Source: Catenuloplanes indicus (lineage in GTDB: Bacteria; Actinomycetota; Actinomycetes; Mycobacteriales; Micromonosporaceae). Taken from it: DNA of 64,000 nucleotides. Shown here piece after piece: positions 1 through 64,000 of the stretch. The stretch is from positions 4,092,001 to 4,156,000 of the forward strand of contig NZ_JAUSUZ010000001.1 of the NCBI RefSeq assembly GCF_030813715.1, written 5' to 3'. The notes under the pieces were generated by a model, which ran no database searches, was not told where the DNA came from, and saw only the letters and a list, made by a program, of their open reading frames with translations. Positions within the stretch are counted from its first letter, which is position 1, and each line of letters begins with the position of its first letter. The position numbers and the translations under genes are program-made.

Positions 1-32
1 CGGGGGTGCGCGGCGGGCCTAGGCTCATCACC

Positions 33-947
33 GTGACATTGATCGCGACCCAATCCCTGACGAAGGTCTACGGCGGACGCGTCACCGCGCTGTCGGACCT
101 GACGCTGAGCGTGGGGCCGGGCGTCGTAGGCCTGGTCGGTGCGAACGGGGCCGGCAAGTCCACCCTGATCAAGCTGCTGCTCGGACTGCTGGCACCGACC
201 AGCGGATCCCTGCGCGTGCTCGGGCTGGACCCGACGACCCAGGCTGCTGACGTGCGTCGACGCGTCGGATACATGCCGGAGAACGACTGCCTGCCGCCGG
301 AGCTGTCCGCGGCCGAGTTCGTGACCCACCTCGGCCGGATAAGCGGGCTGCCGCGCACGGCCGCACGCGAGCGGGCCTCCGAGGCGCTGCGCCACGTCGG
401 GCTGTACGAGGAGCGCTACCGGCAGATCGGCGGCTACTCGACCGGCATGAAGCAGCGGGTGAAGCTGGCCCAGGCGCTGGTGCACGACCCCGACCTGCTG
501 CTGCTGGACGAGCCGACGAACGGCCTGGACCCGGCCGGCCGCGACGCGATGCTGAACCTGATCGCCCGGATCGGCTCCGAGTTCGGCATCTCCGTGGTGG
601 TCTGCTCGCACCTGCTCGGCGAGGTCGAGCGGATCTGCGACTCGCTGATCGCCATCGACGGCGGCAAGCTGCTCCGCTCGGCGGAGATCTCCACCATGAC
701 CACCAGCACGGACGTGCTCGCGGTCGAGGTCAGCGAGGGCACCGACGAGCTGGGCCACCGGCTGGCCGCGGCCGGACTGCCGCCGACCCGCGAGGGCCGG
801 CTGCTGCTGGTGCCGCTCGGCGCGGAGCCGGACTCCGCCTACGACACGATCCTGGCCGCGGTCGCCGACCTGGACCTGCCGCTGCACCGTCTGGAGCAGC
901 GCCGCCACCGGGTGGCCGAGCTGTTCGCCGCGAGGGAGGACGCCTGA
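33..947 (+). CDS. ABC-2 type exporter ATPase (first of two)
   Basis: Cytoplasmic ATP-binding subunit of an ABC exporter, 304 aa. Walker A GANGAGKST lies at residues 36-44, the signature YSTGMKQR at 135-142, and Walker B LLLLDEPT follows near 160. The last 80 residues form the variable C-terminal region common in DrrA/CcmA-like ATPases. GTG at 33 starts the protein at the usual N-terminal beta strand; an in-frame GTG at 6 would add nine unconvincing residues, and the true upstream context is cut by the window edge. Its stop overlaps the ATG of the next permease (ATGTCC inside GCCTGATG), so the four genes 33-3434 form one operon. The substrate is unknown: these transporters export drugs, lipids or antibiotics, and nothing here decides between them. 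Confidence 0.9.
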   Translation: MTLIATQSLTKVYGGRVTALSDLTLSVGPGVVGLVGANGAGKSTLIKLLLGLLAPTSGSLRVLGLDPTTQAADVRRRVGYMPENDCLPPELSAAEFVTHLGRISGLPRTAARERASEALRHVGLYEERYRQIGGYSTGMKQRVKLAQALVHDPDLLLLDEPTNGLDPAGRDAMLNLIARIGSEFGISVVVCSHLLGEVERICDSLIAIDGGKLLRSAEISTMTTSTDVLAVEVSEGTDELGHRLAAAGLPPTREGRLLLVPLGAEPDSAYDTILAAVADLDLPLHRLEQRRHRVAELFAAREDA

Positions 948-1804
948 TGTCCGTCATCCACGACATCGGTTATCGCCGCTACCAGGGCCCGCGGCTGGGC
1001 CGGGGTGCGGTGTTCGCCGCGCTCTACGTGCACGGCATGCGGGCCGCGTTCGGGCTGGGCCGCACGTTCAAGGCGAAGATCTTCCCGTGGTCGGTGGCCG
1101 GCATCATGCTGGTCGTCGGCGTGGTCGCGGCCGCGGTCAAGTCGCAGACCGGCATGGAGCTGCTCACCTACGAGACGTTCCCGGACCAGATGAGCATGCT
1201 GCTCATCCTGTTCTGCGCGGTGGTCGCGCCGGAGCTGGTCTCCCGGGACCTGCGCAGCGGCGTGCTGCCGCTCTACTTCTCCCGGCCGCTGAGCCGCGCC
1301 GACTACCCACTGGCCAAGCTGGGCGCGATGATCAGCTCGGCGTTCGCGGTACTCGCCGTCCCGATGCTGATCATGTTTCTGACCGCGGCGTTCAGCGGCG
1401 ACGGGATGGGCGCGGTCTGGGACGAGACCGTGGCGTTCGCGCCGGGCCTGGCGTACGCGCTGCTGTTCGCCCTGGTCTACAGCTCGATCGCACTGCTCGT
1501 CTCATCGTTCGTCAGCCGGCGCGCGGTGGCGGCCGGTGCAACGGTCGCGGTGTTCCTGGTGACCGCGCCGGTCGTCGGCGTGCTCGCGTTCTCCACCACG
1601 CAGACCGGCCAGCAGCTCTCGCAGCTGGCCAGCCCGTCCACGCTGGTCGGCGGCGTCGGCCAGTGGTTCTTCGGCCGCCCGGAGGGCATGCCGGAGGAGT
1701 TCGGCATCGGGTCGTTCGGCCCGCTCTACGGCGCGGTCACGCTGGCCCTGCTCGCGCTCTGTGTCTCGCTTCTGCTGGTCCGATACCGGAAGGTGGCCTC
1801 GTGA
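947..1804 (+). CDS. ABC-2 type exporter permease (first of two)
   Basis: Integral membrane permease of 285 aa with about six hydrophobic segments, for example near residues 45-60, 85-100, 125-145, 170-190, 200-215 and 262-280. The motif SRDLRSGVLPLYFSRPLSR is typical of ABC-2 membrane subunits (a conserved cytoplasmic loop, residues about 100-118). The ATG overlaps the stop of the upstream ATPase and its own stop overlaps the GTG of the next ATPase, which indicates translational coupling. It probably pairs with one or both flanking ATPases. Substrate not predictable. Confidence 0.88.
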   Translation: MSVIHDIGYRRYQGPRLGRGAVFAALYVHGMRAAFGLGRTFKAKIFPWSVAGIMLVVGVVAAAVKSQTGMELLTYETFPDQMSMLLILFCAVVAPELVSRDLRSGVLPLYFSRPLSRADYPLAKLGAMISSAFAVLAVPMLIMFLTAAFSGDGMGAVWDETVAFAPGLAYALLFALVYSSIALLVSSFVSRRAVAAGATVAVFLVTAPVVGVLAFSTTQTGQQLSQLASPSTLVGGVGQWFFGRPEGMPEEFGIGSFGPLYGAVTLALLALCVSLLLVRYRKVAS

Positions 1805-2712
1805 CCACGGTGACCATGGACGGCGTGTCCCGCTGGTTCGGGAACGTGGTGGCCGTCAACGACGTGACGATGACGCTCGAACCGGGCGTGACCGGCCTGC
1901 TCGGCCCGAACGGCGCCGGCAAGACCACGCTGCTGCACATGATGGCCGGGTTCCTCGCGCCGTCCCGGGGCACGGTCACGGTCGGCGACCAGCCCGCGTG
2001 GCGCAACCCGGCCGTCTACCGGCACCTGGGCCTGGTCAGCGAGCGCGAGGCGGTGCACGGCTTCCTCACCGCGCACGAGTTCGTGCTGGCCAGCGCGCGC
2101 CTGCACAAGCTGCCGAAACCGGAGGAGGCGGCCGCGGCCGCGCTCGATCTGGTGGAGATGACCCAGTTCAAGGACCGGCGGATCGACACGTACTCCAAGG
2201 GCATGCGGCAGCGCACCCGGGTGGCCGCGTCGCTGGTGCACGAGCCGCAGGTGCTGCTGCTGGACGAGCCGTTCAACGGCATGGACCCGCGGCAGCGCAT
2301 GCACATGATGGAGCTGCTGCACCGGCTCGGCGCCGCCGGGCGCACCATTCTGTTCAGCTCGCACATCCTGGAGGAGGTCGAGCAGCTCTCCGGCACCGTC
2401 CAGGTGATGGTCGCCGGCCGGCTGGCCGCGTCCGGCGACTATCGCGAGATCCGGCGGCTGATGTCGAACCGGCCGCACGTCTTCGCGGTCGCCTCCACCG
2501 ACGACCGGCGGCTCGCGGTCGCGCTGATGGCGCAGCCGTCCGTGGCCGGTGTGGAGCTGGCCGCCACCGGGCTGACCGTGCGCGCGAGTGACTACGGCGG
2601 CTTCACCCGGGCGCTGCCCAAGATCGCGCTCAAGGAGGGGATCCGGGTCAGCCGGCTCACCCCGTCCGACGAGTCCCTGGAGAGCGTCTTCTCCTACCTG
2701 GTGGAGGCCTGA
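1801..2712 (+). CDS. ABC-2 type exporter ATPase (second of two)
   Basis: Second ATP-binding subunit of the exporter, 303 aa. Walker A GPNGAGKTT is at residues 35-43; the signature reads YSKGMRQR and Walker B LLLLDEPFNGMDP, with Phe in place of the usual Thr after DEP. The start is GTG at 1801, overlapping the previous stop by four bases; longer upstream reading is only the out-of-frame shadow of the permease. It is a clear paralogue of the first ATPase, so the operon has the order ATPase-permease-ATPase-permease. This suggests either a four-component transporter with heteromeric ATPases or two closely linked transporters. Confidence 0.9.
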   Translation: MTTVTMDGVSRWFGNVVAVNDVTMTLEPGVTGLLGPNGAGKTTLLHMMAGFLAPSRGTVTVGDQPAWRNPAVYRHLGLVSEREAVHGFLTAHEFVLASARLHKLPKPEEAAAAALDLVEMTQFKDRRIDTYSKGMRQRTRVAASLVHEPQVLLLDEPFNGMDPRQRMHMMELLHRLGAAGRTILFSSHILEEVEQLSGTVQVMVAGRLAASGDYREIRRLMSNRPHVFAVASTDDRRLAVALMAQPSVAGVELAATGLTVRASDYGGFTRALPKIALKEGIRVSRLTPSDESLESVFSYLVEA

Positions 2713-2714
2713 CC

Positions 2715-3434
2715 ATGCTGTTCAACCCGACCATCGCCTGGATGACCGCGCGCGGGCTGTTCGGCCGCCGCCGGTTCCTGCTGCTGTTCCCGCTGCCGCT
2801 GCTGCTGGTCGCGCTGGCCGTCTTCGCCCGCGTCACCGGCATCAACAACGGCGACTGGGGACCGCTGGTGATCAACGGCCTGGGCATCGCGGTGCTGCTG
2901 CCGGTGACCGCGCTCATCGTCGGCACCGGCGTGCTCGGCTCCGAGATCGACGACGGAACGATCGTGCACATCCTCACCAAGCCGCTGTCCCGCGCGGAGA
3001 TCGTCTGGGCGAAGTTCCTGGTCGCGTCCGGCGTCACCGCGCTCACCGCCGCGATCCCGCTCTACGTGGCCGGCGTGCTGGTCCAGGACTTCCGGTTCGG
3101 CCTCGCGCTGGCCGGTGCGGTCGCGATCGGCGCGGTCATCTATTCCGCCGTGTTCGTGCTGCTCAGCCTGCTCAGCCGGCGCCCGGTCCTGGTCGGCCTG
3201 CTCTACGTGCTGATCTGGGAGGGCCTGCTGGGCAACCTGGTGAGCGGCACCCGGGTGCTGTCCATCGGCCAGTACACGGTGACCTACGCGGACCGCTTCC
3301 TCCCGACCGAGTATCTGACCGGGAACGTCTCGCTGCCCGTCACCATCGTGATGAGCGTGATCGTCACGGCGCTCTGCCTTGCGTACGCGGTGTTCCGTCT
3401 CCGCTCCTTCACGGCCAGCTCCGAGACCAGCTGA
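2715..3434 (+). CDS. ABC-2 type exporter permease (second of two)
   Basis: Membrane permease of 239 aa with about six transmembrane segments. It has the ABC-2 loop motif SEIDDGTIVHILTKPLSR near residues 76-93, matching the corresponding loop of the first permease. It starts two bases after the stop of the second ATPase and is the last gene of the operon. It is shorter than the first permease and lacks the longer N-terminal region of that protein. Substrate unknown. The GC-rich sequence after its stop (about 3437-3466, repeated GGCGGGGCCGC) can fold and probably ends both this operon and the converging gene 3470-4654. Confidence 0.88.
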   Translation: MLFNPTIAWMTARGLFGRRRFLLLFPLPLLLVALAVFARVTGINNGDWGPLVINGLGIAVLLPVTALIVGTGVLGSEIDDGTIVHILTKPLSRAEIVWAKFLVASGVTALTAAIPLYVAGVLVQDFRFGLALAGAVAIGAVIYSAVFVLLSLLSRRPVLVGLLYVLIWEGLLGNLVSGTRVLSIGQYTVTYADRFLPTEYLTGNVSLPVTIVMSVIVTALCLAYAVFRLRSFTASSETS

Positions 3435-3469
3435 CCTGGCGCGGCCCCGCCGTCCCCGGCGGGGCCGCC

Positions 3470-4654
3470 TCAGCGGACGTCGACCTGGAAGATGGGGAGG
3501 CGGCCGAGGTCTCGGTAGGCGGCCAGGCCGTCCGACGTGCGTTCCGGGCGGGAGTCGCGGCCGCGCTGGTCGTGGGGCGTGTCGAAGTGCAGCAACGCCT
3601 TGATCCGCGGGAAGTCCCCGATCTGCCGCCCCACGCTGCGGTAGAACTCCGCCTGGTGGCCCGGGTTGGCATGGCTGGCCCAGACGCCCCACTCCGCGAC
3701 CATCAGCGGTTTCGACGGGTGCCGGGCCACCGCCCAGTTGTAGAAGCCCGGCCAGTCCGGTTCCTCGCCGGAGACCCGGTTCATCAGCTCCGCGAAGTCG
3801 CCGTGGCCGTACTCGCCGCGCTCGCTGTAGGCGTAGGTGTCCCAGGCCACCCAGTCGACCACGTCGTCGCCCGGGTACAGGCCGGCGAACCACGGTGCCG
3901 CGGTGTACGGCACGTAGGCCATGTGGACCATGACGGTGACCAGGTTGTCCACGCCGCGGGCCCGCAGCCGCTGAACCACGTGCCGGAACATGTCCCGGTA
4001 GTCGTGCTCGGTGTACTCCGACCCGCGGCGCGGCCGCACCTCCTCCTCCGGTTCGTGGTGGACGGTGAAGAAGAACGGCTGGGTGTACGTGTCCCGGATG
4101 TGGGCGGCCAGCCGGTCCAGGTACTCGTCGGCGGCACCGTCCGCGATCTCCGCCCAGCTGGCGTCCCACGGCTTCCAGTTCAGGAACAGGATCCGCGGCC
4201 GGGCCGGGTCACCGGCGATGGCCAGCTCCTCCGCTGTCGGAAAGAGACCGTTCATCCCCCGGTGGTACGCGTGGTAGACCGCCTGCGTGCGCCCGGTCTT
4301 CTCCTCGTACTCGGCCAGCGCCCGCGCACCGCGCGCGGCGGTGAACGCGCCGGGTGCCGCTCCCCAGAGGACGTTGCAGGTCGGCACCAGCTTCGGCCCG
4401 ACCCGGCAGCCGGCCGGGCCCGGCGCGGACGTGACCGGTGCCGGGCCGAGACCGGTCGACGCGGAGGGCGGCGGCGGCTCGTCCGGTACCGGCCGCGTCG
4501 GGCGGCCCGGCTCCGCGCGTGGCGGTGGCGTGCTGCCCGGCGCGGACGGTGGCGCGTCGTTGTCCTCGCGCAGGCCGGACCAGAGCAGACCGGCGCCGGC
4601 CACCAGCAACACGACCGCCGCCAGGGCCAGTAACAGGTGTATCCGGCGGCGCAT
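3470..4654 (-). CDS. membrane-anchored GH26-like glycoside hydrolase
   Basis: Secreted or membrane-anchored glycoside hydrolase of 394 aa, resembling beta-mannanase family GH26. The ATG at 4654 has GGGAGG eight bases upstream; a longer in-frame start at 4696 lacks this. Residues 1-25 form a signal anchor (MRRR then hydrophobic), followed by a Pro/Ser/Ala-rich linker to about residue 75. The catalytic region has HHEPEEE (probable acid/base E201) and MVAEWGVWA (probable nucleophile E321), plus YPGDDVVDW, which also occurs in the lipoprotein 14089-15099. The two are clearly related and flank a polysaccharide locus, so this enzyme may trim or release the polymer. The GH26 assignment is by motif memory; family and substrate need a profile search. 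Confidence 0.78.
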   Translation of the reverse strand: MRRRIHLLLALAAVVLLVAGAGLLWSGLREDNDAPPSAPGSTPPPRAEPGRPTRPVPDEPPPPSASTGLGPAPVTSAPGPAGCRVGPKLVPTCNVLWGAAPGAFTAARGARALAEYEEKTGRTQAVYHAYHRGMNGLFPTAEELAIAGDPARPRILFLNWKPWDASWAEIADGAADEYLDRLAAHIRDTYTQPFFFTVHHEPEEEVRPRRGSEYTEHDYRDMFRHVVQRLRARGVDNLVTVMVHMAYVPYTAAPWFAGLYPGDDVVDWVAWDTYAYSERGEYGHGDFAELMNRVSGEEPDWPGFYNWAVARHPSKPLMVAEWGVWASHANPGHQAEFYRSVGRQIGDFPRIKALLHFDTPHDQRGRDSRPERTSDGLAAYRDLGRLPIFQVDVR

Positions 4655-4794
4655 GCGCTGGCGACCTCCCCTGCGGTGACGACCTCCTCCGCACAACGAG
4701 CCGGGGTACTGATTTGTCGCTCGGCCCCCCTCCGACTTTCACGATCGGGCGTTCTGCTGAGAGACTGTCTGCCTTACTTGGTCTTGGGGGTGGG

Positions 4795-6318
4795 ATGAAC
4801 AGCGGTGGGTGGTTGCTGCCCGAGGACGTGCTGCGGGACGCGCCGGCTTATACGCCCCGGGCGTATGAGCTCGCCGACCTGGAGCTGCTGCTCTCCGGCG
4901 CCTATGCCCCGCTGACCGGCTTCCTCGGCCGCGCGGATCTGAGCAGCCTGCAGCGCCGGGGCCGGCTCGCGGACGACCGGTCCTGGCCGGCGCCGGTGAC
5001 GCTGGAGGTGCCGGCCTCGATCGCGGAGGGCCTGGACCTGACGAACCCGGTCGGGCGCGCGATCGTGCTGACCGACCCGGAGGGTGCGCCGGTCGCGGCG
5101 ATGGAGGTCGCGGACGCGTGGCCGACCAAGAACGGCATGTACGGCGTCGGCGGCGACGTGCGGCGGCTCGGCGACGGTACGCACGGCCCGTTCCAGCGCC
5201 TGCGCCGGACGCCGGAGGAGATCAAGGCGCTGCTGCCCCCGGGCCGGGTGCTCGGCGTGATCGCGGACAAGCCGCTGCACCGCCCGCAGCTCGCCCAGAT
5301 CGCGCACGCGGCGAAGCAGCTCAGCGCACACCTGCTGGTGCTCATCCCGATCGCCGAGGCCAGCCCGGACGGCATGCCGCCGGAGGCGCTGGTCCGCGCG
5401 ATCTTCGCGGCGCGCGACCGCATGCCCCCGGCGACGCTGGTCGCGGTGTCGCTGACCCGGCGCGGCCAGGAGATCGCGGACGCGCTGCTGCGGGCACGGG
5501 TGGCCGCGGCGTACGGCGTGACCCACCTGCTCTCCACCGGGGAGTCACTCTCCGGTGGTGGTCCGCGCGTGCTGGTGCCGCGCGAGCTGGCCTACGACAA
5601 CCGGGACGGTCAGTGGCGCTGGCGGGAGGAGATCCCGCCGCGCAACCGCAAGCTGGCGCTGTCCCAACTGGAGATCAACGATCTCCTTGACCGGGGCTTC
5701 CCGCTGCCCGAGTGGCACACGCCGCCGGCCGTGGCCAAGGAGCTGGTCCGGGCACGCCCGCCGCGCCGGCACCGGGGCCTGGTGGTGTTCCTGACCGGGC
5801 TGTCCGGTTCGGGCAAGTCCACCGTGGCCCGGCACGTGGCGGACACCGTACGCGAGTCCGGCGAGCGGTCGGTCACGCTGCTGGACGGCGACGTGGTGCG
5901 CCGTGAGTTGTCCGCCGGCCTGACGTTCAGCAAGGCGGACCGGGACCGCAACGTGCGCCGGATCGGCTGGGTCGCGGCCGAGGTGGCCCGGCACCGCGGG
6001 CTGGCGATCTGCTGTCCGATCGCGCCGTACGCGGACGCCCGCGCCGAGGCCCGGAAGATGGCGACCCAGGCTGGTGCCGGTTTCGTGCTGGTGCACGTGT
6101 CGACGCCGCTGGAGGTCTGCGAGCAGCGCGACCGCAAGGGCCTCTACGCGAAGGCGCGGGCCGGCGAGCTGACCGGGATGACCGGCATCGACGATCCGTA
6201 CGAGACGCCGACGGACGCGGAACTGACCATCGACACCAGCGAGCTGTCGCTGGCCGACTCGGTCAAGCTGGTGATGGACCACCTGACCGAGCACGGCTGG
6301 TTCGAGCCGCACCGCTGA
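4795..6318 (+). CDS. cysC: APS kinase with N-terminal ATP-sulfurylase-like domain
   Basis: Makes PAPS, the sulfate donor for sulfotransferases, by phosphorylating adenylylsulfate; 507 aa, cytoplasmic. The ATG at 4795 follows a GGGGGTGGG ribosome-binding site. The C-terminal APS kinase domain is complete: P-loop GLSGSGKST at 335-343, LLDGDVVRRELS, and KGLYAKARAG followed by GIDDPYE. The N-terminal 320 residues look like ATP sulfurylase (PUA-like start with LLSGAYAPLTGFLG), but I do not find the family's QxRNPxH or GRDHAG motifs: the corresponding stretches read IADKPLH and LLSTGES. The first domain may therefore be inactive or regulatory, with APS coming from CysDN elsewhere. It lies directly before the polysaccharide genes, which include two sulfotransferases. 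Confidence 0.85.
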   Translation: MNSGGWLLPEDVLRDAPAYTPRAYELADLELLLSGAYAPLTGFLGRADLSSLQRRGRLADDRSWPAPVTLEVPASIAEGLDLTNPVGRAIVLTDPEGAPVAAMEVADAWPTKNGMYGVGGDVRRLGDGTHGPFQRLRRTPEEIKALLPPGRVLGVIADKPLHRPQLAQIAHAAKQLSAHLLVLIPIAEASPDGMPPEALVRAIFAARDRMPPATLVAVSLTRRGQEIADALLRARVAAAYGVTHLLSTGESLSGGGPRVLVPRELAYDNRDGQWRWREEIPPRNRKLALSQLEINDLLDRGFPLPEWHTPPAVAKELVRARPPRRHRGLVVFLTGLSGSGKSTVARHVADTVRESGERSVTLLDGDVVRRELSAGLTFSKADRDRNVRRIGWVAAEVARHRGLAICCPIAPYADARAEARKMATQAGAGFVLVHVSTPLEVCEQRDRKGLYAKARAGELTGMTGIDDPYETPTDAELTIDTSELSLADSVKLVMDHLTEHGWFEPHR

Positions 6319-6330
6319 CCGGCGCACCTG

Positions 6331-6371
6331 TGATCGAGGCGTCCGCCGCGTCCTGGCGGGCGCCTCGATCA
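6331..6371 (+). terminator. hairpin terminator after the APS kinase gene
   Basis: Inverted repeat with outer arms TGATCGAGGCG (6331-6341) and CGCCTCGATCA (6361-6371) and an inner CCGCC/GGCGG pairing, starting 12 bases after the stop of the APS kinase. There is no clear T-run, as is common for actinobacterial terminators. It separates the APS kinase transcript from the Wzz-like gene. Confidence 0.7.
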
Positions 6372-6533
6372 TGTCTCGATCGGGTCGGTGCGCGGCCGAT
6401 AGTTACGTAGCCGAGAGACGGGCGTTGAACCCCGGGGGGCGATTCGCCGCTCTCGGCCGCTTCATGGTGATTTTCCCGGCGGCCCCGCCTTCGACCGTAC
6501 GGTCGGCACCCCGTGGAAAGGGCCGCCACACCC

Positions 6534-8279
6534 ATGGACGCGTCTCCTCCGCCGTCCCACGACATGTCCCACTATTTCGGGATACTACGGCGGCACTGGT
6601 GGGTACTGGCGGGCCTGGCGCTGCTCGGGCTCGGCATCGCGGCCGGCGTGACCGCGCGAATGCCGAAGACCTACGAATCCGCGACCAGCGTGCTGGTCAC
6701 CCCGGCCGGTCAGGACACCAACGTCTCCGGCGGCCGGACCAAGGGTGAGGTCAACCTCGACACCGAGGCGCAGCTGGTGCGCTCCACCGCGGTCGCGGCC
6801 GGTGCGGCCGAGCTGCTGCGCAGCCCGCTGGCGCCGGACGAGCTGGCGAAGAGCCTCCGGGTGGAGGTGCCCGCGAACACGTCCGTGCTGGTCATCACGT
6901 ACGCCGCGACCGAGCCCGCGGCCGCGCAGGCCGGGTCGCACGCGTTCGCCGAGGCGTACCTGCGCAACCGGGAGCGGACCGCCACCGCCAGCACCGAGGC
7001 CGCGATCAAGGCGCTCTCCGACAAGACCAAGCAGCTCAGTGCCACGCTCACCGAGGTCAACAACCAGCTGGCCCGGGTGGACCGGGAGAGCCCGCAGCGG
7101 CCCAACCTGGAGAGTCAGCGGCAGACCACGCAGAACCAGCTGAACTCGCTGAACGGCAAGCTGAACGAGCTGACCACGACCACGGTCAGCGTCGGCTCGA
7201 TCATCAGCGAGGCGCGGCTGCCGTCCATGCCGAGCAGCCCGAACACCATGCTGAACCTGGCCACCGGCGGCATGATCGGGCTGCTGCTCGGCCTGCTGGC
7301 CGCCACGCTGTGGGAGCGCCTGGACCGCCGGGTGCGGTCCGCGGCCGACGTCTCCGGCGCCGGGGTGCCGGTGCTGGCCACGCTCAACGGCCGCAGCGCG
7401 CCCCGGTTCGACGACGTGCTCCAGCCGTACGGCCCGGGCGGCCGCACGTTCAACCGGCTGCGCAACGAGGTGCTGGCCAGCCTCGGCCGGGACGACCAGG
7501 TCGTGGTGGTCACCGGCGCCAGCCGCGGGTCGGCCACCACGCTGGTCGCCGCGAACCTGGCCACCGCGCTGGCCCGGACCGGCAGCGAGGTGGTGCTGAT
7601 CGGCGCGCACCTGCCGGAGAGCATGGTGGAGATCGCGCCGATCGCCCGGATCTTCGGCATCGCGGCCAAGCCCGGACTGTCCGAGGTGCTGGCCGGGCGC
7701 GCGCCGCTGGCCGACGCGGTCCAGCAGGCGCCGCGGGTGCCGTCGCTGCGCGTGGTCACCACCGGGGGCACCGCGGCCGCGGGCGGGCTGATGCAATCGC
7801 AGGCGCTCTCCGACATGCTGAGCACGCTGCGCCGGCAGGCCGCGTACGTGGTGATCGAGGCGCCGTCCACGTCCAGCAGCGCGGACGCGCAGAGCCTGGC
7901 CAGTCTCGCGGACGCGGCGATCCTCTCGGTGGAGACGCGGCGGGCCCGGCGGCCGGAGGTGGCGGACGCGGCCGAACAGCTGCGCCGGGTCGGTACGCCG
8001 CTGCTCGGCGCCGTGGTGTTGCCACGCATCGAGCCGAAGGCGGCCGAGGAGCTGCCACCGCCGCGGCCGACGCTCGCGCCACCGCAGCCGAAGAAGCCCA
8101 CCAGCCGCACGTACGGGTCGGAGGCCGCGAAGAAGCCGAGTCCGTCGAAGGCCGCCGAGCCGAAGATGCCGGGCTGGCTGGGCGAGTCCGACGCGGAGAC
8201 CCGGGTGATCGACATCTCCGCCGTGGCCGCCGCGACCCGGGACGACAAGCGCCCGGACCCCGACGGACCGGCGAGGTGA
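6534..8279 (+). CDS. Wzz-like chain-length protein with degenerate BY-kinase domain
   Basis: Polysaccharide co-polymerase, 581 aa. One transmembrane helix lies near residues 18-38 and a second near 240-262, with an extracytoplasmic region between them containing a coiled coil (KALSDKTKQLSATLTEVNNQ region). The cytoplasmic C-terminal part has the fold pattern of bacterial tyrosine kinases (VVVVTGASRGSATTLVAANLA), but the Walker A lysine is missing: the usual GEGKSTT position reads GSATTLV. The Walker A' VLIDAD reads VLIGAH, and the tail has no tyrosine cluster. It is therefore probably a pseudokinase that still controls chain length or export. ATG 6534 is preferred, with GGAAAGG 11 bases upstream; GTG 6513 is an alternative. 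Its stop overlaps the next GTG. Confidence 0.82.
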   Translation: MDASPPPSHDMSHYFGILRRHWWVLAGLALLGLGIAAGVTARMPKTYESATSVLVTPAGQDTNVSGGRTKGEVNLDTEAQLVRSTAVAAGAAELLRSPLAPDELAKSLRVEVPANTSVLVITYAATEPAAAQAGSHAFAEAYLRNRERTATASTEAAIKALSDKTKQLSATLTEVNNQLARVDRESPQRPNLESQRQTTQNQLNSLNGKLNELTTTTVSVGSIISEARLPSMPSSPNTMLNLATGGMIGLLLGLLAATLWERLDRRVRSAADVSGAGVPVLATLNGRSAPRFDDVLQPYGPGGRTFNRLRNEVLASLGRDDQVVVVTGASRGSATTLVAANLATALARTGSEVVLIGAHLPESMVEIAPIARIFGIAAKPGLSEVLAGRAPLADAVQQAPRVPSLRVVTTGGTAAAGGLMQSQALSDMLSTLRRQAAYVVIEAPSTSSSADAQSLASLADAAILSVETRRARRPEVADAAEQLRRVGTPLLGAVVLPRIEPKAAEELPPPRPTLAPPQPKKPTSRTYGSEAAKKPSPSKAAEPKMPGWLGESDAETRVIDISAVAAATRDDKRPDPDGPAR

Positions 8280-9616
8280 CGTCCGCGCACCTCGCGGAGC
8301 GGGCCTCCCCCTCGTACCCCCGCGAAGGTTTTGATCTTCCGGCTTGGCCGGTCGCGGGTCTGTTGCTGCTCTATCCGCTGTGGTGGGCGCTCGGACTGGG
8401 CGTGCTGATCTTCCCGATCCTGGCCGTGCCGATGGCGGTACTGCTGATCCGCGGTGCCGCGCGCGGCCGCCCGGTCCGGATGCCGCCCGGTTTCGCCTGG
8501 TGGCTGCTGTTCCTCGCGGTCGTGGTGGTCAGCATCGGCGCGCTCGGCGCGGACCCGGCCGGCACGGTGCCGGAGCGGGCGAGCGCGCGGATCGTCGGCG
8601 TCGCGTTCCGGCTCGCGCAGTACGCGTCGCTGACCGTGCTGCTCGTCTACGCGGGGAATCTCACCGAGCGCGAACTCCCTCGCCGCCGGATCGCCGGGCT
8701 GCTCGGCTGGCTGTTCGTGGTGACCGTGGCCGGTGGGCTGCTGGGCGTGTTCGCCGGGCACTTCGCGTTCACGTCGCCGGTGGAGATGGCACTGCCGGCC
8801 GGCATCCGCAACAAGGGCTTCGTGCAGTCGATGGTGCACCCGTACGCCGCGCAGATCATGGACGTGGTCGGCGAGACCCGTCCGCGCCCGGCCGCGCCGT
8901 GGGGCTACACGAACACCTGGGGCAACAATTTCTGCCTCTTAGTAGGATTTTTCATTGTTTCCAGTAGCAAACACCGACTGCTCGCCACGCTCTGCTTACT
9001 CGTCGCGCTGGTGCCGGTGGTGGAGTCGCTCAACCGGGGACTGTGGATCGGGCTCGGCGTCTCCGCGCTCTACGTGGCGCTGCGGTCCGGCCGGATCACG
9101 CTGCTGCTCGGCGTGCTCGCCGCGAGCGCGCTGCTGGTGCTGGTCGTGCTGGTCAGCCCGCTCGGGAGCACGGTCACCGCGCGGCTGGACAACGGCAAGT
9201 CGGACGGCGTCCGCTCGTTCCTGGTCGGCCGCGCACTGGACGGCGTGGTGCACTCACCGGTGATCGGCTACGGCTCCACCCGCACCACGATCGGCGGCCG
9301 TAACTCGATCGCGGTCGGCGAGAGCGCCGCGTGCGAGCGGTGCGGCAACTTCACGGTCGGCGGCAACGGCCAGCTCTGGCAGCTGCTCTACGCGCACGGC
9401 CTGACCGGGACGATCGCCTATTTCGGTTTCTTCGCACACGGGCTGTGGCGGTTCCGGCGCGACCGCAGTCCCACCGGCCTCGCCGCGAGCTGCGCGATCG
9501 TCGCGTCGTTCGTCGCCACGCTCTGGTACAACGCGCTGGTCACCCCTCTGGCGTTCCTGTTCCTCGCCTACGCGCTGCTGTGGCGGAACCAATCATCCGA
9601 GGGAGACCCCACGTGA
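8276..9616 (+). CDS. O-antigen ligase/polymerase-like membrane protein
   Basis: Polytopic membrane protein of 446 aa with about ten to twelve transmembrane segments and one long extracytoplasmic loop (about residues 300-375), the layout of Wzy/WaaL (Wzy_C) proteins. The conserved NRGLWIG stretch before the late membrane helices also fits that family. It starts at GTG 8276, overlapping the Wzz-like stop by four bases, and ends with a four-base overlap with the next gene. It probably polymerises or ligates lipid-linked repeat units outside the membrane. Around 8925-8985 the base composition drops sharply (TTAGTAGGATTTTTCATTG) without breaking the frame. Confidence 0.78.
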   Translation: MTSAHLAERASPSYPREGFDLPAWPVAGLLLLYPLWWALGLGVLIFPILAVPMAVLLIRGAARGRPVRMPPGFAWWLLFLAVVVVSIGALGADPAGTVPERASARIVGVAFRLAQYASLTVLLVYAGNLTERELPRRRIAGLLGWLFVVTVAGGLLGVFAGHFAFTSPVEMALPAGIRNKGFVQSMVHPYAAQIMDVVGETRPRPAAPWGYTNTWGNNFCLLVGFFIVSSSKHRLLATLCLLVALVPVVESLNRGLWIGLGVSALYVALRSGRITLLLGVLAASALLVLVVLVSPLGSTVTARLDNGKSDGVRSFLVGRALDGVVHSPVIGYGSTRTTIGGRNSIAVGESAACERCGNFTVGGNGQLWQLLYAHGLTGTIAYFGFFAHGLWRFRRDRSPTGLAASCAIVASFVATLWYNALVTPLAFLFLAYALLWRNQSSEGDPT

Positions 9617-10839
9617 CGGTAAAGACCGCGCCGGTACGCCTGACGGCGAACGACGCCGCGCTGCGGGCGCAGTACCTGGACGAGGTGCTGACCGTGCTCT
9701 ACCCGCCGCCGATGTTCACCACGGACGGGCCCGGCGCGATCGAGTTCGTGGTGGTGCCGGACCGCGCCCGTGCCCGCCTGCTGGTCCCGGCCAGCCCGCG
9801 CCGGATCGCCGCCGCCGCGGTCCGCCGCTACGCCGAGCCGCAGTCCCGCGGCGCGAAGCTCAAGCGCGAGGCCGTGGTGGCGGCGCTGCAGACCGGCGCG
9901 TCCGGCCTGCTGTTGCGCGACCGGATCCGGATCGACGGCCCGCGGGACGCCTCGATCGACGCGTACCTGGAGCGCGCGCTCGGCCGCCGCACCGCGCTCA
10001 GCATCCACATCGGACCGGCGCGGGCCAACCGCAAGCCGGTGCTCCAGCTGCTCGACGACGCGGGCAGCACCTGCGGTTTCGTCAAGCTCGGCACCGGGCC
10101 GCTGACCCGGGAGCTGGTCGAGGCGGAGACGGCCGCGCTGCGCACGCTGGACGGCGTGCCGCTGCCGCACCTGACCGTGCCACAGGTGCTGCACGCCGGG
10201 CGGTGGGGCGCGCACCAGGTGCTGGTCCAGTCCGCGCTGCCGGTATGGCGGCCGCGCGCGTCGCTGTCGCCGCGCCGGCTCGCCGCCGCGATGCGCGACG
10301 TGGCCGGCTGCCTCGGCTACACGTACGGGCCGCTCACCGCGAGCCCGTACTGGAAGAGCCTGACCGACCGGCTGGCCGAGGTGGCGGACCGGGAGGAGGG
10401 CGCGCAGCTCGGCCGCGCGGCCCGGCTGCTGGCGGACCGGGCCGGGCAGATCAGCCTGCGGTACGGCGCCTGGCACGGCGACTGGGCACCGTGGAACATG
10501 GCCGCGCTGGACGACACGGTGCTGCTCTGGGACTGGGAGCGGTTCACGCCCGGCGTACCGGCCGGGTTCGACGCGATCCACCACGAGCTGCAACGCCGCG
10601 TGCAGTTCGACCCGGACGCGACCGGTGCGCTGGAGGCCACCATGCAGCGCGCCGGTGAGCTGCTGCACCCGTTCGAGGTGGCGCCCGGCGCGCGCGAGCT
10701 GACCGCGCTGCTCTACCTGGTCGACCTGGCCGTCCGCTACCTGATCGACCGGCAGGCCGAGGCCGGTGCGCGGCTCGGCGTCCTGGGCAGCTGGCTGCTG
10801 CCGGTTCTCATCCGTCGTGTGGAGGGCAATCGGAAATGA
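9613..10839 (+). CDS. APH-like phosphotransferase of unknown substrate
   Basis: 408 aa protein of the aminoglycoside phosphotransferase/choline kinase superfamily. The catalytic loop WHGDWAPWN gives H288, D290 and N295, and WDWERF supplies the metal-binding D307. The first 140 residues do not resemble the kinase N-lobe and are of unknown function; the N-lobe starts near residue 135 (KPVLQLLDD, GFVKLGTG). GTG 9613 overlaps the previous stop and has GGGAG upstream. Because it sits between an O-antigen-ligase-like gene and a sulfotransferase, it may phosphorylate a sugar or a lipid-linked intermediate, but this is inferred from context only. Confidence 0.72.
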   Translation: MTVKTAPVRLTANDAALRAQYLDEVLTVLYPPPMFTTDGPGAIEFVVVPDRARARLLVPASPRRIAAAAVRRYAEPQSRGAKLKREAVVAALQTGASGLLLRDRIRIDGPRDASIDAYLERALGRRTALSIHIGPARANRKPVLQLLDDAGSTCGFVKLGTGPLTRELVEAETAALRTLDGVPLPHLTVPQVLHAGRWGAHQVLVQSALPVWRPRASLSPRRLAAAMRDVAGCLGYTYGPLTASPYWKSLTDRLAEVADREEGAQLGRAARLLADRAGQISLRYGAWHGDWAPWNMAALDDTVLLWDWERFTPGVPAGFDAIHHELQRRVQFDPDATGALEATMQRAGELLHPFEVAPGARELTALLYLVDLAVRYLIDRQAEAGARLGVLGSWLLPVLIRRVEGNRK

Positions 10840-11711
10840 TCACTTCGTCGCGGGTGCCGGGTGCGGTCAAGCACATCGTGCATCTCGGGTCCCGGTCGTA
10901 CGGGCGGCTGACCGCGGGCTCGCGCATGCTGCCGTCGTTCCTGATCGCGGGCGGGCAGCGCTGCGGGACCACGTCGCTCTACCGTGCGCTGGCCGCACAT
11001 CCCGTGGTGCTCAAGGCGGTGCTGCACAAGGGCGTGCACTACTTCGACACGTCGTACGGCCGGGGCATCAACTGGTACCGCGGGCACTTCCCCCGGCAGA
11101 GCACCGGGCACCGGGTCGGCGAGCGGCACGGCGCACCGGCGCAGACGTTCGAGTCCAGCCCGTACTACCTCTACCACCCGCAGGCCGCGGCCCGGATCGC
11201 CCGGGACCTGCCGGACGTACGGCTGATCGCGCTGGTCCGGGACCCGGTCGAGCGCGCGTACTCGCAGCACGCGCACGAGGTGGCCCGCGGGTTCGAGAAG
11301 GAGCCGTCGTTCGCGCGGGCGCTGGCGCTGGAGCCGGCCCGGCTGCACCGGCAGGAGGAGAAGCTGGCCGCGGACCCGGACTACTACTCGTTCTCGCACC
11401 AGCACCACGCCTACCGCGCGCGCGGCGAATACGCCCGCTACCTGGACGCGGTCGCGGAGCACATCCCGCGCGAGCGGATCCTGGTGGTGGAGAGCGAGCG
11501 GTTCTTCGCCGAGCCGGAGTCGGTCTACGACCGGGTGCTCAACTTCCTGGACCTGCCGCACCTCGCGCTGCCGGCCTTCGAGAAGCACAACGCGCGCCCG
11601 CGCGGCACCGCGATGGACGACGCCGTGCGCGCGGACCTGACCGCGCACTTCGCGCCGCATGACCGTGCGCTGACCGCCTGGCTCGGGCACACCCCGGTCT
11701 GGCGAGCCTGA
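10836..11711 (+). CDS. PAPS-dependent sulfotransferase (first)
   Basis: Transfers sulfate from PAPS to an acceptor, probably a sugar hydroxyl of the polymer made by this locus; 291 aa, soluble. The 5'-phosphosulfate-binding loop is GGQRCGTTSLYR at residues 39-50, and the 3'-phosphate-binding motif is RDPVERAYS at 135-143. Both fit the Sulfotransfer_1/heparan sulfotransferase-like group. HKGVHYF near 64-70 also fits that group. It starts four bases before the end of the kinase-like gene and its stop overlaps the flippase ATG, so it belongs to the same transcript. The APS kinase at 4795 would supply its donor. Confidence 0.88.
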   Translation: MITSSRVPGAVKHIVHLGSRSYGRLTAGSRMLPSFLIAGGQRCGTTSLYRALAAHPVVLKAVLHKGVHYFDTSYGRGINWYRGHFPRQSTGHRVGERHGAPAQTFESSPYYLYHPQAAARIARDLPDVRLIALVRDPVERAYSQHAHEVARGFEKEPSFARALALEPARLHRQEEKLAADPDYYSFSHQHHAYRARGEYARYLDAVAEHIPRERILVVESERFFAEPESVYDRVLNFLDLPHLALPAFEKHNARPRGTAMDDAVRADLTAHFAPHDRALTAWLGHTPVWRA

Positions 11712-13339
11712 TGGGGGCGCCCACGCGCGCCCTGCCCCGCACCGTCGACCACTCCATCTGCGGCAGCGTGCCGGGCATGCTGTGCGCGCACGCGTCACCG
11801 CGGCCGGCCGCCGCGGAGAAGAGCGTCGGCGGCGCCGCCCGCGGCGGGCTGGCGAGCCTGATCGGCGTCGGCTTCACCGGGCTCACCGGCCTGGCCGTGA
11901 CCTGGCTGGTCGCGCGCGGGCTGGGCACCGATCACGCGGGCGCGTTCTTCGCCGCGACCGCGCTGTTCGCGCTGGCCACCGGGCTGGCCCGGCTCGGCAC
12001 GCAGACGTCGCTGGTCTACTGGCCGGCCCGGCTGCGCGCCCGGGGCAACGCGAACCTGCTCGGCGAGTGCCTGCGCACCGGGCTGACGCCGGTCGGCGCG
12101 GTCGCGCTGGTGATGGCCGTGCTGCTCTGGACGTTCGCGCCCGCGCTGGCCGGGCTGACCGCGCCGGACGCCGCGCCGGCCGTGGTTGCGGACCACGCCG
12201 GTCAGCTGCGCATGCTCGCGGTGTTCCTGCCGCTGGCCGCGATCGCGGACGCGGTGCTCACCGCGACCCGCGGCTACCGCATGCTCCGGCCGACGATCAT
12301 GCTGGAGCGGATCGTCCGGCCCGGCCTGCAACTGGCCGGCATCGGCGGGCTGGCGCTGGCCGCGGCCTGGGTCGTGCTGCCGCCGCACTGGTACGCGCTG
12401 GCCTGGGCCGGCCCGTACCTGCCGGTGGCACTGCTCGGCGGGTACGCGCTGCGCCGCGTCTACCTGTCCGGCCCGGCACCGGCCGAGGCGCCCACCTCGC
12501 GCGCCCGCCGGCTGCTGCGCCGGCGCTTCTGGCGGTTCACCGGCCCGCGCGCGGTCGCCAGCGTCGCGCAGCTGGCGTTGCAGCGCCTGGACGTGCTGCT
12601 GGTCGCCGCGTTCGGCGGACTGGCCGCGGCCGCGCTCTACGCGGTGGCCGGGCGCTTCGTGGTGCTCGGCCAGTTCGCCAACCAGGGCATCGGCCAGGCG
12701 GTGCAGCCCCGGCTGGCCGAGGCCCTGGCCACCGGCGACCGGGACCGGGCGAACGCGCTCTACCAGGCCGCGACCGGCTGGCTGGTGCTGGCGGCCTGGC
12801 CGCTCTACCTGCTGGTGATCACGTTCGCGCCGGTCTACCTGGGCGCGTTCGGCGCGGACTACCGCGGCGGCGGCACGATCGTGGTGGTGCTGGGCAGCGC
12901 GATGCTCTTCTCCACCGGCTGCGGAATGGTCGACTCGGTGCTGACCATGGCCGGGCGCACCACCTGGAACCTGTGGAACGTGCTGCTCGCGCTGGTCGTG
13001 ACGATCTCGCTGAACCTGCTGCTGATCCCGTCGATGGGCGCGCTGGGCGCGGCGATCGGGCTCGCGGTGGCCGTGCTGATCAACAACCTGGTGCCGTTGT
13101 TGCAGGTCGGGTTGGTGCTCGGGCTGCACCCGTTCGGCCGGGGCACGATGGCGGCGGGTGCGCTCGCGCTCGCGTGTTTCGGCGGCGTGGGCGCGCTCGC
13201 CGTGCGCGCGCTCGGCCCGACCGTGCCGGGCCTGCTGGCCGCGCTGGCCGGTGGCGGCGCGTTCTACGCGCTCGGCATCCTGCGGCTGCGGACCCTGCTC
13301 GCCCTCGACGACTTCGCGCGCCTGCGCCGTACCAATTAG
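11711..13339 (+). CDS. Wzx-like polysaccharide flippase (MOP superfamily)
   Basis: Membrane protein of 542 aa with about 12-14 hydrophobic segments, the layout of MATE/Wzx-type flippases of the MOP exporter superfamily. An unusual 40-residue soluble N-terminus precedes the first helix (GGLASLIGVGFTGL). Membrane helices 7 onwards begin with the RAVASVAQLALQRLDVLLVA segment, which matches the second half repeat of MOP proteins. The ATG overlaps the stop of the sulfotransferase gene. A later start (about 11780) would remove the long N-terminus and cannot be excluded. It probably moves lipid-linked repeat units across the membrane. Confidence 0.82.
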   Translation: MGAPTRALPRTVDHSICGSVPGMLCAHASPRPAAAEKSVGGAARGGLASLIGVGFTGLTGLAVTWLVARGLGTDHAGAFFAATALFALATGLARLGTQTSLVYWPARLRARGNANLLGECLRTGLTPVGAVALVMAVLLWTFAPALAGLTAPDAAPAVVADHAGQLRMLAVFLPLAAIADAVLTATRGYRMLRPTIMLERIVRPGLQLAGIGGLALAAAWVVLPPHWYALAWAGPYLPVALLGGYALRRVYLSGPAPAEAPTSRARRLLRRRFWRFTGPRAVASVAQLALQRLDVLLVAAFGGLAAAALYAVAGRFVVLGQFANQGIGQAVQPRLAEALATGDRDRANALYQAATGWLVLAAWPLYLLVITFAPVYLGAFGADYRGGGTIVVVLGSAMLFSTGCGMVDSVLTMAGRTTWNLWNVLLALVVTISLNLLLIPSMGALGAAIGLAVAVLINNLVPLLQVGLVLGLHPFGRGTMAAGALALACFGGVGALAVRALGPTVPGLLAALAGGGAFYALGILRLRTLLALDDFARLRRTN

Positions 13340-13351
13340 AAAGGATTTTTC

Positions 13352-14092
13352 GTGACAAATTATGCTTCGGTGTTTCAGAACGCGGATGCGGTCGAGAAGT
13401 ACGAGACCGTCACGTACGCGCCGGACAGCTACGGCTCCGCGATCAACGAGCGGCAGCGCGCGTACCTCCGGCATCTGATCAAGCGGTCGTTCCCGGTGCG
13501 GCGCCCGGTGCAGCACGACTTCGCCTGCGGCACCGGCCGGGCGATCCGGCTGCTGCACGGCGCGGTGCGCGGCGCGCACGGCTACGACACGTCCGCGGAG
13601 ATGCTGGCGAAGGCGGCCGAGGTGGGCACGGCCGCGCGCCTGCACCGGATCGCGGAGGACGGCCCGGTCCCGGCGCCCGCGCACGAGGAGGGTCCGGCGC
13701 TGGTCACGTCGTTCCGGCTGCTGCTCAACGTGGACGAGTCGGTTCGGCACCGGCTGATCGGCTTCGCCGCGCAGGCGCTGCCGGACCGGGACGCCGGCCT
13801 GCTGGTGGTGGAGAACCACGGCAACCGGCACTCGCTGCGGCACCTGGCCGCCCGCCGTCGCTCCGGCAGGCGGTGGTTCGCGGAGTTGTCGCACGCCGAG
13901 GTGAGCGCGCTGCTCGCACAGCACGACTTCGAGATCGTGGAGCGACGCGGGTTCAGCATGTTCCCGCAGTCGGCCTACGCACGGCGCTGGGCCCGGCCGG
14001 TCGCGCGGCTGGTGGACCGGATCGCCGCACGCGTCCCGCTGCTGTCCGCGGTGGCGGTGAACGTGCTCTACGTGGCCCGGCGGCACACGTGA
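13352..14092 (+). CDS. class I SAM-dependent methyltransferase
   Basis: 246 aa. Motif I reads DFACGTGRAIRLL near residues 57-69 and is followed by the acidic motif II GYDTSAEMLAKA, typical of class I methyltransferases. The GTG at 13352 follows AGAAAGGA, a good ribosome-binding site, 12 bases after the flippase stop. The first codons are AT-rich compared with the rest of the locus (ACAAATTATGCTTCGGTG). It probably O-methylates a sugar of the polymer or a precursor; the substrate cannot be read from the sequence. The stop overlaps the GTG of the next gene. Confidence 0.82.
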   Translation: MTNYASVFQNADAVEKYETVTYAPDSYGSAINERQRAYLRHLIKRSFPVRRPVQHDFACGTGRAIRLLHGAVRGAHGYDTSAEMLAKAAEVGTAARLHRIAEDGPVPAPAHEEGPALVTSFRLLLNVDESVRHRLIGFAAQALPDRDAGLLVVENHGNRHSLRHLAARRRSGRRWFAELSHAEVSALLAQHDFEIVERRGFSMFPQSAYARRWARPVARLVDRIAARVPLLSAVAVNVLYVARRHT

Positions 14093-15099
14093 CCCGCCGC
14101 TGGCTCCTGGCGCTGGTGACGTCGCTGGCCGTGGCCGGGTGCACCGGCGGCGATCCGTCGCCCGCGCCCGTCCCGTCGCCGGACCTGGACGGGCCGCCAC
14201 CGGCGATCGCGGTGAACCCGGGGCCGTTCGACGCCGGGCCGATCGCGCTGCCCGCGCGCGGCGCCTACCTGGGCGCGTGGGTGAAGCCGGCGGTGATCAG
14301 CCAGCCCGGCCGGCTGGAGGCGACCCGCGGGCTGGAGGAGCGCCTCGGGCGCGACCTGGACATCGTGCACACGTACCGGAAGTGGGACGAGAAGTTCGGC
14401 ACCGCGTCGGACCGGGAGTACCTGGACGCCGGCGCAACGCTGCTGTTCAGCTGGGCCTCCGGCGACACCCGGTCGATCACGTCCGGCGAGCACGACGAGC
14501 TGATCCGGGCACAGGCCAGGCGCGTCGCCAAGGACGGGCGGCCGGTGCTGATGCGGTTCCGGTGGGAGATGGACCGGCCCAACCTGCGCCCCTCGATGTG
14601 GTCCGGCGACGACTACGTGGCCGCCTGGCGGCACGTGCGGCGGATCTTCGACGCGGAACGCGCCCGCAACGCGTCCTGGGTGTGGTGCCCGACCGCGGAG
14701 GGCTTCGAGAACGGCGAGGCGCCCGCGTTCTATCCCGGCGACGACGTGGTCGACTGGACCTGCGTCGACGTCTACGCGGGCGAGGACTTCCGCTCGCTCG
14801 GTGATCTGCTCACGCCGTTCCTGCGCTGGGCCGCCGAGCGGCCGAAACCCATCCTGATCGGCGAGTACGGCGTGGCCGCGGCCTGGGGCTCGGAGCGCCG
14901 GGCCGCCTGGCTGCGCGACGCGACCCGCCTGTTCAAGGCGAATCCGCAGATCAAGGGTGTCTGCTACTTCGACTCCAACCCGGACGGGAACCCGCCCGCC
15001 AAACAGTTCCAGATCTCCGGGGATGCACCGGCGTTCGCCGCGTTCACCGAGCTGACCCGCGACCCCTGGTTCAACCCGGAAGTGCAGCCGGAGCCGTAG
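14089..15099 (+). CDS. GH26-like glycoside hydrolase lipoprotein
   Basis: Exported lipoprotein, 336 aa. A short signal peptide (RRWLLALVTSLAVAGC) ends in a lipobox with Cys at about residue 17, so the enzyme is lipid-anchored on the outer face of the membrane. The catalytic pattern is like GH26: RFRWEMDRPN gives the probable acid/base E160 and LIGEYGVAA the probable nucleophile E259. It shares YPGDDVVDW with the gene at 3470-4654. Starting at GTG 14089, it overlaps the methyltransferase stop. Its TAG stop (15097-15099) is the first three bases of an inverted repeat that also supplies the stop of the converging glycosyltransferase. Likely role: trimming or chain-length control of the exported polymer. 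Confidence 0.8.
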   Translation: MTRRWLLALVTSLAVAGCTGGDPSPAPVPSPDLDGPPPAIAVNPGPFDAGPIALPARGAYLGAWVKPAVISQPGRLEATRGLEERLGRDLDIVHTYRKWDEKFGTASDREYLDAGATLLFSWASGDTRSITSGEHDELIRAQARRVAKDGRPVLMRFRWEMDRPNLRPSMWSGDDYVAAWRHVRRIFDAERARNASWVWCPTAEGFENGEAPAFYPGDDVVDWTCVDVYAGEDFRSLGDLLTPFLRWAAERPKPILIGEYGVAAAWGSERRAAWLRDATRLFKANPQIKGVCYFDSNPDGNPPAKQFQISGDAPAFAAFTELTRDPWFNPEVQPEP

Positions 15100-15153
15100 G
15101 GCATGTCCGGCGGATCCCGACGGCCTGCGGCGAGATCCACCGAACGCGCCCTA
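15097..15153. repeat. imperfect inverted repeat supplying both convergent stop codons
   Basis: Arms of 22 bases begin TAGGGCATGTCCGG on the plus strand (15097-15118) and TAGGGCGCGTTCGG on the minus strand (15153-15132). There are five differences, one of them compensated by a G-T pair. The first three bases of each arm are the stop codon of the gene reading into it: the GH26-like lipoprotein (plus) and the WecG-like glycosyltransferase (minus). It probably acts as a two-way terminator and looks like a small inserted repeat. Confidence 0.65.
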
Positions 15154-15915
15154 GCGCACCCGGCCGACCATGGCGCCGAGCAGCAGGCGCATCGCGTACG
15201 GGGCGTCGTGGCCGAGGTAGCGGCGGGCCATCCGGCGTGGCTCGCCGGCCAGCCGGTGCACCCACTCCAGGCCGGACCGCTGCATCCAGGCCGGGGCGCG
15301 GCGCGCGTCACCGGCCACGAAGTTGATCGCGGCGCCGCAGCCGAGGAACCAGGTGAACGGCAGGTACTCGGCGAGCGCGGAGATCACCCACTCCTGCTTC
15401 GGGAAGCCGAGGCCGACGTAGACCAGGTCCGGCTTGGCCTCGACCACCTCGCGGCAGACCGCCTCCAGCTCCTTCGGGCGGCGCTCGAAGCCGTACGCCG
15501 GGCTCAGGCAGCCGGCGATGCGCAGGCCCGGGCAGGCCACCGCGAGCCTGGACGCGGCGCGCTCGGCACCGTTCGCGCCCTCGTCCGGTTCGCCGCCGAT
15601 CAGGAACACGGACCGGCCGTCATCCGCGACGCCGGAGGAGAGCGACCAGATCAGGCTGGACCCGGCGACCCGTTCCGGCACCGGCGTGCGGGCCAGCCGG
15701 CTGGCCCACACCAGCGGCATGCCGTCGGCCACCACCAGGTCGGCGCCGCAGAGCAGGTCGCGTACGGCCGCGGAGTCGCGGGCCTGGCGCAGGATGTCGA
15801 CGTTCGGGGTGACGATCCGGCCGCCCTCGCCGCGTTCGAGCGCGCGCCGGACGTGCCCGACCACCTGCGACTCCGTCACCGGGTCGAACCCTGTCCCGTC
15901 AAGGACGACGCGCAC
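15151..15915 (-). CDS. WecG/TagA/CpsF family glycosyltransferase
   Basis: Transfers a sugar, in known members an N-acetylmannosamine-type residue, to a lipid-linked intermediate on the cytoplasmic face; about 254 aa, the usual family length. Family motifs are TPNVDILRQA, VVADGMPLVWASRL, and VYVGLGFPKQEW near the C-terminal half. GTG 15915 has GGGGGAG about nine bases upstream; an earlier GTG at 15942 is possible. It is the only gene of the polysaccharide block on the minus strand and is transcribed away from the second sulfotransferase, with 55 bases between the two starts that must hold both promoters. Confidence 0.88.
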   Translation of the reverse strand: MRVVLDGTGFDPVTESQVVGHVRRALERGEGGRIVTPNVDILRQARDSAAVRDLLCGADLVVADGMPLVWASRLARTPVPERVAGSSLIWSLSSGVADDGRSVFLIGGEPDEGANGAERAASRLAVACPGLRIAGCLSPAYGFERRPKELEAVCREVVEAKPDLVYVGLGFPKQEWVISALAEYLPFTWFLGCGAAINFVAGDARRAPAWMQRSGLEWVHRLAGEPRRMARRYLGHDAPYAMRLLLGAMVGRVR

Positions 15916-15970
15916 CGCAAGCACTCCCCCACGCTCGATCACTCGTTACTTAACGAAACGACCGAAAGTG

Positions 15971-16918
15971 GTGAAAGTGGCACGGGTACTCTTTCTCGGT
16001 GGTTTGGGGCGAAGTGGGACAACCCTCGTAGAGCGCCTGCTCGGTGAGCTGCCGGGGGTCTGCGCGCTCGGCGAGGTGGTGCACCTCTGGCAGCGCGACG
16101 TGCGCGACGACGAGCGCTGTGGCTGCGGCGCCCGCTTCTCCGAGTGCGCGTTCTGGCGCGCGATCGGCGAGGCCGCGTTCAACGGTTGGCAGAACGTCGA
16201 CGTGGACCGGATCATCGCGCTGCGCGCCACGGTGGAACGCACCCGGTTCATCCCGCGCCTGGCCGCCCGGACGCTGCCGCGCGCGCTGCACGACGCCGTG
16301 CTCGAGTACGCCGCGTTCTACACCTCGGTCTACGAGGCGGCCGCGCTGACCGCGGGCGCCGAGGTGGTCGTCGACTCGTCCAAGCACAGCGCGCTCGCGC
16401 ACTGCCTGCGCTGGTCTCCCGCGCTGGACCTGCGCGTGGTGCACGTGGTCCGGGACCCGCGCGGCGTCGCGTACTCCTGGACGAAGTCGGTGGCCCGGCC
16501 GGAAACCGACGGCACCGAGGAGATGACCCGTTACTCGGCCGGGCGCTCGGCGCTGCTGTGGACCGGGCACAACGCGGCGTTCGGGCTGCTCGCCCGCCGC
16601 GGCGTGCCCACGATCCGGCTCCGGTACGAGCAGCTGCTCGCCGACCCGCGCGGCGAGCTGGCCCGGATCGCCGCGCACGCGGGCCTGCCGCTGCGCGCAA
16701 ACGACCTGGCGTTCGTCGACCGCAGCGCCGCCGAGCTGCGCACCGGCCACAGCGCCGCCGGGAACCCGATGCGCTTCACCACCGGCCGGGTGGAGCTGCG
16801 CCGGGACGACGCCTGGCGCGACGCGCTCCCACCCCGGCAGCGTGCCCTGGTCGGCGCGGTCTGCGCCCCGATGCTGCACGCCTACGGCTACGCAACCCCG
16901 CAGAAGGAGATCTCGTGA
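15971..16918 (+). CDS. PAPS-dependent sulfotransferase (second)
   Basis: 315 aa sulfotransferase, distinct from the one at 10836. The 5'-phosphosulfate-binding loop GLGRSGTTLVERL is at residues 11-23, and the 3'-phosphate-binding motif VVRDPRGVAYSW begins at about R161. The region HLWQRDVRDDERCGCGARFSEC contains three cysteines, as often seen in actinobacterial members. Several GTG codons (15968, 15971, 15977) could start it and no strong ribosome-binding site decides. It heads a two-gene unit with the GT2 glycosyltransferase (four-base overlap). A second enzyme suggests sulfation at two positions or on two residues. Confidence 0.87.
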   Translation: MKVARVLFLGGLGRSGTTLVERLLGELPGVCALGEVVHLWQRDVRDDERCGCGARFSECAFWRAIGEAAFNGWQNVDVDRIIALRATVERTRFIPRLAARTLPRALHDAVLEYAAFYTSVYEAAALTAGAEVVVDSSKHSALAHCLRWSPALDLRVVHVVRDPRGVAYSWTKSVARPETDGTEEMTRYSAGRSALLWTGHNAAFGLLARRGVPTIRLRYEQLLADPRGELARIAAHAGLPLRANDLAFVDRSAAELRTGHSAAGNPMRFTTGRVELRRDDAWRDALPPRQRALVGAVCAPMLHAYGYATPQKEIS

Positions 16919-17835
16919 CCAGCTGGCCCACGGTCGGCGTGGTGATCCCGACCCGCAGTCGCCCCGAGCTGGTGCGCAAGGCCGTCGACTCGGTCCGCGC
17001 CCAGGACTACCCCGGCAAGATCCGGATCATCGTGGTGTTCGACGGCACCGAGCCGGACTTCTCGCTGGCCGCGCCGGGCGGCCCGCCGGTGCTGATGCTG
17101 GCGAACTGGCGTACCCCCGGGCTGGCCGGCACCCGCAACACCGGCATCACCGCGCTGGACACCGAGCTGGTCGCGTTCCTGGACGACGACGACCAGTGGC
17201 TGCCGGCGAAGCTGCGCAAGCAGGTCGCGGCGCTGCTGACCGAGCCGCAGGCGGAGTTCGTCACGTGCGGCATGCAGGTGGAGTTCGACGGCCGGCGCAA
17301 CGCGCGGCTGGCCGGGCGCGACCGGGTGACCGTGCAGGAGCTGGCCCGGTCCCGGATGGCGATGCTGCACTCGTCGAGCTTCCTGATCCGGCGCGAGGCG
17401 CTGATCGGCAAGCACGGCTTCGGCCTGGTCGCCGAGGACGCGCCGGGCAGCCAGAACGAGGACTGGGACCTGCTGCTGCGCGCGGCCCGCCGGTCGCCGA
17501 TCGTGCACGTGGACGAGCCGCTGGTCCAGGTGCTGTGGGGGCGCAGCTCGCACTACGCCTACGAGTACGGCACGAAGATCTCGTCGTTGCGGTGGATGAT
17601 GGCCCGGCACCCGGAGATCGCCGGATGCGCGCCCGGCGCGGCCCGCGTCTATGGTCAGCTAGCTTGCTGGTCCGCCGCGACCGGCAACCGGCCGGACGCG
17701 TGGCGCTGGACGAAGGAGGCGGTCCGGGCGAACTGGCGCGAACCGCGCGCCGCGATCGCGCTGGCCGCGATGACCGGCGCGGTCAAGGTGGAGAACGTGC
17801 TGGCCACGCTGCACCGGCACGGCAGGGGTATTTAA
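16915..17835 (+). CDS. family 2 glycosyltransferase
   Basis: Inverting GT-A glycosyltransferase of 306 aa, probably cytoplasmic. The N-terminal nucleotide-sugar-binding stretch is VGVVIPTRSRPELVRKAVDS, followed by the pattern GLAGTRNTGI and the metal-binding FLDDDDQW (DXD). The acceptor-side part has EDWDLLLRAARR, with the ED that is conserved in GT2 enzymes. The start is GTG 16915 with AAGGAGA upstream, overlapping the sulfotransferase stop by four bases. Sugar specificity is not readable. It is the last gene of the polysaccharide block; after it the galactose genes begin. Confidence 0.9.
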   Translation: MTSWPTVGVVIPTRSRPELVRKAVDSVRAQDYPGKIRIIVVFDGTEPDFSLAAPGGPPVLMLANWRTPGLAGTRNTGITALDTELVAFLDDDDQWLPAKLRKQVAALLTEPQAEFVTCGMQVEFDGRRNARLAGRDRVTVQELARSRMAMLHSSSFLIRREALIGKHGFGLVAEDAPGSQNEDWDLLLRAARRSPIVHVDEPLVQVLWGRSSHYAYEYGTKISSLRWMMARHPEIAGCAPGAARVYGQLACWSAATGNRPDAWRWTKEAVRANWREPRAAIALAAMTGAVKVENVLATLHRHGRGI

Positions 17836-17872
17836 AGGAGAAGACCCTTCTCGTTCGCCACCGTACCGGGGT

Positions 17873-17894
17873 ATGTTCGTTTCTGTTGGTTTTA
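17873..17894 (+). promoter_or_regulatory. possible DeoR-type operator upstream of the beta-galactosidase gene
   Basis: A T-rich stretch TGTTCGTTTCTGTTGGTTTT stands out in a very GC-rich region, 34 bases before the GTG of the galactosidase. It contains spaced GTT(C/T/G)-type repeats like those bound by DeoR-family repressors, and a DeoR-family gene is the second gene of the operon. A strong ribosome-binding site AGGAGG follows at 17919-17924. Assignment as an operator is inference. Confidence 0.3.
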
Positions 17895-17927
17895 GTGCGG
17901 AAGCGTTGACCTACCCCAGGAGGTCGT

Positions 17928-19892
17928 GTGACGAAGCGGCTGGTGCCGAAGGTCCGTGGGCTGAGCTACGGCGGGGACTACAACCCCGAGCAGTGGCCGG
18001 AGAGCGTCTGGGCGGAGGACGTCGCGCTGATGCGCGAGGCCGGCGTCACCGTGGTCAGCCTCGGCATCTTCGCCTGGGCGTGGCTGGAGCCGGCCGACGG
18101 GCGGTACGAGTTCCACCGCCTCGACCGTCTCATGGACATGCTGCACGACGGCGGCATCGCCGTCGACCTGGCCACCGCCACCGCGTCGCCGCCGGCCTGG
18201 TTCTCGGCCGCGCACCCGGAGGCAATGGTGGTCGACGCGGACGGCCGCACGCTCACCTACGGCAGCCGCCAGGCCTTCTGCCCGAGCTCCCCGGCGTACC
18301 GGCAGAAGGCTCTGGATCTGGTGACCAGGCTGGCCGAGCGCTACGGCGACCACCCGGCGCTGGCCATGTGGCACGTGCACAACGAATATGCGTGCCACAA
18401 CCCGCACTGCTACTGCGAGCTCTCCGCGGAGGCGTTCCGCGACTGGCTGCGCGCCCGCTACGGCGACCTGGACGGGCTGAACGCGGCCTGGGGCACCGCG
18501 TTCTGGTCGCAGACCTACACGGAGTGGGAGCAGGTGCAGCCGCCGCGCGCCACCGTCACCTCGGCGAACCCGACGCAGCTGCTGGACTTCAGGCGCTTCT
18601 CCTCGGACGCGCACCTGGCCAACTTCACCGCGGAGCGGGACGCGCTGACCGCGATCACGCCGGACGTGCCGATCACCACGAACCTGATGACGTCCAGCTG
18701 CTACGCGCTGGACTACTGGGTGTGGGCGCGCGAGATGCCGGTGATCTCCAACGACCACTACGTGCTGGCGGAGAGCCCGGTCCCGCCGGCCGCGCAGACC
18801 GCGTACGCGGCGGACGCCACCCGAAGCCTGGCCGGCGGCGGGTCGTGGCTGCTGATGGAGCACTCCACCAGCGCGGTCAACTGGCAGCCGCGCAACCTGG
18901 CCAAGGCGCCCGGCGCGCTGCTGCGGGAGAGCCTGGGCAACGTGGCGCGCGGCTCCGAGGGCGCGATGTTCTTCCAGTGGCGGGCCAGCCGGGCCGGCTC
19001 GGAGAAGTGGCACTCCGCGATGCTGCCGCACACCGGCACCGGGTCGAAGGTGTGGCGCGAGGTGGTCGCGCTCGGCGACGCGCTGCGCGACCTGGCCGAG
19101 ATCGAGGGCTCGCGGGTCGAGGCGCCGGTCGCGATCGTGCTCGACTACCCGTCCGGCTGGGCGCAGGAGGCGCCGAACCAGCCGAGCGTCGACATGCGCG
19201 CGTTCGACGAGGTCAAGCGCTGGCACGCGGCGCTCTGGCGGGCCGGCGTCACGGCCGACCTGGTGCACCCGTCCGCGGACCTCAGCGGCTACCGCGCGGT
19301 GCTGGTGCCGTCGCTCTATCTGGTCGACGACGACGCGGCAGCCAACCTGACGGGCTACACCGGCACGCTGATCGTGGGTCCCTACAGCGGGCTCGCGGAC
19401 CGCAACGACCACATCCGCCCGGCACCGCTGCCAGGAGCATTCCACGACCTTCTGGGGATACGGGTGGAGGAGCACTTCCCGCTGCCGGCCGGCGCGAGCG
19501 TGGCGCTGGACGACGGCTCCTCGGCCGGCGTCTGGACCGAGCAGCTGTCCGCGACCTCGGCCACGGTTCTCGCCTCCTACCTGGACGGCCCGGTGGCCGG
19601 GTCCCCGGCGATCACCCGGAACGGCCACGTGCGGTACCTGGGCACCCGGCTGGCCGACGACGCGCTGGAGGCGCTGCTCGCCACCGTCGCGCCCGCCACG
19701 CACCGCGTCCCGGCGCAGGTCGAGGCCGTGCGCCGGCGGCACACGGACGGGCGGTCGTACCTGTTCCTGCTCAACCACGGCGACGGACCGGCCGCGGTCG
19801 ACGCGCGTGGCACCGATCTGCTGACCGGCACCGCGTGGACCGGCCCGGCCGAGGTGCCCGGCCGCGGCGTCGTCGTACTCCGGGAGGCGTGA
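17928..19892 (+). CDS. GH42 beta-galactosidase
   Basis: Hydrolyses terminal beta-galactosides; 654 aa, the usual GH42 length, no signal peptide, so cytoplasmic. It opens with the family signature SYGGDYNPEQWPESVWAEDV. The acid/base glutamate is in WHVHNEYACHN and the nucleophile in LLMEHSTSAVNWQP. The cysteines of CHNPHCYCE form part of the structural zinc site known in several GH42 enzymes. The GTG at 17928 has AGGAGG four bases upstream. Its stop overlaps the ATG of the DeoR gene, and galT follows, so this is a galactoside utilisation operon. Confidence 0.93.
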   Translation: MTKRLVPKVRGLSYGGDYNPEQWPESVWAEDVALMREAGVTVVSLGIFAWAWLEPADGRYEFHRLDRLMDMLHDGGIAVDLATATASPPAWFSAAHPEAMVVDADGRTLTYGSRQAFCPSSPAYRQKALDLVTRLAERYGDHPALAMWHVHNEYACHNPHCYCELSAEAFRDWLRARYGDLDGLNAAWGTAFWSQTYTEWEQVQPPRATVTSANPTQLLDFRRFSSDAHLANFTAERDALTAITPDVPITTNLMTSSCYALDYWVWAREMPVISNDHYVLAESPVPPAAQTAYAADATRSLAGGGSWLLMEHSTSAVNWQPRNLAKAPGALLRESLGNVARGSEGAMFFQWRASRAGSEKWHSAMLPHTGTGSKVWREVVALGDALRDLAEIEGSRVEAPVAIVLDYPSGWAQEAPNQPSVDMRAFDEVKRWHAALWRAGVTADLVHPSADLSGYRAVLVPSLYLVDDDAAANLTGYTGTLIVGPYSGLADRNDHIRPAPLPGAFHDLLGIRVEEHFPLPAGASVALDDGSSAGVWTEQLSATSATVLASYLDGPVAGSPAITRNGHVRYLGTRLADDALEALLATVAPATHRVPAQVEAVRRRHTDGRSYLFLLNHGDGPAAVDARGTDLLTGTAWTGPAEVPGRGVVVLREA

Positions 19893-20665
19893 TGCTGGCT
19901 CAGCAACGACAGGCCGCGATCCTGGAACGGGTGCGCACCGCGGGCGGCGCCCGGGTCAGCGAGCTGGCCGCCGAGTTCGGCGTCTCGGACATGACCATCC
20001 GTCGCGACCTGGACCTGCTCTCCGACCGCGGGCTGCTGGCCAAGGTGCACGGCGGCGCCACGCCCGGCCTGCCCGGCTCCGCGCACGAGCCCGGGTTCGC
20101 CGCCAAGTCCGCGCAGCAGCGCCGGGAGAAGGCGCTGATCGCGGCGGAGGCGGCCACGCTGGTCGGCCCGGGCACCGCGATAGCGCTGTCCGCCGGCACC
20201 ACCACGGTCGAGCTGGCCAGCCGGCTGGTCGACGTGCCCGGCCTGACCGTGGTGACGAACTCGATCCCCGTCGCGGACGTGTTCTACCGCGGCGGCCGGC
20301 CGGACTCCACCGTGGTGCTCACCGGCGGCGTGCGCACCCCGTCGGACGCGCTGGTCGGCCCGGTCGCGGTGGCCGCGATCCGCTCGCTGCACCTGGACCT
20401 GGTCTTCCTCGGCGTGCACGGGATGAGCGAGCGGGCCGGTTTCACCACGCCGAACCTGACCGAGTCGGAGACCAACCGCGCGCTGGTCGAGGCCGCGGAA
20501 CGGCTGGTGGTGCTGGCCGACAGCACGAAGTGGGACACGGTCGGCATCTCGTCCTTCGCCACGCTCGGCGAGGCACACACCCTGATCACCGACGCCGGTC
20601 TCCCCGACCCGGCGCGGGCCGTACTCGCAGATTACGTAACGGACCTACGACTGGTGGAAGCATGA
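19892..20665 (+). CDS. DeoR-family transcriptional regulator
   Basis: 257 aa sugar-responsive repressor. The N-terminal winged helix-turn-helix (residues 6-56) carries SDMTIRRDLDLLSDRGLLAKVHGGA, the DeoR signature. The C-terminal sensor domain has LSAGTTTVELASRL and the later FLGVHGMS, TNRALVEAAE and VVLADSTKW stretches that bind a phosphorylated sugar in this family. It lies between the beta-galactosidase gene and galT with short overlaps at both ends, so it probably represses its own operon and is released by a galactose-derived metabolite. Confidence 0.92.
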   Translation: MLAQQRQAAILERVRTAGGARVSELAAEFGVSDMTIRRDLDLLSDRGLLAKVHGGATPGLPGSAHEPGFAAKSAQQRREKALIAAEAATLVGPGTAIALSAGTTTVELASRLVDVPGLTVVTNSIPVADVFYRGGRPDSTVVLTGGVRTPSDALVGPVAVAAIRSLHLDLVFLGVHGMSERAGFTTPNLTESETNRALVEAAERLVVLADSTKWDTVGISSFATLGEAHTLITDAGLPDPARAVLADYVTDLRLVEA

Positions 20666-21741
20666 AGCGCACCCCGATCACGCTGGCGGACGGCCGCGAG
20701 CTGATCTACTTCGACGAGAACGACGACGCGGTCCGGGAGACCGTGGACCGGCGCGAGCTGCCCCCGCCGCCGGCCGCGTCGCAGCTGCGGTACGACCCGC
20801 TGACCGACGAGTGGGTGGCGGTCGCGGCGCACCGGCAGACCCGCACGTTCCTGCCGCCGGCGAACGAGTGCCCGCTGGACCCGTCCACGGACGCGTTCCA
20901 GACCGAGATCCCGGGCGACTACGACGTGGTGGTGTTCGAGAACCGGTTCCCGTCGTTCAGCGCGCGGACCGTCGACTCGCCGGGCGACTCGATCACGGAC
21001 CTGGTGCCGATCAAGCCGGGCTTCGGGCGGTGCGAGGTCGTCTGCTTCACCTCGGACCACAACACGGCGTTCACCGCGCTGCCGCCGTCCCGGGTGCGCC
21101 TGGTCGTGGACGCGTGGGCGGACCGAACCGCGGAGCTGTCCGGCACGCCCGGGATCGAACAGGTCTTCTGCTTCGAGAACCGGGGCGTGGAGATCGGCGT
21201 GACGCTGCACCACCCGCACGGGCAGATCTACGCGTACCCGTTCCTGCCGCCGAAGACCGTGGCCATGCAGGCGGCGGCGCGGAAGCACTTCGACGCGACC
21301 GGGCGGAACCTCTACGCGGACGTGCTGGCCGCGGAGATCAAGGCCGGTGACCGGGTGGTGGCGTCGAACGAGTTCTGGACCGCGTACGTGCCGGCCGCGG
21401 CGCGCTGGCCGTTCGAGGTGCATCTGGCCCCGCACCGGCAGGTCGCGGACATACCGGCGCTGACCTCGGACGAGCGGGACGCGTTCGCGCTCATCTACCT
21501 GGAGATCCTGAAGCGCTTCGACGGGTTGTTCGACGGGCCGATGCCGTACATCTCGGCGTGGCACCAGGCGCCGGTGAACGCCGGGCGCGAGCTGGGCTAC
21601 CTGCACCTGCAGCTGTTCAGCATCCGGCGCGCGCCGGGCAAGCTGAAGTACCTGGCCGGTTCCGAGTCCGCGATGGGCGTCTTCATCAACGACGTGACGC
21701 CGGAACAGGCCGCCGGCATGCTCCGGGACGTGCGGCTCTAG
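20662..21741 (+). CDS. galT: galactose-1-phosphate uridylyltransferase
   Basis: Leloir pathway enzyme that exchanges UMP between UDP-glucose and galactose-1-phosphate; 359 aa, cytoplasmic. The active-site HHPHGQIY motif has H184 and H186, where the second His carries the UMP. Zinc-site cysteines of the E. coli type are not obvious, as in many actinobacterial enzymes; ISAWHQAPVN near residue 297 fits the family. ATG 20662 overlaps the DeoR stop. No galK or galE follows: the next element is a terminator, so galactokinase must be encoded elsewhere. Confidence 0.92.
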   Translation: MKRTPITLADGRELIYFDENDDAVRETVDRRELPPPPAASQLRYDPLTDEWVAVAAHRQTRTFLPPANECPLDPSTDAFQTEIPGDYDVVVFENRFPSFSARTVDSPGDSITDLVPIKPGFGRCEVVCFTSDHNTAFTALPPSRVRLVVDAWADRTAELSGTPGIEQVFCFENRGVEIGVTLHHPHGQIYAYPFLPPKTVAMQAAARKHFDATGRNLYADVLAAEIKAGDRVVASNEFWTAYVPAAARWPFEVHLAPHRQVADIPALTSDERDAFALIYLEILKRFDGLFDGPMPYISAWHQAPVNAGRELGYLHLQLFSIRRAPGKLKYLAGSESAMGVFINDVTPEQAAGMLRDVRL

Positions 21742-21861
21742 GGGGTGTGCGGGAGGCCCGGGACAGAGCCTCCCGCACGAGGGAAGGGACGACTTGAGGT
21801 CGTTCTGCCCAAAATAACGGCATATGTTCCCGGGAGTTACGGCCGGAACATCCGAAAAACG

Positions 21862-21902
21862 AACGAAGGCCCGCACCCCGGCAGGGTGCGGGCCTTCGTT
21901 TT
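21862..21902. terminator. bidirectional terminator between galT and icd
   Basis: Perfect 17-bp stem AACGAAGGCCCGCACCC (21862-21878) / GGGTGCGGGCCTTCGTT (21884-21900) with the five-base loop CGGCA. It is flanked by A-runs on the left and T-runs on the right, so it can terminate both the galactose operon and icd, which converge on it. Confidence 0.93.
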
Positions 21903-21907
21903 GTGGA

Positions 21908-23125
21908 TCAGGCGCCGAGGCGCTTCGCCAGGTTCTGGTCCAGCGTGGTCATGAACTCGTCCGTGGTCTGCCACGGCGCGTCCCGGCCGATCAGCGCGGC
22001 CAGGTCCTTCGTCATCTGGCCGCCCTGGACGGTGTCGATGATGACCTGCTCCAGCGTGTCCGCGAACTCCGAGACGGCCGGCGTGCCGTCCAGCTTGCCG
22101 CGGTGCGACAGGCCCCGGGTCCAGGCGAAGATCGAGGCGATCGGGTTGGTGCTGGTCTTCTCGCCCTTCTGCCACTGCCGGTAGTGCCGGGTGACCGTGC
22201 CGTGCGCGGCCTCGGCCTCGACGGTCTGGCCGTCCGGCGTCATCAGCACGGAGGTCATCAGGCCCAGCGAGCCGAAGCCCTGCGCCACGGTGTCGGACTG
22301 CACGTCACCGTCGTAGTTCTTGGCGGCCCAGACGAAGCCACCCTCCCACTTCAGCGCCGCGGCGACCATGTCGTCGATCAGGCGGTGCTCGTAGGTGATG
22401 CCGGCCGCTGCGAACTCGTCCTTGAACTCGGCCTCGAAGACCTCGGCGAACAGGTCCTTGAACCGGCCGTCGTACGCCTTGAGGATCGTGTTCTTGGTCG
22501 ACAGGTAGACCGGGTAGTTGCGGGACAGGCCGTAGCGGAACGAGGCCCGCGCGAAGTCCCGGATCGAGTCGTCGTAGTTGTACATCGCCATGCCGACGCC
22601 GCCGCCGGGGAACTTGGCGACCTCGAACTCCATCGGCGCGGAGCCGTCGTCCGGCGTGAACGTGACGGTCATGGTGCCCGGGCCGGGCGCCACGAAGTCG
22701 GTCGCCTTGTACTGGTCGCCGTGGGCGTGCCGGCCGATGATGATCGGCTTGGTCCAGCCCGGCACCAGGCGCGGCACGTTGGACATGATGATCGGCTCGC
22801 GGAACACGACGCCGCCGAGGATGTTGCGGATCGTGCCGTTCGGCGAGCGCCACATCTTCTTCAGGCCGAACTCCTCGACCCGCGCCTCGTCCGGCGTGAT
22901 GGTGGCGCACTTGACGCCGACGCCGTGCGTCTTGATGGCGTTCGCCGCATCGATCGTGATCTGGTCGTTCGTCTCGTCGCGCTTCTCGACGGACAGGTCG
23001 TAGTACTCCAGCTCGACGTCGAGGTACGGCAGGATCAGCTGCTCACGGATCTGCTTCCAGATGATCCGGGTCATCTCGTCGCCGTCGAGCTCCACGACCG
23101 GCTTGTTTACCTTGATCTTCGCCAT
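21908..23125 (-). CDS. icd: NADP-dependent isocitrate dehydrogenase
   Basis: TCA cycle enzyme converting isocitrate to 2-oxoglutarate and CO2 with NADP; 405 aa. It is the homodimeric, eukaryote-like type: it starts [22 protein letters not shown], has the substrate-binding [12 protein letters not shown], and ends with [13 protein letters not shown]-like and [13 protein letters not shown] segments (here [13 protein letters not shown]). ATG 23125 has GAGAGGAG upstream; the open frame runs further upstream but without a family match. It is transcribed divergently from the PhoD-type phosphatase gene, with 265 bases between them, and ends at the strong hairpin 21862-21902. Confidence 0.96.
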
Positions 23126-23390
23126 CCGCCGGCGCTCCTCTCGGGGGCAGGTGCCCTTTCGCGAACTGTGGATTCTCAAGCAGTACGAGCGTACTGCAAC
23201 GGCCTCGTGCCTGCCCTGCGGGCCCCCATCAGTCAAGCACCAGGCCCGACACGCCCGGTGGACAAACGGACTTTCCCGAAATGTCGCCTAGGTTGGAAGG
23301 TGTCGCCCGTTCACCGACCTCCAGCCACGATCTCGGCGCGGGGACGCGAGACCACCGGGCCTCATACGTTCCAGCTGGGGGCAGCACGCC

Positions 23391-25019
23391 ATGTCGCTAC
23401 CGTTCGCGCGTCCGGTCCGCCGGCGTGGTGTGCTCGCCGGGCTGGCTACCGGACCGCTGCTGCTCCGGCCCGGGCGTGCTCGCGGCGCCGGCGGACCGCT
23501 GCCGGACGGGCTCTTCGCGCTCGGCGTTGCCTCCGGCGACCCGCTGCCGGACGGCGTGGTGATCTGGACCCGGCTCGCGCCCGTCGCCGGCGGCATGCCG
23601 GACCGGGCCGTCGAGGTCGACTGGGAGATCGCCGAGGACGACCTGTTCCAGCGGGTGCGCCGGCGCGGCACCGCCTACGCCGAGCCGGAACTCGGCCACT
23701 CCGTGCACGTGGACGTGCGCGGCTTGCGCGCGGCCGCGGACTACCACTACCGGTTCCGGGCCGGCGCGGAGATCTCGCCGGCCGGCCGTACCCGCACCGC
23801 GCCGGACCCGCGCGCCTCACCGGACCGGCTGCGGTTAGCGTTCGCCAGCTGCCAGGACTACCAGGCCGGCCAGTACACCGCGTACCGGCACCTGGCGGCC
23901 GAGGACCTGGACTTCGTGGCGTTCCTCGGCGACTACGTCTACGAGACGCCGCCGGACCCGGGGGCGTACCGGATGCACGAGGGTATCGGGGAGCCGTACA
24001 CGCTGGACGAGTACCGCGGCCGGTACGCCCGGTACCGCGGCGACCCGGACCTGCGGGCGGCGCACGCGGCGTTCCCGTGGATCGTCACGCTCGACGATCA
24101 CGAGGTGGACGGCAACTGGGCGGACGAGGTGCCGAAGGACCCGGGTGCGCAGCCACCGGAGGTGTTCCGCGCGCGCCGGATCGCGGCGTTCCAGGCGTTC
24201 TACGAGCACATGCCGCTGCGCCGGGCGTCGCTGCCGCGCGGGCTGGACATGCGGGTCTACCGGCGGCTGCGATTCGGCGATCTGGCCGGCGTGCACGTGC
24301 TCGACACCCGGCAGTACCGCAGTGACCAGCCGGCCACGCTCGCGGCCGCGGAGGACCCGGCGCTGAGCATGACCGGGCCCACCCAGGAGCGCTGGCTGAT
24401 CGACGGCCTGGCCACGTCCGGCACCCGATGGAATCTGCTGGCCAACCAGGTGATGTGGGCGTCCAACGACCGCCGGGCCGGGCCGGAGCGGCGGTACTCG
24501 TTCGACAACTGGGACGGCTACCGGGTGCAGCGACGCCGGCTGCTCGAGTTCCTCGGCTCGGACCGGGTGGCCAACCCGGTCGTGCTGACCGGCGACCGGC
24601 ACTGCACCTGGGTCTGCGACCTGCGGCCGGACTTCGACGACCCGGCGTCACCGGCGGTCGCGGCCGAGCTCACCGGCACCTCGATCAGCTCCGGCGGGGA
24701 CCCGGACACGGTCGCGTTCCACGCCGCCTACGACCCGGTCATGGCGGAGAGCCCGCACTGGAAATACATCGACAACCGGCGAGGGTACGTGGTGAGCGAG
24801 CTGACGCCCGAGCGGATGCGCTCCCGGCTGCGCGTGGTGGACAGCGTCTGGGCCGACGACAGCCCGATCCGCACGGCGGCCGAGTTCGTGACGGAGGCCG
24901 GGCGGCCCGGCGTCTCGGTCGCCTGGCAGGAGCCGGCGACCTACGCGCGGGCCCGCGCACACGACGGCCCGGTCTTCAGCGTCCACGACGACCGGGACGC
25001 GTTCCCGCTCCGCCGCTGA
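23391..25019 (+). CDS. phoD: PhoD-type alkaline phosphatase/phosphodiesterase
   Basis: Secreted metallophosphatase, 542 aa. The N-terminus (VRRRGVLAGLATGPLLL) has a twin-arginine-type signal, as expected for PhoD enzymes that fold in the cytoplasm with iron and calcium. Metal-site motifs in order: FASCQDYQ, FLGDYVYE, LDDHEVDGNW and LTGDRHCTW. It probably releases phosphate from extracellular phosphodiesters. The ATG at 23391 is immediately preceded by GCAGCACGCC without a strong ribosome-binding site. It lies between icd and mdh without functional connection to them. Confidence 0.92.
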   Translation: MSLPFARPVRRRGVLAGLATGPLLLRPGRARGAGGPLPDGLFALGVASGDPLPDGVVIWTRLAPVAGGMPDRAVEVDWEIAEDDLFQRVRRRGTAYAEPELGHSVHVDVRGLRAAADYHYRFRAGAEISPAGRTRTAPDPRASPDRLRLAFASCQDYQAGQYTAYRHLAAEDLDFVAFLGDYVYETPPDPGAYRMHEGIGEPYTLDEYRGRYARYRGDPDLRAAHAAFPWIVTLDDHEVDGNWADEVPKDPGAQPPEVFRARRIAAFQAFYEHMPLRRASLPRGLDMRVYRRLRFGDLAGVHVLDTRQYRSDQPATLAAAEDPALSMTGPTQERWLIDGLATSGTRWNLLANQVMWASNDRRAGPERRYSFDNWDGYRVQRRRLLEFLGSDRVANPVVLTGDRHCTWVCDLRPDFDDPASPAVAAELTGTSISSGGDPDTVAFHAAYDPVMAESPHWKYIDNRRGYVVSELTPERMRSRLRVVDSVWADDSPIRTAAEFVTEAGRPGVSVAWQEPATYARARAHDGPVFSVHDDRDAFPLRR

Positions 25020-25086
25020 CCGGGCGGCTCGGCGCCGGGTCTTCGGTGACCAGCGGCGGAACCGGAAGGGAGGCCGCCCGCGGCCG

Positions 25087-25142
25087 ACCGGTGCCCGCGG
25101 GAGCATACGGGCAGCACCACGCCGGAAGCGGGAAGATCAAAG
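25087..25142 (+). repeat. dispersed intergenic repeat, copy A
   Basis: About 56 bases starting ACCGGTGCCCGCGGGAGCA and containing CACCACGCCGGAAGCGGGAA. A closely similar copy occurs on the minus strand at 59424-59482. Both copies lie in short gaps just downstream of a gene and next to a terminator hairpin. Function unknown. Confidence 0.7.
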
Positions 25143-25169
25143 CTCTTGATCTTCGGTCTCCGGAACGGC

Positions 25170-25202
25170 GAAGCCGGGCCCGCTCGTCGCAGGCCCGGCT
25201 TC
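25170..25202. terminator. terminator between phoD and mdh
   Basis: Eleven-bp stem GAAGCCGGGCC (25170-25180) / GGCCCGGCTTC (25192-25202) with an 11-base loop, 12 bases past the mdh stop on the minus strand. A smaller palindrome GATCAAAGCTCTTGATC lies just upstream (25135-25151). Probably ends mdh transcription and, in the other direction, phoD. Confidence 0.8.
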
Positions 25203-25213
25203 CGCACGGTGGA

Positions 25214-26164
25214 TCAGAGGTTGGCGACGTCGGCCTGCTTGGTGCGGACCGCCTCGGCCGCGGTCTTGAGGTCGGCCAGCTCGGCGTCGGTCAGCGTGGT
25301 CTCGACGACCTTCTTGACGCCCTCGGCGCCGATCTCGGCCTCGACGCCGAGGTAGACGCCGGAGATGCCGAACTCGCCGTCGACCCAGGCGCAGACCGGC
25401 ATGACCGCGCCGGAGTCCTCGGCGACCGCCTTGGCCATCCGGGCGGCGGCGGCGGACGGCGCGTAGTAGGCCGAACCGGTCTTGAGCAGCGCGACCACCT
25501 CGGCGCCGCCGTTGCGGGTGCGGACCACCAGCTCCTCGATCTTGTCGGCCGGGAGCAGGTCGGCCAGCGGCTTGCCGTCGACCGTGCAGCGCGACGGGAC
25601 CGGGACCATGGTGTCGCCGTGCGAGCCGAGCGTGAGCGTCTTGACGCTGCTCACCGGCACGTTGAGCGTCTCGGCCACGTTGTTGGTGAAGCGCGCGGTG
25701 TCCAGCATCCCGGCCTGGCCGAGCACCCGGCTCTTCGGGAAGTTGGTGGCGATCTGGGCGAGCGCGGTCATCTCGTCGAGCGGGTTGGAGACCACGATGA
25801 TCACGGCGTTCGGCGCGTGCTTGGCCACGTTCTCCGCGACGCCGCGGACGATGCCGGCGTTCACCTCGAGCAGGTCCATCCGGCTCATGCCGGGCTTGCG
25901 CGGCAGGCCGGCGGTGATCACGACGACGTCGGAGCCCGCGATGGCCTCGTAGCCCTCGCCGCCCTTGCCGGTGGTCTGGCCGACGACCTTCGTCTCGAAG
26001 CCCTCGATGGCGCGGGACTGGTTCATGTCCAGCGCGAGACCCTCCGGCTTGCCCTCGACGATGTCCGTGAGGACGACGGTCTCGAAGATGTCGTACTCGG
26101 CGAGGCGTTGCGCGGTCGTCGAACCGTAGAACCCGGCGCCGACGACGGTGACCTTCTTGCCCAT
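25214..26164 (-). CDS. mdh: malate dehydrogenase (LDH-like type)
   Basis: Oxidises malate to oxaloacetate with NAD; 316 aa. Rossmann motif VVGAGFYGSTTAQRLAE at residues 6-22, the NAD-contacting VVSNPLDEMT, and the catalytic LGSHGDTMVPV His. The Arg pattern of the LDH-like malate dehydrogenases is present (LPRKPGMSRMDLLEVN). ATG 26164 has AGAGAAGAG upstream. It is transcribed away from the oligopeptide operon at 26645. With icd it puts two TCA enzymes in this section; sucCD follow 12 kb further. Confidence 0.95.
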   Translation of the reverse strand: MGKKVTVVGAGFYGSTTAQRLAEYDIFETVVLTDIVEGKPEGLALDMNQSRAIEGFETKVVGQTTGKGGEGYEAIAGSDVVVITAGLPRKPGMSRMDLLEVNAGIVRGVAENVAKHAPNAVIIVVSNPLDEMTALAQIATNFPKSRVLGQAGMLDTARFTNNVAETLNVPVSSVKTLTLGSHGDTMVPVPSRCTVDGKPLADLLPADKIEELVVRTRNGGAEVVALLKTGSAYYAPSAAAARMAKAVAEDSGAVMPVCAWVDGEFGISGVYLGVEAEIGAEGVKKVVETTLTDAELADLKTAAEAVRTKQADVANL

Positions 26165-26644
26165 GTCGCGTCACTCTTCTCTGGACGAGGCGGTTTTCCC
26201 GACCGTATCAATCGGGTTACGTGTTACCTCCGCCGGTCCAATGATCGTTAAGTAAGCCACCGGACACCGCCCGTATGTGACGCTGCGTCCACTTCCCGCC
26301 TCTAACGCTCCGTAACCCAGACTGTGTCACTTCCCACACTGTGAGCTTTGCAGCGGTCACAAAACAGTCAGTCGGGCATCAACCTCGCGTTGATCCAACC
26401 CTCCGAGACCTGGCCGTTTAGTCCAAATAATGGTGCATAATGCCTATTAACCACTTGGGTGATTGTCGCGGCCCGCTACCAGGGTGAGCAGGGATAACGC
26501 AAGTCGATGGAGGCGTGCTAGGGCATGTCGCCGTAAAGCACCGATTTGTGGGAGGGACGGACCCGCCCTACCTTTGCCCGGGCGTTGCTCAGCGTTACTC
26601 ACACAGGGGCGAAGCTGCGCAGCGTAAGGAAACAAGGAGGCACC
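26165..26644. other. 480-base divergent regulatory region (mdh / oligopeptide operon 1)
   Basis: No gene found. It must hold the promoters of mdh (minus) and of the operon starting at 26645 (plus). Visible features: a perfect inverted repeat ATCAAC-5-GTTGAT at 26378-26394, two ACTGTG direct repeats near 26322-26343, an AT-rich patch around 26405-26455 (TTTAGTCCAAATAATGGTGC), and the ribosome-binding site AGGAGG at 26635-26640. No promoter could be assigned with confidence. Confidence 0.6.
26378..26394. promoter_or_regulatory. inverted repeat, possible operator upstream of oligopeptide operon 1
   Basis: ATCAAC CTCGC GTTGAT is a perfect six-base inverted repeat 250 bases before the first gene of the operon and about 20 bases before an AT-rich stretch that could be promoter DNA. 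Binding protein unknown; short repeats of this size also occur by chance. Confidence 0.3.
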
Positions 26645-28279
26645 ATGCAGGTCCGCAGATTCGCGGCCTTGGCCGCTCTCCCCGTCGTCACGTCCCTCGG
26701 CCTGGTCGCGTGCGGCCAGAGCGGCGACGATGCGAGCGAGAGCAACCCGTCCGCGATCGTCTCGATCGAGATCGCCGAACCTCAGCACCTGGTTCCGACC
26801 AACACCAACGAGACCTCCGGGTCGCAGGTGCTGGCGGCACTGTTCACGCCTCTCGTGAGCTACGACGAGGCGAACAAGCCGGTCGAGGACGCGGCCGAGT
26901 CGATCACCTCGACCGACAACACGGTCTGGACGATCAAGCTCAAGGACGGCTACACCTTCCACAACGGCGAGAAGGTCACGGCCGACAGCTACATCAACGC
27001 CTGGAACTACGGCGCGTACGCGCCGAACGCCCAGGGCAACTCATACTTCTTCGAGAAGATCGCGGGCTACGCGGACCTGCAGTCGACGGACCCGGACGAC
27101 GACGGCCCGCAGAAGGCGCCGGCGCCGAAGGCGAACAAGCTGTCCGGCCTGGCCAAGGTCGACGAGCTGACCTTCACCGTGACGCTCGGTGCGCCGTACG
27201 TCGACTTCAAGACGATGCTCGGCTACACCGCGTTCTACCCACTGCCGGCCGCCGCGTTCTCGTCCGAGGGCGTCCTCGCCGAGGGCTACGAGGAGGCGCC
27301 GATCGGCAACGGCGCGTTCAAGATGAACGGCACCTGGCAGCACGACGCGAAGATCGAGGTCGCGGTCTACGACGCGTTCCCGGGCGAGAAGCCGAAGATC
27401 GCGGGCGTGGAGTTCCGGATCTACCAGCAGCTCACCGCGGCCTACGCGGACGTGCAGTCGGACAACCTGGACGTGCTCCGGACGATCCCGACCGAGAACA
27501 TCACCACCGCGCCGACCGACCTGGGTGACCGCTACGCGACCAGCCCGGCGTCGACGTTCCAGTTCCTGGCGTTCCCGACGTTCCAGCCGGACTTCGCGAA
27601 GCCGGAGGTCCGCAAGGCGATCTCGATGGCAATCGACCGCGACGAGATCATCAAGTCGGTCTTCAAGAACTCGCAGCAGTCCGCCCGCTCGTTCGTGTCG
27701 CCGGTCGTCGGCGGCTACCGCGAGGACACCTGCGGCGCCTCCTGCCAGTTCAACGCGGCGAACGCGAAGACGGCGTACACCGCGGCCGGTGGCCCGGCGA
27801 CGATCAAGATCTCGTACAACGGCGACGGCGGCCACAAGGACTGGGTCGACGCGACCTGCAACCAGCTCAAGACCAACCTGGGCATCCAGTGCACCGGTGT
27901 GGCCGAGCCGAAGTTCGCCGACCTGCTCAGCAAGGTCGAGAAGAAGCAGGACGTCGGCATGTTCCGGATGGGCTGGGTCATGGACTACCCGTCCATGGAG
28001 AACTACCTCGGCCCGATCTTCACCACCAAGGGTTCCTCGAACTACTACGGGTACAGCAACCCGGAGTTCGACGCGCTGGTCGCCGAGGGCACCAAGGCGG
28101 CGGACGAGGACGCGGCCATCGCGAAGTACCAGGCGGCCGAGGACATTCTCGCCGTCGACATGCCGGTGATCCCGCTGCGCTTCGGGCAGAACAACTTCGG
28201 TTACTCGACGAAGGTGCGCAACGTGGAGCTCGACCTGTTCCAGCGGATCGACCTGCACAAGATCGAAGCGGTCAGCTGA
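26645..28279 (+). CDS. oppA: oligopeptide ABC transporter substrate-binding lipoprotein (operon 1)
   Basis: Extracytoplasmic lipoprotein of 544 aa of the SBP_bac_5 family, which binds peptides for import. The signal peptide ends in a lipobox SLGLVAC with Cys at residue 23. Family features include the TPLVSYDEANKPVEDAAES start region and KLKDGYTFHNGEKVTADSYINAW. ATG 26645 follows AGGAGG. It is a close paralogue of the protein encoded at 52156-53787; for instance both contain GMFRMGWVMDYPSMENYLGP. First gene of a five-gene transporter operon. A strong hairpin follows before the permease genes, as often used to make more binding protein than permease. Confidence 0.93.
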   Translation: MQVRRFAALAALPVVTSLGLVACGQSGDDASESNPSAIVSIEIAEPQHLVPTNTNETSGSQVLAALFTPLVSYDEANKPVEDAAESITSTDNTVWTIKLKDGYTFHNGEKVTADSYINAWNYGAYAPNAQGNSYFFEKIAGYADLQSTDPDDDGPQKAPAPKANKLSGLAKVDELTFTVTLGAPYVDFKTMLGYTAFYPLPAAAFSSEGVLAEGYEEAPIGNGAFKMNGTWQHDAKIEVAVYDAFPGEKPKIAGVEFRIYQQLTAAYADVQSDNLDVLRTIPTENITTAPTDLGDRYATSPASTFQFLAFPTFQPDFAKPEVRKAISMAIDRDEIIKSVFKNSQQSARSFVSPVVGGYREDTCGASCQFNAANAKTAYTAAGGPATIKISYNGDGGHKDWVDATCNQLKTNLGIQCTGVAEPKFADLLSKVEKKQDVGMFRMGWVMDYPSMENYLGPIFTTKGSSNYYGYSNPEFDALVAEGTKAADEDAAIAKYQAAEDILAVDMPVIPLRFGQNNFGYSTKVRNVELDLFQRIDLHKIEAVS

Positions 28280-28295
28280 CCAGCTGGGCGTGACG

Positions 28296-28335
28296 GTGGC
28301 GGCGTCACCGGCCCATCAGGCCGGGACGCCGCCAC
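28296..28335 (+). promoter_or_regulatory. hairpin between binding-protein and permease genes (operon 1)
   Basis: Stem GTGGCGGCGTC (28296-28306) / GACGCCGCCAC (28325-28335) with a further six inner pairs (CCGGCC/GGCCGG) and a five-base loop. It starts 17 bases after the oppA stop and lies 73 bases before oppB. Likely a partial terminator or mRNA stabiliser that sets the ratio of binding protein to permease. Confidence 0.7.
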
Positions 28336-28408
28336 ACCTCTATCTTCCCGGCGCGTGTCCTCCCCCTGACCCAGGGGACGCGTCGCCCTCTCTTGGGGGT
28401 TCCCTCAC

Positions 28409-29335
28409 GTGATTCGCTACCTCGTGCGGCGCCTGCTTCAGGGCGTACTCACGTTTTTCGGGGCCACGTTCGTGGTCTACGCGCTCATGTTCGCCAACCA
28501 GAACGACCCGCTGCAGGCGCTCGCCGGTGAGCGCCCGATCTCGGACAGCGTCCGGCAGACGCTGACCGAGCGTTACCACCTGAACGAGCCGTTCATCGTC
28601 CAGTACGGCTACTACATGCGCGGCATCTTCCAGGGCGACTTCGGCACGTCGCTGACCAACCGGCCGATCTCCGAACTCCTGGAGAACGCCTGGCCGAACA
28701 CCGCCCGGCTCGCGGTGATGGCCGTGATCTTCGCGGCGCTGATCGGCATCGTGGCCGGTGTCGTCGCGGGTATCCGGCGGACGGGCATCTTCGACCACAC
28801 CACGCTGATCGTCACACTCGTGCTGATCTCGATCCCGATCGTGGTGCTGGCCCCGTTGATGCAGCTGTTCTTCGGTGTCGAACTGCGGTGGTTCCCCGCC
28901 ACCGCGGGAGCCGACCCGGACTTCTACGCGCTGATGCTCCCGGCGATGGTGCTGGGCGCCGGCTCACTGGCCACGTATTCGCGGCTCACTCGTACCTCGG
29001 TGGTGGAGAACCTCCGGGCCGACTACGTGCGGACCGCGAAGGCGAAGGGTCTGACCCGGAACCGGGTGATCGGTGTGCACGTGCTGCGGAACTCGCTGAT
29101 CCCGGTGATCACCTATATCGGTGTCGACCTGGGTGGTCTGATGGCCGGCGCGATCGTGACTGAGGGTGTGTTCAACATCCCGGGTGTCGGTTCGCAGCTG
29201 TTCCGGGGGATCACCACGGAGGACGGCCCGCTGGTGGTCGGCTTCGTCAGCATCCTGGTGATCATCTTTATCTTGGCCAACCTGATCGTCGACCTGCTCT
29301 ACGCGGTCCTGGACCCGAGGATCCGGTATGAGTGA
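28409..29335 (+). CDS. oppB: oligopeptide ABC transporter permease B (operon 1)
   Basis: Inner-membrane permease, 308 aa, six transmembrane segments, BPD_transp_1 family. It begins RYLVRRLLQGVLTFFGATFV, typical of OppB/DppB. The EAA-like loop RTAKAKGLTRNRVIGVHVLRN contacts the ATPases. The start is GTG 28409. Residues 172-308 are identical to those of the permease at 51101-52027, while the first 171 differ at many positions. The 3' end overlaps the next gene by eight bases. Confidence 0.95.
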   Translation: MIRYLVRRLLQGVLTFFGATFVVYALMFANQNDPLQALAGERPISDSVRQTLTERYHLNEPFIVQYGYYMRGIFQGDFGTSLTNRPISELLENAWPNTARLAVMAVIFAALIGIVAGVVAGIRRTGIFDHTTLIVTLVLISIPIVVLAPLMQLFFGVELRWFPATAGADPDFYALMLPAMVLGAGSLATYSRLTRTSVVENLRADYVRTAKAKGLTRNRVIGVHVLRNSLIPVITYIGVDLGGLMAGAIVTEGVFNIPGVGSQLFRGITTEDGPLVVGFVSILVIIFILANLIVDLLYAVLDPRIRYE

Positions 29336-30239
29336 CATGCAATCGGTGGCCGCCACCGAGGTTCCGTCCGCGGAACGGGCCCGCAGTCTGGGTCAGGACG
29401 CGTGGCGGGATCTGCGGCACAATTGGATTTTCTGGTTCGCCTCGGCGATCGCGTTGGTCGTGATTTTGATGGCGATCGTGCCGTCGTTGTTCACGCCGAA
29501 CGATCCGGCCGATTGTGCGTTGTCGCGGCAGCACGCGCCGGGTAGTGGGTGGGCGTTGTTCGGGTACGACTTCCAGGGTTGTGACATCTATGCCCGTACG
29601 GTCTACGGTGCGCGTGCCTCGATCTGGGTGGGTGTGCTGTCCACGGCGCTGGCCTCGACGGTGGGTTTGATCTTCGGGCTGTCGTCGGGGTTTTTCGGTG
29701 GCTGGCTGGACGCGATCCTGTCCCGGATCACCGACATCGTGCTCGGCATTCCGCTGCTGCTGGCCGCGATCGTCCTCGGCAAGCGCCTGGCCTCGGCCGA
29801 CACCGGTGGTTCGTCCGGCCTGATGGCGGTCGTGGTCGTGCTCGGCATCCTGGGCTGGACCACCGCCGCGCGCGTGATGCGGTCCTCGGTGATCTCGGCG
29901 AAGAACCAGGACTACGTCGCGGCCGCCCGGATGCTCGGCGCGGGGAACTTCCGGATCATGTTCCGGCACATCCTGCCGAACGCGATCGCACCGTTCATCG
30001 TGGTGCTCACGATCGCGCTCGGGCAGTTCATCGCCACCGAGGCCACGCTGTCGTTCCTCGGCATCGGCCTCAAGGGCAACGCCATCTCGTGGGGCATCGA
30101 CATCTCGACCGCGTCGAAGCACGTTCGTGAGTCCGCTCCGCCGCTGGTCGCGCCGTCGATGTTCCTGGCGATGACCGTGCTGGCGTTCATCATGCTCGGC
30201 GACGCCATCCGCGACGCCTTCGACCCGAAGCTGCGGTGA
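29328..30239 (+). CDS. oppC: oligopeptide ABC transporter permease C (operon 1)
   Basis: Inner-membrane permease, 303 aa, with the OppC-type N-terminal domain (DLRHNWIFWFASAIALVVILM) and about six membrane segments; the EAA loop is AAARMLGAGNFRIMFRHILPN. Residues 18-303 are identical to residues 26-311 of the protein at 50117-51052, and the DNA differs at only a handful of silent positions. The first third (about 29415-29700) uses TTG, GAT and GGT codons that are unusual for this genome, and the other copy shares them. The ATG overlaps the oppB stop, and the stop overlaps the GTG of oppD. Confidence 0.95.
   Translation: MSDMQSVAATEVPSAERARSLGQDAWRDLRHNWIFWFASAIALVVILMAIVPSLFTPNDPADCALSRQHAPGSGWALFGYDFQGCDIYARTVYGARASIWVGVLSTALASTVGLIFGLSSGFFGGWLDAILSRITDIVLGIPLLLAAIVLGKRLASADTGGSSGLMAVVVVLGILGWTTAARVMRSSVISAKNQDYVAAARMLGAGNFRIMFRHILPNAIAPFIVVLTIALGQFIATEATLSFLGIGLKGNAISWGIDISTASKHVRESAPPLVAPSMFLAMTVLAFIMLGDAIRDAFDPKLR
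29388..30239 (+). repeat. long inverted repeat, left copy (oppC tract)
   Basis: About 850 bases nearly identical to the reverse complement of 50117-50968. I could find only about five silent differences, all in the last 370 bases. Similarity continues at a lower level through the 3' half of oppB (to about 28920), where protein is identical but silent differences are frequent. The two copies lie in opposite orientation about 20 kb apart. Confidence 0.93.
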
Positions 30240-31240
30240 CCCCCATGCCTCCTGCTGCAAAACACCTGCTCGAGGTCAAGGACCTCTTCGTCGAGTTCAA
30301 GAGCCGGGACGGCGTCGCCAAGGTGATCAACGGCGTCTCGTACCACCTGGACGCCGGTGAGACGCTCGCGGTGCTCGGCGAGTCCGGCTCCGGCAAGTCG
30401 GTCACCGCCCAGGCGATCATGGGCATCCTGGAGATGCCGCCGGCCCGGATCCCGTCCGGCCAGATCCTCTACAACGGCGTCGACCTGCTCAAGCTGCCCG
30501 AGGACAAGCGGCGGGAGGTGCGCGGCAAGGAGATCTCGATGATCTTCCAGGACGCGCTCTCCGCGCTGAACCCCGTCTTCCCGGTCGGCTGGCAGATCGG
30601 CGAGGTGCTCCGCAAGCGCGAGGGCAAGTCCCGGGCCGACGCGCGCAAGCGGGCGATCGAGCTGATGGACCTGGTCAAGATCCCGGCCGCGAAGCAGCGC
30701 GTCGGGGACTACCCGCACCAGTTCTCCGGCGGTATGCGGCAACGCGTCATGATCGCGATGTCGCTGGCGCAGGACCCGAAGGTGCTGATCGCGGACGAGC
30801 CGACCACCGCGCTCGACGTCACCGTGCAGGCCCAGATCATGGACCTGCTCGGCGACCTTCGCCGGGACCTCAACATGGGGCTGATCCTGATCACGCACGA
30901 CCTGGGCGTGGTCGCGGACGTGGCGGACCGGATCGCGGTCATGTACGCCGGCCGGATCATCGAGGAGGCGCCGGTCTACGACATCTACGAGGCACCGGCG
31001 CACCCGTACACCAAGGGTCTGCTCGCCTCGATCCCCCGGCTCGACCAGCGCGGGCAGAAGCTGGCGACGATCAAGGGCCTGCCGCCGAACCTGGCGAACA
31101 TCCCGTCCGGCTGCCCGTTCCACCCCCGCTGCCCGTACGCCCAGCCGGTCTGCCGGGAGCTGGTCCCGGCCAAGCACGTGCTCGGCCCGCGGTACAGCGC
31201 CTGCCACTTCGCCCAGGAGGTAGTCAGTGACCAGCGCTAG
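30236..31240 (+). CDS. oppD: oligopeptide ABC transporter ATPase D (operon 1)
   Basis: ATP-binding subunit, 334 aa. Walker A GESGSGKS, signature FSGGMRQR and Walker [15 protein letters not shown] are intact. The C-terminal oligopeptide-transporter region carries the cysteine set C-x5-C-x6-C ... CHF ([15 protein letters not shown]), which in mycobacterial dipeptide/oligopeptide ATPases binds a 4Fe-4S cluster. GTG 30236 overlaps the oppC stop; ATG 30245 is an alternative start. It works as a heterodimer with the OppF protein encoded next. It differs much more from its paralogue at 49077-50120 than the permeases do. Confidence 0.95.
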
Positions 31241-32294
31241 GGGGACCGCAGCCATGGGTTCGGCCAAGCCGGCGCCGCAGCATCACCCGCGGCACGGTGA
31301 GGTGCTGCTCGACGTGCAAGGCCTGGTCAAGCACTTCCCGATCAGCCAGGGCGTGGTGTTCAAGCGCAAGGTCGGCGCGGTGCAGGCGGTCGACGGCGTC
31401 AGCTTCCAGCTGCGCCGCGGCGAGACGCTCGGCGTGGTCGGCGAGTCCGGCTGCGGCAAGTCCACGCTGGCCAAGCTGCTCATGCGGCTGGAGACGCCGA
31501 CCGCGGGCAAGGCGCTGCTGGAGGGGCGGGACATCTACTCGCTCGGCGGCACCGAACTGCGCAAGCTCCGCCGCAACGTGCAGATGGTCATGCAGGACCC
31601 GTACACGTCGCTGAACCCGCGGATGACGGTCGGCGACATCATCGGCGAGCCGTTCGAGATCCACCCGGACGCGGCGCCGCGCGGTGACCGCCGCCGGCGC
31701 GTCCAGGAACTGCTCGAGGTGGTCGGCCTCAACCCGGAGCACGTCAACCGGTACCCGCACCAGTTCTCCGGCGGTCAGCGCCAGCGCATCGGCATCGCCC
31801 GCGCGCTCGCGCTCCGCCCGCAGATCATCGTCTGCGACGAGCCGGTGTCCGCGCTGGACGTGTCCATCCAGGCGCAGGTGATCAACCTGCTGGAGCAGCT
31901 GCAGGACGAGTTCGGGCTGTCGTACATCTTCATCGCGCACGACCTGTCCGTGGTCCGGCACATCGCGGACCGGGTCGCGGTCATGTACCTCGGCAAGATC
32001 GTCGAGCTGGGCTCCGAGTCGGAGATCTACGAGCGGCCGACGCACCCGTACACCCAGGCGCTGCTCTCCGCGGTGCCGGTGCCCGACCCCCGGGCGCGCA
32101 ACCACCGCGAGATCATCCGCCTGGACGGCGACGTGCCCTCACCGGCCAACCCGCCGTCCGGTTGCCACTTCCGCACGCGCTGCTGGAAGGCGCAGGACAT
32201 CTGCGCCGCGCAGGAGCCGCCGCTCACCATCCGGCCGGCCGACCCGCACCCGTCCGCCTGCCACTTCCCGGAGCTGCGCCACCCGGTGGCGTAA
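31227..32294 (+). CDS. oppF: oligopeptide ABC transporter ATPase F (operon 1)
   Basis: ATP-binding subunit, 355 aa. Walker [10 protein letters not shown], signature FSGGQRQR and Walker [15 protein letters not shown] are intact, and the cysteine set ([15 protein letters not shown] ... ACHF) is present at the C-terminus as in OppD. The GTG at 31227 has AGGAGG six bases upstream inside the end of oppD (14-base overlap); ATG 31254 is possible but less likely. Last gene of operon 1; the GNAT gene follows after 41 bases with no obvious terminator. Confidence 0.95.
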
Positions 32295-32335
32295 TTCGGT
32301 TGCTCTCCCCGAACCGGGCGGGTGGTCTGTCCACC

Positions 32336-33244
32336 ATGACCATCCGCCCGGCTCATCCCGACGACGCGCCCGCGCTGGTCGCGCTGCGCCGTATCGTCTT
32401 CCCCTACCTGGTCCGCGGCGAGGCCGCGACCCGGCGCACGCTGGTCTCCCCGCCGCCCGGCTCGTCCATGGCCTCGTTCGTCGCGGTCTCCCCGGCCGGC
32501 GAGATCGTCGGCTTCGCCGCCGCGTTCCGCAACACCAGCACCACCTCGCGGCACGCGGGCCAGATCTCGCTGCTGCACGTCCACCCGTCGTTCCGCGGTC
32601 GCGGGTACGGATCCGCGCTGCTGCGCGCGTCGATCGAGCATCTGCGGGCGGCCGGGCTGCGCGACCTGCGGGGCTACGTGCTGCCGTCGTCGCTGCCGTT
32701 CGCGACCGCGCGCGGGTTCACGGCCGGCCGCGAGATGCGCTACTCCGCGCTCGACCTGACCGCGCCGCTGCCGGCCGCGCCGGAGCCGCCGCCCGGCTAC
32801 ACGCTCGCGCCGGTCTCCGCGCTCCCCGCCCGCGCGCTCTACACGGCCGAGGTCGCCGGTGCGGCGGACGAACCCTCCGACGTCGCGCCGGACGCGCTCA
32901 CGTTCGAGAACTGGCGCTACGACGTGTGGGAGGACCCTGGGCTGGACAAGGACGTGAGCTTCGTGGTGCTCGCGCCGGGCGGTGAGGTGGCGTCGCTCTC
33001 GCTGCTGCAGCGCGACGGCGACCGGTGCTGGTCGGACATGACGGCCACGCTCCCGGCCCACCGAGGCCGGGGCCTGGCCCGGCTGGCGAAGACGGTGGCG
33101 CTGTCCCACGCCGCCGCCACGGGCGCCACCACGGCGTACACCTCGAACGACGTGTCGAACGCCCCGATGCTCGCGATCAACACCCGCCTCGGCTACCGCC
33201 CCACCGCCTCCACCTGGTCCGCCCTCACCACCCTCCCCGCGTAA
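32336..33244 (+). CDS. tandem GNAT-domain acetyltransferase
   Basis: 302 aa protein with two GNAT folds. The first (about residues 1-145) has the acetyl-CoA motif VHPSFRGRGYGSALLRAS; the second (about 165-302) has LPAHRGRGLARLAKTVAL followed by NAPMLAINTRLGYRP. This two-domain form resembles mycothiol synthase-like and other actinobacterial N-acetyltransferases, but I see no feature that identifies mycothiol synthase itself. Substrate unknown. It is close behind the oligopeptide operon and may be read through from it. Confidence 0.85.
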   Translation: MTIRPAHPDDAPALVALRRIVFPYLVRGEAATRRTLVSPPPGSSMASFVAVSPAGEIVGFAAAFRNTSTTSRHAGQISLLHVHPSFRGRGYGSALLRASIEHLRAAGLRDLRGYVLPSSLPFATARGFTAGREMRYSALDLTAPLPAAPEPPPGYTLAPVSALPARALYTAEVAGAADEPSDVAPDALTFENWRYDVWEDPGLDKDVSFVVLAPGGEVASLSLLQRDGDRCWSDMTATLPAHRGRGLARLAKTVALSHAAATGATTAYTSNDVSNAPMLAINTRLGYRPTASTWSALTTLPA

Positions 33245-33432
33245 CCCACCCGCAAGCCCACGCCGGACCCGGGCGCCGCGCGCCCGAAATCTCACGCTAT
33301 GGACAACCCCGCTCCACTAGCGAGGAGGAGGAGTGCGGCGAGCGGGGCAGCGGAAATCGGGCCGGGTGGATCGCGCTGAGGTTCACGGTGGACGACATGT
33401 GCAAACGGCCACGGACGATCGTCGAGGACGTG

Positions 33433-33464
33433 CGAAGGGCCGTGGCCGAGGCCACGGCCCTTCG
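33433..33464. terminator. terminator downstream of purH
   Basis: Fourteen-bp perfect stem CGAAGGGCCGTGGC (33433-33446) / GCCACGGCCCTTCG (33451-33464) with a four-base loop, 12 bases after the purH stop on the minus strand. Confidence 0.88.
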
Positions 33465-33475
33465 TGGAACACGAC

Positions 33476-35158
33476 CTAGTGGAAGAAGTGCCGGGCCCCG
33501 GTGAAGTACATCGTGATGCCGGCCTTCTCCGCGGCCGCGATGACCTCCTCGTCGCGGACCGAGCCGCCGGGCTGCACCACCGCGCGGACACCCGCCTCGG
33601 TGAGCACCTCCAGGCCGTCCGCGAACGGGAAGAACGCGTCCGACGCTGCGACCGAGCCGCGGGCCCGGTCGGCACCGGCGCGGGAGACCGCGAGACGCGC
33701 CGAGTCGACGCGGTTGACCTGGCCCATGCCGACGCCGACCGTGGCGCCGTCCGCGGCCAGCAGGATCGCGTTGCTCTTCACGGCGCGGACCGCACGCCAG
33801 GCGAAGGCCAGCTCGTCCAGCAGCTCCGCGGACGCGGACTCACCCGCGACCAGCCGCCACGCGGACGGCGCGTCGCCGGGCGCGTCGATGCCGTCCCGGG
33901 TCTGTGCCAGCAGACCGCCGCTGACCTGCCGGAACTCGACCGAGGCCGGGGCCCACGCGGGAGCGACCAGGATGCGCAGGTTCTTCTTGGCCCGCAGCAC
34001 CTCGACCGCGCCGTCCTCGTAGCCGGGCGCGACCAGGACCTCGGTGAAGATCTCGGTGACCTGCCGGGCCATCTCGACCGTGACCGGCCGGTTGACCGCG
34101 ATGACGCCGCCGAACGCGGAGACCGGGTCGCAGGCGTGCGCCTTGCGGTGCGCCTCCGCGACGTCACCGGCGAACGAGACCGCGATGCCGCACGGGTTCG
34201 CGTGCTTGATGATCGCGACCGCGGCGTCGGCCATGTCGTTCGCGGCGCGCCAGGCGGCGTCCGCGTCGACGTAGTTGTTGTAGGACATCTCCTTGCCGTG
34301 CAGCTGCTCGGCCTGGGCGAGACCGGCCGGGGCGGCCGGGTCGGCGTAGAGCGCGGCCTTCTGGTGCGGGTTCTCGCCGTATCGCAGCACGGCGGAGCGG
34401 CGCAGCGCGAGACCGGCGAACTCGGGCCACCACGCCTCGGACGGGTTCAGCTCCTGCGCGACCCACTCGGCGACGGCCGTGTCGTACTCCGCGATGTCCG
34501 CGAACGCGCGGGCCGCGAGCGCCCGGCGCTGCGGCAGCGTGAAGCCGCCGTCGGCGAGGGCCGACTCGATCAGGGGGTACGCCCGGGGGTCGGTCACCAC
34601 GGCCAGCGACGCGTGATTCTTCGCGGCCGCGCGGACCATGGCCGGCCCGCCGATGTCGATCTGCTCGATGGTCTCCTCGACACCGGCCCCGGACGCGACC
34701 GTCTCCTGGAACGGGTAGAGGTTGGAGACCAGCAGGTCGAACCCGGCGATGCCGAGGTCGGCGAGCTGCGTGCGGTGCGACTCCAGCCGGGTGTCCGCGA
34801 GCAGGCCCGCGTGCACCTTCGGGTGCAGCGTCTTGACCCGCCCGTCCAGGCACTCGGGGAAACCGGTCAGCTCCTCCACCCGGGTCACCGGCACGCCGGT
34901 CGCGGCGATGGTCGAGGCGGTCGAGCCGGTGGAGACGATCTCGACACCGGCCGCGTGCAGCGCCGCGGCCAGCTCGACCAGGCCGGTCTTGTCGTAGACG
35001 CTGACCAGCGCGCGGCGCAGCGGCCGGCGGAACGACTCGTCCGCGGCGGCCAGCGTGTCGCCCGCGACGACCGCCTCGCCCGAGGTGGCGGCGCCGACCG
35101 CGCCGGTGGCGGACACCGCGGCCGTCACGACCGAGGCCTCACCTGGGGTGAGTGTCAT
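33476..35158 (-). CDS. purH: bifunctional AICAR transformylase/IMP cyclohydrolase
   Basis: Last two steps of IMP synthesis: formylation of AICAR and ring closure. 560 aa, about 35 longer than usual because of an Ala/Val/Thr-rich N-terminal tail. The IMP cyclohydrolase (MGS-like) domain starts at [17 protein letters not shown] near residue 48, and the transformylase domain contains [12 protein letters not shown] and [10 protein letters not shown] with the catalytic Lys-His. ATG 35158 overlaps the purN stop (ATGA), so purN and purH are translationally coupled. The order perM-purN-purH matches M. tuberculosis Rv0955-Rv0957. Confidence 0.97.
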
Positions 35159-35766
35159 GGAATGGTGACCTTTCTTCCCGTGATGGTCCAGCCTTCCCGG
35201 ACCAGGCGCCCGACCTGCTCGACGAGCTGGCGGCGTTCGGCTTCCTTGATGCGCTCGGTGAGGTCGGCCTCGGTGTCGCCGTCTAGCACCGGTACGACGG
35301 TCTGCGCCACGATCGGCCCGGTGTCGACGCCCGCGTCCACGAAGAACAGCGTGGCGCCGGTGACCTTCACGCCGTACTCCAGGGCGTCGCGCGGGCCGTG
35401 GATGCCGGGGAACGACGGCAGCAGCGCGTTGTGCGTGTTGAGGTAGCGGTCGCCGAACGCGGCCAGGAACTCCGCGCCGACCAGCTTGAGGAACCCGGCG
35501 GAGATGATCAGGTCAGGCTTGTGCTCGGCGACGTGCGCGGTGAGCGCCGCGTCCCACTCGCCGCGGGTGGCGAAGTCCTTCACCCGGTCGACGAACGTGG
35601 GCACACCGGCCTCGGCCGCGATGTCGAGCCCGGCGATGCCGTCCCGGTCGGCGCCGACGGCCACCACGGTCGCGCCGTAGCCGGGGTCGGCGGACGCGTC
35701 GAGCAGCGCCTTCAGGTTGCTGCCCGAGCCGGAGATCAACACCACCAGTCGTGCGGGGGTATTCAC
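35155..35766 (-). CDS. purN: phosphoribosylglycinamide formyltransferase
   Basis: Transfers a formyl group from 10-formyl-THF to GAR in purine synthesis; 203 aa. N-terminal phosphate-binding motif [15 protein letters not shown], catalytic region [17 protein letters not shown] (Asn and His) and [13 protein letters not shown] with the catalytic Asp. The GTG start at 35766 gives the normal family N-terminus. It is separated from perM by 91 bases and overlaps purH. Confidence 0.96.
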
Positions 35767-35857
35767 CCGAGCACCCTACCGAGGCGGCCGGAGCGGCCCA
35801 AACGTCGGGTGTCCCAGGTGTGACAGACGATGTCCCGCCCGCGACGCGAAGCGACGC

Positions 35858-37252
35858 TCAGCTCGCCGGCGGCGTACCCGTGCGGGATTTTCCGGATTTT
35901 GCTCCGGCCACGAACATGCGGGAGGCGACCGCACCGGCCAGCGCGCCCACGGTGACCACGCCGGCGCCGATCAGCCCGACCTGCCACGCGGACGTGCCGA
36001 GCTCGGAGAGGCGCCCGCCGCCGAGCGGGCCACCGGAGGCGAACGCGGCCACGAACAGCACCACGCCCGCGACGGGCCCGGACATGGCCGCGGCCGCAGT
36101 GAGGCGGCGCCACGGCACCACCCGCGGTGGCCGGGACGGGTCACGACCGGCCCGCCGCAGCCGCCGGTGCAGCAGCCAGCCGGCCAGCATCGCGGCGATC
36201 AACGGCACCGCGGGCAGTGCGGCGCCGAGCCCGCCGAGCGGCCCGGACGGAAGACCGGCCACCAACGGTACGGTCGGCAGCGCGCCCACGCTCACCTGCG
36301 TTATCTGCACCGTGGTGTGGGTGCCGAGCGAGAAGCCCGGCCCGAGCAGGTAGCCGACCGCCCAGATCGCGGCGTTCGGCGCGTAGGCCAGGCTGACCAG
36401 TGTGATCCCGGCCTGCCCGGCCACCCCGGTCCGGTAGGCGCTGATCATGTCGCTGGCGTCGCCGCCGTTGAGCGCGATCGCGAGCCCGGTGCTCCCGGCC
36501 CCGGTGGCCAGGATCAGAAGACCGCCCACCACGCCGGTACGGACGGCGTCGCGCAGGTATCGCGGCAGGCGCGACGCCAGCTCGCCGAGCGCGCCGGTGG
36601 TCCGCAGCGCACCGGTGAGCGAGGCCAGCCCACCGGCCGCGAAGAGCGTGCCGAACGCACGCAACGCGTTGATCTCCGGCCCGCCGCCCGCGCCGACCAG
36701 CAGCGCCGCGAGCAGACCCAGCCCGCCCCAGGCAACCCCGATCGCACCGGCGACGGAGAACGCCTGCCGCATCGTGCCGTCGTCCCGCGCGCCGATCGCG
36801 CGGGTGACGTGCACGCCGGCCCGGGCCAGCCGCCAGGCGATCAGCACGGCCAGGCCGAGCGGCGCCAGGCCGACCGGGCCGAGTGAGGTGCCCAGCGGTA
36901 CGCCGTGCCCGAGCAACCACGCGCCGAGCCCGATGATCACGGAGCCGCCGAGCGAGCCGGCGCCCTCGACCAGCTGCGCCAGCCACATGACCAGCGCGAC
37001 CGGCAGGTAGGAGACCAGGAACGCCCAGCCGGCCGCGACGGTGGCGGCCACGGCGAGCGGCGCACGACCGGCCTTGGCCTGCGCGCGGGCTCGTTGCAGC
37101 GGCAACCGCACGGTGTCCCGGGTGCGCAGATCGCGGCCACCGGACGCGTCGATGGGGACCGTGTCGCGGGCAGCGAGATAGGCGGCCTCGGCGTCGGTCA
37201 GCGTCTCGTCCGGCTGGGCGCCTGAGGCCGGACGGTCCGGGGTGCTCGGCAT
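35858..37252 (-). CDS. perM: PerM-like multispanning membrane protein (DUF6350)
   Basis: 464 aa membrane protein with about ten to twelve hydrophobic segments and a soluble N-terminus of about 60 residues rich in acidic and Ala residues. The gene order sucCD - perM - purN - purH is the same as around M. tuberculosis Rv0955, where PerM is needed for persistence and has been linked to cell division protein stability. The sequence has no catalytic motif I can recognise. Identification rests mainly on position, length and topology. A terminator hairpin separates it from sucD upstream on the same strand, so perM has its own promoter in a gap of 92 bases. Confidence 0.8.
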   Translation of the reverse strand: MPSTPDRPASGAQPDETLTDAEAAYLAARDTVPIDASGGRDLRTRDTVRLPLQRARAQAKAGRAPLAVAATVAAGWAFLVSYLPVALVMWLAQLVEGAGSLGGSVIIGLGAWLLGHGVPLGTSLGPVGLAPLGLAVLIAWRLARAGVHVTRAIGARDDGTMRQAFSVAGAIGVAWGGLGLLAALLVGAGGGPEINALRAFGTLFAAGGLASLTGALRTTGALGELASRLPRYLRDAVRTGVVGGLLILATGAGSTGLAIALNGGDASDMISAYRTGVAGQAGITLVSLAYAPNAAIWAVGYLLGPGFSLGTHTTVQITQVSVGALPTVPLVAGLPSGPLGGLGAALPAVPLIAAMLAGWLLHRRLRRAGRDPSRPPRVVPWRRLTAAAAMSGPVAGVVLFVAAFASGGPLGGGRLSELGTSAWQVGLIGAGVVTVGALAGAVASRMFVAGAKSGKSRTGTPPAS

Positions 37253-37294
37253 CGGTGCCTACTTTTCCACGTCAGCCCTGTTCTGGCTAAGGAA

Positions 37295-37328
37295 AACCCC
37301 CGCCGAGTGTCCTCACTCGACGGGGGTT
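37295..37328. terminator. terminator downstream of sucD
   Basis: Stem AACCCCCG-C-CGAGTG (37295-37309) / CACTCG-A-CGGGGGTT (37314-37328), 15 positions with one mismatch and a four-base loop, flanked by A and T residues. It ends the sucCD transcript before perM. Confidence 0.88.
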
Positions 37329-37344
37329 GTGACCTAAAACGCAG

Positions 37345-38226
37345 TCAGCTCATGATCTCGCGCATCAGGCGCGCGGTCTCGGACGGCGTCTTGCCCACCT
37401 TGACGCCGGCCGCCTCGAGCGCGACCTTCTTCGCGTCCGCGGTGCCGGCCGAGCCGGAGATGATCGCACCGGCGTGGCCCATGGTCTTGCCGGGCGGGGC
37501 GGTGAAGCCCGCGATGTAGCCGACGACCGGCTTCGTCACGTTCGCCTTGATGAAGTCGGCGGCCCGCTCCTCGGCGTCGCCACCGATCTCACCGATCATG
37601 ACGATCGCGTCGGTGTCCGGGTCCTCCTGGAACGCCTTGAGCGCGTCGATGTGCGTGGTGCCGATGACCGGGTCACCGCCGATGCCGACCGCGGTGGAGA
37701 AGCCGATGTCCCGCAGCTCGTACATCAGCTGGTAGGTCAGCGTGCCGCTCTTGGAGACCAGGCCGATCCGGCCGGCGCCGGTGATGTCACCGGGGATGAT
37801 GCCGGCGTTGGACTGGCCGGGCGACGCGATGCCGGGGCAGTTCGGGCCGATGATCCGGGTCTTCTGACCCTTCGCCACGTTGTGCGCCCAGAACGCGGCG
37901 CTGTCGTGCACCGGGATGCCCTCGGTGATCACGATGGCCAGGCCGATCTCGGCGTCGATCGCCTCGATCACCGCGGCCTTGGAGAACGCCGGCGGCACGA
38001 AGATGACGGTGACGTCCGCACCGGTCTTCTCCATGGCCTCCTTGACCGTGCCGAAGACCGGCAGCTCGGTACCGTCGAAGTCGAGCGTCTGCCCGGCCTT
38101 CTTCGGGTTGGTGCCGCCGACCACGTTCGTGCCCGCGGCGAGCATGCGCTTGGTGTGCTTGGTGCCCTCGGACCCGGTGATGCCCTGGACGATGACCTTG
38201 GAGTCCTTGGTGAGCCAGATAGCCAT
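37345..38226 (-). CDS. sucD: succinyl-CoA synthetase alpha subunit
   Basis: Alpha subunit of the TCA enzyme that makes ATP or GTP from succinyl-CoA; 293 aa. CoA-binding N-terminal domain ([23 protein letters not shown], with the GGTNPKKAG loop) and the ligase domain with the phospho-histidine in [14 protein letters not shown] 38226 is the family start, five bases after the sucC stop. It forms an operon with sucC and ends at the hairpin 37295-37328. Confidence 0.97.
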
Positions 38227-38231
38227 TGTCG

Positions 38232-39410
38232 TCAGACCCCCGCAGCCGCGAGCTCGGCGGCACGCGCGGCCGCACCGTCCATGGTGTCGACCCGCTCGAC
38301 GAGCGGGTTCGCGGCCGAGTCGAGGATCGCGCGGCCGGCCTCCGCGTTGTTGCCGTCCAGGCGGACGACCAGCGGCTTGGTGACCTGCTCGCCCCGGTCG
38401 GCCAGCAGCTGCAGCGCCTGCAGGATGCCGTTCGCGACCGCGTCGCAGGCGGTGATGCCGCCGAAGACGTTGACGAAGACGGACTTCACGGCCGGGTCGG
38501 AGAGAACGATCTCTAGGCCGTTCGCCATCACGGTCGCGCTCGCGCCGCCGCCGATGTCGAGGAAGTTCGCCGGCTTCACGCCGCCGTGGTTCTCGCCCGC
38601 GTAGGCGACCACGTCGAGCGTGGACATGACCAGGCCCGCGCCGTTGCCGATGATGCCGACCGAGCCGTCGAGCTTGACGTAGTTGAGGTTCTTCTCCTTG
38701 GCCGCCTGCTCCAGCGGGTCGACCGACGCGGCGTCGACGAAGCCCTCCTGGTCCGGGTGCCGGAAGTGCGAGTTCTCGTCCAGCGTCACCTTGGCGTCCA
38801 GGCAGAGGACCTTGCCCTCCGGCGTCTTGGCCAGCGGGTTGACCTCGACCAGCGTGGCGTCCTCCTTGATGAAGGCGACCCACAGCTTCTGCGCGATGTC
38901 GACGATCTGCTCGGACACGTCGGCCGGGAACTTGGCGGCCGCGACGATCTCGCGCGCCTTCGCCTCGTCCACGCCCTGGATCGCGTCGATCGCGATCTTG
39001 GCGACCTTGTCCGGGTCGGTCTCGGCGACCGTCTCGATCTCCATGCCGCCCGCGACGGAGGCGATGCACAGGAACGTGCGGTTCGCCCGGTCGAGCAGGT
39101 AGGAGAGGTAGTACTCCTCGGCGATGTCAGCGGTGACGGTCAGCATGACCTTGTGCACCGTGTGACCCTTGATGTCCATCCCGAGGATGTCCGTCGCGCG
39201 CGCGGTCGCCTCGTCGACGCCCTCGGCCAGCTTGACGCCGCCGGCCTTACCGCGGCCACCGACCTTCACCTGGGCCTTGACGACGACCCGGCCGCCGAGA
39301 CGGTCGGCGATCGCGCGGGCCTCCTCGGGGGTCGTGGCGACGCCACCGCTCAGCACGGGCAGGCCGTGCCGCTCGAATAGCTCGCGCCCCTGGTACTCAT
39401 ACAGGTCCAC
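38232..39410 (-). CDS. sucC: succinyl-CoA synthetase beta subunit
   Basis: Beta subunit, 392 aa, with an ATP-grasp domain. It begins (M)[19 protein letters not shown], the family N-terminus, which decides for GTG 39410; another GTG at 39428 would add six residues. Further family stretches: [30 protein letters not shown], and [17 protein letters not shown], which contacts the succinate site. It is the first gene of the sucCD operon; the 416-base gap upstream holds the promoter. Confidence 0.97.
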
Positions 39411-39826
39411 TTGCGCGTCCCGATTCACTCCGCGGCACCCCGGCGCCGCTGCCAGCGTGGATGTGCACCGCTCATCCGGTGATGAGAAGGTGCCTTTCCC
39501 GTCACCCTAGCGACCTGGGCACTCCGTGCCGTCAGGCGGGTACATGGTGTGCGGTACTGCACATTCCGCCCGCTCCGCGGTTCTCGGTACAGGTGGTGGC
39601 GATGGGACACCAGTTACGCCAAAAATCGCGCATCCGGTTCCGTAACCCCTGTTCAGAGGGCGTCGTTGAGTCAGATGTCAGCGCACGCACGGCGGGCGCG
39701 GCACGAGAAAGCGGCCGATGCCCTGTCGGTCGAGGGGTGGCGGCGGGGCATCGCGCATAGAGGGGCCGGACGTGTGAGGGGTGCGTCCGGCCCTTCCCTA
39801 TTTCCGCATTTCACGGCAATTCCCGG
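39411..39826. other. 416-base gap upstream of sucC
   Basis: No gene seen. The stretch nearest sucC (39411-39600) should hold its promoter on the minus strand. Around 39600-39660 base composition is lower in GC (ACGCCAAAAATCGCGCATCC). The far end has the hairpin that follows the B12-binding gene. Confidence 0.5.
39763..39793 (-). terminator. hairpin downstream of the B12-binding protein gene
   Basis: Ten-bp stem GGGCCGGACG (39763-39772) / CGTCCGGCCC (39784-39793) with an 11-base loop, 34 bases past the stop of the B12-binding gene on the minus strand. No T-run. Confidence 0.6.
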
Positions 39827-40240
39827 CTATTTACTGTCGGCCGGGATTCCCGCCACATTCGCGCGGACCCAGTCGACGATCGACTGCATGGTGGCGCCGG
39901 GGCCGAAAATCTTCGAGACGCCGATCCGCTCCAGTTCCGGGATGTCCGCGTCCGGGATGATGCCGCCGCCGAACACCACGATGTCGTCGACGCCGCGCTC
40001 GGCCAGCAGGTCGACCACCCGCCGGAACAGCGTCATGTGCGCACCGGAGAGCACGGAGAGCCCGACCGCGTCCGCGTCCTCCTGGATCGCGGTCTCCACG
40101 ATCTGCTCCGGCGTCTGGTGCAGACCGGTGTAGACGACCTCCATGCCGGCGTCCCGGAGCGCCCGTGCGACTACCTTCGCGCCGCGATCGTGCCCGTCCA
40201 GGCCCGGCTTCGCGACCACAACCCGAATTCGCGGTTCCAT
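39827..40240 (-). CDS. stand-alone cobalamin-binding protein (mutase small-domain type)
   Basis: 137 aa, consisting only of the B12-binding domain found at the C-terminus of methylmalonyl-CoA mutases. The His that replaces dimethylbenzimidazole is in [10 protein letters not shown] (D15-x-H17-x2-G20), followed by the LSVLSGAH and FGGGIIPD loops. Such small subunits pair with a separately encoded catalytic subunit (as in isobutyryl-CoA or ethylmalonyl-CoA mutases), or act in regulation. No large subunit lies in this window, so its partner is elsewhere. It is transcribed divergently from the M23 peptidase gene. Confidence 0.9.
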
Positions 40241-40639
40241 AGCTGCCGCACCTCTATTCAGTCATGAGAGATGTCCACAGAGCCACCTTAACGATCGTGC
40301 AGCCCCTAGGGGACGAGCGGCTCGCAATCGTGTCGTCACTCGATGAAGTAGCCGCGATCACATCACGTTAGGTATCGGCAAAAATTACGCAGCGCCACTA
40401 ACGACGGGGGGTACAAATGGTTACGAATTCCGGCATTATGCGTCATGACGTCGCACACCCAGTCAGCAAATCGGCCGCAGAACTTGTGACCGGCCCACCG
40501 CTTGGCTACCGTGTCCAACGGCTGTCAACCGGGATACCCCGGAACGGTCGCCCAAACCAGCCAGTGTTCACCCACGGTCAGCGCCCGGCAGTCCGGAGCG
40601 CGTCAGCGCCGGGGAGTGAACAGATATCGGAGGGTGTAC
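40241..40639. other. 399-base divergent region upstream of the first M23 peptidase gene
   Basis: No gene seen. It separates the B12-binding gene (minus) from the M23 peptidase gene (plus) and has AT-richer stretches at 40370-40450 (CGGCAAAAATTACGCAGCGC; GGTTACGAATTCCGGCATTA). The length suggests a long 5' leader for the peptidase gene. I looked for the c-di-AMP riboswitch that precedes many actinobacterial wall hydrolase genes and did not recognise it. Confidence 0.5.
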
Positions 40640-41383
40640 GTGCGTCAGCGGCTTTCATCCGAGCCCGACCGCTATCGCGGTCGACGTCGCGTACCTACCG
40701 TTCCCGGAAGCCGCTACGCGGCGGTGGTGACCACCGCGCTGGTCGGCGCCGGCGTGGTGGCCCTCGGCGCGGGCGCCGCGCTGGACGACGCCAAGGGCGT
40801 CGACACCACCGCGCTGAAGAACTCGCTCGACAGCACGACCACCGCGGAGGAGCTGGCCGAGCGCGAGGCGAGCGCCGAGCGCTCCACGCGTGACAGCGAG
40901 CGCACCGAGTCCGCGGACGCGGGTGGCCTGGCCACGTCGCTGGCCGAGTCTCCCGATGCCTGGCTCCTTCCGCTGCACGGATACGACTTCACCGCGCCGT
41001 ACGGCATCCGGTGGAACGAGGTCCACCAGGGCATCGACCTGGCCGCCCAGGAGGGCACGCCGTACAAGGCCGTTCACGGTGGCACCGTGAAGCTGGCCGG
41101 GTGGTACGGCGGGTACGGCTACGCAGTCATTGTCGACCACGGCGACGGCGTCGAGACCATATATGGACACTCTTCGCAGCTCATGGTCGAGGCGGGCCAG
41201 CAGGTCAAGGCCGGCGACACGCTCGGCCTGGTCGGCGACACGGGCCACTCGTACGGCGCGCACCTCCACCTGGAGATCCACGTCGACGGCGAGCCCCGCG
41301 ACCCGGTGCCGCTGCTCCGCGAGAAGGGCGTCGACATCCAGCTTGAGGTCGAGCAGGTCTACGGTGCTGTGACGGCTCCCTGA
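40640..41383 (+). CDS. M23 family metallopeptidase (first)
   Basis: Exported peptidoglycan endopeptidase-like protein, 247 aa. A basic N-terminus is followed by a transmembrane segment or signal (YAAVVTTALVGAGVVALGAGAAL, about residues 26-48), a short Glu/Ser-rich spacer, and the LytM/M23 domain from about residue 105. Zinc ligands: H129 and D133 in HQGIDLA, and H210 in HLHLEI with H208. GTG 40640 has GGAGGG six bases upstream. By position next to pcrA and sucCD it corresponds to M. tuberculosis Rv0950c. A perfect terminator follows. Confidence 0.9.
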   Translation: MRQRLSSEPDRYRGRRRVPTVPGSRYAAVVTTALVGAGVVALGAGAALDDAKGVDTTALKNSLDSTTTAEELAEREASAERSTRDSERTESADAGGLATSLAESPDAWLLPLHGYDFTAPYGIRWNEVHQGIDLAAQEGTPYKAVHGGTVKLAGWYGGYGYAVIVDHGDGVETIYGHSSQLMVEAGQQVKAGDTLGLVGDTGHSYGAHLHLEIHVDGEPRDPVPLLREKGVDIQLEVEQVYGAVTAP

Positions 41384-41399
41384 CGCTCCGCTTTTCGTT

Positions 41400-41432
41400 A
41401 CCGCCCTTCCCGTACCGGGAAGGGCGGTTTTT
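41400..41432 (+). terminator. terminator after the first M23 peptidase gene
   Basis: Perfect 13-bp stem ACCGCCCTTCCCG (41400-41412) / CGGGAAGGGCGGT (41416-41428), loop TAC, followed by a run of five T (41428-41432). Confidence 0.95.
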
Positions 41433-41655
41433 CGTCTACCCCAGGTTTTCGCTGTTCATCATGTCACTGGCGAAGTTGTGTGCCAGCACACACTTAGCAA
41501 GATCAACTTTCCGGACGTTACGGCATTCCGGCGGACAAATCAGCCGTGATCATGACTGATCAGGGTCGATCAGGACCAGGCCGGTGTGGTCCGGCATAGC
41601 GGGACCGATCAGCATTCTTCGTCATTGCTGCTGTTCAGCCGACGGAGGTGCGCCC

Positions 41656-43128
41656 GTGTACCACCACGCGGAGACCGCCACGACGACGGCCGCGGAGGAT
41701 CGGGTGACCCCCGACGCCCCGGCCGTCCCCGTTCCCCGGGAGATCCTCGAGGCACTGGTCATCCCGAGTCCCCGGAAAAGCCCGGAAGCGCTGGCCGTCC
41801 CGCGTCCTCGGGTGAGCCCGGAAACTCCGGTCGCCGCTGGTTCGCAGGCCTTCCCCGGCCTCCCGGGCATCCGTGGTCCTCGGGAAAGCCCCGCAGCCAC
41901 GGATGACGCCGTCGCTGCCGTCGCTTCAGGCGCCGGTGGCGCCTTCGGTCGCCCGGACACGCCCCGCCTCGCGGCGGACGCCGGTGGCAGCACGACTGCT
42001 CCAAGCGGTCGTGGACGGCCCGGCACACCCCGCCACTCGGCCGCGCCGGCCGACGGTGACCTGAACACCCTCGGTGCCGGCGAGCAGCCACCCGCAACCC
42101 GGCACTCGGCCGGGGAAGCCGGGGGCAGCGTGAACGCCGCCGGCGATGACAAGCAGCCACCCGAAACCCACGCCCCGGCCGCGGAGGCCGGCGGCAGCGT
42201 GGACGCCCCAGGCGATGACGAACGACCAGCCACGTCCCACGCCCGGGCCGTGCAGGACGGCAGCGGCCTCCGGGCTCGTGGTGGGCGGCCGGCGGAGCAC
42301 GGCGGGCGGCACCGGCGGCTGCCCGGGCGGCACCGGCATCGGTACTACGTGCGGCTTGCGGCGCTGACGGCCGGTGCGCACCGGCGGCCGGAGCAGAAAG
42401 CCGCTCATCTTCGCCAGGCCGCCGCGGCCACGCTCGCCGTCACCGGACTGGCGCTCACCGGCGGCGCGACGCTCCACGACGCCGTCACCGGCCCGGACGG
42501 GGCCGAGCAGGCCGTACCGACCCCGGCCGCGCTCGCGAACGCGGAAGCGCTGGCGGAGCGCGCCGAAGCCGCGTCCGCCGCCGGCCGGTCCGCCCAGCGG
42601 ACCGCGGCGGCGAGCCCGGCCGCGGCCCCCTCTGCGCCGACCGCAAGTCCCACGCCGGACAAGCCGAGCCCGAGTCCGTCGCCGGGTAAGAGCGCCGGAA
42701 CGGCCACACCCACGAGCAGGCCCGCGGCCAAGGCCTGGGTGGATCCGATGCCGGAGGGGCGCACCACGTCCTGCTTCGGCCGCCGCTGGGGCAAGCTGCA
42801 CGCCGGCATCGACCTGGCCGCGGCGAGCGGCACCCGGGTCCGCGCCGCCGGTGCCGGGACCGTGGTCACGGCCGGCGCGAACTACAGCGGCTACGGCCTG
42901 TCGGTGCTGATCGACCACGGCAACGGCTTCTACACGCACTACGCGCACCTGTCGCGCGTCTCGGTCGAGCCCGGTGACCGGGTCACGCCCGGGCAGACCG
43001 TGGGCGCGGAGGGCTCGACCGGCAACTCCACCGGGCCGCACCTGCACTTCGAGGTGCACGACGGCATGTGGAACCAGGTCGACCCGGCCGCCTGGATGGC
43101 GGCCCGCGGCGTCGACCTGGGGTGCTGA
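41656..43128 (+). CDS. M23 family metallopeptidase with long repeat-rich N-terminus (second)
   Basis: 490 aa, a second wall peptidase next to the first. The GTG at 41656 has GGAGG six bases upstream. Residues 1-200 are Pro/Ala/Gly-rich and disordered-looking, with PRxSPE-type repeats followed by four degenerate copies of a 22-24-residue unit (AGGSV-N/D-A-x-GDDxxPxTxHA). This part precedes a basic stretch and a single membrane helix (QAAAATLAVTGLALTGG region, about residues 255-275), so it would lie in the cytoplasm. After a Pro/Ser linker comes the M23 domain with H382 and D386 (HAGIDLA) and H462/H464 (HLHFEV). Such an extended cytoplasmic repeat is unusual for a wall hydrolase. Confidence 0.85.
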   Translation: MYHHAETATTTAAEDRVTPDAPAVPVPREILEALVIPSPRKSPEALAVPRPRVSPETPVAAGSQAFPGLPGIRGPRESPAATDDAVAAVASGAGGAFGRPDTPRLAADAGGSTTAPSGRGRPGTPRHSAAPADGDLNTLGAGEQPPATRHSAGEAGGSVNAAGDDKQPPETHAPAAEAGGSVDAPGDDERPATSHARAVQDGSGLRARGGRPAEHGGRHRRLPGRHRHRYYVRLAALTAGAHRRPEQKAAHLRQAAAATLAVTGLALTGGATLHDAVTGPDGAEQAVPTPAALANAEALAERAEAASAAGRSAQRTAAASPAAAPSAPTASPTPDKPSPSPSPGKSAGTATPTSRPAAKAWVDPMPEGRTTSCFGRRWGKLHAGIDLAAASGTRVRAAGAGTVVTAGANYSGYGLSVLIDHGNGFYTHYAHLSRVSVEPGDRVTPGQTVGAEGSTGNSTGPHLHFEVHDGMWNQVDPAAWMAARGVDLGC

Positions 43129-43129
43129 C

Positions 43130-45511
43130 CTACATCTTCTCGATCGGCGCGTGCCGCAGCACCAGCCACACCTTCTGGTCGCCGAAGTCGATCTGGGCGC
43201 GTGCGCCCGCACCCTGGCCCTCGACCACCAGCACCCGGCCCAGCCCGTACCGCTGGTGGTTGACCCGGTCCCCGGGTGACACGGACGGCGCCTGGGTGCG
43301 CAGGTCACTGGCGGTGGCGAGCTTACTGGCGTCGATGCCCAGCCCTTGCGCGATCTTCTGCGCCTTGCTCGTCCCCCCGACGAACGTGGAATTTCGCGAA
43401 GCGCCGCGGCCGCCGACGCCGCCGGCCGAGCCGGACCACGTCGTGTACGACCCCTCGGTGCGCTCCCACCGGACCAGCTCACTCGGCAGTTCGTCGGTGA
43501 ACCGCGAGGCCGGGTTGTACTGCGGTGCGCCCCAGGCGGACCGGGTGACCGCGCGGGAGAGGTAGAGCCGCTGCCGCGCCCGGGTGATCCCCACGTACGC
43601 CAGCCGCCGCTCCTCCTCCAGCTCCTTGGTGTCGGACATGGCTCGCATGTGCGGGAACACGCCCTCCTCCATGCCGGTGAGGAACACGACCGGGAACTCC
43701 AGGCCCTTCGCGGTGTGCAGCGTCATCAGCGTGACCACGCCCTGGTGGTCGGCGTCCGGCTCGTCCGGGATCTGGTCCGCGTCCGCGACAAGTGCGACCT
43801 GCTCCAAAAAGCCGGCGACGGACGACTCCGGCCCGTCCGCCGCCTCGGTGCGTTCGGTGTACTCCCGGGCGACGCTGACCAGCTCCTGCAGGTTCTCCAC
43901 CCGGCCCGCGTCCTGCGGGTCGATACTCTCCTCGAGGCCGGTCAGGTAGCCGGAGCGGGTGATCAGCGCCTCCAGCACCTCCTCCGGCGGCGCGGTCCGG
44001 GCCAGCTCGCGCACGTCGTCGAGCATCGCGACGAACTCGTTGATGCCGTTGACCGCGCGGGTCGAGATGCCCGGCGCCTCCGCCGCCCGGCGCAGCGCGG
44101 CGCCGAACGAGATGCGCTCGCGGTTGGCCAGCGCCTCCACGCACGCCTCGGCGCGCTCGCCGATGCCGCGTTTCGGCGTGTTCAGAATCCGCCGGATGCT
44201 CACGGTGTCGTCGTCGTTGACCACGGCGCGCAGGTACGCCAGCGCGTCCCGCACCTCCTTGCGCTCGTAGAAGCGCACGCCGCCGACCACCTTGTACGGC
44301 AGGCCGACGCGGATGAACACCTCCTCGAACACCCGGGACTGCGCGTTCGTCCGGTAGAAGACGGCCACGTCGCCCGGCTTGGCCAGACCGTTGTCGCCGA
44401 GCCGGTCGATCTCCCGGGCCACCCAGTCGGCCTCGGCGTGCTCGGTGTCGGCCACGTACCCGACGATCCGCTCGCCCTCGCCCTGGTCGCTCCAGAGCCG
44501 CTTAGGCTTGCGGGACGTGTTGCGGTCGATCACCGCGTTAGCCGCGTTCAGGATGGTCTGGGTGGAGCGGTAGTTCTGCTCCAGCAGGATCGTGCGCGCG
44601 TCCGGGTAGTCGCGCTCGAACTCCAGAATGTTCCGGATCGTCGCGCCGCGGAACGCGTAGATCGACTGGTCCGCGTCGCCGACCACGCACAGCTCGGCCG
44701 GTGGCAGCCCGGCGTCTGGCACACCGTTGCCGACCAGCTCGCGAATCAACGTGTACTGCGCGTGGTTGGTGTCCTGGTACTCATCGACCAGCACGTGCCG
44801 GAAACGGCGCCGGTACGACTCCGCGACCAGCGGGTGCGACTGGAAGAGGTGCACGGTCGCCATGATCAGATCGTCGAAGTCCAGCGCGTGCGCCTCCCGT
44901 AGGCGGCGCTGGTAGAGCTGGTAGGCCTCGGCGACGGCCCGCTCGTTCGGCCCGGACGCCTTCGCCGCGAACTCCTCCGGGTCGGTCAGCTCGTTCTTCA
45001 GATTCGACACCTGGGTGGCCAGGCCGCGCGGCGGGTAACGCTTCGGGTCGAGGTCGAGCTCGCGCGCGACCAGCGTCATCAGGCGGCGCGAATCGTCCGC
45101 GTCGTAGATCGAGAAGGTCGACTTCAGCCCGGCGTGCTCGTGCTCGGCGCGCAGGATGCGCACGCACGCGGAGTGGAACGTGGAGACCCACATCATCCGC
45201 GCGCGGTTGCCGACCAGCGCGGCGACGCGCTCCTTCATCTCACCGGCGGCCTTGTTGGTGAACGTGATCGCCATGATCTCGCCGGGGTGCACGTCGCGCG
45301 CGGCCAGCAGATAGGCGATGCGGTTCGTCAGCACCCGGGTCTTGCCCGAACCGGCGCCGGCCACGATCAGCAGCGGCCCGCCGGCGTGCGTCACCGCATC
45401 GCGCTGCGGACCGTTGAGCCCGGCGAGCAGCGCCTCCGTGTCGCGGCGGGGCGGCGCGGGGCGGGTCGGCGGCGTGGGCTGGACCGGGGGGACATCAAAC
45501 AGCGATTGCAT
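43130..45511 (-). CDS. pcrA: ATP-dependent DNA helicase UvrD1/PcrA
   Basis: Superfamily 1A 3'-5' helicase for nucleotide excision repair and replication-fork maintenance; 793 aa. Q motif LNGPQRDAVTH, Walker A AGAGSGKT, DEYQDTN (motif II), VGDADQSIYAFRGA (motif III), and the late LMTLHTAKGLEFPVVF and VGITRARQRLYL motifs are all intact. The C-terminus has RVNHQRYGLGRVLVVEGQG, the Tudor-like domain that binds RNA polymerase in this family. The ATG at 45511 is the family start. It corresponds to M. tuberculosis uvrD1 (Rv0949) by position. It converges closely with the second M23 gene (one base between stops). Confidence 0.96.
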   Translation of the reverse strand: MQSLFDVPPVQPTPPTRPAPPRRDTEALLAGLNGPQRDAVTHAGGPLLIVAGAGSGKTRVLTNRIAYLLAARDVHPGEIMAITFTNKAAGEMKERVAALVGNRARMMWVSTFHSACVRILRAEHEHAGLKSTFSIYDADDSRRLMTLVARELDLDPKRYPPRGLATQVSNLKNELTDPEEFAAKASGPNERAVAEAYQLYQRRLREAHALDFDDLIMATVHLFQSHPLVAESYRRRFRHVLVDEYQDTNHAQYTLIRELVGNGVPDAGLPPAELCVVGDADQSIYAFRGATIRNILEFERDYPDARTILLEQNYRSTQTILNAANAVIDRNTSRKPKRLWSDQGEGERIVGYVADTEHAEADWVAREIDRLGDNGLAKPGDVAVFYRTNAQSRVFEEVFIRVGLPYKVVGGVRFYERKEVRDALAYLRAVVNDDDTVSIRRILNTPKRGIGERAEACVEALANRERISFGAALRRAAEAPGISTRAVNGINEFVAMLDDVRELARTAPPEEVLEALITRSGYLTGLEESIDPQDAGRVENLQELVSVAREYTERTEAADGPESSVAGFLEQVALVADADQIPDEPDADHQGVVTLMTLHTAKGLEFPVVFLTGMEEGVFPHMRAMSDTKELEEERRLAYVGITRARQRLYLSRAVTRSAWGAPQYNPASRFTDELPSELVRWERTEGSYTTWSGSAGGVGGRGASRNSTFVGGTSKAQKIAQGLGIDASKLATASDLRTQAPSVSPGDRVNHQRYGLGRVLVVEGQGAGARAQIDFGDQKVWLVLRHAPIEKM

Positions 45512-45596
45512 CGCGGGCAAGTCTAGGCCCCCGGTATGACAGGCAACCTCGCCGATGCCAAGACGACACTCAAGCACTCTGGCGGGGGACCCACCG

Positions 45597-47456
45597 ATGG
45601 ACAAGCATGCGTGCATGGATCAATCTCGCAAGCGTCTCTGGCCGGTGCTGCGGGCGCTGGCGACGCCGGCCGCCGCACTGGCCGTCGCCATGGCTCTCGT
45701 CCCCGGGAGCGCACCGGTCGCCTCGCCGGCCGACGCCCTCACACCGGTCGCCGTCACGTTCAACGGGGGCGGGAAGACGGTCAAGGGCAACTTCCTCAGC
45801 TACAACGACTTCCACGGCGCCATCGACCCGCCGGCCGGCAGCGGCGGCCTGGTCACCGGCGTTCCGGCCGGTGGCGTCGAATACCTCGCCACCTGGCTGA
45901 CGAAGCTGCGCGCGGAGGCCCGGGCGGAGGGTCGCGGCCGCAGCATCACGGTCGGCGCGGGCGACCTGATCGGCGCGTCGCCGCTGGTCAGCGCCGCGTT
46001 CCATGACGAGCCGACGATCGAGCTGATGGACCAGGTCGGGCTGGAGATCAGCTCGGTCGGCAACCACGAGTTCGACGAGGGCGTCAGCGAGTTGATCCGC
46101 CTCAACCGCGGCGGCTGCCACCCGGTCGACGGCTGCCAGGACGGCGACGGGTTCGCCGGCGCACGCTTCACCTACCTCGCCGCGAACACCGTCTACAAGC
46201 GGTCCGGCCTGCCGATCCTGCCGCCGGTCGAGGTGCGGCTGGTCGACGGCGTCCCGGTCGGCTTCGTCGGCATGACGCTGGAGGCCACGCCGAGCATCGT
46301 CAACCCGGCCGGCATCGCGGACGTCACGTTCCTCGACGAGATCGAGACCGCGAACAAGTGGGGTGGCCTGCTCCGCGCGTTCGGCGTGAAGTCGCTGGTC
46401 CTGCTGCTGCACGAGGGTGGCCAGCAGAACTCGCCACCGGCCACACCCGGCCTCTCCGACTGCGCGAATTTCTCCGGCCCGGTCGTGGACGTCGTCAACG
46501 GCCTGCGCCCCGAGTTCGGCCTGGTCGTCTCCGGTCACACGCACCGCTACTACACCTGCGCGCTGCCGAACGCGCACGGCGCGCAGACCGTGGTGACCAG
46601 CGCCGGCAGCAACGGCACGCTGATCACCGACATCGACTACGCGCTGGACCGGCGTACCGGGAAATTCGCCGAGATCACCGCGCGCAACGTGATCGTGGAG
46701 AACGGCGTGCGCAACGCGGACGGCACCTGGCAGACCGACCCGGCCACCGGCACGCCGGTCCGCAACCCGGCGCTGCGCGACCCGGCCGCGAAGCGGATCG
46801 CGGACAAGTACCGCACCGCGGTCGCGCCGATCGCGAACCGGGTCGTCGGCTCGATCACCGCGACCATCAGCCGCGACGTCGGCGCCAACCAGGAGAGCCC
46901 GCTCGGCGACGTGATCGCGGACGCGCAGCTGGCGTACACGCAGGGGGACGGCGCGCAGATCGCGCTGATGAACCCGGGCGGCATCCGCGCGTCCCTGCCG
47001 TACGACGCGCAGTCCGGCGGTGAGGCGCCCGGGCAGATCACCTACGGCGAGACGTTCACGGTGCAGCCGTTCAACAACCTGGTGGTCACCCAGACCTTCA
47101 CCGGCGCGCAGCTCAAGAACGTGCTGGAGCAGCAGTTCGCCGGTTTCGGCGGGCAGACCACCCAGCGCGTGCTGCAGGTCTCGGCCGGCTTCACGTACAG
47201 CTACGACAGCACCGCCGCGGCCGGCAGCCGGGTCAGCGCGCTCGCGCTGAACGGCACCCCGATCGATCCGGCCGGGACGTACCGGGTGACGACGAACGAC
47301 TTCCTGGCGAACGGTGGCGACGGCTTCACGAACCTGACGCTCGGCACCGGCCGCACCACCGCGCCCGGCTTCGACATCGACGCGCTCGTCACGTACCTGG
47401 AGGCGAACAGCCCGGTCGCGCCCGGCCCGGCGAATCGGATCACCCGCGTCGCCTGA
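45597..47456 (+). CDS. secreted 5'-nucleotidase/2',3'-cyclic phosphodiesterase (UshA-like)
   Basis: Exported metallophosphoesterase, 619 aa. A signal peptide spans about residues 7-45 (ending near SPADA). The calcineurin-like domain has the metal motifs YNDFHGAI, GAGDLIGA, GNHEFDEG and VSGHTHRYY. The C-terminal 5'-nucleotidase domain covers about residues 420-610, with NPGGIRASL and the aromatic NNLVV/GDGF substrate loops. It probably releases phosphate and nucleosides from extracellular nucleotides. ATG 45597 has GGGGGA upstream; ATG 45615 is possible. It is transcribed divergently from pcrA with 85 bases between. Confidence 0.9.
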   Translation: MDKHACMDQSRKRLWPVLRALATPAAALAVAMALVPGSAPVASPADALTPVAVTFNGGGKTVKGNFLSYNDFHGAIDPPAGSGGLVTGVPAGGVEYLATWLTKLRAEARAEGRGRSITVGAGDLIGASPLVSAAFHDEPTIELMDQVGLEISSVGNHEFDEGVSELIRLNRGGCHPVDGCQDGDGFAGARFTYLAANTVYKRSGLPILPPVEVRLVDGVPVGFVGMTLEATPSIVNPAGIADVTFLDEIETANKWGGLLRAFGVKSLVLLLHEGGQQNSPPATPGLSDCANFSGPVVDVVNGLRPEFGLVVSGHTHRYYTCALPNAHGAQTVVTSAGSNGTLITDIDYALDRRTGKFAEITARNVIVENGVRNADGTWQTDPATGTPVRNPALRDPAAKRIADKYRTAVAPIANRVVGSITATISRDVGANQESPLGDVIADAQLAYTQGDGAQIALMNPGGIRASLPYDAQSGGEAPGQITYGETFTVQPFNNLVVTQTFTGAQLKNVLEQQFAGFGGQTTQRVLQVSAGFTYSYDSTAAAGSRVSALALNGTPIDPAGTYRVTTNDFLANGGDGFTNLTLGTGRTTAPGFDIDALVTYLEANSPVAPGPANRITRVA

Positions 47457-47619
47457 CGGAAAGGCCGGCCAGCCGCCGGATGTGTCCGATAAGTGGGCAA
47501 ACGCTTGCGCGGTCACATCCGGCCTGGGCATACTCGACGGCGTGTTCCCGCAGGCGCGATTTTATGGCTACGGCTCCGGAGTCCCGGCAGCCGTGGGTCG
47601 CGCCTGAACGACAGACCTA

Positions 47620-47657
47620 CGAAAAAGCCCCGGGCTCGGCAGCCCGGGGCTTTTTCG
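47620..47657 (+). terminator. terminator between 5'-nucleotidase and chorismate mutase genes
   Basis: Perfect 17-bp stem CGAAAAAGCCCCGGGCT (47620-47636) / AGCCCGGGGCTTTTTCG (47641-47657) with loop CGGC and a five-T run. It lies 163 bases after the nucleotidase stop and only 38 bases before the chorismate mutase ATG. It could act as an attenuator of the chorismate mutase transcript as well as ending the upstream one. Confidence 0.93.
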
Positions 47658-47694
47658 CGTCCCGGAACCGACCCAGCGTGATCAGGAGACCAGA

Positions 47695-48009
47695 ATGGCC
47701 ACGGTAGTGGAACAGCCCCAGGACGCCGGTCAGCCCAGCCAGGACACCGGTACGGCCGAGGCGACGGCGTCAGCCGCGATCGTCGAGATCCGCTCCCGGA
47801 TCAACGAGATCGACGATGCGATCATCGCGCTGTGGAAGGAGCGGTCGGCGCTCTCGCAGCAGGTCGGGAAGACACGGGTGGCGTCCGGCGGGACGCGGCT
47901 CGTGCTGAGCCGGGAGCGCGAGATCATGGAGAAGTTCCGCGAGGCGCTGGGCGCGGACGGCACACAGGTCGCGCTCCTCCTGCTGCGTGCCGGGCGCGGG
48001 CCGCTCTGA
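47695..48009 (+). CDS. aroQ: chorismate mutase, short AroQ type
   Basis: Converts chorismate to prephenate on the way to phenylalanine and tyrosine; 104 aa, all helical. Residues 1-28 are a Gln/Ala/Thr-rich tail; the AroQ core runs from IVEIRSRINEIDDAIIALWKE to the end, with LLLRAGRGPL as the final segment. This short intracellular type resembles M. tuberculosis Rv0948c, which is weak alone and activated by binding DAHP synthase through its C-terminus; by analogy the same is likely here. The position next to pcrA is also conserved. Confidence 0.9.
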   Translation: MATVVEQPQDAGQPSQDTGTAEATASAAIVEIRSRINEIDDAIIALWKERSALSQQVGKTRVASGGTRLVLSREREIMEKFREALGADGTQVALLLLRAGRGPL

Positions 48010-48025
48010 ACCGGAGGACATGGGA

Positions 48026-48061
48026 AACGGGGTCCAGCTCCATCGGGAGCCGGGCCCCGTT
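48026..48061. terminator. terminator between chorismate mutase gene and oligopeptide operon 2
   Basis: Extended hairpin: outer AACGGGG-T-CC (48026-48035) with GG-G-CCCCGTT (48052-48061), inner GCTCC/GGAGC with loop ATCG. It sits between convergent genes, nine bases from the oppF stop on the minus strand, and can serve both. Confidence 0.85.
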
Positions 48062-48070
48062 CCGGGCGGA

Positions 48071-49084
48071 TCAGTCGACCGCGTGCACCACGTCGCGTAC
48101 CTCGGCGAAGTGGCAAGCGCTCGGGTGCGCCGACTTCGGCCGCAGCGTCAGCATCGGGTCCTCGTCGGCGCACTTCTGCTGCGCCTTCCAGCAGCGCGTC
48201 CGGAACCGGCAGCCCGAGGGCGGGTTGGCCGGGGAGGGGACGTCGCCTTCGAGGACGATCTGGTCGCGGTGGCCGCGCAGGGTCGGGTCGGGGACCGGTA
48301 CCGCCGACAGCAGGGCCTGCGTGTACGGGTGCGTCGGCTGCTCGTAGATCTCCAGGTCGCGACCGGTCTCGACGACCCGGCCGAGGTACATGACCGAGAC
48401 GCGGTCCGCGATGTGCCGGACCACGGACAGGTCGTGCGCGATGAAGATGTACGACAGGCCCAGCTCGTCCTGCAGCTGCTCCAGCAGGTTGATCACCTGC
48501 GCCTGGATGGACACGTCCAGCGCGGATACCGGCTCGTCGCAGACGATGATCTCCGGACGGAGCGCCAGGGCGCGGGCGATGCCGATGCGCTGGCGCTGCC
48601 CGCCGGAGAACTGGTGCGGGTAGCGGTTGATGTGGTCGGGGTTCAGGCCGACCAGATCAAGCAGGTCACGGACCCGGCGCTTGCGGTCGCTCTTCGGCGC
48701 GACATCCGTGTGGATCTCGAACGGCTCGCCGATGATGTCGCCGACCGTCATCCGCGGGTTCAACGACGTGTACGGGTCCTGCAGCACCATCTGGATGTTG
48801 CGGCGGGCTCGGCGCAGCTCGCTGCCGCGGAGCTTGGTCATGTCCTGACCGCGCACGTTGATCGAGCCGGACGTCGGCGTCTCCAGCCCGACGAGCAGGC
48901 GGGCCAGCGTGGACTTCCCACAGCCGGACTCGCCCACGATGCCGAGCGTCTCGCCGCGCTTGAGCTCCAGGTCGACGCCGTCGACCGCCTGCACGGCGCC
49001 GACCTTCGACTGGAAGACGATGCCCCGGGTGATCGGGAAGTGCTTCTTCAGACCCTTCGTCTGCAGCACGATGTCGTCACTCAA
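48071..49084 (-). CDS. oppF: oligopeptide ABC transporter ATPase F (operon 2)
   Basis: ATP-binding subunit, 337 aa. Walker [10 protein letters not shown], signature FSGGQRQR, Walker [15 protein letters not shown]. The C-terminal cysteine set ([15 protein letters not shown] ... ACHF) fits a 4Fe-4S site. It closely resembles the OppF of operon 1 but lacks that protein's 20-residue N-terminal extension. It overlaps the end of oppD by eight bases and is the last gene of the operon, ending at the hairpin 48026-48061. Confidence 0.95.
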   Translation of the reverse strand: MSDDIVLQTKGLKKHFPITRGIVFQSKVGAVQAVDGVDLELKRGETLGIVGESGCGKSTLARLLVGLETPTSGSINVRGQDMTKLRGSELRRARRNIQMVLQDPYTSLNPRMTVGDIIGEPFEIHTDVAPKSDRKRRVRDLLDLVGLNPDHINRYPHQFSGGQRQRIGIARALALRPEIIVCDEPVSALDVSIQAQVINLLEQLQDELGLSYIFIAHDLSVVRHIADRVSVMYLGRVVETGRDLEIYEQPTHPYTQALLSAVPVPDPTLRGHRDQIVLEGDVPSPANPPSGCRFRTRCWKAQQKCADEDPMLTLRPKSAHPSACHFAEVRDVVHAVD

Positions 49085-50120
49085 CGCCGGTCACCTCCTT
49101 CCAGAAGTGGCACCGGGCGGTGCGGTTGTGGGTGACCTGGTACGCGGGCGGCGGCGGGTCCTGACGGCAGACGTCACGGGCGAACCGGCACCGGGCCGCG
49201 AACGGGCAGCCCGGCGGGATGTTCGTCAGCGTCGGCGGGAGGCCCTTGATCACGCTGAGCTGCTGGCCCTTGAGGTCGACCCGGGGGATCGACTCGAGCA
49301 GGGCCTTCGTGTACGGGTGGGCCGGCTTCGCGTAGATGTCGTAGACCGGCGCCTCCTCCACCACGCGACCGGCGTACATGACCGAGATCCGGTCCGCCAC
49401 GTCCGCCACCACGCCCATGTCGTGCGTGATCAGGATGAGGCCCATGTTCCGCTCGCGCTGCACCTCGGCCAGCAGGTTCATGATCTGGGCCTGCACGGTC
49501 ACGTCGAGCGCCGTGGTGGGCTCGTCCGCGATCAGCACCTCCGGGTCGAGCGCCAGCGCCATGGCGATCATGACGCGCTGCCGCATACCGCCGGAGAACT
49601 GGTGCGGGTACTCGCCGACGCGCTGCCGCGCCGCCGGGATCTTCACCTGGTCGAGCAGCTCGATCGCGCGCTTCTTCGAGTCCGCCCGGGACATGCCGCG
49701 ATGCTTGCGGAAGAGCTCGCCGAGCTGGAAGCCGACCGTGAAGACCGGGTTCAGCGCGGAGAGCGCGTCCTGGAAGATCATCGCGATCCGGTTGGCCCGG
49801 ACCTGGCGGCGCTGGTCCTCCTTGAGCTTCAGCAGGTCGACGCCGCGGTAGCGGACCTCGCCGCCGGTGATGAAACCGGGCGGCGTGTCCAGGATGCCCA
49901 TGATCGCCTGCGCGGTCACGGACTTGCCGCAGCCGGACTCGCCGAGGATCGCCAGCGTCTCACCCTCGGACAGCCGGAAGTTCGCGCCGTTGACGGCCTT
50001 GGCCACACCGTTCGCGGTGCGGAACTCGACCTTGAGGTCCTCCACGGCGAGCAGCGGTGCCGCCGCGTCGATCGGGAGGGTTTCGGTGTTCACCTTGATG
50101 TCGGTCATTGTCGTGCTCAC
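49077..50120 (-). CDS. oppD: oligopeptide ABC transporter ATPase D (operon 2)
   Basis: ATP-binding subunit, 347 aa. Walker [10 protein letters not shown], signature FSGGMRQR, Walker [16 protein letters not shown]-terminal cysteine set GCPFAARCRFARDVC ... CHF. The N-terminus (STTMTDIKVNTETLPIDAAA) is longer than in operon 1; the second Met at residue 5 could also start it. ATG 50120 overlaps the oppC stop by four bases. Sequence divergence from the operon 1 OppD is much larger than for the permease C genes next to it, which places a sharp boundary of similarity at the oppC/oppD junction. Confidence 0.95.
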   Translation of the reverse strand: MSTTMTDIKVNTETLPIDAAAPLLAVEDLKVEFRTANGVAKAVNGANFRLSEGETLAILGESGCGKSVTAQAIMGILDTPPGFITGGEVRYRGVDLLKLKEDQRRQVRANRIAMIFQDALSALNPVFTVGFQLGELFRKHRGMSRADSKKRAIELLDQVKIPAARQRVGEYPHQFSGGMRQRVMIAMALALDPEVLIADEPTTALDVTVQAQIMNLLAEVQRERNMGLILITHDMGVVADVADRISVMYAGRVVEEAPVYDIYAKPAHPYTKALLESIPRVDLKGQQLSVIKGLPPTLTNIPPGCPFAARCRFARDVCRQDPPPPAYQVTHNRTARCHFWKEVTGVE

Positions 50121-50968
50121 CGCAGCTTCGGGTCGAAGGCGTCGCGGATGGCGTCGCCGAGCATGATGAACGCCAGCACGGTCATCGCCAGGAACATCGA
50201 CGGCGCGACCAGCGGCGGAGCGGACTCACGAACGTGCTTCGACGCCGTGGAGATGTCGATACCCCACGAGATGGCGTTGCCCTTGAGGCCGATGCCGAGG
50301 AACGACAGCGTGGCCTCGGTGGCGATGAACTGCCCGAGCGCGATCGTGAGCACCACGATGAACGGTGCGATCGCGTTCGGCAGGATGTGCCGGAACATGA
50401 TCCGGAAGTTCCCCGCGCCGAGCATCCGGGCGGCCGCGACGTAGTCCTGGTTCTTCGCCGAGATCACTGACGAGCGCATCACGCGCGCGGCGGTGGTCCA
50501 GCCCAGGATGCCGAGCACGACCACGACCGCCATCAGGCCGGACGAACCACCGGTGTCGGCCGAGGCCAGGCGCTTGCCGAGGACGATCGCGGCCAGCAGC
50601 AGCGGAATGCCGAGCACGATGTCGGTGATCCGGGACAGGATCGCGTCCAGCCAGCCACCGAAAAACCCCGACGACAGCCCGAAGATCAAACCCACCGTCG
50701 AGGCCAGCGCCGTGGACAGCACACCCACCCAGATCGAGGCACGCGCACCGTAGACCGTACGGGCATAGATGTCACAACCCTGGAAGTCGTACCCGAACAA
50801 CGCCCACCCACTACCCGGCGCGTGCTGCCGCGACAACGCACAATCGGCCGGATCGTTCGGCGTGAACAACGACGGCACGATCGCCATCAAAATCACGACC
50901 AACGCGATCGCCGAGGCGAACCAGAAAATCCAATTGTGCCGCAGATCCCGCCACGCGTCCTGACCCAG
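50117..50968 (-). repeat. long inverted repeat, right copy (oppC tract)
   Basis: Reverse-complement partner of 29388-30239. Silent differences I could see include ATA-type versus ATG-type codon neighbours near 50470 (TCACTGACGAGCG) and near 50255-50265 (GATGTCGATACC). From the start of the tract to about 50480 on the oppC 5' side the two copies appear identical. Confidence 0.93.
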
Positions 50969-51052
50969 GCTGCGGGCCTTCTCCTCGCCGGTGCCCTTGA
51001 CGGGGGTGCCGCCCGGCGCCTCCGTCGCGGCAATCGATTGCAGATCACTCAT
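50117..51052 (-). CDS. oppC: oligopeptide ABC transporter permease C (operon 2)
   Basis: 311 aa permease. Residues 26-311 are identical to residues 18-303 of the operon 1 protein, with DNA differing at only a few silent sites. The first 25 residues differ (GGTPVKGTGEEK insertion). It has the OppC N-terminal domain, about six membrane segments and the EAA loop GAGNFRIMFRHILPN. A gap of 48 bases separates it from oppB, whereas the operon 1 genes overlap by eight bases. Confidence 0.95.
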   Translation of the reverse strand: MSDLQSIAATEAPGGTPVKGTGEEKARSLGQDAWRDLRHNWIFWFASAIALVVILMAIVPSLFTPNDPADCALSRQHAPGSGWALFGYDFQGCDIYARTVYGARASIWVGVLSTALASTVGLIFGLSSGFFGGWLDAILSRITDIVLGIPLLLAAIVLGKRLASADTGGSSGLMAVVVVLGILGWTTAARVMRSSVISAKNQDYVAAARMLGAGNFRIMFRHILPNAIAPFIVVLTIALGQFIATEATLSFLGIGLKGNAISWGIDISTASKHVRESAPPLVAPSMFLAMTVLAFIMLGDAIRDAFDPKLR

Positions 51053-51100
51053 GACACTTCGCCTCGTTCCGGTCCGCCCCGTCCGTTTTCTGCCGTGTGC

Positions 51101-52027
51101 TCACTCATACCGGATCCTCGGGTCCAGAACCGCGTAGAGCAGATCAACGATCAGGTTGGCCAGAATGAAGATGATCACCAGGATGCTGACGAAGCCGACC
51201 ACCAGCGGGCCGTCCTCCGTGGTGATACCCCGGAACAGCTGCGAACCCACGCCCGGGATGTTGAAGACGCCCTCGGTCACGATCGCGCCGGCCATCAGGC
51301 CACCGAGGTCGACACCGATGTACGTGATCACCGGGATCAGCGAGTTGCGCAGCACGTGCACACCGATCACCCGGTTCCGGGTCAGACCCTTCGCCTTCGC
51401 GGTCCGCACATAGTCGGCGCGCAGATTCTCCACCACCGAGGTACGGGTCAACCGCGAATACGTGGCCAGTGAACCGGCACCCAGCACCATCGCGGGCAGC
51501 ATCAGCGCGTAGAACGTCGGATTGGCACCGGCCGTGGCCGGGAACCAGCGCAGCTCCACGCCGAAGAACAGCTGCATGAGCGGGGCCAGCACCACGATCG
51601 GAATCGAGATCAGGACCAGCGTGATGATCAGCGTGGTGTGGTCGAAGATGCCCGCCCGCCGGATACCCGCCACGACACCGGCCACGATGCCGATCAGCGC
51701 CGCGAAGACGACCGCCATGACGGCGAGGCGGAACGTGTTGGGCCAGGCCTGGTCGAGCAGAACGGTGATCTCCCGGCCGGTCAGCGACGTGCCGAAGTCG
51801 CCCTGGAAGATGCCCTGCATGTAGTAGCCGTACTGGATGATGAACGGCTCGTCCAGGTGGTAGCGCTCGGTCAGCGCCTGCCGGACGTTGTCCGTGATCG
51901 GCCGCTCCCCCGCGAGCGCCTGCAACGGGTCGTTTTGGTTGGCGAACATGAGCGCGTAGACGACGAACGTGGCCCCGAAGAACGTGAGCACGCCCTGAAG
52001 CAGGCGCCGGATGATGTAACGAAGCAT
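51101..52027 (-). CDS. oppB: oligopeptide ABC transporter permease B (operon 2)
   Basis: 308 aa permease starting MLRYIIRRLLQGVLTFFGAT. Six transmembrane segments. The last 137 residues are identical to the operon 1 OppB, but unlike oppC the DNA there carries many silent differences. The N-terminal half differs at roughly one residue in eight. It follows oppA after 128 bases that contain a hairpin. Confidence 0.95.
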   Translation of the reverse strand: MLRYIIRRLLQGVLTFFGATFVVYALMFANQNDPLQALAGERPITDNVRQALTERYHLDEPFIIQYGYYMQGIFQGDFGTSLTGREITVLLDQAWPNTFRLAVMAVVFAALIGIVAGVVAGIRRAGIFDHTTLIITLVLISIPIVVLAPLMQLFFGVELRWFPATAGANPTFYALMLPAMVLGAGSLATYSRLTRTSVVENLRADYVRTAKAKGLTRNRVIGVHVLRNSLIPVITYIGVDLGGLMAGAIVTEGVFNIPGVGSQLFRGITTEDGPLVVGFVSILVIIFILANLIVDLLYAVLDPRIRYE

Positions 52028-52095
52028 TTCTCAGGCCTTCTCCGCGAGGGATCGCGGTGCAAACTGCCTCGTGAGCAGCGACGGCGTGACACGGC

Positions 52096-52133
52096 GGTGG
52101 CGCCGCGCGTCCGATTGGACCCGCGGCGCCACC
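52096..52133 (-). promoter_or_regulatory. hairpin between binding-protein and permease genes (operon 2)
   Basis: Twelve-bp stem GGTGGCGCCGCG (52096-52107) / CGCGGCGCCACC (52122-52133) with a 14-base loop, 22 bases past the oppA stop on the minus strand. Same position as the hairpin 28296-28335 in operon 1, but different sequence. Confidence 0.7.
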
Positions 52134-52155
52134 CCCGTCATGACGCGGCCTTGAC

Positions 52156-53787
52156 TCAGGCGGCCTCGATCTTGATCAGGTTCACGCGGTTGAAGAGGTC
52201 CATCTCGACGTTCTTCACCTTGGTGGAGTGACCGAAGTTGTTCTGGCCGAAGCGCAGCGGGATCACCGGCATGTCCTGCACCAGAAGGTCCTCGGCGGCC
52301 TGGTACTTCGCGATGGCCTCCTCCGGCGTGGCGGCGGAGACACCCTCCTTGTACAGGGCGTCGAACTGCTTGTTCGAGTAGCCGTAGTAGTTGGAGGAGC
52401 CGTCGGTGGTGTAGATCGGGCCCAGGTAGTTCTCCATGGACGGGTAGTCCATGACCCAGCCCATGCGGAACATGCCGATCGGCTGCTTGTCGTCCAGCTT
52501 GGTCAGCAGGTCCGCGAACTTCGGCTCGGCGACACCGGTGCACTCGATGCCCAGGTTCGTCTTGAGCTGGTTGCAGGTCGCGTCGACCCAGTCCTTGTGG
52601 CCACCGTCACCGTTGTAGGTGATGGTGATCTGCTTCGGACCACCGGCGGCGTCGTACTCCGACTTGGCCTTGGCGGCGTCGAACGCGCAGTACTGGCCGC
52701 AGGTGTCCTCGCGGTAGCCGGCCACGACCGGGGAGACGAAGGAGCGGGCGGCGGTCTGCGAGCCCTTGAAGACGCTCGTGATGATCTCGTCGCGGTTGAT
52801 CGCCTGAGAGATCGCGCGCCGCACCTCGGGCTTGCTGAACTCCTGCTGGTACGTCGGGAACGCGACGAACTGGAACGTGGAGGCCGGGCTCTTCTTGAAC
52901 CGGTCGCCCAGGTCGGCCTCGGCGCTCGAGATGTTCTCGGTCGGGATCTGCTTCAGCACGTCCAGGTTGTCCGCGGCCAGGTCGGCGTAGGCCGCCGGCA
53001 GCGCCTGGTAAATCTTGAAGATGACGCCCTGGACCTTCGGCTTCTCGCCCGGGTACTCGGCGTACTGCTCGACCTCGATCTGCGAGTCGTGCTGCCAGGT
53101 GCCCTTCATCTTGAACGGGCCGTTGCCGATGATGGCTTCCTGGAAGTCTTCCTTGACGACACCCTCGGAGGCGAACGCGGCGGCCGGCAGCGGGTAGAAC
53201 GCGGTGTAGCCGAGCATCGTCTTGAACTCGGAGAACGCCGCGGCCAGCTTGACCGTGAAGGTCAGTTCGTCGACCTTCGCGAGACCGGTCAGCGTCTTCG
53301 CCTTCGGCTCGGGCGCCTTCTGCGGGCCCTCCTCACCGTCCGGGTCCTCGGACTGCATGTCGGCCCAGCCCTCGATCTTCTCCCAGAAGTAGGAGTTGTT
53401 CTGGCCGTTCGGACCGTACGCGCCGTAGTTCCACGCGTTGATGTAGCTGTCGGCGACGACCTTCTCACCGTTGTGGAAGGTGTAGCCGTCCTTCAGCTTG
53501 ATGGTCCAGGTGACGTTGTCCGTCGTGGTGATGGACTCCGCGGCCACCTCGACCGGCTTGTTGTCAACGTCGTAGTCCACGAGCGGCGTGAACAGAGCGG
53601 CGAGCACCTGCGAGCCGCTGGTCTCGTTCGTGTTGGACGGGAGCAGGTACTGCGGCTCCGCGACCTCGATGGAGACGACAGCGTTGCTGGCACCGGACTC
53701 GTCGTCGCCGCCGCCACCGCAAGCGGTGACGAGCAGGGCGGTCGCGGCAAGACCAGCCGAGATCTTTATTGCGGTTTTCCCGCGCAT
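52156..53787 (-). CDS. oppA: oligopeptide ABC transporter substrate-binding lipoprotein (operon 2)
   Basis: 543 aa SBP_bac_5 lipoprotein. The signal peptide (RGKTAIKISAGLAATALLVTAC) ends in a lipobox with Cys at about residue 23. ATG 53787 has GAGGAGG eight bases upstream; the open frame extends further without sense. It is a close paralogue of the operon 1 protein, sharing long stretches near the C-terminus (KDWVDATCNQLKTNLGI; VIPLRFGQNNFG), but differs along its length, so the two operons may take up different peptides. Confidence 0.93.
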   Translation of the reverse strand: MRGKTAIKISAGLAATALLVTACGGGGDDESGASNAVVSIEVAEPQYLLPSNTNETSGSQVLAALFTPLVDYDVDNKPVEVAAESITTTDNVTWTIKLKDGYTFHNGEKVVADSYINAWNYGAYGPNGQNNSYFWEKIEGWADMQSEDPDGEEGPQKAPEPKAKTLTGLAKVDELTFTVKLAAAFSEFKTMLGYTAFYPLPAAAFASEGVVKEDFQEAIIGNGPFKMKGTWQHDSQIEVEQYAEYPGEKPKVQGVIFKIYQALPAAYADLAADNLDVLKQIPTENISSAEADLGDRFKKSPASTFQFVAFPTYQQEFSKPEVRRAISQAINRDEIITSVFKGSQTAARSFVSPVVAGYREDTCGQYCAFDAAKAKSEYDAAGGPKQITITYNGDGGHKDWVDATCNQLKTNLGIECTGVAEPKFADLLTKLDDKQPIGMFRMGWVMDYPSMENYLGPIYTTDGSSNYYGYSNKQFDALYKEGVSAATPEEAIAKYQAAEDLLVQDMPVIPLRFGQNNFGHSTKVKNVEMDLFNRVNLIKIEAA

Positions 53788-54098
53788 GGGAAGGGCCTCC
53801 TCAGGGCACTCACGAGGGGTATGTGAGGTGAGGAACACTGTGACACCGCAGGGACTCACAGGTGAAGGTGCTGTTATCAAGCCGATACTTGCCAGGCGGG
53901 GCGACATGGCCTGTTACCTGCATGTTTCGGGCCCCAAGCCGTCCCATCTGATCAGGTATTTCATTCCTTCGACTGCACACCGCCGTCGTTTGCGCAGGCA
54001 GCGGCTGTGATGTTCCCCGCGCCTGGTGTAACCCCCTGATTAACAAAATCCTATGTGGAGGCGCAAGGGATTTATACGGACAGACCGGATTGCGGGAC
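53788..54098. other. 311-base gap upstream of oligopeptide operon 2
   Basis: No gene seen. It should hold the promoter of operon 2 on the minus strand. AT-richer parts lie at 53935-53985 and 54030-54080 (TTAACAAAATCCTATGTGG; GGGATTTATACGG). No shared regulatory motif with the leader of operon 1 (26165-26644) was recognised. Confidence 0.5.
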
Positions 54099-54737
54099 CT
54101 AGACGAGGCGCCGGTCGGCCGCCCAGCGGGACAGCTCGTAGCGATTGCTCATCTGCAGTTTCCGGAGCACGTTCGACACGTGCGTCTCGACCGTCTTGAT
54201 CGAGATGAACAGCTCCTTGGCGATCTCCTTGTACGCGTACCCCCGGGCGAGCAGCCGCAGCACCTCGCGCTCGCGGTTGGTGAGCTGGTCCAGCTCCGGG
54301 TCGGCGACCGGCGCGTCCGGCCGGGCCGCGAACGCGTCCAGCACGAAGCCGGCCAGCCGCGGGCTGAACACCGCGTCCCCCTCGGCCACCCGCCGGATCG
54401 CGGCGGCCAGCTCGTCCGGCGAGATCGTCTTCGTGACGTAGCCACGCGCACCGGCCCGGATCAGGCCGATCACGTCCTCGGCCGCGTCCGAGACGGAGAG
54501 CGCCAGGAACCGCACCTGTGGGTGCGACTTGCGCATCGCCTCCAGCACCGCGCGGCCGCCGCCGTCCGGCATGTGCACGTCCAGCAGCACCACGTCCGGC
54601 GTGGTCGCGGCGATCCGGCTGACCGCCTCCGCCACCGTGCTGGCCTCGCCCACCACGTCCACGTGCGCGCCCAACTCGGCACGGACACCGGCGCGGAACA
54701 TCGCGTGATCGTCGACGAGGAAGACTCTGAGACTCAT
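54099..54737 (-). CDS. LuxR-family (NarL-type) response regulator
   Basis: 212 aa two-component regulator. The receiver domain has the acidic pair VDD (9-10), phospho-acceptor D53 in LLDVHMPD and the switch lysine K103 in GYVTK. The C-terminal helix-turn-helix begins LTNREREVLRLLARGYAYKEIAKEL and has ISIKTVETHVSNVLRKL as recognition region. It starts five bases after the stop of the histidine kinase gene, so they form an operon and a cognate pair. Likely target: the divergent PspC gene pair at 56158-58091. Confidence 0.94.
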   Translation of the reverse strand: MSLRVFLVDDHAMFRAGVRAELGAHVDVVGEASTVAEAVSRIAATTPDVVLLDVHMPDGGGRAVLEAMRKSHPQVRFLALSVSDAAEDVIGLIRAGARGYVTKTISPDELAAAIRRVAEGDAVFSPRLAGFVLDAFAARPDAPVADPELDQLTNREREVLRLLARGYAYKEIAKELFISIKTVETHVSNVLRKLQMSNRYELSRWAADRRLV

Positions 54738-54742
54738 GCTGG

Positions 54743-55996
54743 CTACCTTTCCCTACCGGAGGTCACCGCGTCACGTTCCATCGGCAGGAACAGTCTGACC
54801 TCGGTGCCGTCCCCGATCTCACTACGGATCTCCGCGCGCCCGCCGTGCCGGCTCATCCGGCCCAGGATCGAACCGCGCACGCCGTGCCGGTTCTCCTCCA
54901 CCGACTCCATGTCGAAGCCTGCGCCGCGGTCCCGGACGAACACGCTGAGCTGGTCCTCCTCCACCTCGGCGTAGAGCGACACGGTGGCCACCCCGGCGTG
55001 CCGGGCCGCGTTCACCAGCGCCTCCCGGGCGGCCATCACCAGCGCGGCGACCCGGTCGTCCGTCGCCCGGTCGCCGACCACCACGACCTCGACCGCTATC
55101 GCGTACGTGTCCTCGACCTCGGCGGCCGCCTCCTCCAGCGCGGCCGCGAACCGCTCGGTCGGCGACGCGGTCGGCTTGTAGAGCCAGTTGCGCAGGCTGC
55201 GCTCCTGACCGCGGGCCAGCCGCTGCACCGCCTTCACGTCGTCCGCGTTGCGCTGGATCAGGGCGAGCGTGTGCAGCACCTGGTCGTGCACCATCGCGGC
55301 CAGCTCCGCGCGCTCGGTCTCCCGGATCCGGCCCTCCCGCTCCGCGCGCAGCTGGCTCATCGTCCGCCACAGCACCGGCGCCGCCACCACGGACACCCCG
55401 GCCAGGCCGAGCCCGGCGAACAGCATGCCGTTCACCACGGCCTCGGAGTTCTCCGCCGGGACGTACACCGCGACCATGCCGATCACGCCGACCGCGACCA
55501 GCAGGCCGCCGCCGATGAACCGGAACAGGAACAGCCGCCGGTCGCTCTCCTCCAGGAACGTTCCCAGCCAGGGGAAACGCGGCAGTGCCTCGGTCCACTG
55601 ACGGCGCCGCTCCGGCGTGGACTCGTGCCAGATGATGCCGGCGCCGACCGCCACGATCGCGACCAGCCAGCCGGCCGTGCTGGTGACGCTCGCGTTCTGG
55701 CCGAGCACCAGCACCTGCAGCAGGATCAGGCCGGCGCCGATCGCGATGAACGGCACCAGCTGCGCCACGTCCCGGCGGCGCGGCTCGCCGGTGACCCGCT
55801 CGTACGGCAGGACCGCCCAGAAGCCCGCGTAGAGCATCAGGCCCAGCCCGTTGAAACCCAGCAGGATCACGAACGCGGCCCGCACGGCCAGCGGCGACAC
55901 CCGCAGGTGCCGGGCCAGGCCGGACGCGACACCGGCGACCACGCGATGATCGCGTGCCCGGAAGAGGCGGCGGGGCTGTCTGGCGGTGTCGATCAT
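54743..55996 (-). CDS. PspC-domain sensor histidine kinase
   Basis: 417 aa membrane kinase. The PspC domain lies at residues 8-66 (RARDHRVVAGVASGLARHL, then a membrane helix ending WAVLPYERV), followed by about four more membrane helices to residue 215. The HisKA_3 phospho-acceptor is in ELAAMVHDQVLHTLALIQ, and the HATPase domain has ALVNAARHAG (N box) and VRDRGAGFDM (G box). PspC-coupled kinases of this kind are used by actinobacteria for envelope stress. It is transcribed away from a second PspC gene. Confidence 0.92.
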   Translation of the reverse strand: MIDTARQPRRLFRARDHRVVAGVASGLARHLRVSPLAVRAAFVILLGFNGLGLMLYAGFWAVLPYERVTGEPRRRDVAQLVPFIAIGAGLILLQVLVLGQNASVTSTAGWLVAIVAVGAGIIWHESTPERRRQWTEALPRFPWLGTFLEESDRRLFLFRFIGGGLLVAVGVIGMVAVYVPAENSEAVVNGMLFAGLGLAGVSVVAAPVLWRTMSQLRAEREGRIRETERAELAAMVHDQVLHTLALIQRNADDVKAVQRLARGQERSLRNWLYKPTASPTERFAAALEEAAAEVEDTYAIAVEVVVVGDRATDDRVAALVMAAREALVNAARHAGVATVSLYAEVEEDQLSVFVRDRGAGFDMESVEENRHGVRGSILGRMSRHGGRAEIRSEIGDGTEVRLFLPMERDAVTSGRER

Positions 55997-56157
55997 GGCT
56001 CCTCATGCGGTGCGGCGCTTACCGCATCGATCGTCACACGCGCGCGAGGCGCTGACCACGGGTTACCACCCGGACATGCGGCACCCGGCAAACTCAGGGT
56101 GGGGTCAGGGTCGGTGCCTGAGGCGATCCGGCCGCCCGAGGGCCGACCATCGAATGC

Positions 56158-57522
56158 ATGAACACGCAGCACGACCCGGCCGAGCCGGGACCCTCTGCCC
56201 CGCCGCCCCCGCCGGGCCCCGGGCCTGCGGCCGCGCCGGGTGCCGGGGAGTTCCCCGGCGGCGCCGCGGCACCGCGCCTGTTCGGGCTCGTCCGCCCCCA
56301 GCAGGGCCGGTACGTCGCCGGCGTCTGCGCGGGCATCGGCCGCGCCACCAACACCGACCCCGTGCTCTGGCGGGTACTGCTCGCCGTGCTGGCCGTCTTC
56401 GGCGGCACGGGACTGCTGATCTACCTAGCCGCCTGGCTGATCATCCCGGCCGAGGGCGACACCGGCTCACCGCTGGAAGGGGTGCTCGGCAAGGGCGACT
56501 CCGGCACGTCACCGCTCACGGTCGTCGGACTGGCGATCCTCGCGATGGTCACGTTCGCCTACATCATGTCCGACACCTGGCGGGCGATGCTGCTGGTCGC
56601 GTGCGCCGCGATCGTCGGCGCGCTGATCGTCAACCGCGGGCGGCTCTCACCACCGGGGTACGCCGCACCGCCACCGCCACCGCCACCGCCCACCTCGGCG
56701 ACCCCGGCCGCCGAGCCCGCTCCAGGAGTTCAGCCCGTGCCACCGAACGATCAGTACCAGCCCCAGCCCGGCTACGCACCGGCACCGCCGACCTGGCAGA
56801 CGCCGCCGGCCGGGGGCTACCGGCCGCCGTTCGCGCCGCACGGGCCTTACGGGCCGTACACGGCCACGAACCCGCCGCCACCGGCACCGCCCCGCCAGCG
56901 GCCACCGAAGCCCCCCAAGGAGCGCTCGCCGCTGTTCGGCGCCACGCTCTCGGTGGTCCTGGTCGCGATCGGCGTGCTGTCGATCATCGACCTGAGCAAC
57001 CTCGCCGGCCCGACCGCCGGCGCGTACTTCGCGGTCGTGCTCGGCATCGTCGGCGTCGGCATGCTGATCGGCACGAAGTGGGGCCGCGGCCGTGGCCTCA
57101 TCGTCCCCGGGCTGGTCGCGGCCGTCGCGCTGGGCATCTCCGTGGCCGCCGAGGCGGACGGCTACGACGAGGGCTCCACCACCACGGTGTGGAAGCCGCG
57201 GACCATGAACGAGCTGTCCACCCGGCAGAGCGCCTCGTTCGGTGAAGCCACGCTCGATCTGCGGGCGCTCGACTTCACCGGCCTGGACAAGACCACCCGC
57301 GTCGAGCTCGGCGCCGGCGACCTCACCGTGCTGCTCCCGCCGAACGTGGACGTGATCGTCGACGTCGAGCTCGGCGCCGGCAGCGCCGAGGTGTTCGGCC
57401 GGACGATGGACGGCGTGGGCGCGAACGAGCGGTTCGAGGACCTCGGCGCGGACGGCGCGGGCGGCGGCGAACTCGCGCTGACGGTCTCGAACGGCGCCGG
57501 AGACGTGGAGGTCACCCGATGA
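56158..57522 (+). CDS. PspC-domain membrane protein with C-terminal beta-rich domain
   Basis: 454 aa. After a Pro/Gly/Ala-rich start, the PspC domain spans about residues 40-105 (FGLVRPQQGRYVAGVCAGIGRATNTDP, then LLAVLAVFGGTGLLIYLAAWLIIP). A second pair of membrane helices and a Pro-rich cytoplasmic linker (PPPPPPPP run near 165-175) follow, then three more helices (about 265-345). The C-terminal 100 residues are beta-rich with repeated VELGAGDLTV/VELGAGSAEV units, like the toastrack domain of LiaF-type proteins. It is divergent from the PspC kinase and probably acts as sensor or effector in the same stress response. Confidence 0.85.
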   Translation: MNTQHDPAEPGPSAPPPPPGPGPAAAPGAGEFPGGAAAPRLFGLVRPQQGRYVAGVCAGIGRATNTDPVLWRVLLAVLAVFGGTGLLIYLAAWLIIPAEGDTGSPLEGVLGKGDSGTSPLTVVGLAILAMVTFAYIMSDTWRAMLLVACAAIVGALIVNRGRLSPPGYAAPPPPPPPPTSATPAAEPAPGVQPVPPNDQYQPQPGYAPAPPTWQTPPAGGYRPPFAPHGPYGPYTATNPPPPAPPRQRPPKPPKERSPLFGATLSVVLVAIGVLSIIDLSNLAGPTAGAYFAVVLGIVGVGMLIGTKWGRGRGLIVPGLVAAVALGISVAAEADGYDEGSTTTVWKPRTMNELSTRQSASFGEATLDLRALDFTGLDKTTRVELGAGDLTVLLPPNVDVIVDVELGAGSAEVFGRTMDGVGANERFEDLGADGAGGGELALTVSNGAGDVEVTR

Positions 57523-58091
57523 TGAAGGCACACCGCACCGACGGCGTCTCGCTGGGTTTCGGCATCGTCTTCCTGTTCCTCACCGGCTGGTGGGTGCTCG
57601 CCCAGTTCGTCACGCTGGCGCTGCCCGCGATCGGCTGGATGGTCGCCATCTCCCTGATCATCTTCGGGCTGGCCGGGCTGGTCGGCGCGTTCCGCTCCGG
57701 CCGGGGCGCGGTGCCGGCCCCGACCAGCGGCGCACCGGTCAGCGCGGTGCCGGTCAGCGGGCTGCCGACCGGCATGCACGCGGACATCGTGCGCGAGCTG
57801 ATGGAGAACCAGCGCACGTCCGGCCGGGACACGGCGATCGGCATCGACGACACCCGGGTGGACGTGCGGCCCAACCCGGCCGCCGCGTTCGCGCCGGTCC
57901 AGCCCTCCCCCTACGCCACCGACCACCTGACCGCCCCGGACACCTCGCCCACCGGCGAGCCACACCCGTCCGACGGCGAGACACGGCCCGCCGACGGCGA
58001 CCGGACCGAGGTGATCGAGGAGAAGACCGAGGTCATCGACGAGACACCGACGACGGAGATCCGGGCGGAGGGCGACGGCGGACGCCGCTAG
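57519..58091 (+). CDS. small membrane protein of the PspC module
   Basis: 190 aa, function not recognised. Two hydrophobic segments lie at residues 9-30 (SLGFGIVFLFLTGWWVLAQF) and 35-58 (LPAIGWMVAISLIIFGLAGL), followed by a long hydrophilic tail rich in Pro, Thr, Glu and Asp, ending in repeated TEVI(E/D)E units. ATGATGAAG overlaps the stop of the PspC protein, so the two are co-translated. The double helix at the start resembles the membrane part of LiaF-like proteins, which fits the toastrack-like end of the preceding gene. Confidence 0.75.
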   Translation: MMKAHRTDGVSLGFGIVFLFLTGWWVLAQFVTLALPAIGWMVAISLIIFGLAGLVGAFRSGRGAVPAPTSGAPVSAVPVSGLPTGMHADIVRELMENQRTSGRDTAIGIDDTRVDVRPNPAAAFAPVQPSPYATDHLTAPDTSPTGEPHPSDGETRPADGDRTEVIEEKTEVIDETPTTEIRAEGDGGRR

Positions 58092-58191
58092 CCGCGCGCC
58101 ATATGCTTGGCGGGCGGAGGGTCACCCTCCGCCCGCCGGCCGCGTCCCCGACGGCCGCGACAGCTCAGCCTGCTGCGAGGAGCACACGCGC

Positions 58192-59421
58192 ATGTCCCAG
58201 ACCCCCGCGTCCGTCGAGGTCGGAGAGCGGGCCGCCCGCACGCTCACCGCCGAACTGGCCCGCCACTCCGGGCCGAAGACCGCGCTGGTGGTCGGCGCGC
58301 ACGCCGGCTCCCCCGTGCTGCCCGCCGCGTTCGACGCGCTGCTGCCCGGCGACACGCTCACGCTCGTACCGGCGGAGAGCTCGTCTGTTCTTGATCTTCG
58401 GGACCACGTCGAGGCGCAGGGCGCGTGGATCGCCGAGCGCGTCACCGTGGCCGGCTCGCCGGAGGAGGCCGACCCGGCCGACGTGGTCATCGTCGCGGAG
58501 CCGCTGACCGGCGGCGCCACCCAGACCCGCGCGGTCATCGACGGCCTCACCAAGCTGCTCGCCGACGGTGGCGTGCTCAGCGTCGCCGCGGTCGCGCTGC
58601 CCGGCCTGGCCGGTGAGGCGAGCGCCGAGCTCGACCGCCAGTCCGCGCTGTTCGGCGCCGGCACCGACCTGGTGCTGCGCAACCGCCCGCCGCTGCGCGT
58701 GCACCGGCTGCGCTTCACGCCCGCGCCCGCGTCGCTGGCCGCCCGGCTGGCCCCGGCGTACCGGCCGTCCAGCGTGCCGATGACCCGCACGATGCACATG
58801 GACTCCAACGGTGTGGCCGCCGCCGGCATCGCGCTCGGCCTGGCCGCGCTCGCCCGCGCCGCCCGGCCCAAGTCAAAGCTGTGGTGGATCCCCGCGCTCG
58901 CCGCCGCACCGGCCGCCGCGTTCTTCCGCGACCCGCAGCGCGACGTGCCGGACGACGCGTCCGCGATCGTCGCCGCCAGCGACGGCAAGGTGCTCGCGGT
59001 CGAGCGCATCCGGGACGACCGGTTCGGCGACACCGAGTTCCTGCGCATCGCGGTCTTCCTGTCGATCCTGGACGTGCACGTCAACCGCAGCCCGGTGCCC
59101 GGCCGCGTCGCGGACTACTTCGTCACCGACGGCGGTTTCGCCGCCGCGATGAAGCCGGAGGCGGAGCACAACGTCGCCGCCTACACGGTTCTGGACACCG
59201 AGCGTGGCACCGTCGTCGTCGCCCAGCGCACCGGCCTGATCGCGCGCCGCATCGTGCAGCGCGCCCCCGTCGGGTCCGTCCTGGCCCGCGGCGAACGGCT
59301 CGGCCTGATCCGCTTCGGGTCGCGCACCGACGTCTACCTTCCGGCCGACTCGGTCGAGCCGCTGGTCGGCATCGGCGACCGGGTGGCCGGCGGCGCCAGC
59401 GTCATCGCCCGCTGGCTCTAG
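58192..59421 (+). CDS. psd: phosphatidylserine decarboxylase with N-terminal methyltransferase-like domain
   Basis: Makes phosphatidylethanolamine from phosphatidylserine; 409 aa, membrane-associated. The decarboxylase part covers about residues 200-409: a hydrophobic segment (AAAGIALGLAALARAARP, then WWIPALAAAPAAAFF), FRDPQRDVP, the catalytic FLSILDVHVNRSPV His, and LIRFGSRTDVYLP, where Gly-Ser is the self-cleavage site that forms the pyruvoyl group. Residues 1-195 are an extra domain with a Rossmann-like pattern (TALVVGAHAGSPVLPAAF, DVVIVAEPL) similar to class I methyltransferases but without a clear SAM motif. pssA lies convergently next to it. Confidence 0.87.
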   Translation: MSQTPASVEVGERAARTLTAELARHSGPKTALVVGAHAGSPVLPAAFDALLPGDTLTLVPAESSSVLDLRDHVEAQGAWIAERVTVAGSPEEADPADVVIVAEPLTGGATQTRAVIDGLTKLLADGGVLSVAAVALPGLAGEASAELDRQSALFGAGTDLVLRNRPPLRVHRLRFTPAPASLAARLAPAYRPSSVPMTRTMHMDSNGVAAAGIALGLAALARAARPKSKLWWIPALAAAPAAAFFRDPQRDVPDDASAIVAASDGKVLAVERIRDDRFGDTEFLRIAVFLSILDVHVNRSPVPGRVADYFVTDGGFAAAMKPEAEHNVAAYTVLDTERGTVVVAQRTGLIARRIVQRAPVGSVLARGERLGLIRFGSRTDVYLPADSVEPLVGIGDRVAGGASVIARWL

Positions 59422-59423
59422 AG

Positions 59424-59482
59424 GCCTTTTGCCTTTCCCGCTTCCGGCGTGGTGACGTGCCGAGTGCTCCCGCGGGCACCGG
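59424..59482 (-). repeat. dispersed intergenic repeat, copy B
   Basis: On the minus strand this reads ACCGGTGCCCGCGGGAGCAC, then CACCACGCCGGAAGCGGGAA. It matches copy A (25087-25142) at most positions with small gaps. It starts directly after the psd stop. Confidence 0.7.
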
Positions 59483-59533
59483 TTCCGTCGTGGGCCGGGG
59501 GTGCCCTCGATCGGGACGGGAAGGCTGAGCGAA

Positions 59534-59575
59534 AAACGAAGCCGGGCGCTGGGGAGCCAGCGCCCGGCTTCGTTT
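59534..59575. terminator. bidirectional terminator between psd and pssA
   Basis: Perfect 19-bp stem AAACGAAGCCGGGCGCTGG (59534-59552) / CCAGCGCCCGGCTTCGTTT (59557-59575), loop GGAG, with extra A residues on the left side. It ends both convergent genes. Confidence 0.95.
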
Positions 59576-59603
59576 CGCACGCCGCCGGGGCGACGTGCGG
59601 GTG

Positions 59604-60278
59604 TCAGGCGACGCGGTGCGGTGCCCGGCGGTTGCGCACCCACAGGACCGGGCCGCTGAGCAGGTACGCGACCACGATCAGCGCGAACGTCAGCCGCAGG
59701 TCCAGCAGTGCGCCCGCGATCGGGATGACCGCCAGCCACGGGGGCAGCCTCAGCAGCCGGGCCAGCTTCGCGTACGGGAAGCTGGAGACCATCGCGACCG
59801 CCAGCAGCGCGACGCCGGCCACCTGCACCTCACCGGGGATCGGCAGGCCGATCAGCACGGCGATGGCGAGCACCGCCGCGGCCATGGTGGTGGGCACGCC
59901 GCAGAAGAAGCGCCCGTCCTTCGGTGACACGTTGAACCGGGCCAGCCGGATGGCCGCGCACCCGGCGACCAGCGCGCAGGCGAGCCCGGCCGCGACCGTG
60001 GAGACGCTGCCGGCCAGGCTGGCGTAGACCACGATCGGTGCGGCCAGGCCGAACGAGCACATGTCGGCCAGCGAGTCCATCTGGGCGCCGAACGGGCTGG
60101 AGACGCCGAGCTTGCGGGCCAGCGCGCCGTCCAGCCCGTCGAACAGCACGCAGGCGATCAGGCACAGCGCCGCGGTCTGCACGTCGTCCCGCATGGCCAG
60201 GAAGACCGCGCTGAGCCCGAGGAAGATGCTGGCCAGCGTGCACGCGTTGACGACCGCGAAGGCGATCCGGCGGCTCAT
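59604..60278 (-). CDS. pssA: CDP-diacylglycerol-serine O-phosphatidyltransferase
   Basis: Makes phosphatidylserine, the substrate of Psd; 224 aa integral membrane protein with about six to seven helices. The CDP-alcohol phosphotransferase signature is intact: FDGLDGALARKLGVSSPFGA, then QMDSLAD (D-x2-D-G-x2-A-R-x8-G-x3-D-x3-D). ATG 60278, with GGGGG nine bases upstream, gives an N-terminus (SRRIAFAVVNACTLASIFLG) that matches the family. The frame is open for another 105 codons upstream, mostly Pro/Arg-rich, and GTG 60416 could give a longer form. Confidence 0.9.
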   Translation of the reverse strand: MSRRIAFAVVNACTLASIFLGLSAVFLAMRDDVQTAALCLIACVLFDGLDGALARKLGVSSPFGAQMDSLADMCSFGLAAPIVVYASLAGSVSTVAAGLACALVAGCAAIRLARFNVSPKDGRFFCGVPTTMAAAVLAIAVLIGLPIPGEVQVAGVALLAVAMVSSFPYAKLARLLRLPPWLAVIPIAGALLDLRLTFALIVVAYLLSGPVLWVRNRRAPHRVA

Positions 60279-60988
60279 CGTATGTGCCCCCGGTAGGAGA
60301 GAGGTGTCGGCGGGGGCGGGCTCGGCGATCGGGGTGGCCTCGGCGATCGAACGGAGTTCGGCGAGGGTCGGCACGTCCGACGACGCGGGTAGCGCCTCGG
60401 GGAGTGGGTAGGCCACCGGCTGGGGGTGGCTGTCGGAGACGACCAGCGGGCGTTGGTTGGGTCGTCGAAGACCCGCTCGCACCTGCAGCACCTGCCGGGC
60501 GAACGATCCGCTCCGGCGTAGCCCGGCCCACCGGCGGCCGGCCGGGCGGGGGCTGTCTGCGGTACGACGCCGACGCCAGGGGGCTCTCGGCACTGTCCCT
60601 CCATCGCCGGCACTCTGTGCAGTTCGTGCCGGCTTGTCCCTAGGGTCGGCCCAGTGCGCCCGGACCGACGTGTGTCGTCGCCGGTCGCCGTGGTGCGCGG
60701 CCAGCGAAAATGGTCGCCGGCCTCGGGTCGTGGGCCGGTGGAGCCGTCACGGCCGTGTCCCGGTGCGGGCGTCGGCCGTTATGCGGCCTACACCATTGCA
60801 CATGACCCAGCCGTCTGGCGATAGCCAGCAGTTAAACTTTGAGCCGCTTAACGCCCGAAATAACCCAATTGAGCTGCTGTACCATCTAGCACGGTTTGTC
60901 GCTAATTTAAGGTTCGTCGCTGACGCCTGCATTGAGCTGACTCCGAAGTTTACCGGACGACATGGCGCCGTTCAGAAGCACGGGAGCG
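60279..60988. other. gene-poor region with an AT-rich islet upstream of pssA
   Basis: About 710 bases without a convincing gene. 60279-60593 could encode an N-terminal extension of PssA. 60800-60960 is strikingly AT-rich for this chromosome (CAGCAGTTAAACTTTGAGCC; TTGTCGCTAATTTAAGGTTC) and keeps a plus-strand frame open from ATG 60801. That frame runs straight into the antisense of the Nudix gene and looks like nothing known. The islet could be a promoter region for pssA or a remnant of foreign DNA. Confidence 0.55.
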
Positions 60989-61948
60989 TCAGCGGCGCGG
61001 GGCGGGCGCGGTGCGGCTCTGCCCGCGCAGCCACTCCAGTGCGGCCTGCGCGACGTCGGAGAGCGCCAGCGCGCGTGCCTCCGCCGGGTCGAACCAGCGC
61101 GCCTCGGCCGTCGACCCACCGGCCGCCTCGGTCACCACCGGCGTCGTCGGCTCGTCCACCGCCGCGGTGAACGTGACCCGCACGGAGTGCCAGTCGATCG
61201 GATACCCCTCCGGCCCGCGTGCGGCCGGGTTGCGCCGGTGCGAGACGCGCAGCAGGCCGGTGATGCGCCCGTGCTGACCCGCCTCCTCGACCAGCTCACG
61301 GAGAAATCCGGTGTCCGGCTGTTCACCGAAGTCCGTGCCGCCGCCCGGCAGGTGCCAGCGGCCGGCGCCCGGGTACGCACCCGCGATCTTCGTCAGCAGC
61401 ACCCGCCCCGCCGGATCGGTCACCAGGCCGTACGCGGCGAACCGCTGCCCCCTAGGCCCACCGGCCGGCGTCGCCACCGCTGCCGGCAGCTCGACCCGCG
61501 GCGCGGTCCGCAGCGTCTCCTCGACCAGCCCCGGATCCGCCGGCACGCCGAGCAGCCGCGCGGTGAACGGCATCAGCGGCAGCGCGCCCAGCTCGTCCCG
61601 CGCCACCCAGCGGACCTGGTCGGTCGCGCCACCCGTTTCGTGCCGCAACTCGCCGGCCGCCGCCACGTCGAAGATCACCCGATCGTGGTGCAACAGGACC
61701 TCGCGGAACGGCAGCGGCCCGACGTCGGCGAGCACGGTGTGCAGACCGGCGACGCGGACCTCCAGGCCGGTCTCCTCGGCGAACGCGCGCACCACCGCCC
61801 ACTCGGGGTGCTCTCCGTGCTTGAGGTCGCCGCCCGGGATCTGCCACAGCCCCGGCATGTCGGTGAACGCGGACGACCGGGTCAGCAGCACCCGGCCGTC
61901 CCCGTCGCGGCATATGCCGTACGCGGCGATCCTTCTTGTCTGGTCCAC
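60989..61948 (-). CDS. double Nudix hydrolase-like protein (first of two)
   Basis: 319 aa with two Nudix folds. The second domain (about residues 165-310) has a complete Nudix box GGGTDFGEQPDTGFLRELVEEAG. In the first domain (about 5-145) the box reads GGDLKHGEHPEWAVVRAFAEETG, where the Glu of the REXXEE core is Ala, so this half is probably inactive or altered. Substrate unknown; Nudix enzymes cleave nucleoside diphosphate derivatives. The GTG start at 61948 has no strong ribosome-binding site. It lies 18 bases behind a paralogue on the same strand, so both are probably co-transcribed. Confidence 0.88.
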   Translation of the reverse strand: MDQTRRIAAYGICRDGDGRVLLTRSSAFTDMPGLWQIPGGDLKHGEHPEWAVVRAFAEETGLEVRVAGLHTVLADVGPLPFREVLLHHDRVIFDVAAAGELRHETGGATDQVRWVARDELGALPLMPFTARLLGVPADPGLVEETLRTAPRVELPAAVATPAGGPRGQRFAAYGLVTDPAGRVLLTKIAGAYPGAGRWHLPGGGTDFGEQPDTGFLRELVEEAGQHGRITGLLRVSHRRNPAARGPEGYPIDWHSVRVTFTAAVDEPTTPVVTEAAGGSTAEARWFDPAEARALALSDVAQAALEWLRGQSRTAPAPRR

Positions 61949-61966
61949 GGACCAAGATTAAGTGGA

Positions 61967-62914
61967 TCAGGAGAGTTTGGCCGCCCGCATCGCTTCGATG
62001 GTGACCTCGGTCAGCTCCGACTCGCTCAGCGCGGCCACCTCGGCCATGGTGAACCAGCGCACGTCGTCCGTGGACCCGCCCACGTCGTGGATGGTCGGCG
62101 GGCACGGCCGGTCGACCGCGACCCGGTAGAACGCGCGCACGCCGTGCCAGTCGATCGGATAGCCCTCCGGGCCGAGCGAGGCCGGATCGCGGTGGCTGGC
62201 CACGCCGAGCAGCTCGACGATCTCGCCGGGCTGGCCGGTCTCCTCCAGCAGCTCGCGCAGCAGCGCGGTGCCGGGCTGCTCGCCGTAGTCGGTGCCGCCG
62301 CCGGGCAGGTGCCAGCAGCCGCCGCCCGGGTAGTTGGCCGCGATCCGGGTGAGCAGGATCCGGCCGTCCGGGTCGGTGGCGACCGCATAGGCCGCGAACC
62401 GCTGCGCCCGGTGCAGGCCGTCCGGGCCCGGGTACGCGTAGAACGACGGGAAGTCCGGCGCCTCGTCCGGCCGCAGGTCGACAGCGGCCGAGGCCAGCCC
62501 GAGCGCGGTGGCCGCGAACGGGCGCAGCGGCAGCGCCGCCGCCTCGTCGCGGGTGAACCAGCGCGCCAGGTCGGTGGGCTGGCCGACCCGGTCGATCAGC
62601 GAGCCGCCCCGGATCGAGACGGTATAGATCAGCCGGTCCGTGTGGATCGTGATGCCCCGGTGCGGCAGCGCACGCATGTCCGCCACCACGTCGTGCAGGC
62701 CGGAGACCGCGACGGACAGCCCGGTCTCGGCGGCGGTCTCGCGGACCACCGTGTCGTTCGGGTTCTCGCCGTGGTCGACGGCACCGCCGGGCAGGGACCA
62801 GGCGCCGGGTGTGCCGGAGCGCGGGCTCGCCCGGACCAGCAGGACGCGGCCGTCGGGGTCGGTACAGAGTGCGTATGCCGCGATCCTGCGAAGCGGCTCG
62901 AGCGCGGGTGTCAC
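61967..62914 (-). CDS. double Nudix hydrolase-like protein (second of two)
   Basis: 315 aa, same two-domain layout as its neighbour. The C-terminal domain has a complete box (GGGTDYGEQPGTALLRELLEETG). The N-terminal box reads GGAVDHGENPNDTVVRETAAETG, so the first Glu of the EE pair is Ala, a different loss from the one in the neighbour. Both proteins begin with RRIAAY and repeat the same VLLxR and WxLPGG patterns in each half, showing an internal duplication followed by a gene duplication. Start GTG 62914. Function unknown. Confidence 0.88.
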   Translation of the reverse strand: MTPALEPLRRIAAYALCTDPDGRVLLVRASPRSGTPGAWSLPGGAVDHGENPNDTVVRETAAETGLSVAVSGLHDVVADMRALPHRGITIHTDRLIYTVSIRGGSLIDRVGQPTDLARWFTRDEAAALPLRPFAATALGLASAAVDLRPDEAPDFPSFYAYPGPDGLHRAQRFAAYAVATDPDGRILLTRIAANYPGGGCWHLPGGGTDYGEQPGTALLRELLEETGQPGEIVELLGVASHRDPASLGPEGYPIDWHGVRAFYRVAVDRPCPPTIHDVGGSTDDVRWFTMAEVAALSESELTEVTIEAMRAAKLS

Positions 62915-63042
62915 GCCGTCACATTGTTCTCGCGCTTTGTAACCCGCCCGTGAACACTGTCGGATGGGTGACAGTTGAACCGGTCAAAAGCACACGGGAG
63001 GAGGACATTGCCCCATTTGCCCGCCGAACATCAGCGGACGAA

Positions 63043-64000
63043 TTACTCCCACTCGATCGTGCCCGGCGGCTTGCTCGTCACGTCCAGGACCACTCGGTTG
63101 ATCTCCGCGACCTCGTTCGTGATCCGGTTGGAGATCTTGGCGAGCAGGTCGAACGGCAGCCGGGACCAGTCCGCGGTCATCGCGTCCTCGCTGGAGACCG
63201 GGCGCAGTACGACCGGGTGCCCGTACGTCCGGCCGTCGCCCTGCACACCCACGCTGCGCACGTCGGCCAGCAGCACCACCGGGAACTGCCACACGCTCCG
63301 GTCCAGGCCGGCCGCGGTCAGCTCCTCGCGCGCGATCAGGTCGGCCTGGCGCAGCACGTCCAGCCGCTCCCGGGAGACCGCGCCGATGATCCGGATCGCC
63401 AGGCCGGGGCCCGGGAAGGGGTGCCGCTGGACCATCTCCTCCGGCAGGCCGAGCTGGGCGCCGAGTGCGCGCACCTCGTCCTTGAACAGCGTGCGCAGCG
63501 GCTCGATCAGCGAGAACCGGAGGTCGTCCGGGAGGCCGCCGACGTTGTGGTGACTCTTGATGTTCGCGGTGCCGGTGCCGCCGCCGGACTCGACCACGTC
63601 CGGGTAGAGCGTGCCCTGCACCAGGAACTCGACGTCCCGCTCCGCGTCGACCTCGCGCGCCGCGGCCTCGAAGACCCGGATGAACTCGCGGCCGATGATC
63701 TTGCGCTTCTGTTCCGGGTCGGTCACGCCGTCCAGCGCGCCGAGGAAGCGCTCGGACGCGTCGACCACCTTGAGCCTGATGCCGGTGGCGGCGACGTAGT
63801 CCTTCTCCACCTGCTCCGCCTCGCCGGACCGCAGCAGGCCGTGGTCGACGAAGATGCAGGTCAGCTGGTCACCGACGGCCTTGTGCACGAGCGCCGCGGC
63901 CACCGCGGAGTCGACGCCGCCGGAGAGGCCGCAGATCACCTGCTTGTCGCCGACCTGCTCACGGATCAGCGCGACCTGCTCGTCGATGATGTTCGACGAG
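63043..64000 (-). CDS. guaA: GMP synthase, C-terminal part (cut by window edge)
   Basis: Converts XMP to GMP with glutamine and ATP. Only the C-terminal 319 residues are inside the window; the glutamine amidotransferase domain lies beyond 64000. The PP-loop motif [15 protein letters not shown] of the ATP pyrophosphatase domain is intact, followed by [22 protein letters not shown], and the dimerisation domain ending in [13 protein letters not shown], the exact family C-terminus. Adjacent genes are Nudix proteins of unknown role. Confidence 0.97.

Follow-up and report, generated by a model that had tools for sequence, protein, structure and literature searches.

We conclude that positions 4795-17835 of the window, the 64,000-nucleotide stretch of Catenuloplanes indicus DNA analysed here, hold the Catenuloplanes orthologue of the wps-1 pathway, with a sulfated exported polysaccharide as its product; we put the probability of this reading at roughly 0.8. 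A sugar polymer with sulfate is very probably built and exported by this conserved gene set, whose host is a spore-forming soil actinobacterium. The same set, wps-1 together with AMIS_7390, was reported in 2026 in the related species Actinoplanes missouriensis (Tezuka and Ohnishi, AEM June 2026; PMC13390465), and what is new here is a member in Catenuloplanes. We infer the sulfate in the polymer; the gene content, gene order, conservation, single APS kinase and motif states are observations. The genes of the set and its flanks are listed below, with profile matches in parentheses.

3470-4654, minus strand: GH26-like glycoside hydrolase (GH26a) with an N-terminal hydrophobic stretch (PF02156, E 1.6e-5, above cut-off)
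4795-6318, plus strand: two-domain APS kinase, counterpart of AMIS_7390 (PF14306, PF01747, and PF01583 with E 6e-56)
6564-8279, plus strand: Wzz-type chain-length protein with a C-terminal kinase-like domain, counterpart of WpsK (PF02706, E 1.3e-8; TIGR01005 and TIGR01007 below cut-off)
8363-9616, plus strand: Wzy-like polymerase of the O-antigen-ligase family, counterpart of WpsJ (PF04932, E 5e-5, below cut-off)
9613-10839, plus strand: APH-like kinase, counterpart of WpsI (weak PF01636; HGDxxPxN and DWE intact)
10836-11711, plus strand: sulfotransferase 1 (ST1), heparan-sulfate 3-O-/N-sulfotransferase type, counterpart of WpsH (PF00685, E 2e-12, above cut-off)
11711-13339, plus strand: Wzx-type flippase, counterpart of WpsG (PF01554 above, PF01943 slightly below cut-off)
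13352-14092 (start at 13352 or 13370), plus strand: SAM-dependent methyltransferase, counterpart of WpsF (PF13649 and PF13489 below cut-off)
14089-15099, plus strand: GH26-like lipoprotein hydrolase (GH26b), counterpart of WpsE (PF02156, E 2e-4, above cut-off; lipobox VAGC by eye)
15151-15879, minus strand: WecG/TagA/CpsF (GT26) glycosyltransferase, counterpart of WpsC (PF03808, E 6e-53)
15971-16918, plus strand: sulfotransferase 2 (ST2), counterpart of WpsB (PF13469, E 2e-17, above cut-off)
16915-17835, plus strand: GT2 glycosyltransferase, counterpart of WpsA (PF00535, E 3e-18)
19931-21741, plus strand: deoR-type regulator and galT, flanking the set

The sequence-only reading had proposed that the locus makes and exports a sulfated, methylated polysaccharide. 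The genes it named are all found where it had placed them, and the overlapping stops and starts it described are real for five gene pairs (Wzy/kinase, kinase/ST1, ST1/Wzx, methyltransferase/GH26b and ST2/GT2). Of its two GH26-like hydrolases, both present, GH26a lies outside the locus as it had been delimited, divergent from the APS-kinase gene; of its two glycosyltransferases, likewise present, the WecG/TagA/CpsF enzyme is on the minus strand. The gene at 9613-10839, which it had left without a name, encodes the APH-like kinase. A flippase, a polymerase, a co-polymerase and glycosyltransferases are encoded together, as in a Wzx/Wzy pathway, with the Pfam match of the Wzy protein below the cut-off. 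The Wzy position is conserved, with 51-96% identity across the loci compared. The WpsK counterpart contains a Walker-A stretch, GASRGSATT by eye, which we take to deviate from the canonical form. A small natural product sulfated by a surrounding biosynthetic cluster was rejected as an explanation, with no NRPS or PKS family among the proteins scanned and the remainder of 1-26 kb judged by eye.

Eleven functions follow one another in the same order as in wps-1: GT2, sulfotransferase, WecG, GH26, methyltransferase, Wzx, heparan-sulfate-type sulfotransferase, kinase-like protein, Wzy, Wzz and SAT/APS kinase. Gene set and order, adjoining the SAT/APS-kinase gene, are those of wps-1, with wpsD (DUF4262) alone missing, the one dispensable wps-1 gene. 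The window also differs in its genus and in a GH42 gene between the set and deoR. Protein identity between the window and the locus in genome G142, where a DUF4262 gene occupies the position of wpsD, is 58-78%.

The sequence-only reading held that it would fail if the set were not kept together in relatives. It is kept together: 68 of 80 named loci contain matches to all eight core genes (recruited through WpsI itself, with one-way matches counted at E<=1e-10), and chance is excluded by this conservation. Among the other 12 loci, 8 are represented by less than 21 kb of sequence, and the remaining 4 (L101, L109, L122 and L163) are full-length. A strain-specific locus is ruled out by the wide conservation. 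The stored DNA of 61 of the 68 complete loci includes the APS kinase, and the distance between WpsI and APS kinase is 4.4-17.1 kb in 47 of 48 genomes, among the matches listed with both places. The methyltransferase was matched in 64 of the complete loci and unmatched in 4, and GH26a in at most 65, since either GH26 gene may also match the counterpart of the other. Neighbourhoods were also read at 20 APS-kinase loci picked by hand, and so non-randomly, from the listed matches. Ten of them were without the set in the DNA fetched; 8 of these lack a WpsI match at E<=1e-40 and 2 (G100 and G088) have one ~17 kb away. In 6 of the 20 (L048, L049, L055, L056, L057 and L061), deoR and galT come after the APS kinase, separated from it by no more than two other genes and without the set.

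Genetic data on sporangia and spore release come from A. missouriensis (PMC13390465). Normal sporangia there require all wps-1 genes except wpsD, and also the adjoining SAT/APS-kinase gene, with a strong effect for wpsH and a mild one for wpsB. The severe sporangium defects of ΔwpsH and ΔAMIS_7390, in mutants with no macroscopic growth difference, support the proposed pathway (PMC13390465). Other results of that study count against it: sporangia of ΔwpsB are normal by SEM with spore release down about tenfold, AMIS_7390 is not activated together with wps-1 on day 3, and the wps-1 cluster deletion was not complemented. The product of wps-1 was independently predicted to be a sulfated polysaccharide, for which the authors await verification (PMC13390465). 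Together with the conservation of the set, this prediction supports the sulfated, methylated and exported polymer of the sequence-only reading, while its statement that no well-studied example from the group is known is outdated at the genetic level, the role tested there being in the sporangium and not in a capsule. No measurement of sulfate in the product of any wps locus came up in a literature search, which also counts against our reading; the literature on Catenuloplanes spores yielded nothing usable. To our knowledge, Catenuloplanes is not known to form sporangia in the usual way, a further point against it in view of the published role in sporangia.

Both sulfotransferases, which had been predicted to carry PAPS motifs, have Pfam matches above cut-off and the expected PAPS-loop motifs (GGQRCGTTS and RDPVERAYS in ST1; GLGRSGTTL and RDPRGVAYS in ST2). 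ST1 is homologous to glycan sulfotransferases, consistent with our reading, and its best PDB matches are heparan-sulfate enzymes (6xkg, E 3.6e-19). In the alignment with the heparan-sulfate enzyme, ST1 has Arg for Lys and Gly for Glu (KGVHYFD versus AEPHFFD), and we take this Glu to be the catalytic base. The position before the HxFFD stretch is Gly in 12 of 12 aligned ST1 proteins, and Gly, Glu and Thr in 9, 3 and 1 of 13 distant matches. ST1 thus shares the homology and PAPS-binding motifs of the heparan-sulfate-type family, yet on its sequence it is not filed as a 3-O-sulfotransferase because this Glu is missing, and the loss counts against our reading. So do the best PDB profile matches of ST2, which are weak and non-glycan (a chain annotated as polyketide synthase, with E 9e-5, along with aryl sulfotransferases). 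A single-sequence search found no PDB relative of ST2 at E<=0.01, and its match to NoeE is weak (E 4e-4, far below cut-off).

These small-molecule matches of ST2 would fit a pathway in which ST1 and ST2 modify a lipid-linked oligosaccharide, a glycolipid or another small molecule rather than a long polymer. The weak Wzy match (PF04932 below cut-off) points the same way, since some Wzy-family proteins are ligases, as do the few transferases encoded, because of which the unit would be short. We consider this explanation unlikely: Wzz and Wzy were matched in 80 of 82 loci and Wzx in 79 of 82, the relatives of ST1 are heparan-sulfate enzymes, and ΔwpsJ and ΔwpsK share a squashed-sporangium phenotype (PMC13390465).

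The gene described as an APS kinase is in fact a fusion, with a PUA/ATP-sulfurylase-like N-terminus (PF14306 and PF01747) preceding the kinase. It is the sole PF01583 match in its genome (G000), and its best PDB match is 3cr8 (E 2e-93). The ATP-sulfurylase motif QTRNPxHRxH is altered in all 117 aligned copies (96 distinct sequences, as repeated genomes are included), with AD[RK]PLHRPQL in its place in most; the sulfurylase half looks inactive, and an intact bifunctional ATP sulfurylase was rejected because the motif is lost. CysH with CC...CxxC cysteines is encoded in the same genome and in 8 of 9 others (in the ninth, G111, it is in two pieces without the pattern), and looks like an APS reductase. 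With a single APS kinase, a sulfurylase half without QTRN and an APS-reductase-like CysH, PAPS from the 4795-6318 enzyme is probably for sulfotransfer. Some Fe-S CysH enzymes accept PAPS too, which counts against our reading. Sulfotransfer would explain the ΔAMIS_7390 phenotype that the authors found unexpected, in a paper whose main text does not contain the words PAPS, Micromonosporaceae or Catenuloplanes (PMC13390465). Their discussion implies that the APS kinase serves cysteine synthesis; its position beside the set would then be incidental. The fused protein is indeed matched in 299 of 300 Micromonosporaceae genomes, including those without the set, and PAPS would also be required by the other sulfotransferases of the window's own genome (8 matches in total). 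This alternative is nonetheless improbable, given APS-reductase-type CysH in 9 of 10 genomes checked, cysDN encoded separately, and a ΔAMIS_7390 mutant with no macroscopic growth difference and, as for wpsH, a severe sporangium phenotype (PMC13390465).

Arg in the PAPS loop is found in active tyrosyl-protein sulfotransferases. That the polysaccharide is made but unsulfated, the sulfotransferase-fold proteins having lost or changed activity, would fit the Gly and Arg of ST1 but is very unlikely in view of the PAPS-loop motifs, which orthologues and distant homologues alike retain, and of the ΔAMIS_7390 phenotype (PMC13390465).

The gene set itself contains no initiating sugar-phosphate transferase, and the phrase ‘initial glycosyltransferase’ appears once in the main text of PMC13390465, about Shigella. 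Five Bac_transf proteins are encoded in the window's genome. In all 8 genomes checked that carry the set, a sugar transferase gene lies between pth and cysQ-cysD-cysN; neither of the 2 lacking the set has one there. These 10 comprise every genome in which CysH was searched for, and they are not independent because the window's genus is counted three times and genus g29, taken to be Actinoplanes, twice. We propose the pth-cysQ transferase as the candidate initiating enzyme. In the sulfated-polysaccharide pathway, whose substrates and order of steps are likewise predicted, CysDN would make APS and the two-domain kinase would convert it to PAPS for sulfotransfer, not cysteine. The transferase encoded beside cysQDN would prime the lipid carrier, and the GT26 and GT2 enzymes would finish a short repeat unit of ~3 sugars. 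This unit may be sulfated by WpsH and WpsB and modified by the methyltransferase and the APH-like kinase. Wzx would flip it, Wzy and Wzz would polymerise it, and the GH26 enzymes would trim the polymer outside the cell, while CysQ would remove PAP.

The kinase may mark a wider system. PF01636 was matched by 8 of 11 WpsI family members at E<=1 (best 8e-5), and a profile search found no PDB relative at E<=5. HGDWAPWN and DWE are invariant in the family alignment, and the HGDxxPxN and DWE motifs are kept in 12 of 12 distant homologues. The WpsI-WpsH pair is found again in 10 of the 11 distant loci taken with flanks, which leave out the listed places in G575 and G312; one of the loci is in the window's own genome. 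We tentatively suggest that Actinomycetota possess an old, scattered sulfated-polysaccharide machinery with WpsI beside WpsH in Wzx/Wzy loci as its hallmark, and that in Micromonosporaceae it is tied to sulfate activation at two places, through the PAPS-making enzyme (the sole one in the window's genome) adjoining the assembly genes and through a priming sugar transferase inside pth-cysQ-cysD-cysN. The window's genome would then hold two such loci, and WpsI may add phosphate to the same glycan that receives sulfate from WpsH. The conservation opens a large group of soil actinobacteria to tests of sulfated-polysaccharide chemistry, with a reading of the ΔAMIS_7390 phenotype as one of PAPS supply (PMC13390465) and a named candidate for the first enzyme of the pathway.

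Among known systems, 3cr8 is likewise an APS kinase fused to an ATP-sulfurylase-like domain, as is the Entamoeba histolytica enzyme according to the available part of PMC13213808, where the function of the Entamoeba domain is described as unclear; the putative sulfurylase half of the actinobacterial protein differs in its own altered motif. The synechan (xss) system of Synechocystis PCC 6803 also combines a Wzx/Wzy/PCP pathway with two sulfotransferases, each from its own subfamily; bloom and polymer disappear without xssA but not without xssE, and Alcian blue at pH 0.5 stains the polymer (PMC8205485, available part). It differs in its eight glycosyltransferases, its own regulators XssS/R/Q and its plasmid location, and the available text never uses the term glycoside hydrolase and mentions no kinase of the xss system other than a sensor (PMC8205485). 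Among bacteria, sulfated polysaccharides have been stated to come only from cyanobacteria (PMC13390465 and the available part of PMC8205485). Against this stand the sulfated capsular polysaccharides of the non-cyanobacterial Vibrio sp. KMM 8419 and Cobetia marina KMM 1449, as described in the accessible parts of PMC11641403 and PMC11766843. These marine Gram-negative hosts differ in their ABC-type (Kps) export, complete PAPS genes within the cluster and determined structures. Their capsule clusters contain cysNDC (in Cobetia also cysQ) with sulfotransferases, comparable to the APS kinase beside the wps genes, and such PAPS-synthesis genes inside sulfated-capsule clusters are a precedent for the pathway proposed here (PMC11641403, PMC11766843).

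Gene calling by codon usage, together with an ORF listing and Pfam and NCBIfam annotation, bore out the locus genes described in the sequence-only reading (4795..17835). From 4795, the genes encode a two-domain APS kinase, Wzz, Wzy, a 408-aa protein (9613-10839), a sulfotransferase (ST1, 10836-11711), Wzx, a methyltransferase, a GH26 lipoprotein (GH26b, 14089..15099), a WecG/TagA/CpsF transferase on the minus strand, a second sulfotransferase (ST2, 15971-16918) and a GT2 protein. In the ORF listing the stops of the two sulfotransferase genes are real and their starts plausible. Another GH26 gene lies just beyond the coordinates of that reading:

3470-4654, minus strand, second GH26 gene

The set is flanked downstream by GH42, DeoR regulator and galT genes (Pfam/NCBIfam annotation) and upstream by ABC transporter genes (judged by eye), in a genome of 9.25 Mb. 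The C-terminal domain of Wzz (6564-8279) is tyrosine-autokinase-like, and its Walker-A stretch looks degenerate. The core claim, a sulfated-polysaccharide set, is already in print (June 2026, PMC13390465), and our analysis adds the logic of sulfate supply, a candidate priming enzyme and a phylum-wide kinase-sulfotransferase pairing.

Several observations bear on sulfate supply. The APS kinase is the sole one in its genome; exactly one match was found in each of eight of the nine other genomes searched, and in G037, the ninth, a strong match is accompanied by two of ~22 bits (cut-off 21.1). The top PDB match of the window's APS kinase is 3cr8 (E 2e-93), the two-domain APS kinase of Thiobacillus denitrificans. 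In the ATP-sulfurylase half, VIADKPLHRPQL stands at the place of FQTRNPMHRAH in the active enzyme 1i2d, and all 117 aligned copies (96 distinct sequences) carry some variant of the altered motif. CysDN is encoded away from the window, with CysQ upstream of it. The CC...CxxC cysteines, a signature of APS reductases, are found in CysH of this genome and of eight of the nine others; PAPS is also accepted by some Fe-S CysH enzymes. Taken together, the sole APS kinase, the altered sulfurylase motif, the separate CysDN and the APS-reductase-type CysH suggest that PAPS is not needed for cysteine synthesis and that the APS kinase supplies sulfotransferases. The genome contains eight Sulfotransfer_3 matches, two of them inside the window, and the PAPS supply would therefore be shared.

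ST1 matches glycan-acting enzymes in the PDB, namely heparan-sulfate 3-O-sulfotransferases (6xkg, E 3.6e-19) and N-sulfotransferases (1nst, E 1e-9), and its PAPS loops are conserved. Gly takes the place of the catalytic Glu of 3-O-sulfotransferases in ST1 of all 12 aligned relatives, as it does in 9 of 13 distant matches, and the motif therefore predicts neither the chemistry nor the site. The PDB matches of ST2 are weak, led by a chain labelled polyketide synthase and aryl sulfotransferases, and single out no substrate class. The 408-aa protein has a weak APH-type kinase match. Since HGDxxPxN and DWE are retained in all 12 distant homologues, this kinase is probably active, judging from its motifs.

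The set is widely kept in relatives. Eight core genes (Wzz, Wzy, kinase, ST1, Wzx, WecG, ST2 and GT2) occur in the same order in 10 of 20 loci hand-chosen from APS-kinase matches; two of these ten lack a methyltransferase, and GH26b is absent from one. Among the ten loci without the set, no kinase match reaches E<=1e-40 in eight, and two have one ~17 kb off. Across 300 Micromonosporaceae genomes, 299 have a match to the fused APS kinase and 205 a homologue of the kinase. Among the matches listed with both places (48 genomes), a distance of 4.4-17.1 kb separates the kinase gene and the APS kinase in 47; the two are on separate contigs in the exception. Searching with the kinase gave 80 named loci. 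All eight core genes are present in 68 of them, with the APS kinase inside the stored DNA of 61 and not of the other seven, four of which are Glycomyces. The kinase gene has a match at 90% identity in Catenuloplanes japonicus. Carriers include Catenuloplanes, Asanoa and Catellatospora, genera not known to form classical sporangia, so the role of the set may be wider than the sporangium matrix. Two loci show further features: ~3.7 kb without a called gene between the WecG-type gene and GH26b in same-genus G084 (L043, about 2858-6523), and a lone ST1 homologue immediately 3' of the APS kinase in G034, which otherwise has no set (L048:4931-5779).

The pairing of kinase and sulfotransferase extends beyond this set. 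At E<=1e-30, 11 of 396 genomes sampled across the phylum, including this one, have a kinase homologue. We examined 11 loci with their flanks: a second locus of this genome, nine regions from eight of the 11 genomes, and L171. An ST1 homologue immediately adjoins the kinase in ten; L208 has none within 19.9 kb. Nine of the ten paired loci also contain, in shuffled order, at least Wzx and Wzy together with a relative of GT2 or ST2; identities across all matched genes are 26-53%. L171, from a metagenome-assembled actinomycete, is truncated by its contig end; it has the WpsI-like kinase followed by three ST1 homologues in tandem (11558-14315), and none of the other matched genes. The second locus of this genome is:

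G000:C1:8620500-8640400 (8.6205-8.640 Mb; L199), second Wzz/Wzy/Wzx/sulfotransferase/kinase locus

It encodes Wzz, Wzy, Wzx, ST1, an APH-like kinase, Alg14- and GT28-like proteins, GT2 and its own Bac_transf sugar transferase, and looks like a second sulfated-polymer locus.

No initiating transferase was found within the window set, nor in the orthologous wps-1 cluster of Actinoplanes missouriensis as described in the available part of its report (PMC13390465). The genome encodes five Bac_transf proteins, one of which lies between pth and cysQ-cysD-cysN:

L216:6618-8336 (G000:C1 about 5606617-5608335), candidate Bac_transf sugar transferase, 572 aa

For comparison, we inspected the corresponding site in each of the ten genomes used for the CysH search. 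A Bac_transf gene is located between pth and cysQ in 8/8 set-bearing genomes (split over two frames in G111) and is absent from both genomes without the set, where the aligned pth and cysQ ends are 120-130 bases apart. The ten genomes are few and related; the pattern is suggestive, not proof, of the 572-aa protein as a candidate priming enzyme for the set.

According to the available part of PMC13390465, wps-1 comprises wpsA (GT2), wpsB (sulfotransferase), wpsC (WecG family), wpsD (DUF4262), wpsE (GH26), wpsF (methyltransferase), wpsG (Wzx), wpsH (heparan-sulfate-type sulfotransferase), wpsI (kinase-like), wpsJ (Wzy) and wpsK (Wzz), followed by AMIS_7390 (sulfate adenylyltransferase/APS kinase family). 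Released spores numbered 10^2-10^6 in ΔwpsA, C, F, G, H, I, J, K and ΔAMIS_7390, compared with 10^8 in the wild type. Spore release fell about tenfold in ΔwpsB, with normal-looking sporangia, and slightly in ΔwpsE; ΔwpsD was wild type-like. The sulfated polysaccharide is the authors' prediction, and by their account awaits verification. The ΔAMIS_7390 phenotype was unexpected to them and was tied to amino-acid synthesis; the word PAPS is absent from the main text. An APS kinase that feeds the sulfotransferases would account for the likeness of ΔAMIS_7390 to the wps-1 mutants with severe defects. To the extent that sequence and published genetics can tell, the interpretation of the locus as one for a sulfated polysaccharide holds. 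The gene order in the window is identical to that of wps-1 except that wpsD is missing (PMC13390465); in G142, which has the set, a DUF4262 gene occupies its place. The pth-transferase-cysQ arrangement was not found in the available parts of PMC11641403 and PMC11766843, though the sulfated-capsule clusters of Vibrio and Cobetia described there contain PAPS genes and provide a precedent for such genes in this setting.
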